From positions 1,488,001 to 1,552,000 of the forward strand of contig NZ_KI519454.1 of NCBI RefSeq assembly GCF_000482545.1: a stretch of 64,000 nt of DNA, in the 5' to 3' direction. The notes below the pieces were generated by a model. That model worked only from the letters and a program-made list of their open reading frames with translations. It was not told where the DNA came from and searched no databases. The stretch is from Arthrobacter sp. 35W (GTDB lineage Bacteria > Actinomycetota > Actinomycetes > Actinomycetales > Micrococcaceae). Made by a program: the position numbers and the translations under genes. Positions 1 to 64,000 of the stretch are shown here, piece by piece (positions within the stretch are counted from its first letter, which is position 1; each line of letters begins with the position of its first letter).

Positions 1-152
1 CCGGCAGCAACGCCGGCCACCGCGCCATCGTCGAGGCCATCACCAACCGGGATCCGTCCTCGGCCGCCACGGCCGCCGCCGCCCACATCGCCCAGACGGA
101 GTTCTGGCTGAAGAAACTCCGGCCGGAACCGCGGCTGGCGGACACTAGGTGA
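1..152 (+). CDS. C-terminal end of a GntR/FCD-type regulator (partial)
   Basis: Reading from base 3, an open frame runs off the left edge of the window and ends in TGA at 150-152. The 49 visible residues begin with GHRAIVEAI and continue as an alanine-rich helix ending in a short basic tail. This resembles the last helices of the FCD ligand-binding domain of FadR-subfamily GntR regulators, where a conserved histidine precedes an 'AI' helix. The DNA-binding domain is outside the window, so the assignment rests on a short stretch. Any helical effector-binding domain with this ending is an alternative. Confidence 0.5.
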   Translation, partial: GSNAGHRAIVEAITNRDPSSAATAAAAHIAQTEFWLKKLRPEPRLADTR

Positions 153-271
153 CTTGTTCCAAACGGCGCTGAGGGGCGCCTGGACGGGCCGCCGATCCCT
201 CCACAGGCCCCGCAGGCGGGCGCCTTGTTCGATACCGTATTCGATCAACTATCGGCATGCTTGCCAATAAC

Positions 272-277
272 TAGAAT
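272..277 (+). promoter_or_regulatory. candidate -10 box of a leaderless promoter
   Basis: TAGAAT lies six bases before the ATG at 284, the spacing expected for an actinobacterial leaderless transcript. No Shine-Dalgarno sequence precedes this ATG, which fits. A near-palindrome around ATACCGTAT (232-240), flanked by TTCGA motifs, lies upstream and could be an operator. No good -35 box was recognised. Confidence 0.4.
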
Positions 278-283
278 ATATGT

Positions 284-2290
284 ATGAGTACGACGGCGTA
301 TTCCCCCGACGCTTCGGGGCGCAGGGCCGGTGGGCACGCCCGCCGGATCATCGCCCTGGCCTACCTCGCCGCGACAGTGGGGGACCTGAATTTAGCTCCC
401 GACGATGCTGACGACGGCGTGGCGGAAGGCCCGCCCAGCGGTTCGGCGGGCGCGGATGGCGGCGCCGGCTGGGTGGGGTTCGAGGCCGAGCCGGGCAGTG
501 CCCACGCGCCACTCGCAGAGCCCCACTCCACCAGCACCACGTCCGGCGCCACGGATGCCACGTTTGCCGGCGGCGTGGGGGATTCTTCCTGCGGCCCGGA
601 CGTCCTCGGCCTGGAGGCCCTGGGCGACCACGGCCTGGTCGAACTCGCCGGCCAGCTGGAAACCCTCTCCCGCCGCCTGGACGCCTTCAAGGTCCAGTGC
701 GCCGGCGAAATCTCCACCCGCACCCTGGCGGGCCGGTACCGGGAGGCCGGGGCCGCGACCCCGGTGGCGATGCTCCGCCAGGTCCTGCAGCTCTCCGCGG
801 CCGAGGCGGCCAAACGCCTCGTCCTCGCCACGGCGTTCCTGCCCGCCACGGATCCGATCACGCTGGCCCAGGCCCCGGCCCGCCAGCCCGTGCTGGGCGC
901 CGCGTTCCTGTCCGGGGCGTGTTCGGCCGAGGCCGCCCTGGCCGCCTCGCGGGCCGTCACCGACGCCGCCCACCTGGCCGCCGGCGGGCGGATCACGGCT
1001 TCGGAGCTGGAGGAGGTCGAGGCCCGCCTGGCCGCGGTGGCAGTGGTGGAGTCCCCGGACTTTTTGGCCCGGTGTGCCCGGCGGATCCTGGCCCATCTGG
1101 ACCCGGACGGGTCCGAGCCCACCGAGGCGGAGCTGCTGGCCAAGGAGGGCATCCACTTCGGACATCCCCGCCGGGGCCTGGTCCGGTTCGAGGGGCATTT
1201 GACCCAGCTCTCGTATGAGGAGTTGATGGCCGCGATCGGCACGGGCACGAACCCGCGCACCCTGGCCGGCATCGTGGCCGAGGCCGGCGGTGCCGGTGGC
1301 GTGGTGGCGGTGCCGGGGCAGGGCGCACCCCCGGCCTGGGCCGTCGGAACCCCAGACGGCGGAGGTGCGGATGCCGGCGCCCCGAACGCCACCGGGGGTG
1401 GCGGTGCTGGAGTTGCTGGAGGCGGTGCGCCCGGCATGGGTGGGCCAGGACTGGACGCCCCGGCCAAGGGCCGTCCGGACCGGGCCCGTGCCGCAGCTGG
1501 TGGCGGGCCGCCGTCAGCCGCGGGCACGCGCGGCGCCCCTGACGCGCGGCACGGCGGGTCGCATGCATCCGGCACGGGTGCGGGCGCCGGCGGACCGGAC
1601 GAATCCGGACCGGAGGGCCGGGGCGCAGGGACCGCGGCCGGGGACTGCCCCGGGTTCATTGACGCCATGGACCACTCCGGGCTGGACCCGGACGTGGCGA
1701 GGCGGCTGCTGGCCGCCCAACGCCCCCGCCCGCAGCTGCTCCTGCACGCCCTGCTGGACTGCGTCCGCCTGGCCTCGCGCACGGACACGCTCCCGGACAA
1801 CGGGGGCCTGCGCCCGCAGCTGTTCATCACCATGACCCTGGCAGAGCTCACGGCCGGGTCCGGGTCCGCCGCCGTGCCCCACACCGGGCCGATCCCCATC
1901 ACCGCGGTCCGCCGGGCGGCCTGCGACGCCGGCATCATCCCCGCCGTCCTGGGCGCCGACGGGGAGGTGTTGGACGTGGGCCGGTCCCAGCGCCTGGTCA
2001 CCCCCGCGATCCGCAGGGCCCTGCTGGTCAGGGACCGGGGGTGCGCGTTTCCGGGCTGCGACAGGCCCGTGCAGTGGACCGACGCGCACCACATCATCCC
2101 CTGGTCCGAGGGCGGGGACACCTCGGTGGAGAACTGTGTGCTGTTGTGCACGTACCACCACCATCTGGTGCACCACACCGGCTGGGAGGTCGAAGCCGTG
2201 GCCGGCATACCGTGGTTTCTGCCACCGTTGTCGATCGATCCGCTCCGGCGGCCGCTGCGCAACACCTTCCACCACGCCGGCGCAGGGTGA
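284..2290 (+). CDS. DUF222 / HNH endonuclease (13E12 repeat family)
   Basis: A 668-residue protein. The first 80 residues are low-complexity. The DUF222 helical domain covers about residues 100-320. A Gly/Ala/Pro-rich linker covers about 330-460, and a C-terminal HNH nuclease domain about 570-640. The HNH part shows two CxxC-like zinc positions (GCAFPGCD, and a C before the YHHH run) and the DAHHIIPW catalytic histidine motif. These proteins occur in many copies in Arthrobacter and Mycobacterium, often in mobile contexts, and their role is not established. The long flexible insertion is larger than usual. The start is chosen for its position six bases after a -10-like TAGAAT. It converges on the lrp-type gene across a repeat block. 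Confidence 0.85.
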   Translation: MSTTAYSPDASGRRAGGHARRIIALAYLAATVGDLNLAPDDADDGVAEGPPSGSAGADGGAGWVGFEAEPGSAHAPLAEPHSTSTTSGATDATFAGGVGDSSCGPDVLGLEALGDHGLVELAGQLETLSRRLDAFKVQCAGEISTRTLAGRYREAGAATPVAMLRQVLQLSAAEAAKRLVLATAFLPATDPITLAQAPARQPVLGAAFLSGACSAEAALAASRAVTDAAHLAAGGRITASELEEVEARLAAVAVVESPDFLARCARRILAHLDPDGSEPTEAELLAKEGIHFGHPRRGLVRFEGHLTQLSYEELMAAIGTGTNPRTLAGIVAEAGGAGGVVAVPGQGAPPAWAVGTPDGGGADAGAPNATGGGGAGVAGGGAPGMGGPGLDAPAKGRPDRARAAAGGGPPSAAGTRGAPDARHGGSHASGTGAGAGGPDESGPEGRGAGTAAGDCPGFIDAMDHSGLDPDVARRLLAAQRPRPQLLLHALLDCVRLASRTDTLPDNGGLRPQLFITMTLAELTAGSGSAAVPHTGPIPITAVRRAACDAGIIPAVLGADGEVLDVGRSQRLVTPAIRRALLVRDRGCAFPGCDRPVQWTDAHHIIPWSEGGDTSVENCVLLCTYHHHLVHHTGWEVEAVAGIPWFLPPLSIDPLRRPLRNTFHHAGAG

Positions 2291-2401
2291 GCACGATCCG
2301 CGGCGACCGCCGGGCGGGCAGGATCCACTCGGCCCGGCGGACCCAGGCAGCAGGCGGCGGGTGAAGGCCCGGCGGCCGGCAGCGGAACATGCGCGACAGG
2401 T

Positions 2402-2670
2402 GGCCTCGACGGTCTCGGCCAGCGGATCGGTGCAGGGTCTCGACTTGACCGCCTTGGCAGGCCCGGCCAGCGGCACGGGACGGCGCTCAGGTCTCGACTG
2501 GCCCGACCAGCGGCGCGATCGGGCAGCGGGGCCTCGACGGGCCCGACCAGCGGCGCGAGCAGGCCGCGGGGGCCTCGACGGGCCCGACCACCGGATCGGT
2601 GCGGGGTCTCGACGGGCCCGGCCAGCGGCACGGGAGGGCAGGCGGGGTTTCGGCTTCGCTCAACCGCCGG
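2402..2670. repeat. degenerate tandem array of ~34-41-bp units
   Basis: The 369-base gap between two convergent genes (2291-2659) holds no convincing gene. It contains a run of related units starting GGYCTCGAC at about 2402, 2436, 2490, 2530, 2571, 2605 and, degenerate, 2646. Most continue as GGGCCCGACCAGCGG. Unit spacing is mainly 34 or 40-41 bases, with one gap of 54. The last unit overlaps the 3' end of the lrp-type gene. The units resemble the TCGACAGGCTCAA-type intergenic repeats of Arthrobacter-like genomes. A role in bidirectional termination is possible but unproven. Confidence 0.75.
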
Positions 2671-3148
2671 AGCCGTTCCCCAACTCATCAAGCAGTGGCT
2701 TGATCCGGTAGTCCACCAACTTGCGCATTACCAGGGCCGTATTGGAGCGCTTGACGCCCTTGATGTCCAAGATCCGCCCGGCCGTCCGGTAGAGGTCGTC
2801 GGCGTCCTTGGCGACGACGTGGATCAGCAGATCCGCCACGCCGCTGAGGCCATGGACCTCCAGAACCTCCGGGATGCCGGCCAGGGCCTCGGCGACGTCG
2901 TCCAGCCGCCGCTGCTTGACGTTGGCGAGCATGTACGCCGCCAGTGGGTAGCCCAGGGCCGCGGGGGAGACCCTGCGCTCGAACGATTTCAGCATGCCGT
3001 TGTCATCAAGCCTGTTCAGCCGTGCCTGCACGGTGTTGCGGGAGAGTCCGGCCTTGTCGGCGAGGGCAATGGTGGTGGCCCGTGGCTCGTCGGTGAGCGC
3101 CAGCAGGAGCCGGGCATCAATCTCGTCGGCGTGTCGTTTGGTGGTCAA
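2660..3148 (-). CDS. Lrp/AsnC-family transcriptional regulator
   Basis: A 162-residue regulator with the classic layout. The winged HTH covers about residues 8-60 (DEIDARLLLAL, then an AGLSRNTVQARLNRL recognition region). The C-terminal RAM/AsnC ligand-binding domain contains VLEVHGLSGVADLLIHV. The TTG at 3148 is chosen because GGAAAGG sits seven bases upstream. An in-frame ATG at 3223 would put an uncharacteristic cysteine-containing stretch in front and would overlap the likely operator. The gene is divergent from the E1-like dehydrogenase. In Pseudomonas putida, Lrp-type MdeR stands next to the E1-like mdeB, so control of the neighbour is a reasonable inference. The effector is unknown. 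Confidence 0.85.
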   Translation of the reverse strand: MTTKRHADEIDARLLLALTDEPRATTIALADKAGLSRNTVQARLNRLDDNGMLKSFERRVSPAALGYPLAAYMLANVKQRRLDDVAEALAGIPEVLEVHGLSGVADLLIHVVAKDADDLYRTAGRILDIKGVKRSNTALVMRKLVDYRIKPLLDELGNGSGG

Positions 3149-3184
3149 AACTGCTGCCTTTCCGGGTTGGGCCCTGGCGTCTGC

Positions 3185-3199
3185 TGTGCAGATTGCACA
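3185..3199. promoter_or_regulatory. perfect palindromic operator in the divergent Lrp/E1 intergenic region
   Basis: TGTGCAGATTGCACA is a perfect 6-3-6 inverted repeat located 36 bases upstream of the regulator's TTG start and about 170 bases before the E1 start. Related partial copies follow (GCGCAC near 3218, GCACTGTCTGCAC near 3240). Arrays of such sites are typical for Lrp/AsnC octamers. Assignment to this regulator is inferred from position. Confidence 0.6.
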
Positions 3200-3371
3200 A
3201 TTTCTGAGCCTAGTATTGCGCACATCTTAACCTGCTGATGCACTGTCTGCACGTCCCGCACACTTGGGCCACGATCAGGGCACGCATCCCGGTGCCCACC
3301 ACTCCGGCCGCCGCCGCTGGCGATACCCATCGCGGCGGCCGGACTCCGTAGCCGAACCAGGGAGAGAAGCC

Positions 3372-5708
3372 ATGACTGCCATCAGCGTAGAAACCACGTC
3401 CAGCGATGCCTCTAGCGAAGAACCGATGGCCGTTCTCGAGCAGATCCAGGACCAGGTACTGTGGCTGGCCACCTCGATGATCCACCACGCGAACCGCGTG
3501 CGCCCCAATCCCTCAGGCATGAAGGTCGGCGGCCACCAGGCTTCCTGCGCTTCAATGGTGTCGATCATGACGTCGCTATGGTTCTGCCAGCTGGCCCCCG
3601 GGGACCGGGTGTCGGTCAAACCCCACGCGTCGCCGGTGCTGCATGGCATCAACCATCTGCTCGGTGGGCTCGATGAGTCCTACCTGGGCACGCTGCGGGA
3701 GTTCGGCGGACTGCAGCCCTACCCCAGCCGTTCCAAGGATCCGGACCAGGTGGACTACTCCACCGGGTCCGTAGGCATTGGCGCCACGGCCCCCATTTGG
3801 GGTGCAATGGCACGGCGCTACGTGGATGCCCTGGGCGCTGGGACGGGCAGCGGACGCCAGTATTCCCTGGTTGGCGACGCCGAGCTGGATGAGGGCGCCG
3901 TCTGGGAGGCCGTGTTGGATCCGGCAGTCGCCGAGATGGGGGAGATCGTCTGGATCGTGGATCTGAACCGCCAGTCCCTGGACCGGGTGATCCCGCACCA
4001 GGCTGGCGCACGGCTGGAACGGCTCTTCGATGCCGCGGGCTGGCAGGTCATCACCGTCAAGTTTGGTGCACTGCTGGAGGAGTTCTTCGCCAGGCCCGGG
4101 GGCGAGAGCCTCCGGGCGCGGATCGTGGACATGTCCAATGCCGAATACCAGCGCCTGCTGCGCTGCACTCCCGCGCAACTGCGCCGCAGGCTGCCCGGCG
4201 ACGGGCCGGACGCCGTCGTCCTCGGCCAGCTGCTGGCTGGCTGCGACGATGACACGCTGATGCGCCTGGTGCGCAATTTGGGCGGCCACGACCTGTCCGC
4301 TCTGGCAAACGCGTACCGCCGGATCGACGACACGCGGCCCACCGTCATCATCGCGTACACGATCAAGGGCTTCGGGCTGCCCACGCAAGGGCACCCGCAG
4401 AACCATTCGTCGTTGCTGAGCATGCAGGAGTACGAGCAGCTGGCCGCCGGCCTCGGCAGGGATCCGCAAAACCCGTGGGCAGGGTTCACCCCGGACGGCC
4501 CTGCGGCCCGGCTCTGCGCCGCCACGGCCGAGCGTCTCCGGCGGGACCCGGTGCCGAATGCCCCCACCTTGGCCATTCCGACCGACTTTGGCCGCACCGC
4601 CAAGGGCACGGCCACCACGCAGGCGGCGCTGGGACGCACCCTCTTGGATCTGACCCGCGAGGCGCCCGAGGCGGCGCGGCGGGTGGTCACTGTCAGCCCG
4701 GATGTCAGCTCCAGCACCAATCTGGGCGGCTGGGTCAACAAGGTGGGCGTGTTCTCACCCACCGAGCGGCGGGACTGGTTCGACGACGACGCCCAAACCA
4801 TCCTGCACTGGCGCGAACGGCCCACTGGCCAGCACATGGAGCTGGGCATCGCGGAGACCAACCTGGTGGGCCTGCTGGGTGAGCTTGGTGCCACGTGGAG
4901 CCGCTGGGGCGAGCCGCTGCTGCCCATTGGCGTGATGTACGACCCCTTCGTGGAACGGGCTCTGGAGCCGTGGTCCTTCGGGATCTACGCCGGCGGCCAG
5001 TCGATCCTGGTGGGCACGCCGTCGGGCGTCACCCTGGCGGCGGAGGGCGGTGCCCACCAATCCATCACCACCCCCTCCATCGGCATCGAGCAGCCAGGCT
5101 GCACCACTTACGAGCCCGCCTTCGCGATCGACGTGGAATGGACGCTGTTGGCGAGCATGGCCAGGCTGGGCCGGGTCGACGGAACCTCTGCGTATCTGCG
5201 CCTCTCGACCCGGGGTGTGGACCAGTCCCTGGCCGGGGTGCCCGCCGACGCTGCTGCACGGGAGCGACGGCGCCGGCAGGTGGTCGCTGGGGCCTACTCA
5301 CTGGTGCGCCGCGAGAGTCCCGTGGCCACCATTGTGGGCATGGGGGCGATGGTGACGGAGGCCGTCGCGGCGGGCGAGCGGCTGGCCGGCGCGGGAATCG
5401 CCGTCGACGTCGTCTGCGTGACCAGCCCGGGGCTGCTTTTTGAGGCGATGCAGGCCCGGGCGGGCCGGGGTGGCGGCGAGAGCTGGATCCTGGACCAGGT
5501 GTTCCCGGCCGACCGTTCGGCACCGATGGTGACGGTGCTCGATGGGCACCCGCATACGCTGGCCTTCCTGGCCGGGATCAACCAGGTGCCCAGCGCCACC
5601 CTGGGAGTCAGCCGCTTTGGGCAGACGGGATCACTGGAGGAGACCTACCGCCACCACGGGATCGACACCGACAGCATCGTGATGGCGGTGCTGGACCTCA
5701 TCGCGTAA
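3372..5708 (+). CDS. homodimeric pyruvate dehydrogenase E1-like, ThDP-dependent 2-oxoacid dehydrogenase / transketolase-like
   Basis: A 778-residue ThDP enzyme. The N-terminal third carries a ThDP/Mg site (GDAELDEG, then DLNRQSLD, about residues 168-204). A central pyrimidine-binding region contains GIAETNLVGLLGELG, and a transketolase C-terminal domain follows. The arrangement matches AceE-type E1, but the protein is shorter than true AceE (about 890-910 residues). The ATG at 3372 is preceded by GGGAGAGAAG, whereas an ATG at 3264 lacks this. No E2 or E3 gene is adjacent, so it either docks on a housekeeping complex or acts alone. P. putida MdeB, which acts on 2-ketobutyrate and is Lrp-controlled, is the closest functional precedent. 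Substrate pyruvate, 2-ketobutyrate or a branched 2-oxoacid cannot be decided from sequence. Confidence 0.8.
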   Translation: MTAISVETTSSDASSEEPMAVLEQIQDQVLWLATSMIHHANRVRPNPSGMKVGGHQASCASMVSIMTSLWFCQLAPGDRVSVKPHASPVLHGINHLLGGLDESYLGTLREFGGLQPYPSRSKDPDQVDYSTGSVGIGATAPIWGAMARRYVDALGAGTGSGRQYSLVGDAELDEGAVWEAVLDPAVAEMGEIVWIVDLNRQSLDRVIPHQAGARLERLFDAAGWQVITVKFGALLEEFFARPGGESLRARIVDMSNAEYQRLLRCTPAQLRRRLPGDGPDAVVLGQLLAGCDDDTLMRLVRNLGGHDLSALANAYRRIDDTRPTVIIAYTIKGFGLPTQGHPQNHSSLLSMQEYEQLAAGLGRDPQNPWAGFTPDGPAARLCAATAERLRRDPVPNAPTLAIPTDFGRTAKGTATTQAALGRTLLDLTREAPEAARRVVTVSPDVSSSTNLGGWVNKVGVFSPTERRDWFDDDAQTILHWRERPTGQHMELGIAETNLVGLLGELGATWSRWGEPLLPIGVMYDPFVERALEPWSFGIYAGGQSILVGTPSGVTLAAEGGAHQSITTPSIGIEQPGCTTYEPAFAIDVEWTLLASMARLGRVDGTSAYLRLSTRGVDQSLAGVPADAAARERRRRQVVAGAYSLVRRESPVATIVGMGAMVTEAVAAGERLAGAGIAVDVVCVTSPGLLFEAMQARAGRGGGESWILDQVFPADRSAPMVTVLDGHPHTLAFLAGINQVPSATLGVSRFGQTGSLEETYRHHGIDTDSIVMAVLDLIA

Positions 5709-5717
5709 GGCTGCCAG

Positions 5718-6023
5718 CTAGCCTTCCGGGGACTCCTCGCGCAGCACATCCAGATTGCGGAAGATGGGCGGGCCGTCGCACAGGGCCGCCATGGCCGCGG
5801 CAAACTCGCCCGTCTCCGGACGGTTCGAGTTCTCCATGGCCGAGTCGAAGGAATCAAAGGAGACGAGGGTCAGGTAGGTGTTGGGCCTGTCCCTGTCCGC
5901 AGTCACCTGGATGTAGCGGAACGTGGGGGCAGGACCTCCCTCGGGTGCGGTGGGCCTGCCCATGGCCAGAACCTCGTCAATGCGGGATGTCTGGAACTCA
6001 ATGATCTGCACAAATCCGGCCAT
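5718..6023 (-). CDS. small ABM/NIPSNAP-like hypothetical protein
   Basis: A 101-residue protein without signal or membrane segment. It begins MAGFVQIIEFQTSR and alternates hydrophobic strands (RYIQVTADRD, TYLTLVSFDS) with a C-terminal helix. This pattern looks like the dimeric alpha-beta barrel of antibiotic-biosynthesis-monooxygenase or stress-responsive A/B-barrel proteins. GGAG lies six bases before the ATG. It ends ten bases after, and convergent with, the E1-like gene. No catalytic residue can be named, so the family is only suggested. Confidence 0.6.
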   Translation of the reverse strand: MAGFVQIIEFQTSRIDEVLAMGRPTAPEGGPAPTFRYIQVTADRDRPNTYLTLVSFDSFDSAMENSNRPETGEFAAAMAALCDGPPIFRNLDVLREESPEG

Positions 6024-6082
6024 GACAACTCCAATGGTGTTTGCGGAATCCTATGGGTTCCACGCTAGGCCGGGGTGCGGCA

Positions 6083-6176
6083 TGGGGCAAGGGGGGCCTG
6101 GAACGGGCTGCCCCAAAGCCGGTTCCCACGGGCCCGCAACAGTGCAAAACTGGAGCCACGTGTGGGCCGGCTCCAG
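6083..6176. promoter_or_regulatory. two inverted repeats in the leader of the phosphotransferase gene
   Basis: TGGGGCA/TGCCCCA (6083-6089 and 6109-6115) and CTGGAGCC/GGCTCCAG (6150-6157 and 6169-6176) could each form a hairpin in the transcript ahead of the start at 6222. They could serve as operators or as an attenuator. The sequence does not contain the palindromic rifamycin-associated element described upstream of some rifamycin-inactivation genes, as far as that motif can be recalled. Confidence 0.35.
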
Positions 6177-6221
6177 AGGTTGGGCGGGCCCGGGAGCCGA
6201 TGGCTGGAAGGGTGTGCCGGC

Positions 6222-8912
6222 ATGGCGTTCATCAGGGAATTTGGGGACATCTCCCGCTCGGATGTGGAGCTGGCGGGTGGCAAGGGCGCCAACTTGGGCG
6301 ACCTGGTGCAGGCGGGGCTGCCGGTGCCGCCGGGGTTTGTGCTCACCACGGCCGCCTACACGGAATTCGTGGAGGCCAATGGCCTTGGCGAGGCCATCCT
6401 CGAGGCTGCCGCCGTCGATCCTGCAGCCGGGCCCGAGGTGTTTGACGCGGCGTCGGCGCAGATCCGTGCGCTCTTCGCCGCAGGCGAGCTGCCGGGGGTT
6501 GTGGCCCTGGAACTGCGCGCTGCCTATCAGAACTTGTGCGACGCCGACGGCGGCGGCGATGTGGCGGTGGCCGTGCGGTCCTCCGCCACGGCCGAGGACC
6601 TGGCATCGGCCAGTTTTGCTGGCCAGCAGGATACCTACCTCAACATTGCCGGCGCCCACGCCCTGCTCGAGGCGGTGGTGGACTGCTGGGCGTCGCTGTG
6701 GACTGGACGGGCGATGGCCTATCGTTCCCGCGAGGGCCTGGACCCGGCCACGGTGCGTCTGGCCGTGGTGGTCCAGAAAATGGTGGCGGCAGAAGCCTCC
6801 GGGGTGATGTTCACCGCCAACCCCGCCAACGGCCGGCGCAATGAGCTGGTGGTCTCCGCGGCCTGGGGGCTGGGGGAGTCGGTGGTGGGCGGCACCGTCA
6901 GCACCGACGACGTCGTCGTCGAGGCCGAGAGCGGGAACGTCCTGTCCCGCCGGACGGGCGACAAGACGGTGATGACCGTCTACGCGGCCACCGGAACCGA
7001 GGAGGTGGCGGTGGCCGGCGCCAAGCGTTGGCAGCGCGTGCTCGACGACGGTGCCGCCGCCAGGCTGGCGGCCCTGGGGACGCAGATTGCCGGCCACTTT
7101 GGGTCGCCGCAGGACATCGAATGGGCCATGGCCGGTGGCAGCTTCTTCATCGTCCAGGCCCGGCCCATCACGGCGCTGCCGGAGCCCACGGGGGAGATCC
7201 CCACGCAGTGGCCCGTGCCGCGGCCCAAGGGAATGTACTTCAGGGCCAGCATCGTGGAGCAGTTGCCGGATCCATTGTCGCCGCTCTTTGCGGACCTGAT
7301 CGACGGTTCGGTGACGAGGTCGCTGAACGCCTTGCTGGAGCAGGCCTTCGGCACCTCAACCCTGCACGAGGGGGATCTGGGCCTGCCCACCATCAACGGC
7401 TACGCGTACTACTACTACCGCACGGCAGGATTGTGGCGCCTGATGGGCAAATCGCTCGGGGGACTGCGGGCACTGGCGACCGGCAAGTCCCATATGGGGA
7501 TCAAGGGCTGGCGGGACTATTCGCACCCCCGCTATGTCCAGTTGGTTCAAGAGTGGGGACGCGAGCCCGTGGCCGTACGCAGCGGTGCGGCCCTGCTGGA
7601 CGGCATCTCCGCCCTGCTGGATGGCGGCACCCAGTACTACACCGCCGTACAGTCGGTGGTCCCCATCGCGGCCTCCAGCGAGCTGTCGTTCCAGGCGTTC
7701 TATGACAAGGCGGTGCGCCGGGCCGGGGACCCGCCGGCACTGGACTTCCTGCTGGGTTTTGAGAGCGCGCCCATCCGGGCGGAGCAATCCCTTTACGACC
7801 TCGCGGCGTGGACGCGGGAACGTCCGCAACTGTCCGCGGCGATCCTCAGCGCCGACGCCGCCGATGTGGCGGCAGCCGTGGCCAATGGTTCTCCCCTGGC
7901 CGGCGCCGATGCGGGCGAGTGGGACCAGTGGCGTGGGCGGTTCCAGCAGCATCTGGACGACTTTGGGCATGCCGTCTACAACCTGGATTTCCTCAGCCCG
8001 GTGCCTGCCGACGACCCCATGCCGCTGCTGGGAACCCTGAAGTACTACCTGCATGGGGAGGGCGTCGATCCGGCGCTGCGGCAGAAGACCTCGTCGGACA
8101 GGCGGGCAGCAGCGACCGAGGCCGTGGTTGCCCGGCTCGATCCGGTGCGCCGGAAGACCTTCACCCGGCTGCTGGAGTGGGCCCAGCAGGCTGCGCCCAT
8201 CCGCGAGGACGCCCTGGCGGACATCGGCCTGGCCTGGCCCCTGATGCGGCGGATGCTGCTCGAACTGGGCCGGCGGCTCGCCACATCGGGCCTGCTGGCA
8301 GCGGCGGAGGACGTTTTCTGGCTCCGCCTCAGCGAAGCGCGCAGCGCCGTGGACTTTGGCCTGGCCGAGCCTGCCGCCGGGGCGCACCGGACGGCCCCGG
8401 TGGCCATCACCGGGGTGCCGCATCCGGTGCTGGCCGCCGCCGTCGAGGACCGCAGGATGACCTGGCGCGGGCAGCGGCTGGCCACGGCACCACAGCTGCT
8501 GCCCGAGACCGGCTGGGCCGAGAAGATTTTCGGCGCCATGATGCCCGCGGGCAACCAGCGCCAGACCGGCGGCACCATCACGGGCATTGGCGCGAGCGGT
8601 GGCAAGGCCACGGCGCCGGTGCGGGTGCTGAACGGGCCGGAGGACTTCCACCTGATGCGCCCGGGCGAGGTGCTGGTGGCGCGGATGACGACGCCGGCCT
8701 GGACGTCGCTGTTCGTGATGGCCGCCGCCGTCGTCACGGATGTGGGCGGCCCGCTGAGCCACAGCTCCATCGTGGCCCGGGAGTACCGCATTCCGGCGGT
8801 GCTGGGCACCGGCGTAGCGACGTCGCAGTTGAAGAGCGGCCAGTTGGTGGTGGTGGACGGCGACGCCGGCACCGTCACCCTTGTGGATGCCGATCAAGGG
8901 CTGCGGAAATGA
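6222..8912 (+). CDS. PEP-synthase-like phosphotransferase with rifampin-phosphotransferase (RPH) architecture
   Basis: An 896-residue protein. The N-terminal PPDK/PEP-synthase ATP-grasp domain covers about 1-330 (GGKGANLGDL; AVRSSATAEDL; ASFAGQQDTYLN). A long middle domain covers about 340-790. The swivelling phosphohistidine domain sits at the very C-terminus, with GGPLSHSSIVAREYRIPAV placing the active histidine near residue 847. True PEP synthase has a pyruvate-binding barrel after the histidine domain, and none is present here. This ATP-grasp / middle / His order is that of rifampin phosphotransferases and related antibiotic-type dikinases. The ATG at 6222 follows GGAAGGG by nine bases. 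Whether it acts on a rifamycin or another small molecule is unknown. It overlaps the 3' end of the convergent SGNH gene by 38 bases. Confidence 0.8.
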   Translation: MAFIREFGDISRSDVELAGGKGANLGDLVQAGLPVPPGFVLTTAAYTEFVEANGLGEAILEAAAVDPAAGPEVFDAASAQIRALFAAGELPGVVALELRAAYQNLCDADGGGDVAVAVRSSATAEDLASASFAGQQDTYLNIAGAHALLEAVVDCWASLWTGRAMAYRSREGLDPATVRLAVVVQKMVAAEASGVMFTANPANGRRNELVVSAAWGLGESVVGGTVSTDDVVVEAESGNVLSRRTGDKTVMTVYAATGTEEVAVAGAKRWQRVLDDGAAARLAALGTQIAGHFGSPQDIEWAMAGGSFFIVQARPITALPEPTGEIPTQWPVPRPKGMYFRASIVEQLPDPLSPLFADLIDGSVTRSLNALLEQAFGTSTLHEGDLGLPTINGYAYYYYRTAGLWRLMGKSLGGLRALATGKSHMGIKGWRDYSHPRYVQLVQEWGREPVAVRSGAALLDGISALLDGGTQYYTAVQSVVPIAASSELSFQAFYDKAVRRAGDPPALDFLLGFESAPIRAEQSLYDLAAWTRERPQLSAAILSADAADVAAAVANGSPLAGADAGEWDQWRGRFQQHLDDFGHAVYNLDFLSPVPADDPMPLLGTLKYYLHGEGVDPALRQKTSSDRRAAATEAVVARLDPVRRKTFTRLLEWAQQAAPIREDALADIGLAWPLMRRMLLELGRRLATSGLLAAAEDVFWLRLSEARSAVDFGLAEPAAGAHRTAPVAITGVPHPVLAAAVEDRRMTWRGQRLATAPQLLPETGWAEKIFGAMMPAGNQRQTGGTITGIGASGGKATAPVRVLNGPEDFHLMRPGEVLVARMTTPAWTSLFVMAAAVVTDVGGPLSHSSIVAREYRIPAVLGTGVATSQLKSGQLVVVDGDAGTVTLVDADQGLRK

Positions 8913-9606
8913 GGACACCGAACTTCTGTGCCAGATAGCGCTGGCCGGCGGCCGTGGGGTGGGCGCCGTCCTCGCCAATGAAGCCGCCCAGATCGTCCAT
9001 GAACCAGCGCTGTGCAATCGGGTCGACAAACTCCAGCCCGGCAGCGGCCGCAGCGGATTCCAGTGCATCGCGCACGGCCAGCCTGGCTGGCTCCGGTGCC
9101 AGCGAGTTCGGCGTGGGGCCGACGACGACGACGGCCGCACCGGGGGCCGCCCGTCTGGCCTGGGCATAGACCTCTGCGGCGGCCCGCACCAGCGCCGCAT
9201 CATCGGCGCCCCTGTCGTTCTCCGAGCCGAAGATGACCACAAGATCCGTGGCGGCCGTGGCGCCGGCGGCAAGCTGCGATCCGAAGGTCTCCCCGCGGAC
9301 ACCGACACTGAGGTAGCCGCTGCCGACATCCGCCAGGCTCGTGACGTCCAGGCCTCCGACGGGTCCGGGATTCTCTTGCTGCACCAGCGCCGGCCAGCCG
9401 ACCTCGGGATTGGCCCTGTAGCCCGTGCTGATCGAATCGCCCACCACCAGCGCCTGGGCGGGGTCCGGGGCAGTGGCGGTTGCTGAAGCTGACACTGACG
9501 CTGACGGTGCCGCCTGTGGGGCAGAGCCGCAGGCGGAAACCAGCAGAACTGCACCAACCGCCGCCGACAGTGCCCGCGCCGCGGCACTGCTTCGATGCAA
9601 ACCCAT
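8875..9606 (-). CDS. SGNH/GDSL-family esterase lipoprotein
   Basis: A 243-residue predicted lipoprotein. Basic MGLHRSS is followed by a hydrophobic stretch ending LLVSAC, a lipobox with the lipidated cysteine, and then an Ala/Ser-rich linker. The SGNH domain shows block I VVGDSISTGY (catalytic Ser), block III FGSEND, and block V DGAHPTAAG (catalytic Asp and His). The ATG at 9606 is preceded by GGAAAGGGG at seven bases. Members hydrolyse esters on lipids or cell-surface polysaccharides. The substrate is not evident. A clear paralogue lies at 34160-34888 on the same strand. Confidence 0.85.
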   Translation of the reverse strand: MGLHRSSAAARALSAAVGAVLLVSACGSAPQAAPSASVSASATATAPDPAQALVVGDSISTGYRANPEVGWPALVQQENPGPVGGLDVTSLADVGSGYLSVGVRGETFGSQLAAGATAATDLVVIFGSENDRGADDAALVRAAAEVYAQARRAAPGAAVVVVGPTPNSLAPEPARLAVRDALESAAAAAGLEFVDPIAQRWFMDDLGGFIGEDGAHPTAAGQRYLAQKFGVLISAALDRHPQG

Positions 9607-9753
9607 GCCAAACCCCTTTCCGCCGCCGAACGGCATCCGGCATAGGGACCATTCTGCCCCACGTGGACCTCCGCGCCCGGCTGGTGAAGCCATCTTTTGA
9701 CCCAGAAAGCAAGAGCCTGTGGAACATTGCTGTCCAAAAACTCTTGCCATCTA

Positions 9754-9771
9754 GTGAAATACGTATTTTAC
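9754..9771. promoter_or_regulatory. near-perfect palindrome upstream of iclR-type gene
   Basis: GTGAAATACGTATTTTAC is an 18-base inverted repeat with one mismatched pair and a perfect 12-base core, AAATACGTATTT. It sits 65 bases before the IclR-type start in an AT-richer stretch between divergent genes. IclR-family regulators bind such sites and often autoregulate. It may control the transporter operon as well. Confidence 0.5.
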
Positions 9772-9835
9772 TGAATGGAACGCAAGATGTGTTTTGCACC
9801 ACATGCCACCACCATCCAGGGACGGGAAACCCACC

Positions 9836-10498
9836 ATGGCTGAATCTTCGACCCGCACCGTTGAACGTGCGCTGTCACTGCTGGCGATTGTCTGCGACCA
9901 GGGCAGTGCCACGCTGGGACACTGCGCCCGTGCTGCCGATCTTCCGGCCAGCACCGCGCTGCGGCTGCTGCGCACGCTGGAGGGCAGCGGGTTTGTCCGC
10001 AAGGACGACGACGGCAACTACCGCCCCGGCAGCCGCATCATCCAGCTCGGTGCGCAGTCGCTGAGCAATGAATCACTCGTGTCGCTGTCGCGCGAGTCCA
10101 TGGAGGCCCTGGTGGCCGAGACAGGTGAATCCGTGTACCTCAGCGTTGAGGGCCACGGCGGCACTGCCATCTATATCGCCATGATCGAGGGAACCCACTC
10201 GGTCCGGCACACCAATTGGGTGGGGCGGACCATCCCGCTCTCCGAGTCGGCGGCCGGCCGCGTGCTGCACAACGACGTTCCGGCTGCCGGGTACGTCGTC
10301 GTCGAACGCGGCATTGAAGCGGATGTGACGGCCATCGCCGCACCCATCCGCTCCGAAACCAAGGTTGTGGCTGCCCTCAGCCTGGTCATCCCGAGCTATC
10401 GGGTGGCCGAACACGATATTGACCGCTACGGCCACCAGCTCGCCCTGGCCGCCGAGGTCGTTTCATCCGGACTTGGTCGCTCGACCATTTCGGCCTAA
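9836..10498 (+). CDS. IclR-family transcriptional regulator
   Basis: A 220-residue regulator. The N-terminal winged HTH covers about residues 4-66 (RTVERALSLLAIV; LPASTALRLLRTLEGSGFV). The GAF-like IclR effector domain covers about 75-215 (SRESMEALVAETGESVYLSV; VGRTIPLSESAAGRVL; APIRSETKVVAALSLV). The domain is slightly short compared with the usual 250 residues because the segment after LHNDVP is trimmed. The start is an ATG without a strong Shine-Dalgarno sequence. The gene ends 16 bases before the transporter ATPase and probably controls that operon in response to the transported compound or its catabolite. Confidence 0.88.
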   Translation: MAESSTRTVERALSLLAIVCDQGSATLGHCARAADLPASTALRLLRTLEGSGFVRKDDDGNYRPGSRIIQLGAQSLSNESLVSLSRESMEALVAETGESVYLSVEGHGGTAIYIAMIEGTHSVRHTNWVGRTIPLSESAAGRVLHNDVPAAGYVVVERGIEADVTAIAAPIRSETKVVAALSLVIPSYRVAEHDIDRYGHQLALAAEVVSSGLGRSTISA

Positions 10499-10514
10499 AC
10501 AGGAGACCCGCCCC

Positions 10515-11621
10515 ATGATCAACTTCGACAATGTTTCAAAGGTCTACCCCGACGGCACTGTCGCCGTCGACGGTCTGACGCTCCAGGCGCCCACCGGGAA
10601 GCTCACCATCCTCATCGGCCCCTCCGGCTGCGGCAAGACCACCTCGATGCGGATGATCAACCGCCTGATCGAGCCGTCCTCGGGGGTCATCTCCCTGGAT
10701 GGGACCGACACGCAGAGCCTCAACCGGGTGGACCTGCGCCGCCGCATTGGCTACGTCATCCAGAACGCCGGACTGTTCCCGCACCGCACCATCGTGGACA
10801 ACGTCGCCGCCATGCCGCGCCTGCTCGGCACCCCCAAACGCGAGGCGCGGGCCAACGCCATGGAGCTGCTGGAGCGCGTGGGGCTGAATGAAAAGTTTGC
10901 CAACCGCTACCCCTGGCAGCTCTCCGGCGGCCAGCAGCAGCGCGTGGGTGTGGCCCGCGCGCTGGCCACGGACCCGCCCTTCCTGCTGATGGATGAGCCG
11001 TTCAGCGCCGTGGACCCGATTGTCCGGGCGCAGCTGCAGGAGGAGTTCCTGCGGCTGCAGCGCGAGATCGGCAAGACCATTGTGATGGTCACCCATGACA
11101 TCGACGAGGCCCTGAAGCTGGGCGACCAGGTCGCTGTGCTGCGCGAGGGCGGGCACCTGGCCCAGGTGGCCTCGCCGGCCCATCTGCTGGCGCACCCCGC
11201 CGATGCCTTCGTGGCCGACTTCGTCGGCACGGCGCGCGGCTACCGTGCGCTCGGTTTTGTCACGGCCGACGGAACGCTCGGTGTCGACCGCGAGCCGACG
11301 GTCCGGGTGGGCGACGACGCCGCCACCGCCACCGTGGGTGCCGACGGCTGGGCCCTGGCCGTCGATGAATCCAACATCCCCCAGGGCTGGGTGCAGCTGG
11401 GCCGCCTCAATGGGGCACAGATCACCGAATCGGACATCAACATCAGCGGCACCGTGGCCAAGGAGTTCGGCAATCTGCGCGACATGCTCAACTCCGCACT
11501 CTCCAGCCCCAGCGGCCGGGGTGTGGTGGTGGACGAGCGCGGTGTGCTGGTGGGCACCGTCAGTGCCGAAGCCATCGTCGCCGCCATCCGGACGGCCAAA
11601 CAGGAGGTGCTGGCGTCATGA
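10515..11621 (+). CDS. quaternary-amine/osmoprotectant ABC transporter ATP-binding protein (OpuC/ProV type)
   Basis: A 368-residue ATPase that energises uptake of betaine-like solutes. The Walker A is GPSGCGKTT (about 33-41), the Q-loop region VIQNAGLFPH, the signature LSGGQQQRVGVARAL, Walker B FLLMDEPFSAVDP, and the H-loop MVTHDIDEA. The roughly 120 residues after the ATPase core match the C-terminal regulatory (CBS-like) region of OpuCA/ProV. The final residues GVVVDERGVLVGTVSAEAIV are CBS-like. AGGAGA lies eight bases upstream of ATG. The stop overlaps the next start by four bases, so translation is likely coupled. Confidence 0.92.
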   Translation: MINFDNVSKVYPDGTVAVDGLTLQAPTGKLTILIGPSGCGKTTSMRMINRLIEPSSGVISLDGTDTQSLNRVDLRRRIGYVIQNAGLFPHRTIVDNVAAMPRLLGTPKREARANAMELLERVGLNEKFANRYPWQLSGGQQQRVGVARALATDPPFLLMDEPFSAVDPIVRAQLQEEFLRLQREIGKTIVMVTHDIDEALKLGDQVAVLREGGHLAQVASPAHLLAHPADAFVADFVGTARGYRALGFVTADGTLGVDREPTVRVGDDAATATVGADGWALAVDESNIPQGWVQLGRLNGAQITESDINISGTVAKEFGNLRDMLNSALSSPSGRGVVVDERGVLVGTVSAEAIVAAIRTAKQEVLAS

Positions 11622-12268
11622 CCATTGATTGGATCTTCGCCAACATTGGGCGGATCAGCGAGCTGACAGCCTCGCACATCTTCCTCACCCTCGTGCCCAC
11701 CCTGCTGGGCCTGATCGTGGCCCTGCCGCTGGGCTGGTGGGCCCACCGCCGCCGCGGTGCCTACCCGGTGATCGTCGGAGCGGCCGGACTGCTCTACACC
11801 ATCCCTTCATTGGCCCTCTTCGTCCTGCTGCCGCAGGTGCTGGGCACCAAGATCCTTGATCCGCTCAATGTGGTGGTGGCCCTGACCGTCTACACGGTGG
11901 CCCTGCTGGTCCGCGTGGTGGCCGATGGCCTCTCCTCGGTGCCGATTGAGACGGTCCAGGCCGCAACGGCCATGGGCTACCGCGGTTGGCAGCGCCTGTG
12001 GCTGGTGGAACTGCCGGTGGCGGTTCCGGTGATCGCTTCGGGCATGCGCGTGGCCGTGGTGGCCAACGTCAGCATCGTGACGATGGCGGCCCTGCTGGGC
12101 ATTCCCCAGCTGGGCTCCCTCTTCACCCAGGGGTTCCAGCTGCGGCTCTTCGTGCCGATCATCACCGGCATCGTGCTCTGCCTGGTGCTGGCCGTGCTGC
12201 TGGACCTCCTTCTGGTGTGGCTCAACCGGGCACTCACTCCGTGGCGACAGAAGACGGTGACGTCATGA
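11618..12268 (+). CDS. osmoprotectant ABC transporter permease (OpuCB/OpuCD type), first copy
   Basis: A 216-residue inner-membrane permease with five to six predicted transmembrane segments. The conserved coupling (EAA) loop is ETVQAATAMGYRGWQRLWLVELPVAVPVI, split here by the usual Gly. It is the typical single-domain permease of quaternary-amine transporters and forms a heterodimer with the next gene product. It overlaps both neighbours by four bases (ATGA), a hallmark of one tightly coupled operon. Confidence 0.9.
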   Translation: MTIDWIFANIGRISELTASHIFLTLVPTLLGLIVALPLGWWAHRRRGAYPVIVGAAGLLYTIPSLALFVLLPQVLGTKILDPLNVVVALTVYTVALLVRVVADGLSSVPIETVQAATAMGYRGWQRLWLVELPVAVPVIASGMRVAVVANVSIVTMAALLGIPQLGSLFTQGFQLRLFVPIITGIVLCLVLAVLLDLLLVWLNRALTPWRQKTVTS

Positions 12269-13020
12269 ACATCTTTGACTTCTTCACACAACCCGCCAAC
12301 TGGGTCGGCTCCGAGGGCATCCCCGGCGCCATCGGCCTCCACCTGATGTACTCCGGCATCTCCTTGCTGATTGCCCTCGCGATCGCCGTGCCGCTGGGCG
12401 TCTATGTGGGCTACACCGGCCGCGGCGAGGCGGTGGTGGCTGGTCTGGCAAATGCCCTGCGCGCCCTGCCGACGCTGGGCCTGCTGATCCTGGTGGTCAT
12501 GATCCTTGCCCCGGTCTTCGGCTCGTCCCTGGCCTTTGTCCTCCCCACCATCGTGGTCCTGGTGCTGCTGGCGGTGCCGCCGATCTTGACCGGCACCTAC
12601 TCCGGCATCCAGGCCGCGGACCCCGACGCCGTCGGTGCCGCCCGGGGGATGGGCTACACCAAGGCCCAGATCCTCTGGCACATCCAACTGCCCTGCGCCC
12701 TGCCGCTGCTGCTCTCGGGCATCCGCGGGGCCACCCTGCAGATCGTCTCCACGGCCACCGTGGCGGCGTACGTGGGCCTGGGCGGACTGGGCCGGTTCAT
12801 CATCGACGGCCGCGCCCAGGGCGACTACTCCAAGATGGCCGCAGGTGCCATCCTGGTGGCCCTGCTGGCCCTGGTCCTAGAACTGGCCTTCATTGCCATT
12901 GGGCGGCTCGTGATCTCACCCGGTCTGCAGCGGACCACCCGCCGCAGCCGGAAAACCCCGGCGCCACCGCAGCCACAGCCCCCGGCCCCGGCGCAGGTGC
13001 TTGCCTCCTCCGCCACTTAG
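12265..13020 (+). CDS. osmoprotectant ABC transporter permease, second copy
   Basis: A 251-residue permease with about six membrane segments and an EAA loop region around AADPDAVGAARGMGYTKAQI followed by PCALPLLLSG. The start is the ATG overlapping the upstream stop, although the frame stays open further upstream. The C-terminal tail is basic and proline-rich (residues about 225-251), probably a cytoplasmic extension. Two different permeases with one ATPase and one binding protein is the OpuC-type layout, rather than the ProVWX layout with one permease. Confidence 0.9.
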   Translation: MNIFDFFTQPANWVGSEGIPGAIGLHLMYSGISLLIALAIAVPLGVYVGYTGRGEAVVAGLANALRALPTLGLLILVVMILAPVFGSSLAFVLPTIVVLVLLAVPPILTGTYSGIQAADPDAVGAARGMGYTKAQILWHIQLPCALPLLLSGIRGATLQIVSTATVAAYVGLGGLGRFIIDGRAQGDYSKMAAGAILVALLALVLELAFIAIGRLVISPGLQRTTRRSRKTPAPPQPQPPAPAQVLASSAT

Positions 13021-13074
13021 CACCACGTACAAATCCCTTCAGCCCACCCCACCTCCACCCTCTGGGAGACAACC

Positions 13075-13986
13075 ATGAAAAAAGCAGCACTCTTCGCGGC
13101 CGTGGCCGCAGCCTCCGCCCTGGCCCTCAGCGCCTGCGGTGGCAGCCCGCTCAGCAGCTCCGACGGCGGCAATACCGGCGGCGCCAGTGGATCAGTGATC
13201 ATTGGCTCGGCGGATTTCGCCGAAAGCCAGTTGGTTGCCAGCATCTACTCCCAGGCCCTGCAGAAGGCCGGCGTCAGCGTCAAGGAACAGTTCAACATTG
13301 GCAGCCGCGAGGTTTACATGGCGGCCCTGAAGGACGGCTCGGTGGACGTTGTGCCGGAGTACTCCGGAGCCCTGTTGAAGTACCTTGACCAGGCGTCCAC
13401 GGCCAGTACGACGGCGGACGTCACCAAGGAGCTCACCGCCAAGCTGCCCTCCGATCTCAGCCTGCTGGCCGCCTCGCCGGCCGAGGACAAGGATGTCCTG
13501 GCCGTAACCAAGGCGACGGCTGAGAAGTACAACCTGAAGTCCATCGGCGACCTGGCGGCCGTGGGCGGCGAGATCACCCTGGGCGGTCCGCCGGAGTGGA
13601 AGACCCGCGTCAACGGCGTGCTGGGCCTGAAGGATCTCTACGGAATCACCTTCAAGGACTTCGTCACGTTGGATGCCGGCGGACCGCTGACCATGACGGC
13701 GCTGACGTCCGGCCAGATCCAGGCCGGGGACCTCTTCAGTACGGACCCCGGCCTGAAGACCAACAACCTGGTGGCACTGACTGATGACAAGTCCCTGTTT
13801 GCCGCCGAGAACGTGGTGCCGGTGGTCAAGACATCCAAGTCGTCGGACACCATCAAGACCACACTCGACGCCGTCTCGGCCAAGCTCACCACCGAGGATC
13901 TGATCGAGATGAACACCAAGGCGGCCACGGGCACCAACCTGTCCGACATCGCCAAGGAATGGCTCGGCAAGGCTGGGCTGGGATAG
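13075..13986 (+). CDS. osmoprotectant/quaternary-amine-binding lipoprotein (OpuCC/OsmF type)
   Basis: A 303-residue substrate-binding protein. It has a signal peptide with lipobox LALSAC (Cys near residue 21), a Ser/Gly linker, then a type II binding fold of the OpuAC superfamily: VIIGSADFAESQLVASIYSQAL, DGSVDVVPEYSGALLKYL, and a late EMNTKAATGTNLSDIAKEWL. The DVVPEYSG motif is typical for OpuC/OpuF-like receptors of choline, betaine or carnitine. GGGAGA precedes the ATG. It is the last gene of the operon and is followed by strong hairpins. The precise ligand cannot be told. Confidence 0.9.
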   Translation: MKKAALFAAVAAASALALSACGGSPLSSSDGGNTGGASGSVIIGSADFAESQLVASIYSQALQKAGVSVKEQFNIGSREVYMAALKDGSVDVVPEYSGALLKYLDQASTASTTADVTKELTAKLPSDLSLLAASPAEDKDVLAVTKATAEKYNLKSIGDLAAVGGEITLGGPPEWKTRVNGVLGLKDLYGITFKDFVTLDAGGPLTMTALTSGQIQAGDLFSTDPGLKTNNLVALTDDKSLFAAENVVPVVKTSKSSDTIKTTLDAVSAKLTTEDLIEMNTKAATGTNLSDIAKEWLGKAGLG

Positions 13987-13998
13987 CAGCACCCGCCG

Positions 13999-14081
13999 CC
14001 ACCGGCGCATGGCGCCGGTGGGCACCGCAGAGTGGCAAGCAGCCGGGGCCGTCCGACACCAGTCGGGCGGCCCCGGCTGCT
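13999..14081 (+). terminator. two consecutive GC-rich hairpins ending the transporter operon
   Basis: The first hairpin is a perfect 10-base stem with a 3-base loop, CCACCGGCGC / GCGCCGGTGG (13999-14021). The second spans 14038-14081. It has a 14-base perfect outer stem (AGCAGCCGGGGCCG and its complement) and a further 6-pair inner stem containing one T-G pair, and it is followed by TTGATTT. Together they are a convincing termination region. Confidence 0.8.
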
Positions 14082-14086
14082 TGATT

Positions 14087-14130
14087 TCGACAGGCTCAAT
14101 CAGCACAGCCGTTCGTCGAGTGCCTGTCGA
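14087..14130. repeat. intergenic inverted repeat, TCGACAGGC family
   Basis: TCGACAGGC (14087-14095) and its complement GCCTGTCGA (14122-14130) form an inverted repeat just after the terminator. Its sequence resembles the units in the 2402-2670 array, and such elements recur between genes in Arthrobacter-like genomes. Confidence 0.55.
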
Positions 14131-14266
14131 GACGCCGTGACCGGCCAGCGGTTGGGTCTCGAGGCTGGACGACCGGTCCGCGGCAGCCGCCCTATCTGAA
14201 TCCAGCCGACGAGTGTAGGTTGTGGATCAGTGGCCCCTTCGCGTTGGACTCGAGGAGTTGGTGGCA

Positions 14267-14518
14267 GTGAAAGAACTTCGAAACATTCCCCGGTGGGCGG
14301 CCGTACTCTCCCTGTGCGTGGCGGCCGCGGCTGCTGCTTTTCTCGTCATCGGGGTTCTCCACGCGGCAACTGGTGCCGGTGCGACCCAAGTCCTCTTTGA
14401 CGCTTTAATGGCCGGTGCGCTGGCGCTAGGTGGGTGGTCGATAGCAGTCAAGGGAAACCCCGCGCTGTCGAGGCGCGGGGGCACCCCGCCCAACCGCCGG
14501 AGCCCCCTCGGCTGGTAA
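14267..14518 (+). CDS. small predicted two-TM membrane protein
   Basis: An 83-residue hypothetical protein starting at GTG 14267, which has GAGGAG nine bases upstream. An in-frame ATG at 14222 lacks such a site. It has two hydrophobic segments (AAVLSLCVAAAAAAFLVIGVL split over about residues 10-30, and LFDALMAGALALGGWSIAV about 43-61). The C-terminus is basic and encoded partly by another TCGAGGCGCGGG-type repeat, so it may be extended by repeat-derived sequence. No family was recognised. Confidence 0.45.
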   Translation: MKELRNIPRWAAVLSLCVAAAAAAFLVIGVLHAATGAGATQVLFDALMAGALALGGWSIAVKGNPALSRRGGTPPNRRSPLGW

Positions 14519-14575
14519 CGCCGGCTGGTGACGTCGGCCGGGCGTTCAAGGTTCCAACCAGGTGTCGCTGAAGGG

Positions 14576-15310
14576 CTACTGCGGAGGCCGGAACGCAGCT
14601 TCGATGACGGCGGCGAGGTCAGAGCCGGCCCGAAGCAGGGACACTGTCCCTGAGGAAATGGTGTCGAGGAGTCCCTGCAGAATCTGCTGGACACCACCGA
14701 TGCCCTCAAACCGGCGCAGGGCGTTCATGACGTCTCGAACCGCCGGAATTCCGTACCCGGCGCCGCGCAGCGCCACGACGATGCGTGCCTCTCTGACCAC
14801 TGCGGGCACGTAGGAGCGGGCATGGAGGGCTGTTACACGCTCCGGCACGGCGAGTCCCTCGGCTTCCCAGTACCGCAGCGTTGACGGCCGAACTCCAAGT
14901 GCTGAGGCAAGCCCGGAAATGGTCATCGCATCGGATTCCGTGTCCTCCTCTAGATCCGTGGCCTCCGATGCGATGGCGTGGAGTGCGTCTTGGGCGTACA
15001 GGACGTCGCTGCGCTCTTGCGCGAGGCCAACGTACACCTCACAGATGGCTGCTGCGGCAGACTCGACGGACCCCGCCAGAAGCTGGGGGAGCAGTCGGCG
15101 CGCTGCCACGGGGCCGGCAGCTCCCGCCAGGCCGCGGTAGGCGCGGACGGCGTGCACGTGGATCGGGGCAAACGAGCGATATCCGGTGGCGCTTCGTAGA
15201 CCCGGCGGTATGACGCCCAGCCGCTCAAGATCGCGGATGTGCTGGACCGAGTACCCCGTTGCGCGGGCAACATCGATGGTGCGCAGAACAGGTGGGTTGA
15301 GACCGGTCAT
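14576..15310 (-). CDS. MerR-family regulator with two MerR HTH domains
   Basis: A 244-residue regulator. The first MerR-type HTH covers about residues 9-62 (TIDVARATGYSVQHIRDLER, then GYRSFAPIHVHAVRAYRGL). The second covers about 128-195 (MTISGLASALGVRPSTLRYWEAEGL, then RSYVPAVVREARIVVALRGAGY). The second copy has the better match to the RYWEAEGL consensus. Most MerR proteins have one HTH plus a dimerisation coiled coil. Here both may be in one chain, so a monomer could mimic a dimer. No metal-binding cysteine pair is seen, and the only cysteine lies in the linker helix (AAAAICEVYV). It is divergent from the DUF6194 gene, the usual geometry for a MerR target. Confidence 0.85.
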   Translation of the reverse strand: MTGLNPPVLRTIDVARATGYSVQHIRDLERLGVIPPGLRSATGYRSFAPIHVHAVRAYRGLAGAAGPVAARRLLPQLLAGSVESAAAAICEVYVGLAQERSDVLYAQDALHAIASEATDLEEDTESDAMTISGLASALGVRPSTLRYWEAEGLAVPERVTALHARSYVPAVVREARIVVALRGAGYGIPAVRDVMNALRRFEGIGGVQQILQGLLDTISSGTVSLLRAGSDLAAVIEAAFRPPQ

Positions 15311-15372
15311 GCGCCATCCCTGCCTTCCTGTCCATCAACCCCACACAAGCACTTGAATGCCATGGTTGAGGT

Positions 15373-15840
15373 ATGAGTATGGAAGAGATCATAGAGTTGG
15401 CACAAGGCTTCGAAGGGGTGCTCGTAGTGGCCCCGGGCCCGGGCGGCAACGCGCCGGCCATTGCCTGGGGCGACTCGTTCTTCTACTACGCCCCGGACGG
15501 GCAGATGCCGGCGAATGTCCAGCCCTACGCAACGATCGTCACGAAGAACTACCCGGACGACACCACATCCGGCCTCGATCCTGACGGTCGTTGGCGGCTG
15601 AACATCCATGTCGACCCAGCCACGTTTCTGCAGCTGACGGGCGATGCCCCGCGCACCATCCACCAGATGTGGAACTACGCGGCTGCCGATGTCGTGATGC
15701 CGCACCCTGTGTACGGCCCGCTCGGGTGGATCGCCGTCGTCAATCCGGCAGACGCGACGATCGAAACCGTCAGAGGGCTCCTCCGCACGGCACATGCCGC
15801 GGCCCGTGCCCGCTGGGAGCGGCGCCACGAGAAGAACTGA
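15373..15840 (+). CDS. DUF6194 family protein
   Basis: A 155-residue soluble protein. Motifs IAWGDSFFYYAPDG, QPYATIVTKNYP and FRVNI-like RWRLNIHVD correspond to the actinobacterial DUF6194 family as remembered. The role is unknown. The C-terminal part (VYGPLGWIAVVNPADATIETVRGLLRTAH, with a gap) has the feel of a luciferase-like or YjbR/MmcQ-related fold. Two starts are possible. The ATG at 15379 has GAGG seven bases upstream, while that at 15373 has it only one base upstream. It is divergent from the double-MerR gene, 62 bases apart. Confidence 0.7.
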   Translation: MSMEEIIELAQGFEGVLVVAPGPGGNAPAIAWGDSFFYYAPDGQMPANVQPYATIVTKNYPDDTTSGLDPDGRWRLNIHVDPATFLQLTGDAPRTIHQMWNYAAADVVMPHPVYGPLGWIAVVNPADATIETVRGLLRTAHAAARARWERRHEKN

Positions 15841-15867
15841 ACGGTCCATGGCCGTTGCCATGGCACC

Positions 15868-17082
15868 ATGGATGCCATGACTACAGAACCGACAGCGCCG
15901 CTGACCATCACCAATGCCCTGATCTTCGACGGAACATCGGCCGATCTGGTCGAAGGATCCATCGTCTTCAACGGTGGTCTGGTGGCCGAGGTGGGGGATG
16001 TTGAACCCCAGGGTCAGGTGGTGGACGCCGCCGGCAAGGTGGTGGTTCCCGGACTCATTGATGCGCATTTCCACGCCTATGCCGTGGGCCTGGGCGGCAT
16101 GGAGGTGGAACGCAGTCCGCTGAGCTACTCCGCCCTGGTGGGCGCACAGCGACTGGGCCTGGCCCTGGGCCGGGGATTCACCACAGTCCGCGACGTCGCC
16201 GGCGGTGACATCGGACTGTCCAAGGCGATCGAGAAGGGGCTGTTCGCCTCACCGCGCTACTACTACACCGGCCCGGCTTTCAGCCAGACGGGTGGACACG
16301 GGGACCCGCGGGCCGCCGACGTCGATGTTTGCTTCAGCCATGGCCACATGTGCGCGGTGGTGGACGGCGTGGACCAGCTGCGCCAGGCGGTGCGGGAACG
16401 TTTCCGCACCGGCAGCCACGCAATCAAGATCATGACCTCCGGGGGAGTGGTGTCCCTGACCGACCCCATCCGCGTCCCGCAGTACTCGGGCGAGGAGATC
16501 CGCGCAGTGGTGGACGAGGCCACGCGCCGCGGCAGCTACGTGGCCGCCCATGCCTACTCTCCCGAGGCGATCCGGCACTCCGTGGAAAACGGCGTCAGGT
16601 CCATCGAGCACGGCAATCTGCTCGACGAGGCGACGGCGGAGCTGATGGCCGAGCATGGGGCGTTCCTGGTGCCGACCCTTGCCGCCTACGACGCCATGAA
16701 CCGCCGCGGCGAGGCCGCGGGACTGAACCCCGTATCCCAGGCCAAGAACGCCGAGGTGCTCTCCGCGGGCAAGGATGCCATCGGCATGGCCCTGCGTGCC
16801 GGCGTCCGCGTGGGCTTCGGCTCGGACCTGATGGGGGAGCTGGAGGACGACCAGCTGCAGGGGGTCAGGTTGCAGATCGAGGCCGTTGGCGTGCTGGAGA
16901 CGCTGCGGTCCATGACCAGCGTCAACGCCGAGCTGCTGCAGAACCCCAGCCTGGGCAGCCTGCGGGCGGGCGCCGTCGGCGACGCCGTACTGCTGGACGG
17001 GAACCCCTTCGAGGACCCGGCCGTGCTGTGGGACGAGTCCCGGCCGCGGACAGTGCTCCAGGCCGGACGCGTCACCGCCTGA
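15868..17082 (+). CDS. metal-dependent amidohydrolase (imidazolonepropionase/Xaa-Pro-like)
   Basis: A 404-residue amidohydrolase-superfamily enzyme. A beta-sandwich segment flanks the TIM barrel. The metal site shows VVPGLIDAHFHAY (HxH), a lysine in IKIMTSGGV, histidines in YVAAHAYS and SIEHGN, and the aspartate in FGSDLMGE. This set is that of the dinuclear imidazolonepropionase-like/carboxypeptidase branch. The substrate is unknown; peptides, carbamates or lactams are possible. The start is ATG 15868 or 15877. No clear Shine-Dalgarno is seen. A hairpin follows. Confidence 0.85.
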   Translation: MDAMTTEPTAPLTITNALIFDGTSADLVEGSIVFNGGLVAEVGDVEPQGQVVDAAGKVVVPGLIDAHFHAYAVGLGGMEVERSPLSYSALVGAQRLGLALGRGFTTVRDVAGGDIGLSKAIEKGLFASPRYYYTGPAFSQTGGHGDPRAADVDVCFSHGHMCAVVDGVDQLRQAVRERFRTGSHAIKIMTSGGVVSLTDPIRVPQYSGEEIRAVVDEATRRGSYVAAHAYSPEAIRHSVENGVRSIEHGNLLDEATAELMAEHGAFLVPTLAAYDAMNRRGEAAGLNPVSQAKNAEVLSAGKDAIGMALRAGVRVGFGSDLMGELEDDQLQGVRLQIEAVGVLETLRSMTSVNAELLQNPSLGSLRAGAVGDAVLLDGNPFEDPAVLWDESRPRTVLQAGRVTA

Positions 17083-17099
17083 GTCCGGGTGCCGGGCAT

Positions 17100-17125
17100 G
17101 GGTGGCGCAGCGGGCGGCGCCACCC
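17100..17125 (+). terminator. hairpin after the amidohydrolase gene
   Basis: GGGTGGCGC and GCGCCACCC form a nine-base perfect stem with an eight-base loop, followed by further GC-rich sequence and no T tract. It separates the amidohydrolase from the operator-controlled aminotransferase unit. Confidence 0.5.
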
Positions 17126-17169
17126 GGCCGGGGCCCATCGGTTGTGACGGCGGTCATGGGCTGGTAAAT

Positions 17170-17179
17170 TGAACGTTCA
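17170..17179. promoter_or_regulatory. LacI-type operator O1
   Basis: TGAACGTTCA, a perfect 10-base palindrome with the central CG typical for LacI-family sites. An identical copy follows with centres 53 bases apart, close to five helical turns. That suits looping by a LacI-family tetramer or joint binding by two dimers. Confidence 0.7.
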
Positions 17180-17222
17180 TATCCACCCTCCCGTGCAGCA
17201 CCGATTCGAAGTGGTAGAAATT

Positions 17223-17232
17223 TGAACGTTCA
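17223..17232. promoter_or_regulatory. LacI-type operator O2
   Basis: A second identical TGAACGTTCA. It overlaps a TTG triplet (17222) that could be read as a start of the aminotransferase. The true start is therefore more likely the ATG at 17255, or the transcript is very short-leadered. Confidence 0.7.
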
Positions 17233-17254
17233 TATTGCCAATCCAGCCCTGTCG

Positions 17255-18355
17255 ATGGACGCCTACCTCGGGCAGTTCGCCGAGCCCGAGGGCTATCTGG
17301 ACTTTGCCCGCTTCGGTCCCGTGTCGGCTGCAGTCTCCGAGCGGATGGCCCTTTCGGCCCGCATGGTGCACAGCGAGGGCGGCAGGGGCCTGGCCACCCT
17401 GGAGGGCCTGCATGTGCCGTCCCGTGCTGCTGCCGCCCGGCTGCTGGCCGCCGAAGAGCACGAGGTGGCGTTCGTCGGCTCCACCAGCCATGGACTCTTT
17501 GCGGCAGCCCAGGCGCTGAGCCGCAGATCCGGCGTCATCCTGGTGCCGCGGAACGACTTTCCCTCCAACGTCTACCCGTGGCTGCGGGCTGCCGAACGCG
17601 GGGGCCTGCAGGTGCGGTGGATGGACGGTCCTGTGACACCCGACTCCATTCGCCCGCTGCTGGACGACACCGTGAAGGCTGTGGCGGTCAGCGCCGTCGA
17701 TTCCTTCACCGGAGCACTGGCACCGCTGGCGGCGATCAAGGAACTCATCGGCTCCCAGCGGGTGCTGGTGGTCGACGCGGTGCAGGCCTTCGGAGCCGTG
17801 GAGTTCGATGTCGACGCCGCCGACGTGCTGGCCTCGGGCGGGCAGAAGTGGCTCCGTGCCGGTTGGGGCGCCGCCGCCCTGCTCGTCAGGGACCGCGTGG
17901 CTGACATGCTCGAACCCGGTCTGGGCGGCTGGTCCGGCGTGCAGAATCCGTTGAATGGTGAACCCCATCCGCACGAGCCCCTGCGCGGTGCCGCCGCCCA
18001 TACTCTGACCAACCCGGACCCGGCAGCGGTGGCCGCCTACGGCGTCGCCGCCGGCCTCGTGCTGCAGGTGGGCCTGCGGCAGATCCACGGACGGATCACC
18101 GAGACGCTGGCGGCGTTGCTGGATGCTGCCGCAGGGCAGGGAGCGCAGCTGCGCTATCCGCGGCCGGGTGGTGGCATCGGCTCCTTCACCATGCCCGGCG
18201 CCGACCCGGTGGCCCTGAACGCGGCCCTGGCCCAGGCCGGGGTGACCACCACGATGCGCGACGGCTGGCACCGGCTCGCCCCGCATGCCTCCACCGACGC
18301 ACAGATTGCCGATGCCCTGGCCGGCGTACTGGCCCGCCATGCCCACGCGGCCTGA
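17255..18355 (+). CDS. class V aminotransferase / cysteine-desulfurase-like PLP enzyme
   Basis: A 366-residue fold-type I PLP enzyme. Visible motifs are the N-terminal YLDFARFGPVS, VDSFTGALAPLAAI, VDAVQAFGAVEFD (cofactor Asp and Gln) and SGGQKWLRAGWG, with the Schiff-base lysine in GGQKW. No active-site cysteine loop of true NifS/SufS desulfurases is evident, so aminotransferase, lyase or kynureninase-like activity is more likely. The TTG at 17222 would add 11 residues but lies inside an operator. The 3' end overlaps the LacI-type gene by 17 bases, so both are one transcription unit controlled by that repressor. Confidence 0.8.
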   Translation: MDAYLGQFAEPEGYLDFARFGPVSAAVSERMALSARMVHSEGGRGLATLEGLHVPSRAAAARLLAAEEHEVAFVGSTSHGLFAAAQALSRRSGVILVPRNDFPSNVYPWLRAAERGGLQVRWMDGPVTPDSIRPLLDDTVKAVAVSAVDSFTGALAPLAAIKELIGSQRVLVVDAVQAFGAVEFDVDAADVLASGGQKWLRAGWGAAALLVRDRVADMLEPGLGGWSGVQNPLNGEPHPHEPLRGAAAHTLTNPDPAAVAAYGVAAGLVLQVGLRQIHGRITETLAALLDAAAGQGAQLRYPRPGGGIGSFTMPGADPVALNAALAQAGVTTTMRDGWHRLAPHASTDAQIADALAGVLARHAHAA

Positions 18356-19403
18356 GCACCGGGGGCGGCCCCAGCGCGGAGTGACGATCGAGGACGTGGC
18401 CAGGGGTGCCGGCGTTTCGCGGCAGACCGTGTCCAATGCCCTCAATGCGCCGCACCGGGTTCGCGGAGAGACCCTGGAGAGGGTCAAGACGGTCATCGAG
18501 GAACTGGGCTACCGGCCGGACCAGTCAGCGCGCAGCCTCAAGACCGGGCTGCGGTACACCATCGGCTACCAGGCGCCGGATGACGATCCCTTCAACCCGA
18601 ATCCGGTGATGGGCGGGTTCCTGACGGCCCTGTGCGATGCCGCAGCCGCCTCGGGGTACCGGCTGCTGTTGTTCCGGCCCAGGCCGGGCGCCTCGGATCC
18701 GCGTGCGGCCTACGAGGATCTCATTGCCGCGCGTCAGGTGGATGGGTTCATCCTTTCCGACGTCCTGGCCGATGACCCACGGGTGGACCACCTGGGTGGA
18801 CTGGGGTTCCCCTTTGTCGCCTTTGGACAGACGGGTCCTGGCCGGCCGCAGGATTGGGTGGATGTGGACAATGCGCGGGGGATGCACGACGTCGCCGCCC
18901 TGCTGGCGGCCAGGGGCCACCGGCGGGTGGGGTACATCGAATCCGCCACCAACGTGCCATGGTTCGCGCAACGGTACAGCGGGTTCACCCGCGGGGCCGC
19001 GGAGCATGGACTGGACGTTGCCACGGTCCTTGAGCCGCGGGCGGCCGGTGCAGCCGGGGAATCCCGCGGCGGGCTCACGATGGCGATCCAGTTGCTGCTG
19101 CGCTCACCCCAGCGTCCCAGCGCCCTGGTCGCCTCCGCCGATCCACTGGCGCTGGCGGCCTACGATGCCATCCGCGCCGAGGGACTCACCGTTGGTGCGG
19201 ACATCGCCGTCGTGGGGTTCAACGACCTGCCGCTGTCCGGATTGCTGGCCCCACAGCTGGCCTCCGTGCGGATGCCGCTGCCCGCCATTGCCCAGGAACT
19301 GGTGGCCAGGCTGCTGGCGCAGGTCCACGGCGGAGAGCCGGCCGCGGCAGGCTCGCTGCTGCCGCCGGAGGTCATCATCCGGGGCAGCATCCAGCCGCGC
19401 TGA
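18339..19403 (+). CDS. LacI-family transcriptional regulator
   Basis: A 354-residue repressor. The N-terminal HTH and hinge cover about residues 14-68 (VTIEDVARGAGVSRQTVSNAL, interrupted here; ELGYRPDQSARSLKTG). A periplasmic-binding-protein-like effector domain follows (GFILSDVLADDPRVDHL; DVDNARGMHDVAALLAARGHRRVGYI; DIAVVGFNDLPLSGLLAPQLASV). ATG 18339 lies inside the end of the aminotransferase gene, and a GTG at 18381 is the alternative. It probably binds the two TGAACGTTCA sites in front of its own operon. The link to an aminotransferase rather than a sugar gene is unusual for the family. Confidence 0.88.
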   Translation: MPTRPEHRGRPQRGVTIEDVARGAGVSRQTVSNALNAPHRVRGETLERVKTVIEELGYRPDQSARSLKTGLRYTIGYQAPDDDPFNPNPVMGGFLTALCDAAAASGYRLLLFRPRPGASDPRAAYEDLIAARQVDGFILSDVLADDPRVDHLGGLGFPFVAFGQTGPGRPQDWVDVDNARGMHDVAALLAARGHRRVGYIESATNVPWFAQRYSGFTRGAAEHGLDVATVLEPRAAGAAGESRGGLTMAIQLLLRSPQRPSALVASADPLALAAYDAIRAEGLTVGADIAVVGFNDLPLSGLLAPQLASVRMPLPAIAQELVARLLAQVHGGEPAAAGSLLPPEVIIRGSIQPR

Positions 19404-19416
19404 AGCCTGGAAATGC

Positions 19417-19455
19417 ACCCCCTGGAGGTCCGATGACGACGGACCTCCAGGGGGT
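19417..19455 (+). terminator. strong hairpin between LacI gene and GH42 operon
   Basis: A perfect 16-base stem, ACCCCCTGGAGGTCCG with its complement, around a 7-base loop (stems 19417-19432 and 19440-19455), followed by GTCTT. It begins 14 bases after the LacI stop codon and isolates the next operon. Confidence 0.85.
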
Positions 19456-19534
19456 GTCTTGCATGCCGGACGACATTTTTCGGCAATTCCATGCGGGGGT
19501 GTTCAAGATCACAATTCATACTGTACGGTGTGTA

Positions 19535-19544
19535 CTGTATACAG
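19535..19544. promoter_or_regulatory. candidate GntR operator in front of the GH42 operon
   Basis: CTGTATACAG is a perfect palindrome 36 bases before the GH42 start codon. The identical sequence lies at 33404-33413, next to the GntR-family gene. A variant CTGTTACAG (24681-24689) precedes the binding-protein gene inside the operon. Identity of distant sites suggests a common regulator. Confidence 0.65.
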
Positions 19545-19580
19545 CAGACACACGCCGGAAACATGGAAGGTCGGTCGAGG

Positions 19581-21680
19581 ATGACCCGCACTGTAAGGCT
19601 CAACGGCATTGCGTTTGGGGGCGACTACAACCCCGAGCAGTGGCCGCGCGAGGTGTGGCAGGAGGACGTGCGCCTCATGCAGAAGGCCGGTGTCAACTTC
19701 ATCACCGTCTCGGTGTTCTCCTGGCCGCTGCTGGAACCGGAGGAGGGCCGCTTCGACTTCGGCTGGCTGGATGAAGTCATCGAACTGCTCCACAGCGCCG
19801 GGATCGCCGTCGACCTCGCCACGGCAACGGCCACCCCGCCGGCCTGGCTGATCCGCAAGCACCCCGAGGTTCTGCCGGTGACGGCCGACGGCGTGCGGCT
19901 GGCCTTCGGCTCCCGCCAGGCCTACTGCTTCAGTTCCCCGGTGTTTCGGGCCTACGCCCTCAAGCTCACCCGGGCCATGGCCGAACGCTACGGCAACCAC
20001 CCGGCAGTGCGGCTGTGGCACGTCTCCAACGAGTACGGCGACCATGTGGCCCGCTGCTGGTGCGATGCCTCCGGGATGCACTTCCGCGGCTGGCTGAAGT
20101 CCAAGTACTCCAGCATCGAGGCGCTGAACGAGGCCTGGGGGACCAGCTGCTGGGGGCAGCACTACCTGGACTTCGAGGCCATCGAGCCGCCGCGCACGGC
20201 CACAGGCCCCATCAACTCCACCCAGCGGCTGGACTTTGAACGCTTCTCCTCCGACGCCATGCTGGAGCTTTTCACCGCGGAGGTCCAGGTGCTCCGCGAG
20301 GTGACGCCGGAGCTGCCGGTGACCACCAACTTCATGTCCATCCTGCACGAGCTGGACTACTTCAAGTTCGCAGACGCCGAGGACATCGTCACCGACGACG
20401 CCTATCCGGACCCGGCCGACCCCCGCTCCCATGTGGATGCGGCGCTGAACTACGCGCTGATGCGCGGCGCCAAGGGCGGAGCCCCGTGGCTGCTGCTGGA
20501 GCAGTCCGCCAGCGCCGTCAGCTGGCGCGAGGTCAACGTGCCCAAGGCGCCCGGCGTCATGCGTCTGGACAGCTACCAGGCCATGGCCCACGGCGCGGAC
20601 GGCATCATGTACTTCCAGTGGCGCGCGGCCAAGTTCGGCCCGGAGAAGTTCCACGCCGCCATCCTGGGGCACCGCGGGGAGCGCAGCCGCACCTTCGCCG
20701 AATGCAGCGTCCTGGGCGCTGAACTGGCGGGACTCGCCGCCGTGAAGGGCAGCCGGGTGGTGGCCCAGGTGGCCATGCTCTGCGATTGGGATTCCAATTG
20801 GGCCCTCGCCGCCCCGGATTCGCTGCCGACCGACCGCCTGCCCTGGATCAAGGCCGCCCGGGCCTGGCACCGCGCCACCTTCGGGCTGGGCGCCACGGTG
20901 GACCTGGTCCGGGCCGGGGCAGACCTCACCAGCTACAAGGTGCTGCTGCTCCCCAACCTCTACCTGGTCCAGCCGGAGCTGGCGGCGCAGCTTGAGGCCT
21001 TCGCGGCTGCCGGCGGCACTGTCGTCGTCGGGCCGTTCTCCGGCGTTGTCGACGCCAACGACCACATGCACGACGGCGGCGCCCCGGGCCCGCTGCGCCC
21101 GCTGCTGGGGGTGGAGGTTGACGAGGTGTGGCCGCTGCCCGACGGCACCGCGGGGGAGATCCTGCTGGCCGGGGAGCCGCGCGGAGTGCACACCATCACC
21201 GAATGGATCGATGCCGTGGATGCCCGGATCGTGGCCCGCTACAGCGGCGGCGAGCTGGACGGGCGGGCGGCTGTGACGGTGCGCGAGCACGGCGCCGGCA
21301 GCGCCTGGTACCTCAGCGCCGCACTGGCCGAGGACGGCATGTCGGTGCTGATGGCGGAGATCCTGGACGAGGCCGGCGTGGCCCGGCGCCCGCTGCCCGC
21401 CAGCGCGGAGGCCGGCGACGCCGTCGAACTCGTGGTGCGCCGCGGACCCGACTCCTCCTTCAGCTTTGTGCTCAACCGCGGCACGGACCACGTCCCCGTG
21501 GACCTTCCCTCCAGTGCGACGGTTCTGGTGGGCGGCAGCGCTGCCTCCACCGTGCCGCCCCGCGGCGTGCTGGTGGTCCAGCACGACCACGCCGACGCCG
21601 TCGTTCTCGCGGCGGAGCCCGGCGCAGCAACAGACTTTTCGACCCCCCTTTCCACTCCAACAGCAGAGGTGACCCCATGA
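19581..21680 (+). CDS. GH42-family beta-galactosidase
   Basis: A 699-residue glycoside hydrolase. The GH42 barrel has an N-terminal FGGDYNPEQWP signature, the acid/base Glu151 in WHVSNEYG and the nucleophile Glu307 in WLLLEQS. Cysteines near 160 (RCWCDASG) fit the zinc-site region of GH42 trimers. A beta-galactosidase trimerisation domain and a small beta domain follow. There is no signal peptide, so the enzyme is cytoplasmic and acts on imported galactosides or arabinosides. ATG 19581 has GGAAGG nine bases upstream, and an ATG at 19563 is the alternative. The stop overlaps the next start by four bases. Confidence 0.92.
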   Translation: MTRTVRLNGIAFGGDYNPEQWPREVWQEDVRLMQKAGVNFITVSVFSWPLLEPEEGRFDFGWLDEVIELLHSAGIAVDLATATATPPAWLIRKHPEVLPVTADGVRLAFGSRQAYCFSSPVFRAYALKLTRAMAERYGNHPAVRLWHVSNEYGDHVARCWCDASGMHFRGWLKSKYSSIEALNEAWGTSCWGQHYLDFEAIEPPRTATGPINSTQRLDFERFSSDAMLELFTAEVQVLREVTPELPVTTNFMSILHELDYFKFADAEDIVTDDAYPDPADPRSHVDAALNYALMRGAKGGAPWLLLEQSASAVSWREVNVPKAPGVMRLDSYQAMAHGADGIMYFQWRAAKFGPEKFHAAILGHRGERSRTFAECSVLGAELAGLAAVKGSRVVAQVAMLCDWDSNWALAAPDSLPTDRLPWIKAARAWHRATFGLGATVDLVRAGADLTSYKVLLLPNLYLVQPELAAQLEAFAAAGGTVVVGPFSGVVDANDHMHDGGAPGPLRPLLGVEVDEVWPLPDGTAGEILLAGEPRGVHTITEWIDAVDARIVARYSGGELDGRAAVTVREHGAGSAWYLSAALAEDGMSVLMAEILDEAGVARRPLPASAEAGDAVELVVRRGPDSSFSFVLNRGTDHVPVDLPSSATVLVGGSAASTVPPRGVLVVQHDHADAVVLAAEPGAATDFSTPLSTPTAEVTP

Positions 21681-23047
21681 CGGAACAAGCCGTCCACCCG
21701 TACATCCCCAACACCGCCCCCGATTCCCGGGCCGCCATGCTGGCAGCCACCGGCGCGGCAAGCATCGAGGAGTTCTACGCGGACATCCCCGCCGAGCTGC
21801 GCGTCAAGGGCCTGCTCAACCTGCCAGAGCCCTTCACGGCCGAGGCGGACCTCGAGCGGCACGTCAGCTCGCTGCTGGCGAAGAACACCAGCACCCGCGA
21901 ATACCTCACCTTCCTGGGCGCCGGCGTCTACAACCACTACGTCCCCGCGGTTGTCGAGGACGTCATTGGCCGCAGCGAGTTCCTCACCGCCTACGCCGGA
22001 GAGCCCTACGAGGACCACGGCCGCTTCCAGGCCCTGTTCGAGTATCAGTCGCTGATGGCCGAGCTGCTGAACATGGACGTCGTGAACGTCCCCACCTACG
22101 ACGGCTACCAGGCCACCGCGACGTCGCTGGCCATGGCCGGGCGCATCACCGGCCGCCGCACGGTGATTGTGGCCTCCGACGTGCACCCGGACAAGATGTC
22201 CAAGGTCCGCGACTACGTGCGCCCCTTCCTGGACCTCGTGGTGGTCCCCACCGTCGACGGTGTGGCCGATCTGGCCGCCGTCCGCAGCCTGGTCACCGAC
22301 GAGACTGCCGCCGTCTGGCTGGAGACCCCGAGCTACTTCGGTGCCCTGGAGGCCGCCGGCGCCGAGCTGGCCGCCACGGCGCATGACCGCGGCGCCCTGC
22401 TGGTGGTCGGCACCGATCCCATCGGCTGTGGTGTGCTGGCCCCGCCGGCCGACTGGGGAGCCGACATTGTCTGCGGCGACATCCAGTCCCTGGGCGTGCG
22501 CCAGTGGTTTGGCGGCGGACGCGGCGGCTTCATCTCCGTCCACGACGACCCGGCCTTTGTGCTGGAAATGCCCTCGCGGCTGTTCGGCATCGAAAGCACC
22601 ACCGTGGAGGGCGAATACGGCTTCGGCGACGTGGCCTGGGACCGCACCTCCTTCGCCCTGCGCGAAGAGGGCAAGGAATGGGTGGGCACGGCCGCAGCAC
22701 TCTGGGGCATTGCCGCCGGCGTGTACCTCTCCGTGATGGGGCCGGCCGGCATGGCCGAGCTGGGCGAGACCCTGCTGGCCCGCACCGCCTACGCCCGCCA
22801 GACGCTGGCGGCCTTGGACGGCGTCGAGCTCACCGACACGGCACTGCACCTGCGCGAGTTCACCATCGACGTCGCCGGCACCGGGATGACGGCCCGGCGC
22901 CTGGTTGAACTGATGCGCTCGAAGAACATCGACGCCGGCGTGGTGGCCGGCGAGCACCGCCTGCTGGTGTGCGTCACCGAACTGACCAACACCGCCGACA
23001 TCGACACACTGGCCGCCGCACTGGCCACGACCTTCCAGGAGAACTGA
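21677..23047 (+). CDS. gcvPA: GcvPA-like protein (glycine dehydrogenase subunit 1 family), diverged
   Basis: A 456-residue PLP-fold protein. The N-terminus is clearly GcvPA: YIPNTAPDSRAAML, SIEEFYADIPAELR, FLGAGVYNHYVPAVV, FEYQSLMAELLNMDV. However, conserved catalytic stretches of true GcvPA are altered. The region that normally reads AYTPYQPEISQG is AYAGEPYEDHGR. The FGGPYLGF loop is FGGGRGGF, and the RREKATSNICTNQ motif is replaced by REEGKEWVGTAAAL (about 329-342). No GcvT or GcvH gene is nearby. It overlaps GH42 by four bases and lies one base before its partner. Either a diverged glycine decarboxylase or, more likely, a PLP enzyme with another amino-acid-like substrate. Confidence 0.8.
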   Translation: MTEQAVHPYIPNTAPDSRAAMLAATGAASIEEFYADIPAELRVKGLLNLPEPFTAEADLERHVSSLLAKNTSTREYLTFLGAGVYNHYVPAVVEDVIGRSEFLTAYAGEPYEDHGRFQALFEYQSLMAELLNMDVVNVPTYDGYQATATSLAMAGRITGRRTVIVASDVHPDKMSKVRDYVRPFLDLVVVPTVDGVADLAAVRSLVTDETAAVWLETPSYFGALEAAGAELAATAHDRGALLVVGTDPIGCGVLAPPADWGADIVCGDIQSLGVRQWFGGGRGGFISVHDDPAFVLEMPSRLFGIESTTVEGEYGFGDVAWDRTSFALREEGKEWVGTAAALWGIAAGVYLSVMGPAGMAELGETLLARTAYARQTLAALDGVELTDTALHLREFTIDVAGTGMTARRLVELMRSKNIDAGVVAGEHRLLVCVTELTNTADIDTLAAALATTFQEN

Positions 23048-23048
23048 G

Positions 23049-24662
23049 ATGAGCCTTCCCGTAGCACCCAAGCCGGCCCTGCGGCGTTTCCACCAGGCCA
23101 GCTGGGATGAGCCGATCATCTTCGAGCTGAGCACCCCGGGGGAGCGCGGCGTGCTGGTCCAGCGCCCCGCAGCTGTGGAGTCCGAGGCCCTCTCGCGCCG
23201 CGCCGGCCAGGTGGCCGCCGTCCGCCGCAGCACCGCCCCGGCTCTGCCCGAGCTGGCCCAGATGCGCGTGGTGCGCCACTTCCTGCGCCTGAGCCAGGAG
23301 AACCTGGGCGCCGATTTCAACGTGGACATCGGCCAGGGCACCTGCACCATGAAGTACAGCCCCAAGATCAACGAGGCCCTCCTGCGCACCACCAAGGCCA
23401 TGGATCTGCACCCGCTGCAGGATGAATCCAAGGTCCAAGGCATCCTGGAGATCTTCTGGCGGACCGAGCAGCTGCTGGCGGAGATCTCCGGCCTGGAGCG
23501 CGTGAGCCTGCAGACCCAGGGCGGTTCCGCCGCAATCTGGTCCAACATCGCCATGATCCGCGCCTACCACGAGTCCAATGGCGAGGGCGAAAGCCGCGAT
23601 GAGGTCATCACCACGATCTTCTCCCACCCCTCCAACGCCGCCTGCGCCAAGGCCGCCGGCTACAAGGTGATCACCCTGATGCCCGACGCCGATGGCTACC
23701 CGGACATCGAGGCCCTCAAGGCAGCCGTCTCCCCGCGCACCGCAGCACTGATGATCACCAACCCGGAGGACACCGGCATCTACAACGCCAGGATCCGCGA
23801 GTTTGTCGATCTGGTGCACGGAGTCGGCGGCCTGGCAGCCTACGACCAGGCCAACGCCAACGGCATCCTGGGCATCACCCGGGCCCGCGAGGCCGGCTTC
23901 GACCTGTGCCACTTCAACCTGCACAAGACCTTCAGCACCCCGCACGCCAGCGGCGGCCCGGGTGCCGGTGCCAGCGCCGTCTCGGCGAAGCTGGTCCCGT
24001 TCCTGCCCGGCCCCACCATCGACAAGGTGGGGGACAGGTTCGTGATCAATGGCGACCACCCGCAGTCGGTCGGCAAGATCGCCCCGTTCTACGGTGTGAC
24101 CCCGAACATCATCCGCGCCTACGCCTGGATCATGGCGCTCGGCGCCGAGGGTCTGCGCCAGGTGGCCGAGATCGCGGTACTGAACAACAACTACCTGCTC
24201 AGCCAGGTGCTGGCCATCCCCGGCGCCAGCGCCCCCTACGCCGAGGGCAAGCGCCGCATCGAACAGGTCCGCTACTCCTGGGAGGAATTGTTCGAGGAAA
24301 CGGGCATCTCCTCGGAGGAGATCGGCATCCGCCTCTCCGACTTCGGGATGCACTACTGGACCAGCCACCACCCGTATCTGGTGGCCCAGCCGTTCACCCT
24401 GGAGCCCACCGAGTCCTACTCCAAGACGGAGATCGACGAGTACGTCGCGGCCCTGGCCGAAGTGGTCCGCGAATGCCGCGAGGAGCCGGAGACGGTGCGC
24501 ACCGCCCCGCACAACCAGACGGTGCACCACATCCACCACGATGACTTCGATGCGCCCGAGCGCTGGGCCATCACCTGGCGCGCCTACCAGCGCAAGTACT
24601 TCGGGGCCGTCCCGGCATCGGAGGCCACCCCGGCCGCCGTCGCCGATCCGGCCGTCCGCTGA
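23049..24662 (+). CDS. gcvPB: GcvPB-like protein (glycine dehydrogenase subunit 2 family), diverged
   Basis: A 537-residue partner of the preceding protein. It keeps the Schiff-base lysine (Lys293 in FNLHKTFSTPH) and the TCTMKYSPKIN entry motif. The following loop is HASGGPGAGASAV instead of the usual HGGGGPGSGPVGV. The HGTNPASA motif is SHPSNAACA, and TNPNTLG is TNPEDTG. The C-terminus carries a histidine-rich stretch (VHHIHHDDF, about 504-512) where standard GcvPB has a short conserved tail. These changes cluster around the cofactor, so substrate or partner has probably changed. Context: operon with glycoside hydrolases and a sugar transporter. Confidence 0.8.
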   Translation: MSLPVAPKPALRRFHQASWDEPIIFELSTPGERGVLVQRPAAVESEALSRRAGQVAAVRRSTAPALPELAQMRVVRHFLRLSQENLGADFNVDIGQGTCTMKYSPKINEALLRTTKAMDLHPLQDESKVQGILEIFWRTEQLLAEISGLERVSLQTQGGSAAIWSNIAMIRAYHESNGEGESRDEVITTIFSHPSNAACAKAAGYKVITLMPDADGYPDIEALKAAVSPRTAALMITNPEDTGIYNARIREFVDLVHGVGGLAAYDQANANGILGITRAREAGFDLCHFNLHKTFSTPHASGGPGAGASAVSAKLVPFLPGPTIDKVGDRFVINGDHPQSVGKIAPFYGVTPNIIRAYAWIMALGAEGLRQVAEIAVLNNNYLLSQVLAIPGASAPYAEGKRRIEQVRYSWEELFEETGISSEEIGIRLSDFGMHYWTSHHPYLVAQPFTLEPTESYSKTEIDEYVAALAEVVRECREEPETVRTAPHNQTVHHIHHDDFDAPERWAITWRAYQRKYFGAVPASEATPAAVADPAVR

Positions 24663-24709
24663 CACACCGCCCCACAGACACTGTTACAGACACTGCTTAG
24701 GAGAAATCA

Positions 24710-25999
24710 ATGACGAACTCCCTTTTCACCCGACGCACCTTCTTTGCCGGTTCGCTGGGGGCGGCCGCACTGCTGGCCATCTCCGCCTGCGGCGGCGGCG
24801 CAGCCAGCGGCGGCAAGGACGCCAAGATTACCTGGTCCACCTGGGGCACTCCGGAGGAAGGCCAGCGCTTCAAGAAGTTCAACGAGCAGTTCAAGAAGGA
24901 CCATGCCTCCATCGCCGCCACGCTGCAGATGGTGCCCTCCTACTCGGAGTACCACTCCAAGCTGCTCACCCAGCTGACCAGCGGCACGGCACCTGATGTG
25001 TTCTATGTGGGCGATGACTACATGGGCAAGTTTGTCGATGCCGGTGTGCTGATGAACCTGGACTCGGTGGTCAATGGCGGCGGCTTGAAGGCCTCCGACT
25101 TCAACGAGGCGCTCTTCGGTGCGGCCAAGACGGACAAGGGCCTCTTTGCCCTGCCAAACGACTGCAACCCGGACGTGATGTGGTTCGACAAGAAGTCGCT
25201 GGCCGCAGCCGGCATCACCGAGAACCCGGCCGAGCTCGCCGCGGCGGGCAAGTGGACCGTGGACACCTTCCTGGACATGTGCCGCAAGCTGGCCGGCGCC
25301 GGCATGCACGGTGCGCTGTTCTGGAACTACTGGGCCACGCACTGGAGCTGGGTTGCTGCCAACGGAGGCAAGGTCTTCGATGCGGCAGGCACCTTTGTGC
25401 TCCCCAACGACGCCGCTGGCAAGGCCGCCCTGAAGCAGTTGGGCGACGCCTTCCAGCAGAAGCTTTTCACCGTGGCCGACACCCTCCCGGAGGGCTCGGG
25501 CGGCGACAGCCTCTTCGCCTCCCACAAGGCCGGCTTCTACGTCCAGGGCCGCTACGGCATCGCGACGGCGGAGCAGTCAGGCAGCAAGGACGACTACGAC
25601 ATCGCGCCGTGGCCCTCCGCCTCCGGCAAGCCCGATGCCAGCGGCGTCGCCGCGTCCTACCTGGTGATCAATGCCAAGACGAAGGCGCCCGAGGCGGCCA
25701 CTACCTTCCTGACGGAGTTCCTCAGCGCCAATGGCCAGACCCTGCGCCTGGCCGACGGCGGCAACGCCGTTCCGTCGATCAAGGGGGCCGACGCCGTCGT
25801 CCTGGACGGTTCCTACCCGGCCCACGCCCAGACGTTCCTTGACCTGCGTGATGCCGGTTTCTCCGACTACGCCAAGGAGGCAAAGGTCCCGGGGCTGTCC
25901 TCGGACGTCAGCGAACTCATGCTCTCCCTGTACGAGGGCAAGACCAGCGCCGACGACGTGGTGGCGCAGCTGTCCACCATGATGGCCAAGGCGGCCTAA
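24710..25999 (+). CDS. sugar ABC transporter substrate-binding lipoprotein (CUT1 family 1)
   Basis: A 429-residue extracellular binding protein. The signal region TRRTFFAGSLGAAALL carries a twin-arginine pair and ends in lipobox AISAC, suggesting a lipoprotein, possibly Tat-exported. The mature part is a two-lobe family 1 receptor: ITWSTWGTPEE, LTSGTAPDVFYVGDDY, LFALPNDCNPDVMWFDK, and a late KAGFYVQGRYG. Ligands of such receptors are di- or oligosaccharides or glycosides. AGGAGA lies seven bases upstream of the ATG. It provides specificity for the two downstream permeases. The ATPase is missing and is presumably a shared MsiK-type protein encoded elsewhere. Confidence 0.9.
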   Translation: MTNSLFTRRTFFAGSLGAAALLAISACGGGAASGGKDAKITWSTWGTPEEGQRFKKFNEQFKKDHASIAATLQMVPSYSEYHSKLLTQLTSGTAPDVFYVGDDYMGKFVDAGVLMNLDSVVNGGGLKASDFNEALFGAAKTDKGLFALPNDCNPDVMWFDKKSLAAAGITENPAELAAAGKWTVDTFLDMCRKLAGAGMHGALFWNYWATHWSWVAANGGKVFDAAGTFVLPNDAAGKAALKQLGDAFQQKLFTVADTLPEGSGGDSLFASHKAGFYVQGRYGIATAEQSGSKDDYDIAPWPSASGKPDASGVAASYLVINAKTKAPEAATTFLTEFLSANGQTLRLADGGNAVPSIKGADAVVLDGSYPAHAQTFLDLRDAGFSDYAKEAKVPGLSSDVSELMLSLYEGKTSADDVVAQLSTMMAKAA

Positions 26000-26003
26000 C
26001 GCC

Positions 26004-26999
26004 GTGGCAACTACCTTGCATGGCAGCCGCCGGAGCGGCAACCCGGGTGGCCGCTCCGGCGGCCGCCCGGACGGCGGGGCCCAAAATGGCAGCGGCACAG
26101 CCATCGTGGAGCGCAGGGAGGCCGGCTGGCGGCGGCGCGACCGATGGATGGGCCTGGTGTTCGTCGGTCCGCAGCTGCTGGGCATGTGCGTCTTCGTCCT
26201 GCTGCCGTTCGCCGTCGGCATGGTCCTGGCCTTTGCCAAGTGGGACGGCCTCACGGCCCTGGAATGGGTGGGCACCGACAACTTCGCCGCCCAGATGGCC
26301 AACCCGGAATTCCTGCGGGCCATCATCAACACCGTGGCGATCGCCCTCATCACCGTGCCGATCGGCCTGGCACTGTCCCTGCTGATCGCCGTCGGCCTGG
26401 ACAGGCTGCGGGCGCGCACGGGCTACCTGATCATGTACTTCGCCCCCGTAATGACCAGCTCCATCGCCATTTCCCTGGTGTGGCAGCAGATCCTGCGGGC
26501 GGACGGCCCGTTGAACTCCTCCTTCGCCAAGGTGTTCGGCATCCCGGGGCCGGATTGGCTGGGGGATCCGCGCTTTGTGCTGCCGGCCGTGTGCATCGTG
26601 ACCATCTGGTCCTCGCTGGGGCTGAACGTGATCATCTTCCTGGCCGGCCTGCAGGGCATCTCGCCCTCGATTCTGGAGGCCGCCAAGGTCGACGGCGCAG
26701 GCCCGCTGCGGACCATGCTGCGGATCCGGCTGCCGCTGCTGTCCCCGGTGGTGTTCTTCTCCACCGTGGTGGCCGTCATCAGCTCCTTCCAGACATTCGA
26801 CGTCGTCTTCATCCTCACCAAGGGCGGCGGGCCGGACGATTCCGCACGGACCATCGTGTACCAGATCTATGAGGACGGCTTCAAGAACTTCGAGTTCGGC
26901 ATGGCAAGCGCCGCCTCGATCATCCTGCTGCTCCTCACCCTCCTCGTCACGGCCGTGCAGCTGATGCTGCAGCGCCGGTTTGTCCACTACGAAAGCTGA
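26004..26999 (+). CDS. sugar ABC transporter permease (MalF type)
   Basis: A 331-residue membrane protein with a charged N-terminal extension of about 45 residues and six predicted membrane segments. The EAA loop is LEAAKVDGAGPLRTMLRIRLPLL, split over about residues 225-250. It starts at GTG 26004, four bases after the receptor stop. It forms the channel with the next product. The N-terminal extension rich in Gly/Arg is cytoplasmic. Confidence 0.9.
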   Translation: MATTLHGSRRSGNPGGRSGGRPDGGAQNGSGTAIVERREAGWRRRDRWMGLVFVGPQLLGMCVFVLLPFAVGMVLAFAKWDGLTALEWVGTDNFAAQMANPEFLRAIINTVAIALITVPIGLALSLLIAVGLDRLRARTGYLIMYFAPVMTSSIAISLVWQQILRADGPLNSSFAKVFGIPGPDWLGDPRFVLPAVCIVTIWSSLGLNVIIFLAGLQGISPSILEAAKVDGAGPLRTMLRIRLPLLSPVVFFSTVVAVISSFQTFDVVFILTKGGGPDDSARTIVYQIYEDGFKNFEFGMASAASIILLLLTLLVTAVQLMLQRRFVHYES

Positions 27000-27004
27000 C
27001 CACC

Positions 27005-27907
27005 GTGGCAACAACTCTGATCCAAGATTCGAAGGTCCGGGTGCGCGCCGCCGGGCGTCCGGCGCGCCGGCACGCCACCGGCAGCCGCGCCTCCCGGGTG
27101 CTGCTGCACGTGTTCCTGGGCGTCGGCGGCTTCCTGATGGTGGCGCCGTTCCTGTGGATGCTGCTGACCTCCTTCAAATCCCTGCCGCAGATCATTGCGG
27201 ATCCGCTGGGCCTGTTCCCAGCGCCGTGGAACTTCGCCAACTACGCGGATGCCTGGAATGCGGCGCCGTTTGGGCTGGCCTATTGGAACAGCATCTACAT
27301 CTGCGTGCTCACCGTGGCCGGCACCATTCTGACGGCCTCCATGGCGGCCTACGCCTTTGCCCGGATTGATTTCAAGGGCAGCAAGTTCCTCTTCGTGCTG
27401 TTCCTGGCCACGCAGATGGTGCCCCAGCAGGTGACCATTGTGCCGCTGTACATGATCTTCTCCGCCCTGGGCTGGGTGGATACGCATCTGGCCCTGATCA
27501 TTCCGGCCGTGCTCTGCAACCCGTTTGCCGTGTTCCTGGTCCGCCAGTTCATCCGCTCGCTGCCCGTTGAGCTGGAAGAGGCGGCACGGCTGGACGGTGC
27601 CGGACGTTGGCGCATCCTGTTCAGCGTGGTGCTGCCGAACATCAAGCCCGGGCTGGCCGCGCTGTCGATCGTGGTGGCACTGAGCGCCTGGAACAACTTC
27701 TTCCTGCCGCTCATCGTGCTCAACAGCGAGGAACAGTTCACTGTGCCCCTGCTGCTTTCCCAGTTCACCGGCCAGTATGGCGGCATCAACTACTCGTTGG
27801 TCATGGCCGCCTCGGCCATCTCCATCGTGCCGATGCTGATCGCCTTCCTGATCGGCAACCGCAAGATCCTCAACTCCATGGCCATGTCCGGCATGGGCGG
27901 CTCCTGA
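27005..27907 (+). CDS. sugar ABC transporter permease (MalG type)
   Basis: A 300-residue permease with six membrane segments. The EAA loop is ELEEAARLDGAGRWRILFSVVLPNI, positioned about residues 190-215. The start is GTG 27005, in the same ACCGTGGCAAC context as the preceding permease. Its stop overlaps the ATG of the glycosidase gene by one base (TGATG), which indicates coupled translation. It belongs to the CUT1 carbohydrate importer family. Confidence 0.9.
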   Translation: MATTLIQDSKVRVRAAGRPARRHATGSRASRVLLHVFLGVGGFLMVAPFLWMLLTSFKSLPQIIADPLGLFPAPWNFANYADAWNAAPFGLAYWNSIYICVLTVAGTILTASMAAYAFARIDFKGSKFLFVLFLATQMVPQQVTIVPLYMIFSALGWVDTHLALIIPAVLCNPFAVFLVRQFIRSLPVELEEAARLDGAGRWRILFSVVLPNIKPGLAALSIVVALSAWNNFFLPLIVLNSEEQFTVPLLLSQFTGQYGGINYSLVMAASAISIVPMLIAFLIGNRKILNSMAMSGMGGS

Positions 27908-29679
27908 TGGGTTCATGGGCCGGTGCAGGGGAGTTTCTGGACCTGTGCGAGGTGCCACTGACGGACCGCGGATCGCGGCTGCTGGTGTTCAGGAACGACG
28001 GCGGGCCCGGAACCGAGGGGGCGGCCGCGGGCGGCCTGCGGGTTGCCGGCGCCATCTACGAGCGCAGCCCACAGAAGTCCACGCATCTGCGCCGGATCGC
28101 CGTGTTCGACGGTGCTGGCCGGCCGCTGGATGTCACAGTTGTGGAACCCGAAGGTATCACCTTCGGCACCTCGGAGGCCTCGCTGGTCCTCGTGGGCGCG
28201 GATGCCCTGAGCATCGGCGCCCTGGGGCAGCCGGTGTCTGTGGTGCTGGAGCCCTTCGGTATCGGTGCCGAGGGGCAGCCGGTGTCCGAGGTGGAGGGAA
28301 CCGGGATCCACTGGTCCGCCACAGCCGGATCCGTCCCCTCCGCCGGCGATGACGGCGTCGTCCGCCTATGGCTTGAACCCGGCGCCAGTGTGCTGGTGCG
28401 GATCGGGCAGCCCGTGGACGAGGCTCCGGAACCGGACAGCCATGCCGAGGTTGCGGCGTCGGCCTCGGCGCGGTGGAGCGAGTGGTTCGCCCGGCTTCCC
28501 GCCGTCCGCGCCACCAATCTGGAGCTCGTGCGCTACGCCTGGTGGATCCTGGCGAGCAACATCGTCCAGCTGGACACACACCCCGGCATTGACGCCGTCG
28601 TGCCCTCAAAGCAGGGCTACGTTGCGGCCTGGCAGTGGGATTCCTACTTCATCAGCATAGGTCTGCGCCACGGCGACGCCGAGCTGGCGGGGGACCAGCT
28701 GCGGCTGTTCTTCGCCGAGCAGGCGCCCGACGGCGGCCTTCCGGACGTCGTCCACGACCACGGCACGCTGGCCTGCGTCGGGGACATGCCGCCCGGGGAT
28801 CTGGCCACCCTGGCCCGGATCCACGGGGCGGATTCTCCGATGGTCACCCAGGGCGACATGCCCATCACCAAACCGCCGCTGGCCGCCTGGGCGGCGCGCG
28901 CCGTCGACGCCGTGGCCGGAACCCAACTCCAAAGCGAGCTGCGGGACGGGCTGGACCGGCTGCACGCCTGGTGGTTTGCCCGGCCCACGCCGGACGGCCT
29001 GCCGGGCTACGAACACGTCTACTCCTCCGGACTGGATGATTCGCCGCTGTTCGACGACGGTGGCCCGGTGTTCGCGCCGGACCTGCCCAGCTACCTGGTG
29101 GTCGCGTTGGATGCCATGGCGGATCTGGCCGAGGAATCCGGCGACCCCGAGACCGCCGCACGGCACCGTGCCCTCGCGGAGTCGACGGCTGCAGCCTTGG
29201 TGGAGCGTCGCTTCGATTCCGAGGTGGGGCGATTTGTGGCACTGACCCCGGCAGGACGGCGGGGGACTGTGACGCCCTTTGGCCTGATGCCGCTGCTGAC
29301 CGGCCGGCTCCCGGCTCCCGTGAAGGCCGCGCTGACGGCCCAGCTGGCGGACCCCACACTATTGGGGGCACCGTACGGTCTGCCCACGGTGGGCCTGTCC
29401 GAGCCCGAGTTCAACCAGGACCGCATGTGGCGCGGCCCGGTGTGGCTGAACGTCAACTGGCTGATCGTCCAGGGCCTGCTCCGCAGCGGGCTGGAGGCCG
29501 ACGCTGCCGCCCTGGCCGAGCAGACCGTGGCGATGGTCGTCGCCAGCGGGGGGCTGCACGAGTACTGGAACCCGCTCACGGGCACCCGTGCGGTCGGCGC
29601 TACCACCGGCTTTGGCTGGTCCGCGGCGCTTTTTCTGGACCTGGCCGTCTGGCTCGCCGCCTCCGACGCCGGACGCTGA
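27907..29679 (+). CDS. GH63-like (alpha/alpha)6-barrel glycosidase
   Basis: A 590-residue protein without signal peptide. The first about 200 residues form a beta-rich domain. The rest resembles the GH63/trehalase-like barrel: WQWDSYFISIGLRHGD, DGGLPDVV, then MWRGPVWLNVNWLI and LHEYWNPLTGTR. The DSYF, RGPVW and EYWNPLTG motifs match GH63 mannosylglycerate/glucosylglycerate hydrolases and related glucosidases. It probably hydrolyses the imported glycoside together with the GH42 enzyme. Exact specificity is unknown. Last gene of the operon that began at 19581; a long imperfect hairpin follows. Confidence 0.8.
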   Translation: MGSWAGAGEFLDLCEVPLTDRGSRLLVFRNDGGPGTEGAAAGGLRVAGAIYERSPQKSTHLRRIAVFDGAGRPLDVTVVEPEGITFGTSEASLVLVGADALSIGALGQPVSVVLEPFGIGAEGQPVSEVEGTGIHWSATAGSVPSAGDDGVVRLWLEPGASVLVRIGQPVDEAPEPDSHAEVAASASARWSEWFARLPAVRATNLELVRYAWWILASNIVQLDTHPGIDAVVPSKQGYVAAWQWDSYFISIGLRHGDAELAGDQLRLFFAEQAPDGGLPDVVHDHGTLACVGDMPPGDLATLARIHGADSPMVTQGDMPITKPPLAAWAARAVDAVAGTQLQSELRDGLDRLHAWWFARPTPDGLPGYEHVYSSGLDDSPLFDDGGPVFAPDLPSYLVVALDAMADLAEESGDPETAARHRALAESTAAALVERRFDSEVGRFVALTPAGRRGTVTPFGLMPLLTGRLPAPVKAALTAQLADPTLLGAPYGLPTVGLSEPEFNQDRMWRGPVWLNVNWLIVQGLLRSGLEADAAALAEQTVAMVVASGGLHEYWNPLTGTRAVGATTGFGWSAALFLDLAVWLAASDAGR

Positions 29680-29699
29680 CCCAGTTCCGGCACCCGCCT

Positions 29700-29764
29700 G
29701 AATCGAGGTTGCAGTTGTGGCGGGGTCCGTGCCGCGGAAGCCGCCACAACTGCAAGGTCGATTC
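29700..29764. repeat. 24-bp imperfect inverted repeat (terminator or repeat element)
   Basis: Arms 29700-29723 and 29741-29764 are complementary over 24 bases apart from one adjacent two-base mismatch. The inner 15 bases (TTGCAGTTGTGGCGG and complement) are perfect, with a 17-base loop. It follows the operon end and also marks the left side of a stretch with lower GC. Terminator, repeat element or insertion scar are all possible. Confidence 0.6.
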
Positions 29765-29829
29765 CTGGTTCCACCAGAAGTTGCCCGTCCCGGATGCCGG
29801 GGCGGTCTACTTTTGCTGGGAAGTTGGCA

Positions 29830-31215
29830 TCACAACTGGATTACCGACTTCAACGCGGGAACTGCATCCTTTGTCGAGGTAAAGTCATCCATCGGCTCCC
29901 GGTCCTTTGACTTCCCGTCGCGAGTGTCGGCCTGCCTAGACCAATAGCAGGAATGCGACCAGAAGGGAACGCGTTTCATGACCCTGGCCCGGCCTGGCCG
30001 GTAGCTCAGCCGCACAGGCACGTCCCTGACGCCTGATCCGAACACGGGAGCAAGCGGCCCTCCTGCAGGGTCGCCCTCCAGGAGCCTTCGGCTGGGGAAA
30101 TAGAGATTTGTCCACCGCGTAGGTCCAAATACGGCCGAGGAATTTCCCACGAGATAGGAGCGACGGGGGTTCTCCGGCCGTTTGTATTCGTAGAAAGCGC
30201 CTTTGTCCCCAGGTGCGAACGATGGTGGACACGTTGGCAGTTCCAGCTCTGCGAACTTTTTTGCAAGGACATGCCGTTTGTTGGACAGAATGGTTTCGGC
30301 ATGAGTGAGCGGCGACCCCAAGGTTACAAAGTCACTGACTTTCCATGGAATCCCTGCAGTGGCGTTCTCCCTGTGCAGCCGGTATTGCTGTTGTTGAAAC
30401 AGGTGGACACTGGTCGTTCCGGTGGACTCCAGCTGTTCTGCACTGGACTGCTTAATGGGAGATCCAGAATCATCATCAGGCAGCCGCAGCGCGTCCCACG
30501 CAATCCGCAGAATATCGTAGCCAATGGCGGACCCCAGGCTGTGGCCCACGACAATGATCCGCGTGTACTCGTCCCCACTGTGAAGCTTCTTTATGAGCTC
30601 CACCCCACGCCGGCGAATTCGATCGCGGGCGGGAATATCGCGTGGCAAAGGCGAGAAATAGCGTAAAACATCCGATAGGAAATGTCCCATGAAGTACCAC
30701 GCCCACACGGCGGCGGACAGAGCCACCGCCAGAAGGGGAATCCAGACGATCGGCATGGTGTCCAGATTCCATTGGTGAAATAACCAACCAAGAAAATAGA
30801 GAATCGCTGCAGCTAGTACCGTCAGTATTTGAAACCACATGATCATGGTCCGTGTGGTGTGGTTCTTGTACAGGAAGAAGGGCCTCGCGGCATACTTGAC
30901 CGTCCACCGCACGACGCCAAGGGTGCGGCCTGGCGTGAACTCCGGTGTCCAGTAGAAGTCAAGGAAATCGGCGGTAGGCCTAGGGCGTTTCCCGGGGAGT
31001 GTCAGCCTGCGCAGATCTGTTCCATCCGAGAGCCTGTCCGGTTTGTTAAACAGACTGGGTGGCGGAGTCTCGTCATCCGCTGGCATGGTGACCGCAGCCA
31101 CGAAGTCCCTGAGAGTATCCATGGGGAGCTGTTCGCCCATCCCTTGGATGAACAAAACGGCGATGCGTTCCTCCGGTGGCTCTTCCTTTGGCCCTTCTGC
31201 GTGGTCGGCGTCCAT
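29830..31215 (-). CDS. alpha/beta-hydrolase (lipase-like) with two membrane segments
   Basis: A 461-residue protein. The N-terminus has IAVLFIQGMGEQLP, an oxyanion-type strand. Two hydrophobic segments follow at about residues 128-148 and 158-178. A nucleophile elbow GHSLGS follows IIVVGHSLGSAIGYDIL, then FVTLGSPLTHAET, LYFPSR and a late SHSCYW that may hold the catalytic histidine. The fold is that of large lipase-like hydrolases anchored to the membrane. Base composition is visibly less GC-rich (close to 50-55 percent in several lines) than the roughly 67-70 percent around it, suggesting acquisition by transfer. A serine hydrolase is certain; lipid versus other ester substrate is not. Confidence 0.7.
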   Translation of the reverse strand: MDADHAEGPKEEPPEERIAVLFIQGMGEQLPMDTLRDFVAAVTMPADDETPPPSLFNKPDRLSDGTDLRRLTLPGKRPRPTADFLDFYWTPEFTPGRTLGVVRWTVKYAARPFFLYKNHTTRTMIMWFQILTVLAAAILYFLGWLFHQWNLDTMPIVWIPLLAVALSAAVWAWYFMGHFLSDVLRYFSPLPRDIPARDRIRRRGVELIKKLHSGDEYTRIIVVGHSLGSAIGYDILRIAWDALRLPDDDSGSPIKQSSAEQLESTGTTSVHLFQQQQYRLHRENATAGIPWKVSDFVTLGSPLTHAETILSNKRHVLAKKFAELELPTCPPSFAPGDKGAFYEYKRPENPRRSYLVGNSSAVFGPTRWTNLYFPSRRLLEGDPAGGPLAPVFGSGVRDVPVRLSYRPGRARVMKRVPFWSHSCYWSRQADTRDGKSKDREPMDDFTSTKDAVPALKSVIQL

Positions 31216-31339
31216 GGGCTATTCTCCCTGACCTTTCCCTGGCGACGCAGGCCACGTCCGCGGTGGTCCAGCGAAAACTGTTTGCACCTACCGCGAGTTT
31301 GGACACCTTTTGAAGGCGAGTCAAGGGTGCGGCACGGCA

Positions 31340-31370
31340 GAGGCCCGCCCCGGAATCCGGGACGGGCCTC
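31340..31370 (-). terminator. hairpin terminating the SDR operon
   Basis: GAGGCCCGCCCCGG and CCGGGACGGGCCTC pair over 14 bases with one mismatch around an AAT loop, 14 bases past the end of the SDR gene on the minus strand. Confidence 0.7.
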
Positions 31371-31384
31371 ATGCCATTAGGCGC

Positions 31385-32143
31385 TTAGGCGATGCCGCCG
31401 CCGTCGACCACCAGCGCAGCGCCGGTGACGTAGGAGCTGGCGTCGCTGGCCAGCCACACCACTGCCTCGGCGATTTCGTCAGGGGTGCCCATGCGCTTGA
31501 GCGGGCGGTCGTTGGACTCGTCCAGGAAGCTCTGCTCTTCCTGGGAGAGCTGGCGGGCCTCCTCGCGCAGCATCGGTGTGTTCGTGTCGCCCGGGTTGAC
31601 GGAGTTGACGCGGATGTTGTCCGGGCCGTGGTCGATCGCCAGGGCGCGGGTCATGTTGACCACCGCCGCCTTGGAGGCGCAGTAGGACAGCGCGGTGCCG
31701 CCGCCCTTCAGTCCCCAGCCGGAGCCGGTGTTCACGATCGCGCCGCCGCCATTGGCGATCATCAGCGGCACCACAAACTTGCACATCAGGAACACGCCGC
31801 GGACGTTGACGGCCATGACCTGGTCCCACTCGGCGGTGGTGGTGTCGATGACGTTGGCGCGGCGGATGATGCCGGCGTTGTTGAAGAGGACGTTGATGGT
31901 GCCCAGGGCGGCCACAGCCTGCTCCACCGCCGCTTTCACGGAGGTCTCGTCGGCGACGTCGGCGGCAATGGCGACGGCGTTGACGCCCAGTGCCTGGATC
32001 TCCGCCGCCACGGCCTCGGCCGCTGCGTGGTTGATGTCGACGACGGCGACGTCGGCGCCTGCCGCAGCCATGGCCAAGGCCGTGGCCCGGCCGATGCCGG
32101 AACCGCCGCCGGTGACAAGGGCCTTCTTATCCTGCAAACGCAT
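31385..32143 (-). CDS. short-chain dehydrogenase/reductase (SDR)
   Basis: A 252-residue classical SDR. The cofactor motif is TGGGSGIG (about 12-19), with Asp in VVDIN favouring NAD(H). NNAG is near 85, followed by the Ser of NTGSGWG and the catalytic YCASK. The C-terminus ends TGAALVVDGGGIA. ATG 32143 has GGAG eight bases upstream, and an in-frame ATG at 32155 is the alternative. It follows the NAD-kinase-like gene on the same strand and is likely co-transcribed. The substrate, a polyol, hydroxy acid or acetoin-like compound, is unknown. Confidence 0.9.
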   Translation of the reverse strand: MRLQDKKALVTGGGSGIGRATALAMAAAGADVAVVDINHAAAEAVAAEIQALGVNAVAIAADVADETSVKAAVEQAVAALGTINVLFNNAGIIRRANVIDTTTAEWDQVMAVNVRGVFLMCKFVVPLMIANGGGAIVNTGSGWGLKGGGTALSYCASKAAVVNMTRALAIDHGPDNIRVNSVNPGDTNTPMLREEARQLSQEEQSFLDESNDRPLKRMGTPDEIAEAVVWLASDASSYVTGAALVVDGGGIA

Positions 32144-32231
32144 GGTGTTCTCCATATCGGGTGTCGCTTCCTTGAGTGGGTGATGATCGATGGGTCGGGG
32201 GGAAATGCTGGTGGAAAGTTGTTAGGGGCGC

Positions 32232-33389
32232 CTAGTCCAAAGTGCCGACGGGGTAGACGGTTTCAGTGCCGGGGCCGGTGAAAACCTTGGTGTAGCCGCT
32301 CAGGGCGGCGTCGGCCTCTGCACTGCCGGTGTCCACGCGCAGGGCGCGGGTTCCCAGCGAGGCCAGCTTCGCCGGCGTCGCGATCACCAGCAGTTCAGTG
32401 CCCCTAACGAGTTCTGCGGTGAGCTGCTGGTTTCCACGGCCCACAATGAAGCCCTGGCCGCCCAGGGGCGTGACCACGATGGTAGCCGTGACGCCGGACA
32501 ACAATTCTTCCAGCTCTGCGGCCGTGGCATCCTTGGCCAGCAGCACGCCGTCGCGCACCACATCCACACCCAGCCTGGTCAGCTTCAGGCCGAGGGAGCA
32601 GCCGACGGCGAGGGTGGTGCCGCCGGGGCCGAGCACATAGGCGTGGCCTGCCCGCATTGACGCGGCAAAGGCATCGGCCAATGCGCCGACGGCCGTGGCG
32701 TCGGAGGCGGGGGTGGGGGTCTTGCGGTCCTGGAGCCGGGTGGGGTCGACGGGCACCCGAAGGGACCCGTAGTACGCGGGGGAGGCCGCACCGGCCCGCA
32801 GCGCGTCCTCGTCAATGTCCACCACATCGCGTTCGGTGGTGGCGCGGGCGGGGGAGAGCAGCCATGCCGCCGCCGCGGACCCGGCCGCAACGGGCGTCAG
32901 CGCAAAGGCCGCGGAATAGATCTTGACGCCGGCCGGAATGCCCAGCACGGGCAGGGCGCCGTCGACGGCGTCGAGAATGTCGCGGGCGGTGCCGTCGCCG
33001 CCGGCAAAGAGCAGCAGGTCCACACCGGAGTCCCGGAGGGCCAGCGCAAGGGTGCGCGTGCTGGCGGCCGTTGTTGCCCCATGTGACGCGGACTGCGCGC
33101 CATCTGGCTCGGCCCAGGGGGAGGCCAGCCGCACGCTGCACAGGCCTGCCGCGGCGTCTTCGCCGAGTTCGCCGGGCCCGGTGAGCACAACGACGTCGCG
33201 GCCCTGGTGGGCCAGCCTGTCGACCAGCTGCCGGAGGGCGCGCCGGGTCCGCAGCGCCGATTGGGGTTCCACTCCTGCTGCCCGGGCGAGCTCGCGGATG
33301 TCGGGAGCGTCGCTGCCCTTGTGGGCGCACGGGCCGCCGAGGCCGGCAACGGGATTGACGATCAGTCCTACAACAAATGGCTGTGGCAT
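32232..33389 (-). CDS. ATP-NAD kinase-like protein (AcoX-type)
   Basis: A 385-residue protein with the NAD-kinase-like fold. The N-terminal VVGLIVNPVAGLGG, central LLLFAGGDGTARDILDAV (GGDGT motif) and IPAGVKIYSAAFALTP are characteristic of the COG3199 branch that includes AcoX of acetoin operons. The middle holds a variable insertion (about 185-245). True NAD kinase activity is not guaranteed for this branch. Its pairing with an SDR and a GntR regulator resembles small catabolic units for diols or hydroxy compounds. It is divergent from the GntR gene with CTGTATACAG in between. Confidence 0.8.
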   Translation of the reverse strand: MPQPFVVGLIVNPVAGLGGPCAHKGSDAPDIRELARAAGVEPQSALRTRRALRQLVDRLAHQGRDVVVLTGPGELGEDAAAGLCSVRLASPWAEPDGAQSASHGATTAASTRTLALALRDSGVDLLLFAGGDGTARDILDAVDGALPVLGIPAGVKIYSAAFALTPVAAGSAAAAWLLSPARATTERDVVDIDEDALRAGAASPAYYGSLRVPVDPTRLQDRKTPTPASDATAVGALADAFAASMRAGHAYVLGPGGTTLAVGCSLGLKLTRLGVDVVRDGVLLAKDATAAELEELLSGVTATIVVTPLGGQGFIVGRGNQQLTAELVRGTELLVIATPAKLASLGTRALRVDTGSAEADAALSGYTKVFTGPGTETVYPVGTLD

Positions 33390-33403
33390 GGGACCCCTTT
33401 CTC

Positions 33404-33420
33404 CTGTATACAGTATACTG
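33404..33420. promoter_or_regulatory. overlapping palindromic operators at the GntR intergenic region
   Basis: CTGTATACAG (33404-33413) overlaps CAGTATACTG (33411-33420), two perfect palindromes sharing three bases. The first is identical to the site before the GH42 operon at 19535-19544. The position, 14 bases before the NAD-kinase-like start and 90 bases before gntR, suits autoregulation and repression of the divergent operon. Confidence 0.65.
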
Positions 33421-33509
33421 CATGTAGAACGCGGGCAAGAGATTGCTTCAGCTAGGATGCGATGAACAGTCTGCGGTGGGGGACTGGACCGCAGAGTGAG
33501 GAGAACGGC

Positions 33510-34163
33510 ATGTCAATACAGCGTCAAACCCTGCGCGAGCAGATCGAAACCGAAATCATGGAACGTGTGGGCGCGGGTGATTTCGACATGGGATCGGCCA
33601 TCAATGAGGTGGCCCTGTCCGTGGAGCTGGGCGTCAGCCGCACGCCGCTGCGCGAGGCCCTGATATCCCTCACGCAGCAGGGTGTCATAGACCGAGAATC
33701 CGGCAAGGGGTTCCGTTGGGCACCTGTCAGCGCGGCGGATTTCGCGGAGATGGTGCAGATCATCGCGGCCCTGGAATCCCTGGCCGTCTCCCTCACCGCG
33801 CCGGAGGCATTGGCCAAGATCGCGCCCGAGCTGCTGGCCCAGGCCCGCGGATTCACGGATTCGATCGGCTCCTCGGCGGAGCTGGACCTCCACGACGACC
33901 AGTTCCATGAGCTGCTGCTCTCCGGCAATCCCAACCGGCGCCTGGCGGAAAGCATCGCGTCCATGAAGCTGGCCCTGCGCCGCTATGAGCGGCTGCTGGT
34001 CTCCAGCACGGATCTGATTGAGCGCTCCGCCTCCGAACATGAGGCGATCGCCACGGCCCTGCTGGCCGGCGATGTCCCGGCCGCTGTGGCAGCGCTGAGC
34101 GCCAATTGGAACAACGGAACCAACCGGCTCATCGAGGTTGCCGAGGCCAAGCGGCCGGCCTAG
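33510..34163 (+). CDS. GntR-family regulator (FadR/FCD subfamily)
   Basis: A 217-residue regulator. The winged HTH covers about residues 8-75 (QTLREQIETEIMERV; ELGVSRTPLREALISLTQQGVI). The all-helical FCD ligand domain covers about 85-210, with likely metal or ligand residues in LHDDQFHELLLSGNPNRR and SEHEAIATALLAGD. GAGGAGA lies about five to ten bases before the ATG. It is the natural candidate for binding the CTGTATACAG sites and therefore for linking the SDR unit and the distant GH42/GcvP-like operon. FCD effectors are usually organic acids or sugar acids. Confidence 0.88.
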   Translation: MSIQRQTLREQIETEIMERVGAGDFDMGSAINEVALSVELGVSRTPLREALISLTQQGVIDRESGKGFRWAPVSAADFAEMVQIIAALESLAVSLTAPEALAKIAPELLAQARGFTDSIGSSAELDLHDDQFHELLLSGNPNRRLAESIASMKLALRRYERLLVSSTDLIERSASEHEAIATALLAGDVPAAVAALSANWNNGTNRLIEVAEAKRPA

Positions 34164-34888
34164 CCTGCCACTGGAGCCGGCAGCCTGGCCGAGACCATCG
34201 AGTCGAAAAGACCCGCGAGGTAGTACTGCCCGGCCTCGCTGGGATGGTCCCCGTCGGGCCCGATCAGCTCATCGGCGCGTCCCATGATCCAGTGCTCGGC
34301 AATGGGATCGACAAAGGCCACTCCGGCAGCCTGGGCCTCGGATGCCACCGCGTCCCGGACCTGCAGTCGCTCAGGCTCGGGATCGTCGGTGTAGGAGGGC
34401 GGGCCAACGACGACGACGGCGGCCGTTGGCGCCGCGGCCTTGATGCCGGCATAGGTTTGGGCGGCAGCTTCCCGCAGCTCACCGTCGTCGTACCCCATGT
34501 CGTTTTCCGATCCGAACACCACCACCAATGACGTGTCGGAGGGGATCTCCGCCGCCTCGTCCACGAACGTCTCATCATCGTCGCCGATGCTGACGTAGCC
34601 GCTGCCGTTCCGTGCGGCGTTGATGATCTGCACCGCTGCACCGCGGGTGTCGAAATCATCCTGCAGCAGCGCCGGCCACGCCAACTCGGGGCTGGTGCCG
34701 TACCCGGTGGACAGCGAATCGCCCAGCACGACAACTGTGCTCAGCAAGGAATCGGCGGAGGGGGCGGCGGCCGGGCCCGGCGACGGCCCGACGGGCAGCC
34801 CACCAGGCGAAACCGTCGAAGCGGAGCTGCTGCATCCGGCCAGCACCAGAGCCCCCGCCGCAGCCAGGACCAGCACGGTGGACTTCAT
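34160..34888 (-). CDS. SGNH/GDSL-family esterase lipoprotein (paralogue of 8875-9606)
   Basis: A 242-residue lipoprotein. The signal MKSTVLVLAAAGALVLAGC ends in a lipobox. The SGNH blocks are VVLGDSLSTGYGTSPELAWPAL (Ser), VVFGSENDMG, and DGDHPSEAG (Asp/His). Blocks and spacing match the protein encoded at 8875-9606 closely (GDSxSTGY; GSEND; FVDPIA.W.M), so both derive from one ancestor. GGAAGGGAG precedes the ATG. It overlaps the 3' end of gntR by four bases in convergent orientation. Extracytoplasmic ester hydrolysis is likely; the substrate is unknown. Confidence 0.88.
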   Translation of the reverse strand: MKSTVLVLAAAGALVLAGCSSSASTVSPGGLPVGPSPGPAAAPSADSLLSTVVVLGDSLSTGYGTSPELAWPALLQDDFDTRGAAVQIINAARNGSGYVSIGDDDETFVDEAAEIPSDTSLVVVFGSENDMGYDDGELREAAAQTYAGIKAAAPTAAVVVVGPPSYTDDPEPERLQVRDAVASEAQAAGVAFVDPIAEHWIMGRADELIGPDGDHPSEAGQYYLAGLFDSMVSARLPAPVAG

Positions 34889-35095
34889 GACACACTCCCT
34901 TCCGGCCGGCCGCGGCGGCATGCCAGAGTCCAGTGTGCAACGTCTTGCTGTGAAAGACCTTTGATTCGCCCCGGCACGCGGCACCGAGGCACCTTTCAGG
35001 AACTTCCCAGCCTTATGGGCCCAGAATGGTCTTTGGCAAGCTGTGAAGGGATGCGTGGTCCATGGTCGGAAGTCTGGGGCGAGAGGTGGTGGTCC

Positions 35096-36409
35096 GTGCT
35101 GGCGGGCATCACCTCCCTTGACCTGCTGGCGGGGCCGGTGCCACTGGTCGTGGGCGCGCTGGCCTGTTTGGCGGGCATCTACCTGCTGGCCCGCAACCGC
35201 CGCCGGTGGCTGCTGTGGGTGGCGGGCGCCGTGCTCGCATCGGCCATTGCTGCCGTCGGCATCAATTGGTGGGCCGTGCACGCTGCGCAGCTCAGTGCCT
35301 ACGATCTGCCGCTGGCCGTGCAGGGCTGGTGCGCCGTCGCCGTCCTTGGCCTGGTGCTGGCGGTGCTCAATCTGGTGGGTGCCACGTGGCGCCGGCGGCT
35401 GCTGGCCCCGGTGGCCATGCTGGTGGTGATCCTCTGCGCGGCGCTGCAGATCAACGCCTACTTCGGCCAATACCGCACGATTGACGACATCACCGGCGCC
35501 GCCGCCTCGGGCATCGCGCCCCTGCCGACGTCGGCCAAACCCGCGTCGCCCGACGTTGGAACCAGCGCCGGCGGTGGGGCGGCATCCGGCTGGGAGCCGC
35601 CGGCGCAGATGCCGGGGCGCGGCAGCGTGTACTCGGTGGACATTCCGGGGACGGTGTCGGGCTTCAGCCCCCGCACGGGGTACGTCTACCTGCCGCCGGC
35701 CTACAACGCCGCCAACGGTCCACGGCTGCCGGTGCTGGTGCTCATCGCCGGGCAGCCCGGCTCCCCGCAGGACTGGCTCGGCGGCGGACAACTGTCAACG
35801 TTGATGGACTCCTACGCAGGTGCCCACCGGGGGCTGGCCCCTGTGGTGGTTGTGGTCGATGCCAACGGATCAACCGACGGCAACACCATGTGCATGGACT
35901 CAAACCTGGCCAAGGCGGACACCTACCTGACCCAGGACGTCCCCGCGTGGATCAAGGCGTCCCTGATGGTGGATGCCAATCCGCAGCGCTGGGCCATGGG
36001 CGGGTTCTCCTTTGGCGGCACCTGTTCCATCCAAATGGCAGCGCTGCACCCGGACATCTACCCCAATGCCTTGGACTTCAGTGGCGAGAAGGAGCCGGCC
36101 CTGAGCGCTGACCGCGCCACGACAGTCAAGACAGCCTTTGGCGGCGACACGGCGGCCTTCGATGCCCTCACCCCGTTGAATGTCCTCGCGAAAGGGCAGT
36201 ACAGCGACAGCTGGGCCTACTTCGCCGCCGGAGCCCAAGACTCCGAATTCGGCGCGAATATGGCCATAGTTTCAGCCGCGGCATCCACCGCCGGCATGAA
36301 GGTGCGCACCCAGCTCGTGGCCGGCGCCGGGCATGCATGGGCCGTGCCCATTGCGGCGATGGGGCCCGCCCTGGACTGGCTGGCCCCGCGGATGGGGCTG
36401 GCCAGCTAG
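35096..36409 (+). CDS. membrane-anchored esterase (antigen 85 / esterase D-like alpha/beta hydrolase)
   Basis: About 437 residues from GTG 35096; the frame is open from 34961 and ATG 35051 is an alternative. The GTG is favoured because homologues begin at the LDLLAGPVP segment and an AGAGGTGG lies just upstream. Four hydrophobic segments cover the first about 130 residues. A Pro/Ser linker and an extracytoplasmic alpha/beta-hydrolase domain follow: YVYLPPAYN, VVVVVDANGS, nucleophile elbow GGFSFGGTCS, and late histidine in AGAGHAWAV. Related proteins include mycolyltransferase-like and ferric-siderophore esterases. The substrate is probably a cell-envelope ester. Confidence 0.75.
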   Translation: MLAGITSLDLLAGPVPLVVGALACLAGIYLLARNRRRWLLWVAGAVLASAIAAVGINWWAVHAAQLSAYDLPLAVQGWCAVAVLGLVLAVLNLVGATWRRRLLAPVAMLVVILCAALQINAYFGQYRTIDDITGAAASGIAPLPTSAKPASPDVGTSAGGGAASGWEPPAQMPGRGSVYSVDIPGTVSGFSPRTGYVYLPPAYNAANGPRLPVLVLIAGQPGSPQDWLGGGQLSTLMDSYAGAHRGLAPVVVVVDANGSTDGNTMCMDSNLAKADTYLTQDVPAWIKASLMVDANPQRWAMGGFSFGGTCSIQMAALHPDIYPNALDFSGEKEPALSADRATTVKTAFGGDTAAFDALTPLNVLAKGQYSDSWAYFAAGAQDSEFGANMAIVSAAASTAGMKVRTQLVAGAGHAWAVPIAAMGPALDWLAPRMGLAS

Positions 36410-36430
36410 GGCGAATCGGCACCTGTGCGA

Positions 36431-37441
36431 TTAATGTCCCGTGCTGGCCCTGGCCACCAGTTCGGGGGTGAAGACCACCGAGCGGGGCGCTGGCGGCTCG
36501 TCCGCCGTCTGTTCGAGGAGAAGTTCGACGGCGGTGCGGCCGATCAGCTCGGCGGGCTGGCGGATGGAGGACAGCGGGACCACCGCGGAGGCGGCGAAGT
36601 CGATGTCGTCGTAGCCAATCAGGGCGATGTCCTCTGGAATCCGCAGGCCGCCGAGCATGGCCAGTGACTGGATGACGCCCAGCGCCAGCAGGTCATTGGC
36701 GCAGAACAGGGCGTCCGGAGCGGTGCCGGGTGTCCGCCTGCGCAGGTCGTCACCGACCCCGCGGCCGCCCAGCACGGTCAGGTCGGCGGCGGTCAGAACC
36801 TCCAGAGTGGCACCGGGCACCTCCGCCACAGCCCGGCGGGCACCCGCCAACCTGTCCTGGACCTGGCGGAGTGTGGCATTGCCGCCCACGAATGCTATCC
36901 GGCGTCGGCCGGCGTCGAGCAGATGGCGCACCGCCACGTAGCCTCCGGCGGCATTGTCCACGGCCACTGAGCTGAACCGCTGCCCGTCGGATGGGGCGTC
37001 GACCAGGACAATCTTCAACCCCGCGGCCTCGGCTGCCGCCAGCCTGGCGGAGACGTCACCCGTGGGGGAGATGAGGATGCCCTGCATCCGCTGCTCCTCG
37101 AACAGCTCGATGTAGTGCCGTTCGCGTCTGGGATCGTGGCTGCTGTTGCCCAGCAGGACGGCGCTGCCGGCCCGGGCTGCGGCCTCCTCGGCGGCGCGTG
37201 CCACCGAGCTGAAGAAGGGGTTGCCGGCATCCAGCACAATCATGCCCATGGTTCTGCTGCGTCCGGCGCGCAGCTGGCGGGCCGCGTCATTGCGGACAAA
37301 CCCCAGCTCGGCGATGGCTGCCAGAACGCGGTCCCGCGTTGTCGAGGAAACCCGGTCGGGATAGTTCAGCACATTCGACACCGTGCCGACGGCCACCCCG
37401 GCCTGGTTGGCCACATCCTTAATGCTTGCCGCGCGGACCAC
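36431..37441 (-). CDS. LacI-family regulator of the L-rhamnose locus
   Basis: A 336-residue repressor. The HTH ASIKDVANQAGVAVGTVSNVL covers about residues 5-25. The hinge region RNDAARQLRAGRSRTMG is followed by a sugar-binding effector domain (DAGNPFFSSVARAAEEAA; LLDAGRRRIAFVGG; DIALIGYDDIDFAASAVVPLSSI). It starts at GTG 37441 with GGGAG seven bases upstream. It is divergent from the rhamnose genes, and operator-like repeats lie over their promoter. Rhamnose or a pathway intermediate is the likely inducer, inferred from context only. Confidence 0.88.
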   Translation of the reverse strand: MVRAASIKDVANQAGVAVGTVSNVLNYPDRVSSTTRDRVLAAIAELGFVRNDAARQLRAGRSRTMGMIVLDAGNPFFSSVARAAEEAAARAGSAVLLGNSSHDPRRERHYIELFEEQRMQGILISPTGDVSARLAAAEAAGLKIVLVDAPSDGQRFSSVAVDNAAGGYVAVRHLLDAGRRRIAFVGGNATLRQVQDRLAGARRAVAEVPGATLEVLTAADLTVLGGRGVGDDLRRRTPGTAPDALFCANDLLALGVIQSLAMLGGLRIPEDIALIGYDDIDFAASAVVPLSSIRQPAELIGRTAVELLLEQTADEPPAPRSVVFTPELVARASTGH

Positions 37442-37491
37442 CGCAGGCTCCCGTCTCCCCGGCAGGAGGACCGGGGGATTTCAGTTTGATC

Positions 37492-37546
37492 TTGACACTG
37501 CTTCGCTCCCAAGGGTACTTTGAATCGACACAATGAAACGATTCAA
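37492..37546 (+). promoter_or_regulatory. rhamnose-operon promoter with LacI-type operators
   Basis: TTGACA (37492-37497) and TACTTT (37516-37521), 18 bases apart, form a good promoter. Immediately downstream, TTGAATCG (37520-37527) and CGATTCAA (37539-37546) are perfect inverted arms. Within this, TGAAACGATTCA (37534-37545) is a typical near-palindromic LacI site with central CG. Binding there would block initiation. Confidence 0.7.
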
Positions 37547-37563
37547 CTCGAGAGTGGCGCAGG

Positions 37564-37758
37564 ATGAAACTGTGTTTTCGGTCATCGGTCCGGCCCGGGC
37601 TGGTTGATGGGCACCGGCGGCGCCACGCCGCACCTTGGCCGGCGGAAACGGCCATCCTGTTCCCCACCTCGGAACAATACCCCGACGAGGGGTTTGTCGT
37701 ACTCGAAGAAGTTTCCACCCTCGAAGACCAGCTGGCCCGCGCGGCCGGCAGCAACTAG
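37564..37758 (+). pseudogene. rhaM: internally deleted L-rhamnose mutarotase remnant
   Basis: A 64-codon frame whose start (LCFRSSVRPGLVDGHRRRHAAPWP) fits the N-terminus of RhaM and whose end (PDEGFVVLEEVSTLEDQLA) fits the C-terminus of actinobacterial RhaM. The middle, about 40-50 residues including the Trp63 region known from E. coli RhaM, is missing in frame. His21 corresponds to catalytic His22, while the position of Tyr18 is His. Normal RhaM has about 104-120 residues. It is the first gene of the rhamnose operon, 12 bases before rhaI. Probably inactive; anomerisation would then be spontaneous or supplied elsewhere. A novel short leader peptide is the alternative. Confidence 0.65.
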
Positions 37759-37770
37759 AAGGATCCGAAC

Positions 37771-38937
37771 ATGACTGACATGGCTATGGCGCTGGACCGG
37801 CTCGATGAGCTGGCCATTGAGGTTCCCTCGTGGGCCTATGGGAATTCCGGTACGCGCTTCAAGGTGTTTGGCACCCCGGGCACACCGCGGACCATCCAGG
37901 AGAAGCTGGCCGACGCCGCCAAGGTGAACGAGCTGACGGGGCTGGCCCCGACGGTGGCCCTGCACATCCCGTGGGACAAGGTCGATGACTACGCCGCGCT
38001 GCGCAGCCACGCTGCCGATCTGGGCGTGGGCCTGGGCACCATCAACTCCAACACCTTCCAGGACGATGAGTACAAGTTCGGCTCGCTGACCTCCTCCAAC
38101 GAGGCCGTCCGCCGCCGTGCCATCAACCACCACCTCGAATGCATCGAGATCATGGATGCCACCGGCTCCAAGGATCTGAAGATCTGGCTGGCCGACGGCA
38201 CCAACTACCCGGGCCAGGACGACATCCGGGGACGGCAGGACCGGCTCGCCGAATCCCTGCAGGAGATCTACGCCGGCCTGGGTGCGGAGCACCGGCTGGT
38301 GCTGGAGTACAAGTTCTTCGAGCCGGCCTTCTACCACACCGATGTGCCGGACTGGGGCACCGCCTACGCCCAGACGCTGGCCCTGGGGGAGAAGGCGATG
38401 GTCTGCCTGGACACCGGCCACCACGCCCCGGGCACCAACATCGAGTTCATCGTGGCCCAGCTGCTGCGCCTGGGCAAGCTGGGGTCCTTCGACTTCAATT
38501 CCCGCTTCTACGCCGACGACGATCTGATCGTGGGCGCGGCGGACCCGTTCCAGCTGTTCCGCATCATGCACGAAGTGATCCGCGGCGGCGGCTATGGCAA
38601 GGAGTCCGGCGTCGCGCTGATGCTGGACCAGTGCCACAACCTGGAGGAGAAGATTCCGGGCCAGATCCGCTCCGTGCTGAACGTGCAGGAGATGACGGCG
38701 CGAGCCTTGCTGCTGGACACCGCGGCACTGGCCGAGGCCCAGCGCGCCGGCGATGTGCTAGGCGCCAACGGCATCTTCAACGATGCCTTCTACACCGACG
38801 TCCGCCCTGCCCTGGCCGCGTGGCGCGAATCCCGCGGGCTGCCCGGGGACCCGATGGCCGCCTACAAGGCCAGCGGCTACCAGAAGAAGATCAACGAGGA
38901 CCGCGCCGGCGGTACCCAGTCCGGATGGGGAGCATAA
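37771..38937 (+). CDS. rhaI: L-rhamnose isomerase
   Basis: A 388-residue TIM-barrel isomerase converting L-rhamnose to L-rhamnulose, of the Pseudomonas stutzeri/actinobacterial RhaI type rather than E. coli RhaA. Visible segments include VPSWAYGNSGTRFKVFGTPG near the N-terminus (interrupted here), LHIPWDKVDDY, LEYKFFEPAFYHTDVPDWG, CLDTGHHAPGTNIEFIV and FDFNSRFYADDDL, which hold the metal-binding Glu, Asp and His residues. AAGGAT lies about six bases before the ATG. It is followed after five bases by the bifunctional aldolase/dehydrogenase gene. Confidence 0.93.
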   Translation: MTDMAMALDRLDELAIEVPSWAYGNSGTRFKVFGTPGTPRTIQEKLADAAKVNELTGLAPTVALHIPWDKVDDYAALRSHAADLGVGLGTINSNTFQDDEYKFGSLTSSNEAVRRRAINHHLECIEIMDATGSKDLKIWLADGTNYPGQDDIRGRQDRLAESLQEIYAGLGAEHRLVLEYKFFEPAFYHTDVPDWGTAYAQTLALGEKAMVCLDTGHHAPGTNIEFIVAQLLRLGKLGSFDFNSRFYADDDLIVGAADPFQLFRIMHEVIRGGGYGKESGVALMLDQCHNLEEKIPGQIRSVLNVQEMTARALLLDTAALAEAQRAGDVLGANGIFNDAFYTDVRPALAAWRESRGLPGDPMAAYKASGYQKKINEDRAGGTQSGWGA

Positions 38938-38942
38938 CCGCC

Positions 38943-41003
38943 ATGAGCATCGACACGACAACCACCACCGGCACCACAGCCGTGGCGGACCTGGTTTCCC
39001 GCTCCAACCGCCTCGGCGCGGACAAGCGCAACACCAACTACGCCGGCGGCAACACCTCCGCCAAGGGCACCGCCACGGACCCGGCCACCGGGGAGGACGT
39101 GGAGCTGCTCTGGGTCAAGGGCTCCGGCGGCGACCTGGGCACTCTGTCCGAGGACGGCCTGGCCGTGCTCCGCCTGGACAGGTTGCGCGCCCTGAAGAAC
39201 GTCTACCCCGGAGTGGAGCGCGAGGACGAGATGGTGGCAGCGTTCGATTACTGCCTGCACGGGCGCGGCGGCGCCGCCCCGTCGATCGACACCGCCATGC
39301 ACGGACTCGTGGACGCTGCCCACGTGGACCACCTGCACCCGGACTCCGGCATCGCCATCGCCACTGCCGCGGACGGCGAGGCCCTGACCGCGAAGATCTT
39401 CGGCTCCAAGGTGGCCTGGGTGCCGTGGCGGCGCCCCGGCTTCCAGCTCGGCCTGGACATCGCCGCCATCAAGGACGCCAACCCCGAGGCCGTCGGCACC
39501 ATCCTGGGCGGCCACGGCATCACCGCCTGGGGCGCCACCAGCGAGGAGGCCGAGGCCAACTCACGCTGGATCATCGACACCGCCGAGCAGTTCATCGCCG
39601 AGAACGGCCGCCCGGAACCCTTCGGACCCGCACTGGATGGCTACGCCGCCCTGCCCGGGGCCGAGCGCCGGGCCAAGGCCGCCGCGCTGGCCCCCGTTCT
39701 CCGCGGCCTGGCCTCCACGGACAAGCCGATGGTGGGCCACTTCAGCGACGACGCCGCCGTGCTGGAGTTCCTGGCCTCCGCCGAACACCCCCGCCTGGGC
39801 GCGCTGGGCACCAGCTGCCCGGACCACTTCCTGCGCACCAAGGTGAAACCGCTCGTCCTGGACCTGCCGGCCGGCGCCTCCATCGGGGAGTCCATCGACC
39901 GGTTGAAGGAACTGCACGCCGGCTACCGCGAGGACTACGCGGCCTACTACAACCGCCACGCGGTCTCGGAGTCGCCGGCGATGCGCGGCGCGGATCCGGC
40001 CATCGTGCTGGTGCCGGGCGTGGGCATGTTCTCCTACGGCGCCACCAAGGCCACCGCCCGCGTGGCCGGGGAGTTCTACCTGAATGCCATCAACGTCATG
40101 CGCGGTGCCGAGGCGCTCTCCACCTATGCCCCCATCGAGGAGAGCGAGAAGTTCCGGATCGAGTACTGGGCGCTGGAGGAGGCCAAACTGGCCCGCCTGC
40201 CCAAGCCCAAGTCCCATGCCACCCGCATCGCCCTGGTGACGGGTGCGGCGTCGGGCATCGGCAAGGCGATCGCCACCAAGCTGGCCGCCGAGGGCGCCTG
40301 CGTAGTCATCGCGGATCTGGACCTGGCCAACGCCCAGGCCGTGGCCGCGGAACTGGGCGGTGGCGACGTCGCCGTCGGCGTCCAGGCGGACGTGACCGAC
40401 GCCGCGGCCGTGGCAGCAGCCGTCGACGCGGCAGTGCTGGCCTTTGGCGGGCTGGACCTGGTGGTCAACAACGCCGGGCTGTCCATCTCCAAGCCGCTGC
40501 TGGAGACCACCGAGAAGGATTGGGACCTGCAGCACGATGTGATGGCCAAGGGCTCCTTCCTGGTGTCCCAGGCCGCGGCCCGCGTGCTGATCGCCCAGGG
40601 CATGGGTGGGGACATCCTGTACATCTCCTCCAAGAACTCCGTCTTTGCCGGCCCCAACAACATCGCCTACTCCGCCACGAAGGCCGACCAGGCGCACCAG
40701 GTGCGCCTGCTGGCCGCCGAGCTGGGGGAGTACGGCGTGCGGGTCAACGGCATCAACCCCGACGGCGTGGTCCGCGGCTCCGGCATCTTCGCTGGCGGCT
40801 GGGGTGCCAAGCGCGCCGCCGTATACGGGGTGGATGAGGAGAAGCTGGGCGAGTACTACGCCCAGCGCACCCTGCTCAAGCGCGAGGTCCTGCCGGAAAA
40901 CGTGGCCAACGCCGCGGCCGTGCTGACCAGTGCGGAGCTCTCCCACACCACCGGACTGCACGTGCCGGTGGATGCGGGTGTGGCGGCGGCATTCCTGCGA
41001 TGA
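38943..41003 (+). CDS. bifunctional rhamnulose-1-phosphate aldolase / lactaldehyde dehydrogenase (RhaD-RhaE/YuxG type)
   Basis: A 686-residue fusion. The N-terminal class II aldolase part covers about 10-400 (NTNYAGGNTSAKG; zinc-site histidines in HVDHLHPDSGIA; LGGHGITAWG). The C-terminal SDR part covers about 425-686 (VTGAASGIGKAIA; NNAGLSISKPLLE; catalytic YSATKADQ). The aldolase cleaves L-rhamnulose-1-phosphate to DHAP and L-lactaldehyde, and the SDR part oxidises or reduces the lactaldehyde. The start is ATG 38943; the frame is open far upstream in shadow of rhaI. The stop overlaps rhaB by four bases. Confidence 0.92.
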   Translation: MSIDTTTTTGTTAVADLVSRSNRLGADKRNTNYAGGNTSAKGTATDPATGEDVELLWVKGSGGDLGTLSEDGLAVLRLDRLRALKNVYPGVEREDEMVAAFDYCLHGRGGAAPSIDTAMHGLVDAAHVDHLHPDSGIAIATAADGEALTAKIFGSKVAWVPWRRPGFQLGLDIAAIKDANPEAVGTILGGHGITAWGATSEEAEANSRWIIDTAEQFIAENGRPEPFGPALDGYAALPGAERRAKAAALAPVLRGLASTDKPMVGHFSDDAAVLEFLASAEHPRLGALGTSCPDHFLRTKVKPLVLDLPAGASIGESIDRLKELHAGYREDYAAYYNRHAVSESPAMRGADPAIVLVPGVGMFSYGATKATARVAGEFYLNAINVMRGAEALSTYAPIEESEKFRIEYWALEEAKLARLPKPKSHATRIALVTGAASGIGKAIATKLAAEGACVVIADLDLANAQAVAAELGGGDVAVGVQADVTDAAAVAAAVDAAVLAFGGLDLVVNNAGLSISKPLLETTEKDWDLQHDVMAKGSFLVSQAAARVLIAQGMGGDILYISSKNSVFAGPNNIAYSATKADQAHQVRLLAAELGEYGVRVNGINPDGVVRGSGIFAGGWGAKRAAVYGVDEEKLGEYYAQRTLLKREVLPENVANAAAVLTSAELSHTTGLHVPVDAGVAAAFLR

Positions 41004-42463
41004 CCACCGCCCAACAGACCGAACGCCTCCCCGCAGCTGCCCGCGGTGGGGAGGCGTTCATTGCCGTGGACATTGGCGCCTCCTCCGGCCGGGTGATCCT
41101 GGGCCGGGTGGGCGCCGATGGCGCGGACCTTGAGGTGGTCCACCGCTTCCCCAACGGCGTCCGGGAGATCGACGGCGCGCTGCGCTGGGACGTCCCGGCC
41201 CTCTTCGAGGAGGTGCTCGGCGGCCTGGCGCAGGCGGCCGCCCTGGCCGGCGGGACCGGCGAACGGATCACGAGCATTGGGATCGACACCTGGGCCGTGG
41301 ACTACGGATTGCTCGATGCCGCCGGAGAGCTGGTCGCGCTGCCACACAGCTACCGGGATCCGCGCGGTGCCACGGCCGTTCCCCAGGTCCACGCGGCCGT
41401 GGGCGAGGCCGAGCTCTACGGCACCACCGGGCTGCAGTTCCTGCCGTTCAACACCATCTACCAGCTCGCCACCGAGCCGGACCTGGCGGGCAGAACCGCC
41501 CTGCTGATTCCGGATCTGCTGGCCTACTGGCTGACGGGCGTGCAGCGGACCGAGTCCACCAACGCCTCCACCACCGGCCTCTACGACGCCGTGGCGGGGG
41601 AGTGGGCCACCGAATTCTTCACGTCCCTGGGCCTGCCGGCGGGGCTGTTCCCGCCGCTGGTGGAACCCGGCGCCGCGGTGGGCACACTGCTGCCCGCCGT
41701 GGCGGACCGCACCGGCCTGCCGGCGGACACGACAGTGGTGGCGGTGGGCTCGCACGACACCGCTTCGGCGGTGCTGGCCGTCCCCGCCACCTCGGCGGAT
41801 TTCGCCTACATCTCCTCGGGCACCTGGTCGCTGGTGGGGTTGGAACTGGAGCACCCCGTGCTCACCGAAGCCAGCCGTGCGGCGAACTTCACCAATGAAC
41901 GCGGTGTGGACTCCAGCATCAGGTACCTGCGCAATGTGGGCGGGCTCTGGCTGCTCAGCGAGTCTCTGCGCAGCTGGGCCGACGCCGGTCTGGAACGGGT
42001 GTTGGAGGAGCTGCTGGCCGGCGCCGCGGAGCTGCCCGCCGGCGGCCCTGTCATCGATCCGGATTCGCCGGACTTCATCGCGCCCGGCGGCATGCCGGAG
42101 CGGATCCGGGCCGCCGTGGCGGCCGCGGGCGGCCACCTCCCGCCGGAGCCGTCCGCCGTCGTCCGCTGCATTCTGGACAGTCTGGCGGCGGCCTACGCAC
42201 GCACCCTTGGCGATGCCGTTCGGCTGTCCGGGGCGGCGGTGGAGCGGGTGCACATTGTCGGCGGCGGTTCGCAGAATGCGCTGCTGTGCCAGTTGACGGC
42301 AGATGCCACCGGTCTGGAGGTCCTCGCCGGCCCGGTGGAGGCGACCGCGCTGGGGAACGTCCTCATCCAGGCGCGGGCGGCGGGTTCGGCCCCGGCCACC
42401 CGGTCCGGCATGCGCGCCCTGCTGGCGCAGGGCCAAACGCTTCGCAGCTACCTGCCGCGGTAG
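41000..42463 (+). CDS. rhaB: rhamnulokinase (FGGY kinase)
   Basis: A 487-residue FGGY-family sugar kinase phosphorylating L-rhamnulose. The N-terminal ATPase-like domain shows AVDIGASSGRVILG and GIDTWAVDYGLLD, and the second domain ISSGTWSLVGLELEHPV and HIVGGGSQNALLCQLTAD. The length agrees with RhaB. It ends the operon ten bases before the convergent 3' part of the disrupted esterase. With the mutarotase damaged, isomerase, kinase and aldolase still form a complete L-rhamnose route; no rhamnose transporter is adjacent. Confidence 0.93.
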   Translation: MTTAQQTERLPAAARGGEAFIAVDIGASSGRVILGRVGADGADLEVVHRFPNGVREIDGALRWDVPALFEEVLGGLAQAAALAGGTGERITSIGIDTWAVDYGLLDAAGELVALPHSYRDPRGATAVPQVHAAVGEAELYGTTGLQFLPFNTIYQLATEPDLAGRTALLIPDLLAYWLTGVQRTESTNASTTGLYDAVAGEWATEFFTSLGLPAGLFPPLVEPGAAVGTLLPAVADRTGLPADTTVVAVGSHDTASAVLAVPATSADFAYISSGTWSLVGLELEHPVLTEASRAANFTNERGVDSSIRYLRNVGGLWLLSESLRSWADAGLERVLEELLAGAAELPAGGPVIDPDSPDFIAPGGMPERIRAAVAAAGGHLPPEPSAVVRCILDSLAAAYARTLGDAVRLSGAAVERVHIVGGGSQNALLCQLTADATGLEVLAGPVEATALGNVLIQARAAGSAPATRSGMRALLAQGQTLRSYLPR

Positions 42464-42472
42464 CCGGCGGCA

Positions 42473-42655
42473 TCAGGGGCGCGGGGCCAGCGCCGCCCGT
42501 TCGTCCTCGCGGGGTGCATGGACGACGGCGTTGGCCGCGCCGTCGAACAGCCTCACCGGCCGCTGCGGCGTCCAGGCCTCCCAGCCGGGATCCCCTGTCC
42601 TGGCGAAGGCCACCCAGGCGGCATGCATGGCATCCGCCAGCGGCTGCGGGGTGTT
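42473..42655 (-). pseudogene. 3' part of the transposon-split carboxylesterase gene
   Basis: Read on the minus strand, this segment continues the esterase frame interrupted at 54988. After SLAGPN the codons run T-PQPLADAMHAAWVAF, then GDPGWEAWTPQRPVRLFDG, ending in TGA at 42473-42475. Joining the two parts and removing one GTGTT copy gives an uninterrupted frame of 489 codons including stop. The segment encodes the last about 59 residues. It is a gene fragment, not an independent gene. Confidence 0.93.
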
Positions 42656-42695
42656 GGGGTCTTGGTAGTAATGGGGACGGATTGAGCGCTAAGCC
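42656..42695 (+). repeat. left terminal inverted repeat (40 bp)
   Basis: Identical over all 40 bases to the reverse complement of 54948-54987. The preceding GTGTT (42651-42655) is the left copy of the target duplication. Confidence 0.98.
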
Positions 42696-42723
42696 CTACG
42701 AAGCTGCAGGGTAGTGTGGTGGC

Positions 42724-45700
42724 GTGCCGGCCGATCACTTTTTGACTGAGGACCAAGCGGGGGCGTTCGGGCGGTTCGTGGGCGATCCATCGCGTGCGGA
42801 GCTGGACCAGTTCTTCTACCTTGATGCAGCTGATCTGGAGAGGATTGCTGAGCATCGTGGTGAGCACAATCGGCTCGGGTTTGCGCTCCAGTTAGGGACA
42901 GCGCGGTTTTTGGGGGCGTTCCTGTCGGATCCGCTTGACGTGCCGTGGGTTGTTGTGGACTATTTGGCCGCGCAGCTCGGCGTCGCTGATCCGACAGTCA
43001 TCAAGCAGTACGCGGAGCGCGTCGCGACGTCGAACACTCACGCGCGCGAGATCCGCCGGTTCTACGGCTACCGGGACTTTACCGGTGGTGCGGTCGATGA
43101 TTTGGATGTGTTCATCTACTCGCGGGCCTGGACACATGGTGAGGGACCGACCGCGTTGTTCGAGCATGCCGTGGCCTGGTTACGTCGGAGACGGATCCTG
43201 CTACCTGGCGTGACGCGGCTGTCGAAGACTGTTCAGGGTGCCCGTGAACGTGCAGCGTCGGATTTGCACGAGCGGCTGACGGGGGCAGCAAAGGCCACCG
43301 ATCCACTGTTGCCGGGCCGTTTGCGTGGGTTGCTGTCGGTTGATGAGGGAGCCCGCGAGTCCAGGCTGGAGTTGCTGCGTGCCGGGCCGGTGCGGCTCTC
43401 TGGTCCGGCAATGAACAAGGCCCTGGCCCGTGTCGGGCAGGTTCACGCTCTGGGTGTTGGCGCGGTTGACACGTCGGGCGTTCCGGCGGCCCGGTTGCGG
43501 GCGCTGGCCCGGTATGGGTTGGAGGCCAAGGCGCAATCGCTGCGCCGGTTGGCGGAGCCTCGCCGCACAGCCACCTTGATCGCAACGGTGGACGAGTTGT
43601 CTGCGGCCGCGGTCGATGACGCTTTGGACTTGTTCGACGCGCTGATGGCTTCGCGGGTGTTGGGGCCTTCGAAGCGGGCAGCTGCCATGGCCCGGTTGGA
43701 GACCCTGCCGGAGTTGGAGAAGGCCTCGACCGTTCTTGCCCGTGTCGGGCACGAACTGGTGTGCCTGCTGGAAGAATCCGGCACCCAGGTCGATGTGGAG
43801 ACGGTGTGGGCCCGGTTGGAGAGAATCGCCGCACGCGAGCAGATCACCCGGTACGCCGAGAAGGTCGGAGAGCTTGTCCCGGACGCTTCGGGGCTGGAAG
43901 GTGCCATGCGCGTGCAGGTAGCCCGCCGCTACCGGACGGTTGCCCCGTTCCTTGGACTCCTGGCTACTGCCTTGCCGCTGCGGGCAACGACGGCAGGACA
44001 GCCTGTGCTTGATGCCCTGGCCGGGCTCGCGGACCTACGCGGTCGACGGCAACTTCGGCGCGAGGACGTGAACGAGGCTCTGGTCTCCGCCGCGTGGCAG
44101 GCCGCGGTGTTTGGCCGTGACGGGGTGGAGGTTGACCGGGAGGCCTGGGTTTTATGCGTGCTGGAGCAGCTGCGCATTTACCTGCGCCGCCGGGACGTGT
44201 TCGCCTCGCCCTCGTCCCGGTGGTGCGACCCACGGGCCCAGCTCCTGGACGGCGAGCAATGGCAACAGGTACGTGATCGGGCCTTGACCGGCCTTGGCCT
44301 GGAAGGGCCGGTTGCTGAACACCTGTCTAGTCGTCTTGAGATGCTGGACACGGCCTGGCGGGCCTTGGCCGTGGAGCTCGAGGAATCCGGGTCTGAAGGG
44401 CCTGTGCGGCTGGAACCGTCCGGCAAGGACGGGCGCATACGTCTGGCCGTTGACCGTTTGGACGCTTTGGATATTCCGGATTCGCTGCGGGAACTGCGTG
44501 AGCAGGTTGCCGGGATGCTGCCGAGGGTGGACCTGCCCGAGCTGCTGTTGGAGGTCCATTCCTGGACCGGGTTCCTGGATGCCTATACCCATATCGGGCA
44601 GTCAAAGGCCCGCATGGAAGACCTGCCGCGCTCGGTTGCGGCGTTGCTGGTCGCTGAGGCCTGCAATGTCGGCCTGACACCGGTGATTGCCGAGGGGCAC
44701 CCGGCGCTGACCCGGGACAGGCTCGGGCATGTGGACGCCAACTACCTGCGCACCGAGACCCACGCGGCTGCGAATGCGACCCTGATCCAGGCCCAAGGCG
44801 GGATCCCGGTCGCCCAGGTGTGGGGCGGCGGGCTGCTGGCATCTGTTGACGGGCTGCGTTTCGTTGTTCCCGTGCGCACGATCAACGCGGCCCCGAACCC
44901 GAAATACTTCGGCCAAAAGCATGGGCTGACATGGTTCAACGCGGTCAACGACCAGGTCGCCGGCATCGGTGCGACCGTCGTGCCCGGCACCGTGCGGGAC
45001 TCGCTCTATGTGCTGGATACGATACTGAACCTCGACGGCGGTCCCAGACCGGAAATGATCACCTCGGACACGGCTTCCTACTCCGACATGGTCTTCGGGA
45101 TCTTCGCCCTGCTCGGCTACCGGTTCTCACCACGGATCGCGGCCCTGTCCGACCAACGCCTCTGGCGTGCAGCGCTGCCCGGCGCCGCGGAGAACGACTA
45201 CGGGCCGCTGAACGAGGTTGCCCGTAACCGGATCAACCCGTCCAGGATCACCACGCACTGGGAGGACATGACCCGCGTCGCCGCGTCCCTGGCGACCGGG
45301 ACCGTGCGCGCCTACGACCTGCTGCGCATGCTTTCCCGTGACGGCAACCCTTCCCCGCTCGGTGCGGCGATCACCGAATACGGGCGCATCGACAAGACCA
45401 TCCACCTGCTCGCTCTCATCAACCCTGCCGACGAGACCTACCGTCGAACGACCAACACGCAGCTGACCGTCCAGGAATCCCGCCACCGGCTGGCCCGCAC
45501 GATCTTCCACGGCCGGCGCGGACAAATCCACCAGCGCTACCGCGAAGGCCAGGAAGACCAGCTCGGTGCACTCGGCCTTGTCCTGAACGCCGTCGTGCTC
45601 TGGAACACCCGCTACACCGACGCCGCCGTCACCGCTCTGCGGGAGGCCGGCCACCAGGTTCGCGACACCGATATCGCCCGGCTGTCCCCGCTCGGTGACC

Positions 45701-45789
45701 AACACATTAACATGCTCGGCCGCTACGCCTTCACCACAACCACCCCGACCGGGCTCCGCCCCCTGCGTGCAGTTCGCGATGATCACTGA
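42724..45789 (+). CDS. tnpA: Tn3-family transposase
   Basis: A 1021-residue DDE transposase from GTG 42724. The N-terminal DUF4158 DNA-binding domain covers about residues 5-170 (FLTEDQAGAFGRF; GFALQLGTARFLG). A long helical middle follows, then the catalytic RNase-H-like domain (about 600-1000): HVDANYLRTETHAAAN, NPKYFGQKHGLTWFNAVNDQ, PEMITSDTASYSDMVFG (Asp) and the late REGQEDQLGALGLVLNAVVLWNT (Glu region). It is full length with no frameshift. It begins 28 bases inside the left inverted repeat, and a small hairpin follows its stop. Confidence 0.95.
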   Translation: MPADHFLTEDQAGAFGRFVGDPSRAELDQFFYLDAADLERIAEHRGEHNRLGFALQLGTARFLGAFLSDPLDVPWVVVDYLAAQLGVADPTVIKQYAERVATSNTHAREIRRFYGYRDFTGGAVDDLDVFIYSRAWTHGEGPTALFEHAVAWLRRRRILLPGVTRLSKTVQGARERAASDLHERLTGAAKATDPLLPGRLRGLLSVDEGARESRLELLRAGPVRLSGPAMNKALARVGQVHALGVGAVDTSGVPAARLRALARYGLEAKAQSLRRLAEPRRTATLIATVDELSAAAVDDALDLFDALMASRVLGPSKRAAAMARLETLPELEKASTVLARVGHELVCLLEESGTQVDVETVWARLERIAAREQITRYAEKVGELVPDASGLEGAMRVQVARRYRTVAPFLGLLATALPLRATTAGQPVLDALAGLADLRGRRQLRREDVNEALVSAAWQAAVFGRDGVEVDREAWVLCVLEQLRIYLRRRDVFASPSSRWCDPRAQLLDGEQWQQVRDRALTGLGLEGPVAEHLSSRLEMLDTAWRALAVELEESGSEGPVRLEPSGKDGRIRLAVDRLDALDIPDSLRELREQVAGMLPRVDLPELLLEVHSWTGFLDAYTHIGQSKARMEDLPRSVAALLVAEACNVGLTPVIAEGHPALTRDRLGHVDANYLRTETHAAANATLIQAQGGIPVAQVWGGGLLASVDGLRFVVPVRTINAAPNPKYFGQKHGLTWFNAVNDQVAGIGATVVPGTVRDSLYVLDTILNLDGGPRPEMITSDTASYSDMVFGIFALLGYRFSPRIAALSDQRLWRAALPGAAENDYGPLNEVARNRINPSRITTHWEDMTRVAASLATGTVRAYDLLRMLSRDGNPSPLGAAITEYGRIDKTIHLLALINPADETYRRTTNTQLTVQESRHRLARTIFHGRRGQIHQRYREGQEDQLGALGLVLNAVVLWNTRYTDAAVTALREAGHQVRDTDIARLSPLGDQHINMLGRYAFTTTTPTGLRPLRAVRDDH

Positions 45790-45791
45790 CG

Positions 45792-45826
45792 CTGATCCTC
45801 TTGTTGGGCTGGTGGAAACGGATCAG
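45792..45826. terminator. hairpin between convergent tnpA and cargo operon
   Basis: CTGATCC (45792-45798) and GGATCAG (45820-45826) can pair across a 21-base loop, exactly between the tnpA stop and the last gene of the minus-strand ars operon. A weak bidirectional terminator is plausible. Confidence 0.45.
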
Positions 45827-45839
45827 GGGAGGGAGGGTG

Positions 45840-46364
45840 TCAGGGGCGGTCGAGGGTGAGTTGGCGGGTGTGGAAGTCGAAGTGGCGCGTGGGGTAGGCG
45901 TAGACGTCCGCCAGGGACATGCGCTGGGCAAAGAAGGGGTCCCAGCGGGTGGGGAAGTCCATCGCCCGTTCCAACGACGCCGGCGTCTCCCGGGCCAGGC
46001 GTCTGGCCAGGGCATGGGTTGTCTTCTCGAGTTTTCGGTCCATCCTGTGCCGGTTGAAGACCAGGGCGGCGGCCCGGGAGCCCCAATAGTTCACGACATC
46101 GAACGGCCCCGTCGCAGCGTCCAGCCCACGCGCAAAGGCTCGGCCCCAGGACCGTGGGAGCCGGCTCATGATTCGGACCAGGGGCAGCAGCGCCCGGACG
46201 ACCATGTAGCCGAAGACCATGTGGAAGAGCAGTTCCTCGTTGGTCCATTTCGTGCCGGCGCTGCGGCCCCGCAGCTGGGCGGTCGTGGCATTGGCCAAAT
46301 AGCCGTCCAGCTGACTGCAGGCGCGCCCGTAGCCGGCGATGATCCCCTCCCGCTGTGCATCCAC
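45840..46364 (-). CDS. DinB-superfamily protein
   Basis: A 174-residue protein from GTG 46364, which has GGAAGG seven bases upstream. Four-helix DinB-like features: CSQLDGYLANATTAQL, TKWTNEELLFHMVFGYMVV and the final RHFDFHTRQLTLDRP. Histidines in LLFHM, RHFDFH and nearby could form the metal site of DinB/mycothiol-dependent enzymes. In actinobacteria DinB proteins often use mycothiol, which fits mycothiol-type arsenate reductases in the same operon. The reaction is unknown. Last gene of the minus-strand cargo operon. Confidence 0.7.
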   Translation of the reverse strand: MDAQREGIIAGYGRACSQLDGYLANATTAQLRGRSAGTKWTNEELLFHMVFGYMVVRALLPLVRIMSRLPRSWGRAFARGLDAATGPFDVVNYWGSRAAALVFNRHRMDRKLEKTTHALARRLARETPASLERAMDFPTRWDPFFAQRMSLADVYAYPTRHFDFHTRQLTLDRP

Positions 46365-46383
46365 CAGATGCCTTCCTGCCGGT

Positions 46384-46710
46384 TCAGGCCGTGCGGCCGC
46401 TGCGTGCCAGCGCGGCCCGGACGGCGGCGCGCAGGGATTCCCGGGCCGGCTGCCCGGCCAGGCCCTGCGGTGTCGGGTACACACGCCACGTCAGGGCAGG
46501 GTCGGTGTCCGCAGGGAACAGGTCCGCCCCATCGATGGTGAACGTGGGTGAGCCGTGGAAGCCCAGGGCCTCGGCGTCGGCGTCGGTGCTGATTTCCCTG
46601 ACGGCCAGCGCTGCAGGGTCGAGGCCTTCCAGGTCGAGGGCGCGGGTGAACAGCTCACCGGCGGAGGTTGCGTGGGGGCAGTCGGGAATGGTGCGCAGCT
46701 CGAGGTCCAT
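46384..46710 (-). CDS. small thioredoxin-fold protein
   Basis: A 108-residue protein from ATG 46710. MDLELRTIPDCPHATSAGELF starts a beta-strand/active-site loop with a single cysteine (PDCPH). GFHGSPTFTIDGADLFP has the cis-proline strand typical of thioredoxin-like or DsbA-like domains, and WRVYPTPQGLAGQP follows. Similar small proteins accompany mercury and arsenic genes in actinobacteria. With one visible active cysteine it may be a glutaredoxin-like (mono-thiol) or thiol-transfer partner of the reductases. Between the DinB and arsC genes. Confidence 0.65.
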   Translation of the reverse strand: MDLELRTIPDCPHATSAGELFTRALDLEGLDPAALAVREISTDADAEALGFHGSPTFTIDGADLFPADTDPALTWRVYPTPQGLAGQPARESLRAAVRAALARSGRTA

Positions 46711-46747
46711 GCCCCCATTCTGCCCCCGGCGCCCGGAATCCGTGCCT

Positions 46748-47167
46748 CTAGATTTTGGGTGCCCCGAGTTCGGCCGCCAGGGCCTGGACCCGGTTCTGGA
46801 TGTCGTCGCGGACCAGGCGCATCCGCTCCATCCCGTTGATCCCGCGTTCGGAGGGTTCATCGGTGTCCCAGTTGCGGATCTCGACCCCCGGGACCGGGTC
46901 GACGACGGCCTCCTTGCCCAGGGTGATGATCAGGGAGACGTCGGCGAGCAGGGCCGCGGTGATGGGTTTGGTGTGTTCGGTGCTGATGTCGATGCCCAGC
47001 TCAGCCAACGACTCGACGGATTGGGCGTTGAGGTCCTTGCCGGGTTGGGTGCCGGCCGTGTGGACGGTGACGGCATCTCCGGCGCGGTGGCGCATGAGGC
47101 CGCCGGCCATCTGGGATTTGCCGCCGTTCTTGACGCAGACGAACAGGACACCTGGTGTGGTGGTCAT
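46748..47167 (-). CDS. arsC: arsenate reductase, LMW-phosphatase fold, CVKNGGKSQM variant
   Basis: A 139-residue protein reducing As(V) to As(III). The P-loop is VCVKNGGKSQM with nucleophile Cys11, a variant of the standard CVHNAGRSQ. This form is known from the mycothiol/mycoredoxin-dependent ArsC1/ArsC2 type of Corynebacterium. The only other motif of note is IITLGKEAVVDPVPGVEIRNWD in place of the usual MGCGDxCP region, so the second and third redox cysteines of thioredoxin-coupled ArsC are absent. ATG 47167 is chosen; the frame upstream is shadow. One of four arsenate-reductase modules on the element. Confidence 0.88.
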   Translation of the reverse strand: MTTTPGVLFVCVKNGGKSQMAGGLMRHRAGDAVTVHTAGTQPGKDLNAQSVESLAELGIDISTEHTKPITAALLADVSLIITLGKEAVVDPVPGVEIRNWDTDEPSERGINGMERMRLVRDDIQNRVQALAAELGAPKI

Positions 47168-47183
47168 CTCTGTGGTTTCTCTT

Positions 47184-47705
47184 TCAGCCGTGGGAGTGGA
47201 AACGGGGGTGGGTGTCCCGAGAGGGGACCCCGAGCACGGGGGTGTGCTGTGTGGTGAGGAGGCGGTGGACCAGGGAGCCGGAGACGAGTTCGTCGACCTT
47301 GGCCAGAAACCCGTGGTGGCGGGTCCCGACAACGATCATGGAGGCGCCGACGGCAGTGGCGAGGCGGCCCAGGGCCAGGGCCGGGTCGCCGCCGACCACC
47401 CGGAACGACCAGGAGGTGGCGTATCCGGCGGCGGCCTCTGCGAGGTCGACTTTCAGCTCGGCCGCGGCGTCGACGGTTTCATCGTCCGGGTCAAGGTCTG
47501 GGGCCAGCGAGGCGGGCAGGACGTCATGGCCGGGGGTCCATTCGATCAGGTAGCTGGCCGGGTCCACGAACGCTGCGATCAGCGGCACCGACAACCCGGC
47601 CGCCAGTTCCAACGCCCGTTCCCACACGGCCGGGTCCTGTCCCGGGATGACCCCGGCAATGATCGGGGCACCGGTGAAGGGTGTGCTGGCTTCGGAACCG
47701 TCCAT
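47184..47705 (-). CDS. universal stress protein (UspA family)
   Basis: A 173-residue single-domain Usp. Strand one is PIIAGVIPGQDPAVWERALELA. The final part carries the ATP-binding-like signature GASMIVVGTRHHG, then KVDELVSGSLVHRLLTTQHTPVLGVP, split here between strands. Insertion of such genes in ars clusters is common in actinobacteria, but the role there is unknown. It lies between two arsenate reductase genes with gaps of eight and sixteen bases, so it is part of the same operon. Confidence 0.8.
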   Translation of the reverse strand: MDGSEASTPFTGAPIIAGVIPGQDPAVWERALELAAGLSVPLIAAFVDPASYLIEWTPGHDVLPASLAPDLDPDDETVDAAAELKVDLAEAAAGYATSWSFRVVGGDPALALGRLATAVGASMIVVGTRHHGFLAKVDELVSGSLVHRLLTTQHTPVLGVPSRDTHPRFHSHG

Positions 47706-47713
47706 GGTGGCCC

Positions 47714-48379
47714 CTACTGGTTTTCCGGCTGGGTGGCGGTGAGTTCGGTGAGGAGTTCGCGGACGAGCAGGTCGATGTCGTCGCGGATCTTCCGGGCCCC
47801 GGCCAGGTCCGCTCCTGCCGGGTCCTGGATCGTCCAGTCAAGATACTGCTTGCCGGGGTAGATCGGGCAGGAATCCCCGCATCCCATCGTGACCACCACG
47901 TCCGCGGCGCGGACGACGTCATCGGTGAGGGGCTTGGGGAACTCCAAGGAGAGGTCCACGCCGGCCTCGGCCAGTGCCGCCACGATGGAGGGTTCCAGTT
48001 CGGAGGCGGGTTGGGAGCCGGCGGAACGGACATTCACGGCACCGCGGGCATGTTTGGCCAGCAGGGCCGCGGCCAGTTGGGAGCGGCCGGCGTTGTGGAC
48101 GCAGACGAAGAGGACTTCGGGCACGTCGTGGGCGATGGCGCCCTTGGCCTGGGCCAGGGCCTTGAGCCGGTCGGCGGCGAACCGGGCCGTGGTGGCGGCC
48201 AGGTAGGTGTGGATCCGGGAGGTGCGGGCCAGGGCGGTGTAGGACTCGAAGACGTAGCGTTCGACGGTTTCGGCGGCGAAGATGCCGGTGAACTTGGTGG
48301 TGAGGTCTTCGCTGATGCGGTGCAGGACGGCGGTGTCGTCGTCCAGCCCGGTCAGCACGGTGTCGCGGTGCTCGGTCAT
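47714..48379 (-). CDS. arsC: arsenate reductase with N-terminal three-helix domain
   Basis: A 221-residue protein. The first about 80 residues form a helical domain (LHRISEDLTTKFTGIF; RYVFESYTALARTSRIHTYL). The LMW-phosphatase domain follows with VCVHNAGRSQLAAALL (nucleophile Cys93) and TMGCGDSCPIYPGKQYLDW, which keeps the additional cysteines. The helical domain is typical for actinobacterial arsenate-reductase-like phosphatases related to ArsC. The P-loop and GCGDSCP motifs make arsenate reduction likely. Same operon as arsO and arsT homologues. Confidence 0.87.
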   Translation of the reverse strand: MTEHRDTVLTGLDDDTAVLHRISEDLTTKFTGIFAAETVERYVFESYTALARTSRIHTYLAATTARFAADRLKALAQAKGAIAHDVPEVLFVCVHNAGRSQLAAALLAKHARGAVNVRSAGSQPASELEPSIVAALAEAGVDLSLEFPKPLTDDVVRAADVVVTMGCGDSCPIYPGKQYLDWTIQDPAGADLAGARKIRDDIDLLVRELLTELTATQPENQ

Positions 48380-48414
48380 GGCGGGTTCTCCTCGTGCTCG
48401 GTGGTCGTGGAGGT

Positions 48415-49899
48415 TTAGTCGGTGAGGGTGGCGGTACGGCCGTGGGCCAGGCCGGTGGGGAAGCCGATCAGCACCGGTTCCGGTGCCGCGCAGCAGGATG
48501 TTTCCTCCACTGCTGCCGGGGCGGCGCAGCAGGATTCGGCGGTTTCATCGGACTCTGCTGCCTGGGTTGCCGGGGTGTCGCAGCTTCCGCCCAGGTCCGT
48601 GGAGCAGACACCGGTTTCGGGCAATTCGAGGTGGACGGTGTTGGCCGCCTCGTGGTCTCCGGCCAGGGCGGCGGCGATGGAGCGGACCTGCTCGTAGCCG
48701 GTGGCCAGCAGGAAGGTTGGGGCGCGGCCGTAGGACTTCATTCCGGCGATGTAGAAGTCCTTCTCCGGGTGGGCGAGCAGCTTGGCTCCGTGGGGCGGGA
48801 CGGTGCCGCAGGAGTGGAACTCCGGATCGATCAGGGGCCCCAGCTCCCGTGGCGCCTCCACGGCCGGGTCGAGGTCGAGGCGGAGTTCGCGCAGGATGTC
48901 CAGGTCGGGGCGGAACCCGGTGGCCGGGATCAGCAGATCCACCTCCAGGGTCACGGGCCCGTCCGGGGTGGAGCCGGTAACCAGCAGTGCCCCGCCGGTA
49001 GTGGACGCAGCGGTGGTGAAGGAGGTGGTGGTGAAGGAGGTGTGCAGCTCGATGTGCCCGTCCTCGACGAGCCGGCGCAGCCGGGTGCCGAGCTGGCCGC
49101 GGGCCGGCAGGCCGTCAAGGTCGCCGCCGCCGTAGAGGCGGGTGGTGTCGGCGCCCCTGACGGCCCAGCTGATCCGGGTTCCGGGCTCGTTCTTGGCCAG
49201 CTGTCCCAAGGAGAGCAGCGTGTTGGCGGCGGAGTGCCCGGCGCCGATGACCAGGACGTGCTTGCCGGCGAACCGGTCCCGGTCCGCCCCGGTGACATCG
49301 GGCAGCGGTTCGGTGATGAACCCGGCGGCGATGGCGTCGGCTTCGCCGGGGGCGGGGAGGCCGGCCTGGCCGAGCGGGTTGGGCTGGGCCCAGGTGCCGG
49401 AGGCATCGATGACGGCCCGCACGTGGTGGTTAGTGGTGGTGCCGCCGGTGATTTCGACGCGGACCAGGAAGGGGCGCTCGTCCCTTCCTCTGGAGTGGGT
49501 CTTGTCCATCCCGGCCCGGCTGACCGCGGTCACGGTGGTGGAGGTGTGCAGGGCCGCCGCGATGGCCGGGACGGCGGCCAGGGGTTCCAGGTACGCCTCC
49601 ACGAGCTCGGACCCGTAGGGCAGGGAGGTCAGGCGCGGCTCGGCCCAACCGGTGGGTTCGAGCAGGCGGCGGGCGGCGGGGTCGATGTTGTGCCGCCACG
49701 GGGAGAACAGGCGGATGTGCCCCCACTTTCGGATGGCCGCACCCACTTCTTGGCCCTGCTCGAAGATGAGAGGTGTGATGCCGCGTTCGATCAGGTGCGC
49801 GGCAGTGGCCAGACCGACGGGGCCGGCCCCGATGATGGCGACCGGGAGATCGTTGCGCTCTTCGGTCATGTTTCGGTCCGTCATGGCTGTGTCCGTCAT
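48415..49899 (-). CDS. arsO: ArsO-like flavin-dependent monooxygenase with cysteine-rich C-terminus
   Basis: A 494-residue flavoprotein. The FAD Rossmann motif is VAIIGAGPVGLATAAHLIERG near the N-terminus (interrupted here), and the second nucleotide-binding motif is VLVIGAGHSAANTLLSLG. IPATGFRPDLDIL completes the flavin monooxygenase/disulfide-reductase-like layout. The related arsO-arsT pair of Streptomyces supports the name. The last about 65 residues carry Cys432, Cys440, a Cys-Cys pair at 457-458 and another at 469-470 (ESCCAAP; TSCCAAP). Vicinal pairs of this kind bind As(III) in ArsR/ArsD-type proteins. The start ATG 49899 has an AAGGAG upstream; ATGs at 49884 and 49869 are alternatives. 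Confidence 0.8.
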   Translation of the reverse strand: MTDTAMTDRNMTEERNDLPVAIIGAGPVGLATAAHLIERGITPLIFEQGQEVGAAIRKWGHIRLFSPWRHNIDPAARRLLEPTGWAEPRLTSLPYGSELVEAYLEPLAAVPAIAAALHTSTTVTAVSRAGMDKTHSRGRDERPFLVRVEITGGTTTNHHVRAVIDASGTWAQPNPLGQAGLPAPGEADAIAAGFITEPLPDVTGADRDRFAGKHVLVIGAGHSAANTLLSLGQLAKNEPGTRISWAVRGADTTRLYGGGDLDGLPARGQLGTRLRRLVEDGHIELHTSFTTTSFTTAASTTGGALLVTGSTPDGPVTLEVDLLIPATGFRPDLDILRELRLDLDPAVEAPRELGPLIDPEFHSCGTVPPHGAKLLAHPEKDFYIAGMKSYGRAPTFLLATGYEQVRSIAAALAGDHEAANTVHLELPETGVCSTDLGGSCDTPATQAAESDETAESCCAAPAAVEETSCCAAPEPVLIGFPTGLAHGRTATLTD

Positions 49900-49993
49900 G
49901 TCCTGGGGTTCTCCTTCGGGTCGTTCAACACCTGGTGGGTGTCGGGTGCTTGGGTGCCCTGCCGGGTGGTGGCCCGGCAGGGCAATCGTGGGG

Positions 49994-50059
49994 TTAGCAG
50001 CAGCCGCATCCGCAGTCCTGTCCGTCGCCGGTGTGTCCGGTGCAGCAGTTCTCCTCCAT
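49994..50059 (-). CDS. 21-residue cysteine-rich peptide
   Basis: A 22-codon reading frame (stop TAA at 49994-49996) between the arsT-like and arsO-like genes. The peptide starts MEENCC, contains one histidine, and ends CGCGCC, with six cysteines at 5, 6, 16, 18, 20 and 21. GGAGGTGA, an eight-base match to the 16S rRNA tail, lies on the minus strand at 50065-50072, spaced eight bases from GGAGG to ATG. This is the best ribosome binding site noted in the window. The gap to the preceding stop is 28 bases. Size and composition suggest a metallothionein-like As(III)- or metal-binding peptide. No family was recognised. Confidence 0.75.
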   Translation of the reverse strand: MEENCCTGHTGDGQDCGCGCC

Positions 50060-50087
50060 GGCATTCACCTCCCTCCACCGTGGTGGG

Positions 50088-51062
50088 TCAGGCGTGGCTG
50101 GGTTCTTCCAGTAAAGCGGTGGCAATGCTGTCCGCATCTTCAAGGGCGGCAAGGTACCGTTCGGCGTCCAGGGCCGCGGCGCAGCCGGTGCCGGCGGCGG
50201 TGATCGCCTGCCGGTAGCGGTGGTCCACCGCATCCCCACAGGCAAAGACCCCGGTCAGGTTGGTCACCGTGGTCGGGGCCTCGACCCGGATGTAGCCTTC
50301 CCCGTCGAGGTCGACCTGGCCGGCGACGAGATCGGTGCGGGGCACATGTCCGATGGCGACGAAGATCCCGGTGGCCTCCAGCTCCCTGGTGGCACCGGTG
50401 GCGGTGTCGGTCAGCGTGACGCCGGTGACTTTGGTGTCGCCGTGGATGGCGCTGATCGCCGAATTCCAGGCAAAGCGGATCTTGGGGTTGTCCTTGGCCC
50501 GCTGGGCCATGATCTTGGAGGCGCGCAGCTCGCCACGGCGCACGATCACGGTGACGGACTTGGCGAATCGGGTCAGGAAGGTGGCTTCCTCCATGGCCGA
50601 GTCCCCGCCGCCGACGACGATGATGTCCTGCTCGCGGAAGAAGAACCCGTCACAGGTCGCGCACCAGGAGACCCCGTGGCCGCTGAACTTCTTCTCCTCG
50701 GCCAAGCCCAGTTCCTTATAGGCGGAGCCGGTGGCCAGAATGACGGCGGGGGCTTCGTGCCGGTCCCCGGCCCCTGTCACCACGGACTTGATGTGCCCCG
50801 TCAGTTGGGCCGATACGACGTCGTCGAAGATGACCGTGGCGCCGAACTTCTCGGCCTGCTCCTGCAGCCCTTCCATCAGGTCCGGGCCCTGGATGCCGGC
50901 GGGGAAGCCGGGGAAGTTCTCCACCTCGGTGGTGTTCATCAGCGCACCCCCGGCGGTGACGGCTCCGGCGATGACGAGCGGGGCCAGGCCGGCACGGGCG
51001 GCGTAGATCGCGGCGGTGTAGCCGGCGGGGCCGGAACCGATGATGATGAGCTGTTCAGTCAT
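50088..51062 (-). CDS. arsT: thioredoxin reductase (ArsT-like)
   Basis: A 324-residue pyridine nucleotide disulfide oxidoreductase. The FAD motif is [20 protein letters not shown] at the N-terminus, the redox centre CATC (Cys134 and Cys137), the NADPH motif [15 protein letters not shown], and the C-terminal [23 protein letters not shown] segment, split here. All catalytic positions are conserved. It delivers reducing power from NADPH to a thioredoxin-like carrier for the arsenate reductases, as proposed for arsT in Streptomyces. It lies between arsC and the Cys-rich peptide. Confidence 0.9.
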
Positions 51063-51086
51063 GGTGGTTTTCCTTCGCCGGTGGGG

Positions 51087-51509
51087 CTAGTTGGTGGCCG
51101 GGACCAGGCCGGCGATCAGGGCCTGGATGCGGGCCTTGATCTCGTCGCGGATCGGACGCACGGAGTCCACGCCCTGCCCGGCGGGGTCTTCGAGTTCCCA
51201 GTCCTCGTACCGCTTGCCCGGGAAGATCGGGCAGGTGTCTCCGCAGCCCATGGTGATGACGACGTCGGACTCCTTGACAGCCTCAACGGTGAGGACCTTG
51301 GGGATCTCGGCGGACATGTCGATGCCCTCTTCCGCCATGGCAGCCACGGCGGCGGGGTTGACCGAATCGGCCGGGGCGGAGCCGGCGGAGCGGACCTCGA
51401 TCGCGCCGCCGGAGAGGGCGGTGAGGTAGGCGGCGGCCATCTGGGAGCGGCCGGCGTTGTGGACGCAGACGAACAGGACGGAGGGCTTCTTGGCGGTTTC
51501 GGTACTCAC
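51087..51509 (-). CDS. arsC: arsenate reductase (thioredoxin-type)
   Basis: A 140-residue LMW-phosphatase-fold arsenate reductase. The P-loop is VCVHNAGRSQMAAAYL with nucleophile Cys15, and the TMGCGDTCPIFPGKRYEDWEL segment keeps additional cysteines. It starts at GTG 51509 with AGGAGA seven bases upstream. It is the first gene of the long minus-strand cargo operon and is read from the promoter/operator region at 51593-51645. Confidence 0.92.
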   Translation of the reverse strand: MSTETAKKPSVLFVCVHNAGRSQMAAAYLTALSGGAIEVRSAGSAPADSVNPAAVAAMAEEGIDMSAEIPKVLTVEAVKESDVVITMGCGDTCPIFPGKRYEDWELEDPAGQGVDSVRPIRDEIKARIQALIAGLVPATN

Positions 51510-51592
51510 GGGGTTCTCCTGGAATCGGTTAAGTGGTGGGATTCGGTCTGGTTGGGGTGATCGTGTCCGCGCCCTTGCCGCACAGCCTTGAT

Positions 51593-51645
51593 ATTGATGG
51601 TTGTCGATATATGGAGTATCGATCAATTCATTGATGGTTGTCAAT
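51593..51645 (-). promoter_or_regulatory. ars operon promoter with repeated ArsR-type operators
   Basis: On the minus strand, TTGACA (51639-51644) and GATACT (51615-51620) are separated by 18 bases and drive the arsC operon. ATTGATGGTTGTCAAT (51630-51645) and ATTGATGGTTGTCGAT (51593-51608) are two near-identical ATTGA-N6-TCAAT sites. A further ATCAATTCATTGAT (51622-51635) lies between. The first overlaps the -35 box, consistent with repression by ArsR. The same motif precedes the second arsR at 53206-53221. Confidence 0.75.
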
Positions 51646-51698
51646 ATTTACGCGGGCGGGTCCGCGGCCCGGTGGAGCACCTGCCGGTGCGGGCGGCG

Positions 51699-52373
51699 TC
51701 AGGCGGCGTGGAGGCGGGGCGCGAGGTCGTTGATGCGGTGGGAGATGTCGATGAAGGCGTCCTCGAAGGCCTCCTGGGTGTTCAGGCGGAGGGGGTCCGG
51801 GATGGACCAGTGGATGCCTCGGAGGCCCGGGAGTTCCTCGTGGGCGTTGTCGCACACGGTGACGACGAGGTCTTCGCCCGCGGCCTCCCGGTCCAGCTGG
51901 CGGGGTGCCAGTTCGGCCAGTTCGAGTCCGTGGCGGCGGGCGACGTCGATGGCGCCTTGGGCGATGCGCGGCGCGGGGTGCGTCCCCGCCGACGATGCCG
52001 GGATGTCGCTGGCCCGCTGCCAGAGTGCCGCGGCCAGTTGCGACCGGGCGCTGTTGCGCGTGCAGACGAACAGGATGCGGCGCGCCCCGTGCTCGTGCCC
52101 GGGCACCAATCCGTCCAGTGCGCCGGGGGCGAGCCGGAAGTAGCTTCGGCGCCTGTCGGCTTCCGAGCGGTGCCGGGTCGCCAGCCCGGCATCTTCGAGC
52201 GTGCGCAGATGGTGGGAGAGCAGGTTGGAGGGCATGCCGAGTTCGGACTGCAGCTCCGTCGGGGACAGATCCCCGAGGGTCAGCAGGTCCACGATGCGCA
52301 GCCGTGCAGGATCAGCGAGGGCGGCATGCTTGGCGACCCGCGCCTGAAAGTCGTCAGTTTGCTCAATATTCAT
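51699..52373 (-). CDS. ArsR-arsenate reductase fusion protein
   Basis: A 224-residue two-domain protein. The winged-helix ArsR domain covers about 10-95 (HAALADPARLRIVDLLTLGDL, interrupted here; NLLSHHLRTLEDAGL). The LMW-phosphatase domain covers about 98-224 with P-loop VCTRNSARSQ (Cys104) and VTVCDNAHEEL in place of GCGDxCP. The HTH half contains no cysteine at all, so it cannot sense As(III) like canonical ArsR. Binding may be governed by the catalytic domain. It is divergent from the aquaporin gene with TCAATATT and AATTTTGA half-sites between. Fusions of this type are known in actinobacterial ars loci. Confidence 0.85.
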   Translation of the reverse strand: MNIEQTDDFQARVAKHAALADPARLRIVDLLTLGDLSPTELQSELGMPSNLLSHHLRTLEDAGLATRHRSEADRRRSYFRLAPGALDGLVPGHEHGARRILFVCTRNSARSQLAAALWQRASDIPASSAGTHPAPRIAQGAIDVARRHGLELAELAPRQLDREAAGEDLVVTVCDNAHEELPGLRGIHWSIPDPLRLNTQEAFEDAFIDISHRINDLAPRLHAA

Positions 52374-52419
52374 TGGTTCAATTTTGACTGAAGCAATTTC
52401 ATCCGTCAAGCTGGTTCCC

Positions 52420-53160
52420 ATGACTTCACACCAGCCGCCGTTGTGGCGCCGCGCCGTCGCAGAACTGATCGGCACCGCCCTGCTTGTTTCCATCGTCGTC
52501 GGCTCAGGAATCGCCGCACAGCAGCTCTCCCCCCACGACGTCGGCCTGGCGCTGCTGGAGAACAGCACCGCAACGGTGCTTGGCCTGGCGGTGCTGATCC
52601 TCGTCTTCGGACCCGTGAGCGGCGCGCACTTCAACCCGGTGGTCTCGGCCGTGGACTGGATCCTGGGCCGGCGCACCGGATCCGGGCTGAGCCTGCCCGA
52701 GCTGGGCACCTATGTGGCGGCACAGACCGTGGGCGCGGTCGGCGGCAGCGTGCTCGCGAATGCCATGTTCGAGGTGGGCACCTCCATCTCGGGCAAGGAC
52801 CGCGCCAGCGGTGGGCACCTGCTGGGCGAGGTCGTCGCCACCGCGGGGCTCATCGTGCTGATCTTCGCCCTGGCCGCCACCAAGCGGGGCGTCCTCGCGG
52901 CCCCGGCCGTGGGTGCCTACATCGGAGCCGCGTACTGGTTCACGTCCTCGACATCGTTCGCGAACCCCGCCGTGACGGTCGGCCGCATCTTCAGCGACAC
53001 GTTCGCCGGCATCGCGCCGACCTCCGTCCCTCCCTACGTGCTCGCGCAGGTGGTCGGCGCGGCGGTGGGGCTGGGCCTCCTTGTCCTGCTGTTCCCGTCC
53101 GCGGCGCGTGCCGCGGACGATGTCGTCCTCCCGCACAGCATCGAGGCCACCAACCCCTAG
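52420..53160 (+). CDS. MIP/aquaporin-family channel of the ars locus (AqpS-like)
   Basis: A 246-residue channel with six membrane segments and two half-helix motifs: GAHFNPVVS, where the usual NPA is NPV, and FANPAVTVGRIF with a standard NPA and the conserved arginine. N-terminal WRRAVAELIGTALLVSIVVG and VGLALLENSTATVLGLAVLI are typical of ars-linked aquaporins. In Sinorhizobium, AqpS works with ArsC by letting As(III) leave the cell down its gradient. No ArsB or Acr3 is on the element, so this is the likely exit route. A TTG at 52384 would add 12 residues. ATG 52420 is preferred, though no clear Shine-Dalgarno is seen for either. Confidence 0.85.
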   Translation: MTSHQPPLWRRAVAELIGTALLVSIVVGSGIAAQQLSPHDVGLALLENSTATVLGLAVLILVFGPVSGAHFNPVVSAVDWILGRRTGSGLSLPELGTYVAAQTVGAVGGSVLANAMFEVGTSISGKDRASGGHLLGEVVATAGLIVLIFALAATKRGVLAAPAVGAYIGAAYWFTSSTSFANPAVTVGRIFSDTFAGIAPTSVPPYVLAQVVGAAVGLGLLVLLFPSAARAADDVVLPHSIEATNP

Positions 53161-53205
53161 CCTGTGCCCGCACCAGGGGCCGTCCAGGCTCGGCCTTGGG
53201 GATTC

Positions 53206-53234
53206 ATTGATGATGGTCAATATTCGGGCATAAT
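53206..53234 (+). promoter_or_regulatory. arsR promoter and operator (leaderless)
   Basis: ATTGATGATGGTCAAT (53206-53221) is an ATTGA-N6-TCAAT ArsR-type site overlapping a -35-like TTGATG (53207-53212). CATAAT (53229-53234) is a good -10, 16 bases later. The ATG at 53241 starts six bases after it, so the transcript is probably leaderless. Confidence 0.65.
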
Positions 53235-53240
53235 GGGTAG

Positions 53241-53591
53241 ATGAACGCCGTGCAAGCCCTCGAAACAGCCACCGCCGATGCCTGCTGCGCACCGGCGGCC
53301 CGCCCTCTGCTTGGCGCCGAGGATGCCCAGGACAGGGCGCGGATCCTCAAGGCGCTCTCGGACCCGAACCGGCTGCGGCTGCTCTCCATCGTCAAGTCCG
53401 GTGACGGCGGCGAGGCCTGCGTCTGCGACCTCACCGAGCCCCTGGACCTGGGCCAGCCCACCGTCTCCCACCACCTGAAGATCCTCGTGGACGCCGGGCT
53501 GCTGTCGCGGGAGAAGCGCGGCACCTGGGCGTACTACTCCCTGGTGCCCGGCGCGTTGGAGGCCGCCTCCGAGAGCATCCTGGCCCTGTGA
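53241..53591 (+). CDS. arsR: ArsR-family As(III)-responsive repressor
   Basis: A 116-residue ArsR/SmtB repressor. The winged HTH shows RILKALSDPNRLRLLSIV (about 33-51) and the recognition region LDLGQPTVSHHLKILVDAGL (about 68-87). Cysteines are at 15 and 16 (ADACCAPA) and at 60 and 62 (EACVCDL). Corynebacterium glutamicum ArsR binds As(III) through Cys15, Cys16 and Cys55, and this arrangement looks equivalent. It probably represses its own promoter and the other ATTGA-N6-TCAAT sites on the element. The stop overlaps the acetyltransferase GTG by four bases. Confidence 0.92.
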   Translation: MNAVQALETATADACCAPAARPLLGAEDAQDRARILKALSDPNRLRLLSIVKSGDGGEACVCDLTEPLDLGQPTVSHHLKILVDAGLLSREKRGTWAYYSLVPGALEAASESILAL

Positions 53592-54085
53592 ACGCCGGCC
53601 TCCGGGACATGGTGCCCGCCGACTGGGCAGCCGTGGAGCGGATCTACGCCGCCGGGATTGCCGGCGGCAACGCCACCTTCGCCGACGCACCGCCCACAAT
53701 GGAGGAGTTCTTCGTCTCCCGGATTCCGGGGCTGAGCCTCGTCGCCACCGATGATGGCGGTGCGGTACAGGGCTGGGCGGCAGCAACGCCCACCTCCTCC
53801 CGCGAGGTGTACCGGGGCGTCATCGAGCATTCCGTCTACGTCGACCCCGCCGCCGCTGGCCAAGGCCTCGGCCTCCTACTGCTGCACGGCCTGGCCGGGC
53901 GGGCGCGGGACCTCGGCTATTGGACCATCCAGTCATCGATCTTCCCCGAGAACCTCCCCAGCCTGGCCCTGCATGCGAAGGCCGGATTCCGGCGGATCGG
54001 CCGCCGCGAACGCATCGCCCACATGGGCTACGGCCCCCACGCCGGAACCTGGCGGGACACGATCCTGATGGAACAACGCCTGTAG
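53588..54085 (+). CDS. arsN: GNAT-family acetyltransferase, ArsN (arsinothricin/phosphinothricin-type)
   Basis: A 165-residue GNAT enzyme from GTG 53588. Hallmarks of the Pat/Bar/ArsN branch are an N-terminal GLRDMVPADWAAVERIYAAG, FADAPPTMEEF, EHSVYVDPAAAGQGLGLLLLHGL with the acetyl-CoA loop (split by residue limits), and FPENLPSLALHAKAGFRRIGRRERI. ArsN1 proteins N-acetylate the amino acid analogue arsinothricin. Translational coupling to arsR supports that role over a plain phosphinothricin acetyltransferase. Substrate preference is inferred, not shown. Confidence 0.85.
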   Translation: MNAGLRDMVPADWAAVERIYAAGIAGGNATFADAPPTMEEFFVSRIPGLSLVATDDGGAVQGWAAATPTSSREVYRGVIEHSVYVDPAAAGQGLGLLLLHGLAGRARDLGYWTIQSSIFPENLPSLALHAKAGFRRIGRRERIAHMGYGPHAGTWRDTILMEQRL

Positions 54086-54189
54086 TGCGGGAGCGTGCCG
54101 TCGGGCACGTTGATGACCGGCGGAACCGCCAACCGAACCTTCGAAAAAGCCGCCAAACGAAGTTAGTGGTTACGCCACAGGGGACGTGA

Positions 54190-54351
54190 CCACACGTGTA
54201 GGTAACCGACTGAAGCCGGACATTCGACATGTCGTCAAACGATCATTTGCCGACACCTCGAACCCGGCCGCGACACGCCGCGAAAACCTTGTCGAAAACC
54301 CGTGCCGGAAATCAATGTCGGCAAACCTTGGCTTCAAGGTATTGTCGACAT
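54190..54351. other. res-like resolution region of the transposon
   Basis: The gap between arsN and tnpR contains several related inverted elements. The clearest is TGTCGTCAAA / TTTGCCGACA (54230-54239 and 54246-54255), nine of ten pairs around a six-base centre. Further TGTCG/CGACA half-sites occur near 54225, 54289, 54316 and 54344. Position directly before tnpR and multiple imperfect dyads are what a Tn3-type res site with subsites I-III looks like. No gene is seen here. Confidence 0.65.
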
Positions 54352-54954
54352 ATGTTGATCGGATATGCGCGAGTCTCCACCGCCGACCAGAACCCCGACC
54401 ACCAGATGGATGCCCTCGTCCGCGCTGGCGTCGACCCGGCCAACATCTACCTCGACCACGCCAGCGGCGCCAAGGCCAGCAGGCCCGAGCTCGACAAGGC
54501 TCTCGCCTCCGCCAATCGGGCCGGTGACCAGCTCGTCATCACCCGCCTCGACAGACTCGGGCGCTCAGTCCTGCACCTCGTCATCCTCGGCGCAGACCTC
54601 CGGGAACGTGGTGTGGGACTGCGCGTCCTGGAGCAAGGCATCGACACCACAACCGCGGAAGGACGGGCAATGTTCGGAATGCTCTCCGTCCTCGCTGAAT
54701 TCCAACGCGAACTCATCATCGCCAACACCCGTGACGGCCTCGCGGCTGCCCGCGCCCGCGGTCGAACCGGAGGAAGACGCCCGAAACTCACCCCGGACCA
54801 GGCGCGCCATGCCCAAGAGCTCTACGACGCAGGGAACCACACAGTCCAACGCATCGCCGACCTGCTCCAGGTCCAGCGCTCCACGATCTACGGCCACCTC
54901 AACAAAGCAAGCATCGGACGACGCCCCACCCCACGTACGACCCAATCGGCTTAG
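54352..54954 (+). CDS. tnpR: serine resolvase/invertase
   Basis: A 200-residue site-specific recombinase. The catalytic N-terminal domain starts LIGYARVSTADQN with the nucleophile Ser9, then LDRLGRSVLHLVILGADL and EQGIDTTTAEGRAMFGMLSVLAEFQREL, split here. The C-terminal HTH is NHTVQRIADLLQVQRSTIYGHL, broken by two residues in the middle. It resolves transposition cointegrates at res. The stop TAG (54952-54954) lies within the right inverted repeat. Because the stop is inside the repeat, gene and end cannot be separated without loss. Confidence 0.95.
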   Translation: MLIGYARVSTADQNPDHQMDALVRAGVDPANIYLDHASGAKASRPELDKALASANRAGDQLVITRLDRLGRSVLHLVILGADLRERGVGLRVLEQGIDTTTAEGRAMFGMLSVLAEFQRELIIANTRDGLAAARARGRTGGRRPKLTPDQARHAQELYDAGNHTVQRIADLLQVQRSTIYGHLNKASIGRRPTPRTTQSA

Positions 54955-54987
54955 CGCTCAATCCGTCCCCATTACTACCAAGACCCC
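54948..54987 (-). repeat. right terminal inverted repeat (40 bp)
   Basis: Perfect reverse complement of 42656-42695. It is followed directly by GTGTT (54988-54992), the right copy of the target duplication. Confidence 0.98.
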
Positions 54988-56276
54988 GTGTTGGGGCCGG
55001 CCAGCGAACGGGCATCCGGGGTGTCCACGGTGTCGAAGACGAAGCCAAGCTCCAGGGCGTGGGCCGCGCCGAGATCGTCCACCGGGCTGCGCCAGCCAAA
55101 CTCGTAGAGGTAGGTGGGTGCAGCCTGCCCCAGGCGGGCGTCCGCCACCCGGTTGGCCGGCTCGCGCAGCAGCAGGTCGGTGGCGATGGCCCCCAGCAGG
55201 ATGCCGGGGGAGGCTCCCGGCCGGTTTCGTTTGAAAACCCGCACGGCGGCCCCGGACACCCCCGCCTTGCGGCGGCCGATGGCCAGATGCAGCCTGCCCA
55301 GCTTGTTGACCAGGCCCGAAGGCAGGAACCAAAGCCGGTACTCCTCGGTGGTGGTGCCGATCAGCAGCGGGACGCCGGCCGCCGCCCCCTGGGTGAGCGC
55401 GTCCAGCGGTGCCTGGGGAATAGTGCCGCCGTCTATGGCCAGGGAGTAGCCCAGCCCCCCGGTGATGGGGGTGGTGCCGGCCGTGACAGTGTCCTGCGCC
55501 GCCACCAGGGCCGCCGGCTCGACGGCGGCGAAGGCCTCGCGGGTGGCGGGAATGCCCAGGTGTTTGGCGATGGACGCCGTGATCCGGGCCGCGGCGGCCG
55601 GGGGTGCGGCCACCAGCGGACCGCTCTGGATAATGGCCCGGGCAAACAGCCCTTGGGCGGCCGGTGCACCCAGCAGGGCGGCGACGGTGTTGCCGCCAGC
55701 GGACTCGCCGAAGATCACCACCTGTGCCGGGTCGCCGCCAAAGGCGGCAATTTCGCGCTGGACCCATTCCAGAGCGGCGATCTGGTCCAATAAACCCAGG
55801 TTCAGCGGGGCGCCGTCGAGCACGGAGAACCCCTCGGCCCCCAGCCGGTAGTTCACGGCGACCAGTACCACGCCGTCGCGGGCAAAGGCCGTGCCATCGT
55901 AGACGGGCAGGGCGTTGGCGCCGCGGGACAGCGACCCGCCGTGGAACCAAACCATCACCGGAAGCGGTGCGGCCGCTTTGACGGGCGCCCAGATGGCCAC
56001 ATTGAGGATCTCCTCCCCGGGGATGCTGATCGAGGGCATCAACTCGCCCAACCGGCCCGGATAGGGGCTTTGCGGGGAGGTGGGCCCATGGCGCGTCGCG
56101 TCCCTGGGGCCCTCCCACGACGGCGCCGGCGCCGGCCGGGCGAAGCGGTGCGCGCCGAAAGGTGCGGCCGCGTAGGGGACGCCGAGGAAGCGCTGCACGC
56201 CGTCCTCCGCCACCCCCTCCAGGACCCCGCCGGACACTGTGGCCCGGACTGACACGGTGGTGGTGTTCTCGCTCAT
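54988..56276 (-). pseudogene. 5' part of a type-B carboxylesterase gene split by the transposon
   Basis: Minus-strand frame from ATG 56276, interrupted after about 429 of 488 residues. A carboxylesterase type B: FLGVPYAAAPFGAHRFARP, oxyanion region WFHGGSLSRG, nucleophile elbow VIFGESAGGNTV with Ser192, and the late His in GAAHALELGFVFDT. The remaining triad residues thus lie before the break. In the interrupted state the frame runs three codons into the transposon (GSW) and stops, so a truncated but possibly folded protein lacking about 59 C-terminal residues could be made. The rest lies at 42473-42655. Confidence 0.93.
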
Positions 56277-56302
56277 CGCGTCCCCCTGCGTTGTGTGCGG
56301 AC

Positions 56303-56923
56303 CTATTCGAAGCGGGACGGATCGCCCATGCCGCGGCGGACCACCTCGGCCGCGCCGGAGGAGAAGTCAACAACCGTGGTGGGCTCGGCGCCGCAGTCGC
56401 CGGAGTCGATCACGGCGTCCACCTCGTGCTCCAGGCGTTCCTTGATTTCCCAGCCCTGGGTCAGCGGATCCTCCTGGTCGGGCAGCAGCAGCGTGCTGGA
56501 GAGCAGCGGCTCGCCCAGCTCCGCCAGCAGTGCCTGCACCACCGCGTTGTCCGGGATGCGAACACCCACCGTCTTCTTCTTGGGGTGCAGCAGCCGGCGC
56601 GGCACCTCCTTGGTGGCGGGCAGGATGAAGGTGTACGGGCCGGGCGTGACTGCCTTGAGGCTGCGGAACACATCGTTGCCAATGTTCACGAACTGCCCCA
56701 GCTGGGCGAAGTCCTTGCAGACCAGCGTGAAGTGGTGCTTGTCGTCCAGTTTGCGGATGGTGCGGATCCGGTCCAGAGCATCCTTGTTGCCGAGCTGGGC
56801 GCCCAGCGCGTAGCAGGAGTCGGTCGGGTAGGCGATCAGGCCGCCGTCGCGGATGATCGCCACGGCCTGGCCTATCGCGCGCGGCTGGGGATCCTGCGGG
56901 TGTACGTCAAAGTATCGTGCCAT
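56303..56923 (-). CDS. YciO/Sua5-family (threonylcarbamoyl-AMP synthase-like) protein
   Basis: A 206-residue protein of the Sua5/YciO/YrdC family. GGLIAYPTDSCYALGAQLG, IRKLDDKHHFTLVCKDFAQLG (split by limits), GPYTFILPATKEVPRR and VGVRIPDNAVVQALL are characteristic. The KR..SST pattern of essential Sua5 is partly modified (LLSSTLLLPDQEDPLT), closer to the YciO branch, whose enzymatic role in tRNA t6A formation is weaker or different. There is no C-terminal Sua5 domain. It lies 26 bases upstream of the esterase start on the same strand and may have been co-transcribed with it. Confidence 0.85.
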   Translation of the reverse strand: MARYFDVHPQDPQPRAIGQAVAIIRDGGLIAYPTDSCYALGAQLGNKDALDRIRTIRKLDDKHHFTLVCKDFAQLGQFVNIGNDVFRSLKAVTPGPYTFILPATKEVPRRLLHPKKKTVGVRIPDNAVVQALLAELGEPLLSSTLLLPDQEDPLTQGWEIKERLEHEVDAVIDSGDCGAEPTTVVDFSSGAAEVVRRGMGDPSRFE

Positions 56924-56959
56924 GCGATGAGCTTACGCCCGGGCCGGACCCATGCGCCG

Positions 56960-57544
56960 TCAGCGCGGCGCGAGCAGCACGTCGACAAGGTCGCGCAGCG
57001 ACTGCGCCATGTCCACAGTCTTGTCGTAGAGCCACTGCATCTGGATCCCGTCAAAGGTGGCGATGACGAGGCGCGCCAACGCTTCGGCCGAGAGATCCGT
57101 CCGCACAGTGCCCGCCGCCTGGTGGGCGGCGATGTCCACACCAAGGACCTCCACCAGCCAGGCGTAGCGGTCGCGGAAATACTCATGGGAGTCGTGGCCG
57201 GGGGAGTTGGCCGTGGCAGACGCGACGGCGTACAGCGTGGTCAGGCCGGGCTGGGTCCGGTTTTGATCGGCCACCTGGTGCAGGTGTTCCAGTTTCGGCT
57301 GGTCCTCACTCGCCATTTCCAAGCCACGCTTGTCGCGTTCGGCCAGTACAGCGGTGAGGAGTTCCTGCTTGCCGCGGAAGTAGTGGAACAGCGTCGCTTC
57401 CTTGACACCAACCAGTTCCGCCACACGCTTGAGCGCCGTGCCCTCGAAGCCTTCGGTGGCGAAGACATCGGTGGCCGTCTTGATGATTTGTTCACGGCGT
57501 TCGGTGCCCTTGGTGTAGGGGCCGCGGGTCTTGGCAGGTGGCAT
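56960..57544 (-). CDS. TetR-family transcriptional regulator
   Basis: A 194-residue repressor. The basic N-terminus KTRGPYTKGTERREQII leads into the HTH (ATDVFATEGFEGTALKRVAELVGVKEATLFHYFRGKQEL, in pieces). The helical ligand domain includes LARLVIATFDGIQMQWLYD, a TetR_C-like segment frequent in sugar-operon regulators of Arthrobacter. It is divergent from the MFS/GH3 operon, with inverted repeats over the intergenic promoter. It probably represses the operon until a beta-glucoside or its product binds. Confidence 0.88.
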   Translation of the reverse strand: MPPAKTRGPYTKGTERREQIIKTATDVFATEGFEGTALKRVAELVGVKEATLFHYFRGKQELLTAVLAERDKRGLEMASEDQPKLEHLHQVADQNRTQPGLTTLYAVASATANSPGHDSHEYFRDRYAWLVEVLGVDIAAHQAAGTVRTDLSAEALARLVIATFDGIQMQWLYDKTVDMAQSLRDLVDVLLAPR

Positions 57545-57595
57545 GGGGAACAGTCTAGGCCAGCTTGACGAGGCCGGGTTCCGTCATCTTCACAC

Positions 57596-57625
57596 AAAAA
57601 CCTAGTCAGACTTGGTTTTTGACTA
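57596..57625. promoter_or_regulatory. nested inverted repeats between tetR and MFS genes
   Basis: AAAAACC (57596-57602) pairs with GGTTTTT (57614-57620), and TAGTCA (57603-57608) with TGACTA (57620-57625). These staggered dyads fall in the only AT-rich part of the divergent intergenic region and are the best candidates for TetR operators. Confidence 0.55.
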
Positions 57626-57674
57626 TAGGATCTTCTCCGAGGCCCAAAGGAGGGTCCCTTTCCCAGGAGGCAAT

Positions 57675-58955
57675 GTGGCCACTTCAATGAGCAGTACCAA
57701 GGAATTCACCGGGACGGCACTGTCCCACCCCGGCATGGACGCCCCGCAGCGGGCACCGCGCAGCTATGTCATCGGCATGCCCATCGCCAGTGCCGGACTC
57801 TGGATGGCGGTGCTGGCGCCGGCCATCGTGGTTTTGGCCATCAAGGTCTCGGAGATCACGACGCCGGAAACGCGTGCCGGGGCGCTCAGCCTCGTGGCCG
57901 GCGTCGGCGCCGTCATCGCACTGCTCGCCAACCCGCTGTTCGGCCGGTTGAGCGACCGCACCACCTCCCGCCTGGGCATGCGCAAGCCGTGGATCGTCGG
58001 CGGATCGCTGGTCGGCCTCGGTGCCCTGTTCATCCTTGGCTCGGCGACAGGCGTCCCCGGCGTCCTGGTGGGGTGGATCCTCGCCCAGCTCGGCTTCAAC
58101 GCCGCCCTCTCGGCCCTGGTGGCCACGCTTCCCGACCAGGCCGGACCGCAGGAACGCGGCCGCCTGTCGGGGCTGATCGGCATGACCCTTCCCGTCGGCC
58201 TGGTCGCCGCCACCTTCTTCGCCCAGCTCTTTGACAGCGCGATGATGATGGCCGTGGTGCCCGGCGTCGTCGGCGTAGCGGTGGCTCTGGGCTTCGTCTT
58301 CACCTTCAAGGACCGCGTGCTGGACGCCAAGCCCGCACCGCTGGACCTGAAGGAGATCCTGGGGTCCTTCTACTTCAACCCCCGCGAGCTTCCCGGGCTG
58401 GGCTGGGCCTGGCTGACCAAGTTCATGGTCTACATCGGCTACTGCGCCGCCCTGCTGTACCTGCCCTATTTCTTCACCGACCACCTCCAGGTCCCCACCG
58501 CGGATGTACCCAATCTGGTCTTCCGCGCCACGCTCATCAGCGCCTTTGGCACCGTGGCCTCCAGCCTGCTGGGTGGCTGGATCAGCGATCGGATCGGCCG
58601 CCGCAAGGCGCTGGTCATCGCCTCCGCCATGATCATGATGGCCGGCCTGATCGTGATCGCCACCAGCGCCGACACCGGCCAGGTGCTGCTGGGCCAGGCC
58701 ATCGTGGGCATCGGGCTGGGCTGCTTCACCGCCGTCGACGTCGCCCTGATCACCGACCTGCTGCCCGCCGGCGCGGGCGAGAACGCCAAGACCTTCGGCG
58801 TCTTCAACATCGCCCAGGCGCTGCCGCAGTCCCTGGTGCCCGCCCTGGCCTTCCCGGTGATTGCCCTCGGCGGCTACCCCGCACTCTTCATCGGCGGGGC
58901 CGTCATCGGCCTCATCGGTGCCGCACTTGTCACCCGCATCAAAGGAGTTAAGTAG
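57675..58955 (+). CDS. MFS transporter, probable glycoside importer
   Basis: A 426-residue permease with 12 predicted membrane segments. The cytoplasmic loop motifs NPLFGRLSDRTTSRLGMRKPWI (between TM2 and TM3, shown in parts) and GWISDRIGRRKALVIASA are typical MFS A-motifs. The first motif resembles the GPH-like/sucrose-type permeases common next to glycosidases in actinobacteria. GTG 57675 is four bases after AGGAGG, and ATG 57687 is the alternative. The stop abuts the GH3 ATG, so transport and hydrolysis are coupled. The substrate is likely a short beta-glucoside. Confidence 0.85.
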   Translation: MATSMSSTKEFTGTALSHPGMDAPQRAPRSYVIGMPIASAGLWMAVLAPAIVVLAIKVSEITTPETRAGALSLVAGVGAVIALLANPLFGRLSDRTTSRLGMRKPWIVGGSLVGLGALFILGSATGVPGVLVGWILAQLGFNAALSALVATLPDQAGPQERGRLSGLIGMTLPVGLVAATFFAQLFDSAMMMAVVPGVVGVAVALGFVFTFKDRVLDAKPAPLDLKEILGSFYFNPRELPGLGWAWLTKFMVYIGYCAALLYLPYFFTDHLQVPTADVPNLVFRATLISAFGTVASSLLGGWISDRIGRRKALVIASAMIMMAGLIVIATSADTGQVLLGQAIVGIGLGCFTAVDVALITDLLPAGAGENAKTFGVFNIAQALPQSLVPALAFPVIALGGYPALFIGGAVIGLIGAALVTRIKGVK

Positions 58956-61445
58956 ATGACCACTACCAGTCAAACCACAGCTAGCGTTGCCGATATCGAT
59001 GTCGACGCCCGGATCCGCGACCTGGCCCAGCAGCTTCCCCTCGAACAGCAGGTGCAGCTCCTCACCGGCGCGGACGTCTGGTCCACGCACGCCATCGAGG
59101 AGATCGGCCTGGGCCGCATCGTGCTCTCCGACGGTCCGGCAGGCGTCCGCGGTGAGGACTTCGACGAGCGCCACGACTCCATCTCCCTGCCCTCGGGCTC
59201 GGCCCTGGCCGCCACCTGGAGCCCGGAACTTGCCCGGCGCTATGGCATGGTGCTGGGCCAGGAGGCACGCCGCAAGGGTGTCCACGTGGTGCTCGGACCC
59301 ACCATCAACCTGCACCGTTCACCGCTGGGCGGGCGCCACTTCGAGTGCATGAGCGAGGACCCCCGGCTGACCGCCACCCTCGCGGCAGCCTATGTAGACG
59401 GCGTCCAGTCCATGGGCGTCGGTGCCACCCCGAAGCACTTTGTGGCCAACGACGCCGAGACGGACCGGTTCACCGCCGATTCCGTGGTGGCCGAGCGCCC
59501 GCTGCGCGAGCTGTACCTGGCGGCCTTCGAGGACGCCGTCACCGAGGCCAAGGCCTGGCTGGTGATGAGCGCCTACAACTCGATCAATGGCACCACGGCC
59601 AGTGAGAACCCGCTGCTGGAGACCCCGCTGTCCACCGAATGGGGCTTCGACGGCGTCGTCGTCTCCGACTGGACAGGCGTCCGCTCGGTGGAGGCCGCCA
59701 ACGCACACCAGGACCTGGAAATGCCCGGCCCGGTGGGCCACTGGGGCGCTGCCCTGCTGGCCGCCGTCGAGGGCGGCCGGGTCTCCCGGGCGGCCATCCT
59801 GGAGAAGGTCATCCGCATTCTGCGCCTGGCCGCCCGCGTGGGCGTGCTGGATGGTTTCGAGCCCGCCGTGGCCGAGCTTCCGGTGGAGCTCGACGGTGCT
59901 GCCGTGGCCCGCGAGGTGGCCGTGCGCAGTGCCGTGCTGCTGCGCAATGAGAACAAGCTGCTCCCACTGCAGGCCGCCGCGCTGAAGCGCGTGGCGGTGA
60001 TCGGCCACAACGCCGCCGAGGCCCGCATCCAGGGCGGCGGCAGTGCCACGGTGATGCCGAAGTACACCGTCTCGCCGCTGGACGGGCTGCGCTCGGCACT
60101 GCCGGCATCGGTGGCCGTGGACTACGCCCGCGGCGCCAAGGTGGCCGAGGGGCTGCAGGAATTCCGCCGCTCCGACCTCGCCAACCCCGTCTCCGGCGTG
60201 CCCGGCATGAACGTGGCCTTCTTCGACGCCGCCGGTGCACAGATCTCCGCCGAGGACCGCTGGTCCTCCCACCTGATCTGGTTCGGTGCCGGCATCCCGG
60301 AGGGCACGGCATCCATCCGCACCACCGCCGACTGGACGGCCCGCACGGCCGGCGTGCACCACGTGGGCATTGGCACCGTGGGCCGGGCCTCCCTGTCCAT
60401 CGACGGCGTCGAAGTCTTCAACGATGAACTGGTCGATGACACGGACGTGCTGGGTGCGGCGCTCTTCTCGCCGCCGCAGACCATCCACCCGATCACGGCC
60501 ACCGCGGGCCAGGTCTTTCGGATCGAGGCCGAGTACACCATGCCGCAGTCCCTGGCCATCCCGCTGACGGCCATCCTGCTGGGCGAAGAGGTGGTGGTGG
60601 ACGACGCCGAGGCGGAGATCGCCGCAGCCGTCGAGGCAGCCCGCGCCGCCGACGTCGCCGTCGTCGTGGTGGGCACCAGCTCGGCCATCGAGTCGGAGGG
60701 CTTCGACAGGACGGATCTGGACCTGCCCGGCCACCAGGATGCCCTGGTCGCCGCCGTGGCCGCGGCCAATCCGCGCACCATCGTGGTGGTCAACTCGGGC
60801 TCGCCCGTGGTGATGCCGTGGCGGAATTCCGTGGATGCGATTCTGGTGGGGTGGTTTGGCGGTCAGGAATTTGGCGCCGCGCTGGCGGACATCCTCCTGG
60901 GCGTCCAGGAGCCGGGCGGGCGCCTGCCCACCTCCTGGCCGTCCGTGCTGGCCGACGTTCCGGTGCTCAACACGACGCCGGTGGACGGGAAGCTGGTCTA
61001 CGCCGAGGGAATCAACATCGGCTACCGCGCCTGGCTGAAGCAGTCCGCCACCGGTGGCGCGGCCCCGGCCTATCCCTTTGGCCACGGGCTGGGCTACACC
61101 ACATTCAGCCTCGGCACGGCCCACCTGCCGGTCTCCGTCCGCTCTGGCAGCGACGTCGTCGTCCATGTCCCCGTGGCCAACACCGGGTCCCGGGCCGGGC
61201 GCCAGGTGGTGCAGGTCTATCTGGCCCGCGCCGAGTCCGCCGTCGAACGCCCCGTGCGCTGGCTGGCCGGCTACGCCACGGCCCATCTGGCCGAGGGCGG
61301 CGCCACCACGCTCGAGGCGCGGATTCCGGCCCGCTCCTTCGCCCACTACGACGGCGGCTGGCAGGTTGAGCCGGGCCGCTTCCAGGTGCTGGTCGGCACC
61401 AGCGCGGAGGATGTCCAGTCCGCCGGCGAGGTGGCCATCGCCTAG
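58956..61445 (+). CDS. GH3-family beta-glucosidase with PA14 insert
   Basis: An 829-residue glycoside hydrolase. The (beta/alpha)8 domain covers about 15-300 with LSDGPAGVR, KHFVANDAETDR and nucleophile Asp238 in FDGVVVSDWTG. A second alpha/beta sandwich begins at AVRSAVLLRNENKLLPL and is interrupted by a PA14 domain (about 405-540). A fibronectin III-like C-terminal domain follows (YPFGHGLGYTTFSLG onwards). There is no signal peptide, so it is cytoplasmic, acting on the sugar imported by the preceding MFS protein. AAGGAG lies eight bases before the ATG. PA14-containing GH3 enzymes usually cut short beta-linked glucosides from the non-reducing end. Confidence 0.92.
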   Translation: MTTTSQTTASVADIDVDARIRDLAQQLPLEQQVQLLTGADVWSTHAIEEIGLGRIVLSDGPAGVRGEDFDERHDSISLPSGSALAATWSPELARRYGMVLGQEARRKGVHVVLGPTINLHRSPLGGRHFECMSEDPRLTATLAAAYVDGVQSMGVGATPKHFVANDAETDRFTADSVVAERPLRELYLAAFEDAVTEAKAWLVMSAYNSINGTTASENPLLETPLSTEWGFDGVVVSDWTGVRSVEAANAHQDLEMPGPVGHWGAALLAAVEGGRVSRAAILEKVIRILRLAARVGVLDGFEPAVAELPVELDGAAVAREVAVRSAVLLRNENKLLPLQAAALKRVAVIGHNAAEARIQGGGSATVMPKYTVSPLDGLRSALPASVAVDYARGAKVAEGLQEFRRSDLANPVSGVPGMNVAFFDAAGAQISAEDRWSSHLIWFGAGIPEGTASIRTTADWTARTAGVHHVGIGTVGRASLSIDGVEVFNDELVDDTDVLGAALFSPPQTIHPITATAGQVFRIEAEYTMPQSLAIPLTAILLGEEVVVDDAEAEIAAAVEAARAADVAVVVVGTSSAIESEGFDRTDLDLPGHQDALVAAVAAANPRTIVVVNSGSPVVMPWRNSVDAILVGWFGGQEFGAALADILLGVQEPGGRLPTSWPSVLADVPVLNTTPVDGKLVYAEGINIGYRAWLKQSATGGAAPAYPFGHGLGYTTFSLGTAHLPVSVRSGSDVVVHVPVANTGSRAGRQVVQVYLARAESAVERPVRWLAGYATAHLAEGGATTLEARIPARSFAHYDGGWQVEPGRFQVLVGTSAEDVQSAGEVAIA

Positions 61446-61449
61446 CTCC

Positions 61450-61512
61450 TGCGCCTCCCATACCTAGATCTGCTATGTTTAATACCCTTCAGCTCTAGGT
61501 ATGGGAGGCGCA
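61450..61512. promoter_or_regulatory. perfect 19-bp inverted repeat framing the padR promoter
   Basis: TGCGCCTCCCATACCTAGA (61450-61468) and its exact reverse complement (61494-61512) enclose 25 bases with the likely -10 (TATGTT or TAATAC). The right arm contains the ribosome binding site GGGAGG and ends directly before the ATG at 61513. It may be a PadR operator (ATACCT/AGGTAT core). In a read-through transcript from the GH3 gene it would form a hairpin that hides the ribosome binding site. Confidence 0.8.
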
Positions 61513-61875
61513 ATGCGCATTGACAAGGACCTGGTGGCCGCCTCGGCCACCCCGCTGGTGCTGGGCATCCTGACGGAGGGGGAGTTGTACGGCTATGCCA
61601 TCCTCAAACGGGTTGGTGAGCTTTCCGGCGGTGGCATGCAGTGGACCGACGGGATGCTCTACCCGCTGCTGCACCGGCTCGAGCGGCTCGGCTACGTATC
61701 GTCGTCGTGGGGCACCTCAGACGCCGGGCGCAAGCGCAAGCACTACGCCATCACGCCGGCGGGCCGGGAGGCACTGGCCGAGAGGCAGGAGCAGTGGACG
61801 GTCGTCGCCGACGCGCTGCGCCAGGTGTGGCAGAGTGCGCCGCGGTTCCCTGATGCCATTCAGGGGTTGGCGTAA
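61513..61875 (+). CDS. PadR-family transcriptional regulator
   Basis: A 120-residue PadR protein. The winged HTH contains PLVLGILTEGELYGYAIL, YPLLHRLERLGYVSSSW and GRKRKHYAITPAGREAL, followed by a short C-terminal helix for dimerisation. ATG 61513 is preferred over 61501 because GGGAGG lies five bases upstream. The gene sits 67 bases after the GH3 stop and overlaps the next gene by one base (TAATG), the usual pairing of PadR with a membrane protein whose synthesis it controls. Likely autoregulated through the 19-bp repeat. Confidence 0.9.
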   Translation: MRIDKDLVAASATPLVLGILTEGELYGYAILKRVGELSGGGMQWTDGMLYPLLHRLERLGYVSSSWGTSDAGRKRKHYAITPAGREALAERQEQWTVVADALRQVWQSAPRFPDAIQGLA

Positions 61876-63224
61876 TGGAACCGCACGCTGGACTGGAGGC
61901 CCAGATCGAGAGGTGGCGCGGATATGTGCAGCGTCACCAGGCGATCTCCGCTGCGGACGTTGACGAGCTGGAGGACCACCTGCGCGGGCAGATTTCCGAC
62001 CGGCAGGCGACGGGCCTGGATGATGAAGAGGCCTTCCTCGTCGCCATCAAGCGCCTCGGCAACCTGGATGCCGTCTCCCACGAGTTTGCCCGCGAACACT
62101 CCGACCGACTGTGGAAGCAGCTCGTCCTGGTTCCGGAAGGTTCCGACGACGCCGGCGCGCCGCCCTGGCGCGAACTGGCGGTCGTCCTTGCCCTGGCTGT
62201 CGGAGCGGGTGTGGCGGTCAAGGCTGGCCTTGCCTGGATCAACGACGGCGACGCGCTGGTGCGCAACGCCGGCCTGCTTGTCTTCCCCTTCCTGGCCGGG
62301 TACTTCGCGTTCAAGCGCCGGGTTTCCGTGCCGGTGGCGGTGGGGCTCATCGTCCCCTTCGCCGTTCTGGCGGCCACCCTAAACCTGTACCCGTTCATGG
62401 CAGGCGGTTCCACGGGGATGCTCGCCGCCCTCCACGCCCTGGTGGTCCTCTGGCTGCTGGTGGGAGTGGCCTACGCCGGAGGGCGGTGGCGCTCCGACAG
62501 GCGGCGCATGGACTTCGTCCGCTTTACCGGTGAGCTCGCAATCTACTTCACCCTGCTGGCGCTCGGGGGAGCCGTCCTGATCGCGCTCACAGCCGCCACC
62601 CTCCGGACCATTGGCATCGACTTCGAGCCGGTCCTGGAGGAGTGGATCCTGCCGTTCGCCGTGCCCGGAGCCCTTGTTGTCGCGGCCTGGCTCGTCGAAG
62701 CCAAGCAGCAGGTCGTCGAAAACATCGCTCCGGTCCTTACACGCGTGTTCACGCCTCTGACGATTGCCATGCTGCTCGTGCTTTTGCCCGTGCTGGCCAC
62801 CGCGGGCGGCCTCGCCGGCATCGACAGGAACCTGCTCATCCTCATGGACGCAATCCTCATCCTCGTGCTGTGCCTGCTGCTGTACTCGATTTCAGCCCGC
62901 GATGCACTCGCGCCTCCCGGGCTGTTTGATGCCCTGCAGCTGGTCCTGGTGGCCGCGGCCCTTGCCGTCGATGCCCTGATGTTGACGGCGATGCTGACGC
63001 GCATCGCCGAGTTCGGCTCCAGCCCCAACAAGATCGCCGCACTTGGCCTCAACGTGGTCCTTCTGGTCCACCTGCTCGGGGCCGCCTGGCTCGCCATAGG
63101 GTTCCTGCGCGGCCGGCGCCCGTTCACCGCCGTCGAACGCTGGCAGACACGGTACCTTCCGGTCTACGGCGTCTGGGCCGCCGCCGTCGTTCTGCTCTTC
63201 CCGCCCCTGTTCGGGTTCGCCTAG
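61875..63224 (+). CDS. multi-pass membrane protein with permease-prefix/DUF1700-like N-terminus
   Basis: A 449-residue protein. A soluble helical N-terminus covers about 1-75 (IERWRGYVQRHQAIS; ADVDELEDHLRGQI; GNLDAVSHEFAREH), as in permease prefix domains. About ten to eleven membrane segments follow with little polar sequence, reminiscent of DUF4153-type proteins. Pairs of PadR plus such membrane proteins are widespread in actinobacteria, and the role is unknown. An envelope-stress or transporter-regulatory function is a guess. A short GC-rich gap separates it from the convergent ZIP-family gene. Confidence 0.75.
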   Translation: MEPHAGLEAQIERWRGYVQRHQAISAADVDELEDHLRGQISDRQATGLDDEEAFLVAIKRLGNLDAVSHEFAREHSDRLWKQLVLVPEGSDDAGAPPWRELAVVLALAVGAGVAVKAGLAWINDGDALVRNAGLLVFPFLAGYFAFKRRVSVPVAVGLIVPFAVLAATLNLYPFMAGGSTGMLAALHALVVLWLLVGVAYAGGRWRSDRRRMDFVRFTGELAIYFTLLALGGAVLIALTAATLRTIGIDFEPVLEEWILPFAVPGALVVAAWLVEAKQQVVENIAPVLTRVFTPLTIAMLLVLLPVLATAGGLAGIDRNLLILMDAILILVLCLLLYSISARDALAPPGLFDALQLVLVAAALAVDALMLTAMLTRIAEFGSSPNKIAALGLNVVLLVHLLGAAWLAIGFLRGRRPFTAVERWQTRYLPVYGVWAAAVVLLFPPLFGFA

Positions 63225-63246
63225 CAGTACAGACCCAGGCGCTTGC

Positions 63247-64000
63247 CTAGGCCTGCACCAGCAGGCCGGTCCCAAACATCACGGCAAGCCCGGCGATGAT
63301 GCCGGCGATGGTCAACGGCGTCAACGTCCTGCCCGAGGAATCCTTGAGCATGGGGACGAGTTTGACGGCGACCTGGGCCACGGCCCCGGCCCCGACCCCC
63401 AGCAGGAAGGCCGAGAGCGCCGGCTGGTAGACGGTGGCACCCACCAGGGCGCCGAGCACCGCCGGCGCACCGGCGATGAGACCGAGCGCGGCCAGCCAGC
63501 CCAGCCTGGGCGGTTCCTTGGCCAGCGGCGTGACAATCGCCAGCCCCTCGGTGGTGTTGTGGATGGCAAAGCCGACAATCAGCGACGCGCCCAGCGCCAG
63601 CGAGCCCACGGCATAGGCGGAGCCGATGGCCAGCCCCTCGCCGAGGTTGTGGAGCCCGATGCCGATGGCAATCAGCAGCGCCAGCCGCCGCGGCGGGAGC
63701 ACAGGGGCACGCCCCAGGCCGCCGCCGTCGTCGTTGCGGCGCATCCATGCATCCGTTCCCTCCAAAATGAGGTACGCGGCACCCGCGCCCAGGAAGACCA
63801 CCAGCGGACCGCCGAAGGCCCCGCTGCCGCCCAGGACGTCGACAGCTTCCATGATCGCGTCCATCGCCAGGAACGCGAGCAGGCCCACGGTGACGCCGAG
63901 CAGCACGCGGATCCATGCCGCCGAGGAACGGCGGATGAACGGCATCCACAGCATGCCCAGCGCCACCGGAATGACGCCCACGTAGATGCCCATCAATGTC
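63247..64000 (-). CDS. ZIP-family metal transporter (may extend beyond the window)
   Basis: Minus-strand frame open to the right edge of the window. The first visible ATG is at 63991-63993 (MGIYVGVIPVALG), giving 248 residues with about eight membrane segments. ZIP hallmarks are paired histidine motifs IGIGLHNLGEGLAIG and VGFAIHNTTEGLAIV, whose His, Asn and Glu residues form the metal site, and a variable loop after TDAWMRRNDDGGG. Zinc or a related divalent cation is the expected substrate. The start may lie outside the window. Confidence 0.85.
   Translation of the reverse strand, partial: TLMGIYVGVIPVALGMLWMPFIRRSSAAWIRVLLGVTVGLLAFLAMDAIMEAVDVLGGSGAFGGPLVVFLGAGAAYLILEGTDAWMRRNDDGGGLGRAPVLPPRRLALLIAIGIGLHNLGEGLAIGSAYAVGSLALGASLIVGFAIHNTTEGLAIVTPLAKEPPRLGWLAALGLIAGAPAVLGALVGATVYQPALSAFLLGVGAGAVAQVAVKLVPMLKDSSGRTLTPLTIAGIIAGLAVMFGTGLLVQA

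What the first reader, a model, noticed from the sequence alone, without database searches (positions are those of the whole stretch)
21677..24662. Diverged GcvPA/GcvPB pair embedded in a glycoside-utilisation operon
Two P-protein-like subunits are translated between a GH42 galactosidase and a sugar ABC transporter, with no gcvT or gcvH nearby. The PLP lysine (Lys293 of the second protein) and the overall family are kept. Many near-invariant stretches of true glycine decarboxylase are changed: RREKATSNICTNQ is replaced by REEGKEWVGTAAAL, PHGGGGPGSG by PHASGGPGAG, and HGTNPASA by SHPSNAACA. Seen: the sequence and context. Known: split P-protein acts with H-protein on glycine. Inferred: a new PLP activity, perhaps on an amine- or amino-acid-linked sugar or an osmolyte breakdown product.
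Basis: partly seen in the sequence, partly recalled or inferred. Interest (0 to 1): 0.78.

Follow-up and report, generated by a model that had tools for sequence, protein, structure and literature searches.

The report
Kinase-linked relatives of glycine decarboxylase
Two genes that databases label as glycine decarboxylase belong to a separate, widespread enzyme family that travels with a small-molecule kinase instead of the usual glycine-cleavage partners, so it probably breaks down some other amine-containing compound.

Summary
The genome also has two ordinary fused gcvP genes with gcvH nearby; 14 of 14 other member genomes also keep an ordinary P-protein. The pair belongs to a clade well separated from standard split GcvPB (SH-aLRT 100, stem 1.79 changes/site), with many fixed differences. 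In the family, both residues that a docking model gives to H-protein binding (human R373/K376) are replaced in nearly every row. PA-PB-KIN-SDR is contiguous in 66 of 95 loci, Actinomycetota and Chloroflexota; KIN-PA-PB recurs on proteobacterial and rhodococcal plasmids. GH42/GH63 were seen only in Actinomycetota. Most likely this is an H-protein-independent PLP enzyme acting with its kinase and SDR on an amine-bearing molecule, released from a glycoside in Actinomycetota. The substrate is unknown. NCBI models name the pair glycine dehydrogenase, probably wrongly.

The parts
21677..23047 (+). PA: GcvPA-like subunit (456 aa)
   Evidence: PF02347 208 bits; NCBIfam GcvPA 451 bits over cut-off 364; diverged loop and H-docking segment
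23049..24662 (+). PB: GcvPB-like PLP subunit (537 aa), PLP Lys293
   Evidence: NCBIfam GcvPB 560 bits over cut-off 441; HKTFS at 292; aligned to Thermus 1WYT chain B, E 2.4e-87
19581..21680 (+). GH42 glycosidase, overlaps PA start by 4 bases
   Evidence: PF02449 499 bits; in 67 of 95 loci
24710..25999 (+). sugar-type ABC substrate-binding protein
   Evidence: PF01547; best solved relative an arabino-oligosaccharide-binding protein 6RJY, E 1e-24
26004..26999 (+). ABC permease 1 (start uncertain: 26004 or 26148)
   Evidence: PF00528
27005..27907 (+). ABC permease 2
   Evidence: PF00528
27907..29679 (+). MGH1-like / GH63-related glycoside hydrolase
   Evidence: PF22422 211 bits; solved relatives TTHA0978 2Z07, mycobacterial hydrolase 5OHC/6G3N, YgjK; in 62 of 95 loci
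31385..32155 (-). SDR oxidoreductase, conserved partner
   Evidence: PF13561/PF00106; PA-PB-KIN-SDR contiguous in 66 of 95 loci
32232..33389 (-). KIN: ATP-NAD-kinase-type small-molecule kinase, conserved partner
   Evidence: PF01513, PF20143; in 82 of 95 loci; predicted fold aligns to DAGK, NADK and SphK, though unrelated folds score alike
33462..34163 (+). GntR/FCD regulator, conserved neighbour
   Evidence: PF00392, PF07729; in 67 of 95 loci
18381..19403 (+). LacI-type regulator upstream of GH42, not seen in that place in the relatives' gene orders
   Evidence: PF00356, PF13377; gene order

Best explanation
PA and PB form a split P-protein-type PLP enzyme that has left glycine cleavage. SHOWN: it is a separate clade; in the family the modelled H-docking letters and an active-site loop are rewritten; canonical GcvP co-occurs in the 15 genomes checked; its neighbours are an NAD-kinase-type kinase and SDRs, with no H-protein gene found. 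INFERRED: in Actinomycetota an importer brings in a glycoside, GH42 and the GH63-like enzyme trim the sugars, and the amine-bearing aglycone (probably an amino alcohol or hydroxy amino acid) is oxidised or reduced by the SDR, phosphorylated by KIN and then cleaved or deaminated at the PLP of PB without a lipoyl carrier. My odds: not glycine cleavage about 0.75; kinase, SDR and PLP pair in one pathway about 0.85; phosphorylated amino-alcohol substrate about 0.3. The figure below is for the general scheme (non-glycine, H-independent, amine-bearing substrate, with KIN and SDR), not for the exact chemistry.
For: Tree: 32 family + 8 related rows form one clade, SH-aLRT 100, stem 1.79; the family alone 98. 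HMM: seven plasmid relatives that were not in the model score 674-744 bits, standard split GcvPB 397-441 (family rows score higher but several built the model). PB: S98T, E163I, G194P, T195S, T241D, G267Q, H405E, P437W, F441H, E457Y, each in at least 92 of 93 family rows, the standard letter in 31 of 31 standard rows except P437 (30). PA: TPYQ becomes AGEP and SQ becomes DH; R328 is lost in 88 and K331 in 89 of 89 family rows; N335W 89 of 89. Human R373/K376 are H-protein salt bridges in a docking model and Tyr164 is labelled active site in PMC7259800 (passages); by the alignment all three map to changed PA positions. No GcvH found near members. KIN: 82 of 95 loci, adjacent to PA-PB in 7 of 8 plasmid relatives. 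Primary-amine oxidase near the triad in Gemmobacter and R. jostii RHA1, the latter with an ethanolamine permease over its cut-off. PA and PB overlap by 4 bases in 79 of 92 adjacent pairs.
Against: The PLP lysine, His292 and Asp266 are kept in 93 of 93 family rows, His193 and Asn196 in nearly all, so glycine chemistry is not excluded by sequence. The genome makes two H-proteins that PA-PB could borrow. The H-interface is a docking model, not a solved complex, and Lys at 331 is kept in 4 of 8 related rows. New acidic residues near the changed sites (E109, D113, D241) do not suggest a phosphate site. The amine oxidase/ethanolamine permease unit in RHA1 is set apart from the triad by a reverse-strand regulator-like gene (by eye). 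Five loci with a class III aminotransferase (L063, L168-L171) have other extra enzymes, so the substrate may vary.
Confidence: 0.4

Rival explanations
1. H-independent amino acid decarboxylase: PA-PB removes CO2 from a larger amino acid and releases an amine, which aminotransferase, amine oxidase or SDR enzymes then degrade.
For: P-protein chemistry already decarboxylates; H-docking letters lost in the family; primary-amine oxidase nearby in two lineages; class III aminotransferase plus aldehyde dehydrogenase beside KIN-PA-PB in five loci.
Against: Leaves the constant kinase unexplained; no aminotransferase or amine oxidase cluster recurs across the 95 loci.
Confidence: 0.25
2. Ordinary or slightly altered glycine decarboxylase that borrows the genome's H-protein to use glycine freed in glycoside catabolism.
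For: NCBIfam equivalog cut-offs for GcvPA and GcvPB are passed; PLP-site letters kept; two gcvH genes present.
Against: Two ordinary gcvP already present; 14 of 14 other member genomes the same; H-docking and active-site loop letters fixed otherwise in the family; no gcvH linkage, no gcvT on this contig.
Confidence: 0.15
3. Lipoyl-transfer enzyme with an AcoX-type helper: KIN does for PA-PB what AcoX does for acetoin dehydrogenase, and the group is still handed to a lipoyl protein encoded elsewhere.
For: [quoted passage not shown] KIN is of the ATP-NAD kinase family, as AcoX is by recall.
Against: AcoX was not aligned to KIN here; the same paper calls the need for AcoX species-specific; H-docking letters are replaced in the family.
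Confidence: 0.12

Closest known systems
Split glycine decarboxylase P-protein GcvPA/GcvPB (Thermus thermophilus 1WYT/1WYU/1WYV)
   Same: Two-subunit architecture, order PA then PB, PLP Lys, PLP-site His/Asp, near full-length homology
   Different: 36-42% identity to the standard split GcvPB found; rewritten YTPYQPE loop and RREKATSN segment; one-residue insertion before GTCTMK (family only); C-terminal extension with Trp510 in 93 of 93 family and 8 of 8 related rows; kinase and SDR neighbours, no gcvH
AcoX of acetoin catabolism (for KIN)
   Same: Predicted small-molecule kinase (PMC10943186 passages; ATP-NAD kinase family by recall), next to a multi-subunit C-C-cleaving enzyme
   Different: Partner is a PLP P-protein, not the TPP acetoin dehydrogenase; no sequence comparison with AcoX was made
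Diacylglycerol, sphingosine and NAD kinases
Glucosylglycerate/mannosylglycerate hydrolases (GH63-type)
   Same: PF22422 and solved relatives
   Different: 96.7 bits against an NCBIfam cut-off of 550 for glucosylglycerate hydrolase

Membership tests
Glycine decarboxylase P-protein (GcvPA/GcvPB) | Full-length homology, split two-subunit form | tested here: met
Glycine decarboxylase P-protein (GcvPA/GcvPB) | PLP lysine in HKT(S)F | tested here: met
   K293 in 93 of 93 family, 8 of 8 related, 31 of 31 standard rows
Glycine decarboxylase P-protein (GcvPA/GcvPB) | Active-site loop YTPYQPE.SQG incl. human Tyr164 | tested here: not met
   YAGEPYE-DHG; at the Tyr164 position E in 86 and D in 3 of 89 family rows, none Tyr in 8 related rows; Y in 29 of 31 standard rows, 2 partial rows gapped. 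The first Tyr (Tyr161) is kept in 89 of 89 family rows, lost in 8 of 8 related rows
Glycine decarboxylase P-protein (GcvPA/GcvPB) | Basic residues at modelled H-protein interface (human R373, K376) | tested here: not met
   Standard rows: R328 31 of 31, K/R331 31 of 31. Family: R or K at 328 in 2 of 89, K or R at 331 in 0 of 89. Related rows: R328 in 1 of 8, K331 in 4 of 8. Interface is a docking model
Glycine decarboxylase P-protein (GcvPA/GcvPB) | Linked to gcvH/gcvT | tested here: not met
   No GcvH in 107 stretches; gcvT on another contig of own genome; gcvT was not searched in the relatives
Glycine decarboxylase P-protein (GcvPA/GcvPB) | Glycine decarboxylation with lipoyl H-protein | not testable with these tools
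   Needs assay
ATP-NAD kinase superfamily (KIN) | NADK N- and C-terminal Pfam domains, GGDGT | tested here: met
   GGDGT invariant in 31 of 31 rows
AcoX | Linked to acoABC | tested here: inconclusive
   No aco cluster was noticed in the neighbourhoods by annotation or eye; no family search for acoABC was run
AcoX | Sequence orthology to AcoX | not tested
   No AcoX sequence at hand
Glucosylglycerate hydrolase | NCBIfam NF047898 cut-off 550 bits | tested here: not met
   96.7 bits

The most novel reading that the evidence does not exclude
A new class of PLP enzyme on the P-protein fold that works with a dedicated AcoX-type kinase: the kinase phosphorylates an amino alcohol (or hydroxy amino acid) and PA-PB eliminates or cleaves it with no lipoyl carrier. 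This would give a function to an orphan kinase family. In Actinomycetota the substrate comes as a di-glycoside (alpha-glycoside over beta-galactoside; glycosylated hydroxylysine or an amino-alcohol galactoside would fit, untested).
Probability: 0.27. Interest if true: 0.82.

Novelty: new variant of a known kind. Interest (0 to 1): 0.62.

Why it matters
NCBI's own equivalog models accept these proteins as glycine dehydrogenase, and deposited records name the plasmid relatives so; if the name is wrong, many Actinomycetota, Chloroflexota and Rhodobacterales genomes carry a false glycine-cleavage call. The PA-PB-kinase-SDR unit is a small, testable catabolic module of unknown substrate. Because the kinase is of the ATP-NAD kinase family, it may also help to explain AcoX, which was critical for acetoin breakdown in one transfer experiment but has no known function (PMC10943186, passages).

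Tried and rejected
Literature: eight searches of the open PMC library. I saw listings only, up to 25 rows each, and four searches matched more papers than were listed (258, 62, 33 and 159). No listed paper describes this pair or triad. Subscription papers are not held, so this is not proof of absence. The Thermus P-protein paper was not held; active-site residues therefore come from passages of PMC7259800; passages of PMC7850488 only repeat the active-site definition.

Limits of the counts: genes were called by my own script, so a missing gene near a contig end counts as absent. In one search a gene counts as present if its cluster occurs within 9 genes of PB; the SDR and permease clusters are broad, so the strict contiguous counts are safer. 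Family rows: 93 of 94 family loci for PB (L105 dropped, under 480 aa) and 89 of 94 for PA (L062, L093, L111, L120, L131 dropped, absent or under 430 aa). The 31 standard rows are 27 split sequences, all hits of one phylum search, plus 4 rows that stand for only 2 fused proteins of this genome, two of them partial. The tree used 69 rows, its 32 family rows picked by hand out of 93, quick method, SH-aLRT only; L150 has a long end branch. The HMM was built from A1/A2, which hold some of the scored family rows. The predicted structure is of KIN only, from 25 sequences.
Full report
What is there. PA (21677-23047, 456 aa) and PB (23049-24662, 537 aa) are intact, follow GH42 with a 4-base overlap, and precede a sugar-type ABC importer and an MGH1-like/GH63-related hydrolase. 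NCBIfam scores both over the GcvPA and GcvPB cut-offs (451 against 364; 560 against 441), so automatic annotation would call them glycine dehydrogenase.

Is it the cell's glycine decarboxylase? No sign of it. The same genome has two fused gcvP genes at 568 and 566 bits, while PA scores 208. Two gcvH genes lie within about 4 kb of those gcvP genes; one full gcvT lies with the second set, and a weaker partial gcvT-type match elsewhere on the same contig. In 14 of 14 other genomes that hold the diverged pair, a standard P-protein (381-585 bits) is also present.

A separate family. Among 295 genomes of the same family, 13 (own genome included) hold PB relatives at E below 1e-80 and 59% identity or more (one further, partial match in G277). 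In 396 genomes across the phylum, 70 pass E 1e-90, but apart from the own copy only G496 (68%) and G631 (44%) are members; the other matches sit at 36-42%, and the 27 of these that I extracted form the standard set. Plasmid records added eight relatives at 42-47% identity: four Rhodobacterales, Sphingomonas, two Rhodococcus and a haloarchaeon (H1-H8; lower rows not examined). A class-wide search found members in 13 of 394 genomes, own included. The PB tree puts 32 family and 8 related rows on one branch with SH-aLRT 100 and length 1.79, away from 27 standard split and 2 fused sequences. Seven plasmid relatives outside the model score 674-744 bits against it, standard split GcvPB 397-441.

What changed. 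Searches compare 93 family, 8 related and 31 standard PB rows, and 89, 8 and 31 PA rows. PB keeps the PLP lysine, His292 and Asp266 throughout, and His193 and Asn196 in nearly all family rows. It differs at S98T, E163I, G194P, T195S, T241D, G267Q, A380N, H405E, P437W, F441H and E457Y (92 or 93 of 93) and G162A (86 of 93), has an insertion before GTCTMK and a C-terminal extension. The related group shares T98, P194 (7 of 8), D241, E405, W437 and H440. PA's loop YTPYQPE.SQG reads YAGEPYE-DHG in the window; its RREKATSN segment reads LREEGKEW. By the alignment, and my offset of 43 between chain and human numbering, human R373 and K376 fall on PA 328 and 331. PMC7259800 (passages) models these two as salt bridges to H-protein and lists Tyr161 and Tyr164 as active site. 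In the family R or K remains at 328 in 2 of 89 rows and at 331 in none; in the related group R328 remains in 1 of 8 and K331 in 4 of 8, so the loss is complete only in the family. Tyr164 is lost in both; Tyr161 is kept in the family and lost in the related group. The interface is a docking model, not an experiment.

How it may work. The constant set is kinase, PLP pair and SDR. Amine handling nearby supports an amine-bearing substrate: a copper primary-amine oxidase in Gemmobacter and in RHA1 with an ethanolamine permease over its cut-off. I therefore favour phosphorylation by KIN followed by cleavage or deamination at PB's PLP, with the SDR handling the alcohol/ketone step, and in Actinomycetota an upstream supply by import and de-glycosylation. 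The order of steps and the substrate are inference. An H-independent decarboxylase is the main rival.

Novelty. Eight text searches of the open library listed no description. [quoted passage not shown]

Noticed in passing
window 15868-18355: An amidohydrolase and a class V aminotransferase-fold protein (another PLP enzyme) sit just upstream of the LacI/GH42 genes; this arrangement was not seen in the relatives' gene orders.
   Followed up: partly
window 37771-41003: L-rhamnose isomerase and a bifunctional rhamnulose-1-phosphate aldolase/dehydrogenase, both over NCBIfam cut-offs: looks like an ordinary rhamnose operon.
   Followed up: yes
window 46748-53160: Three proteins with low-molecular-weight phosphatase domains (one fused to an ArsR-type HTH) and an aquaporin-family protein: looks like an arsenic-response cluster.
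   Followed up: partly
L053:4979-6819: Genome G277 carries reverse-strand fragments of a second PA/PB copy close to its intact pair; the contig also has ambiguous bases.
   Followed up: no
   Followed up: partly
L151 (Peptoclostridium acidaminophilum plasmid) 9995-12071: A KIN relative (37%) is followed by a class I/II aminotransferase-fold gene instead of PA-PB: another kinase-PLP pairing.
   Followed up: no
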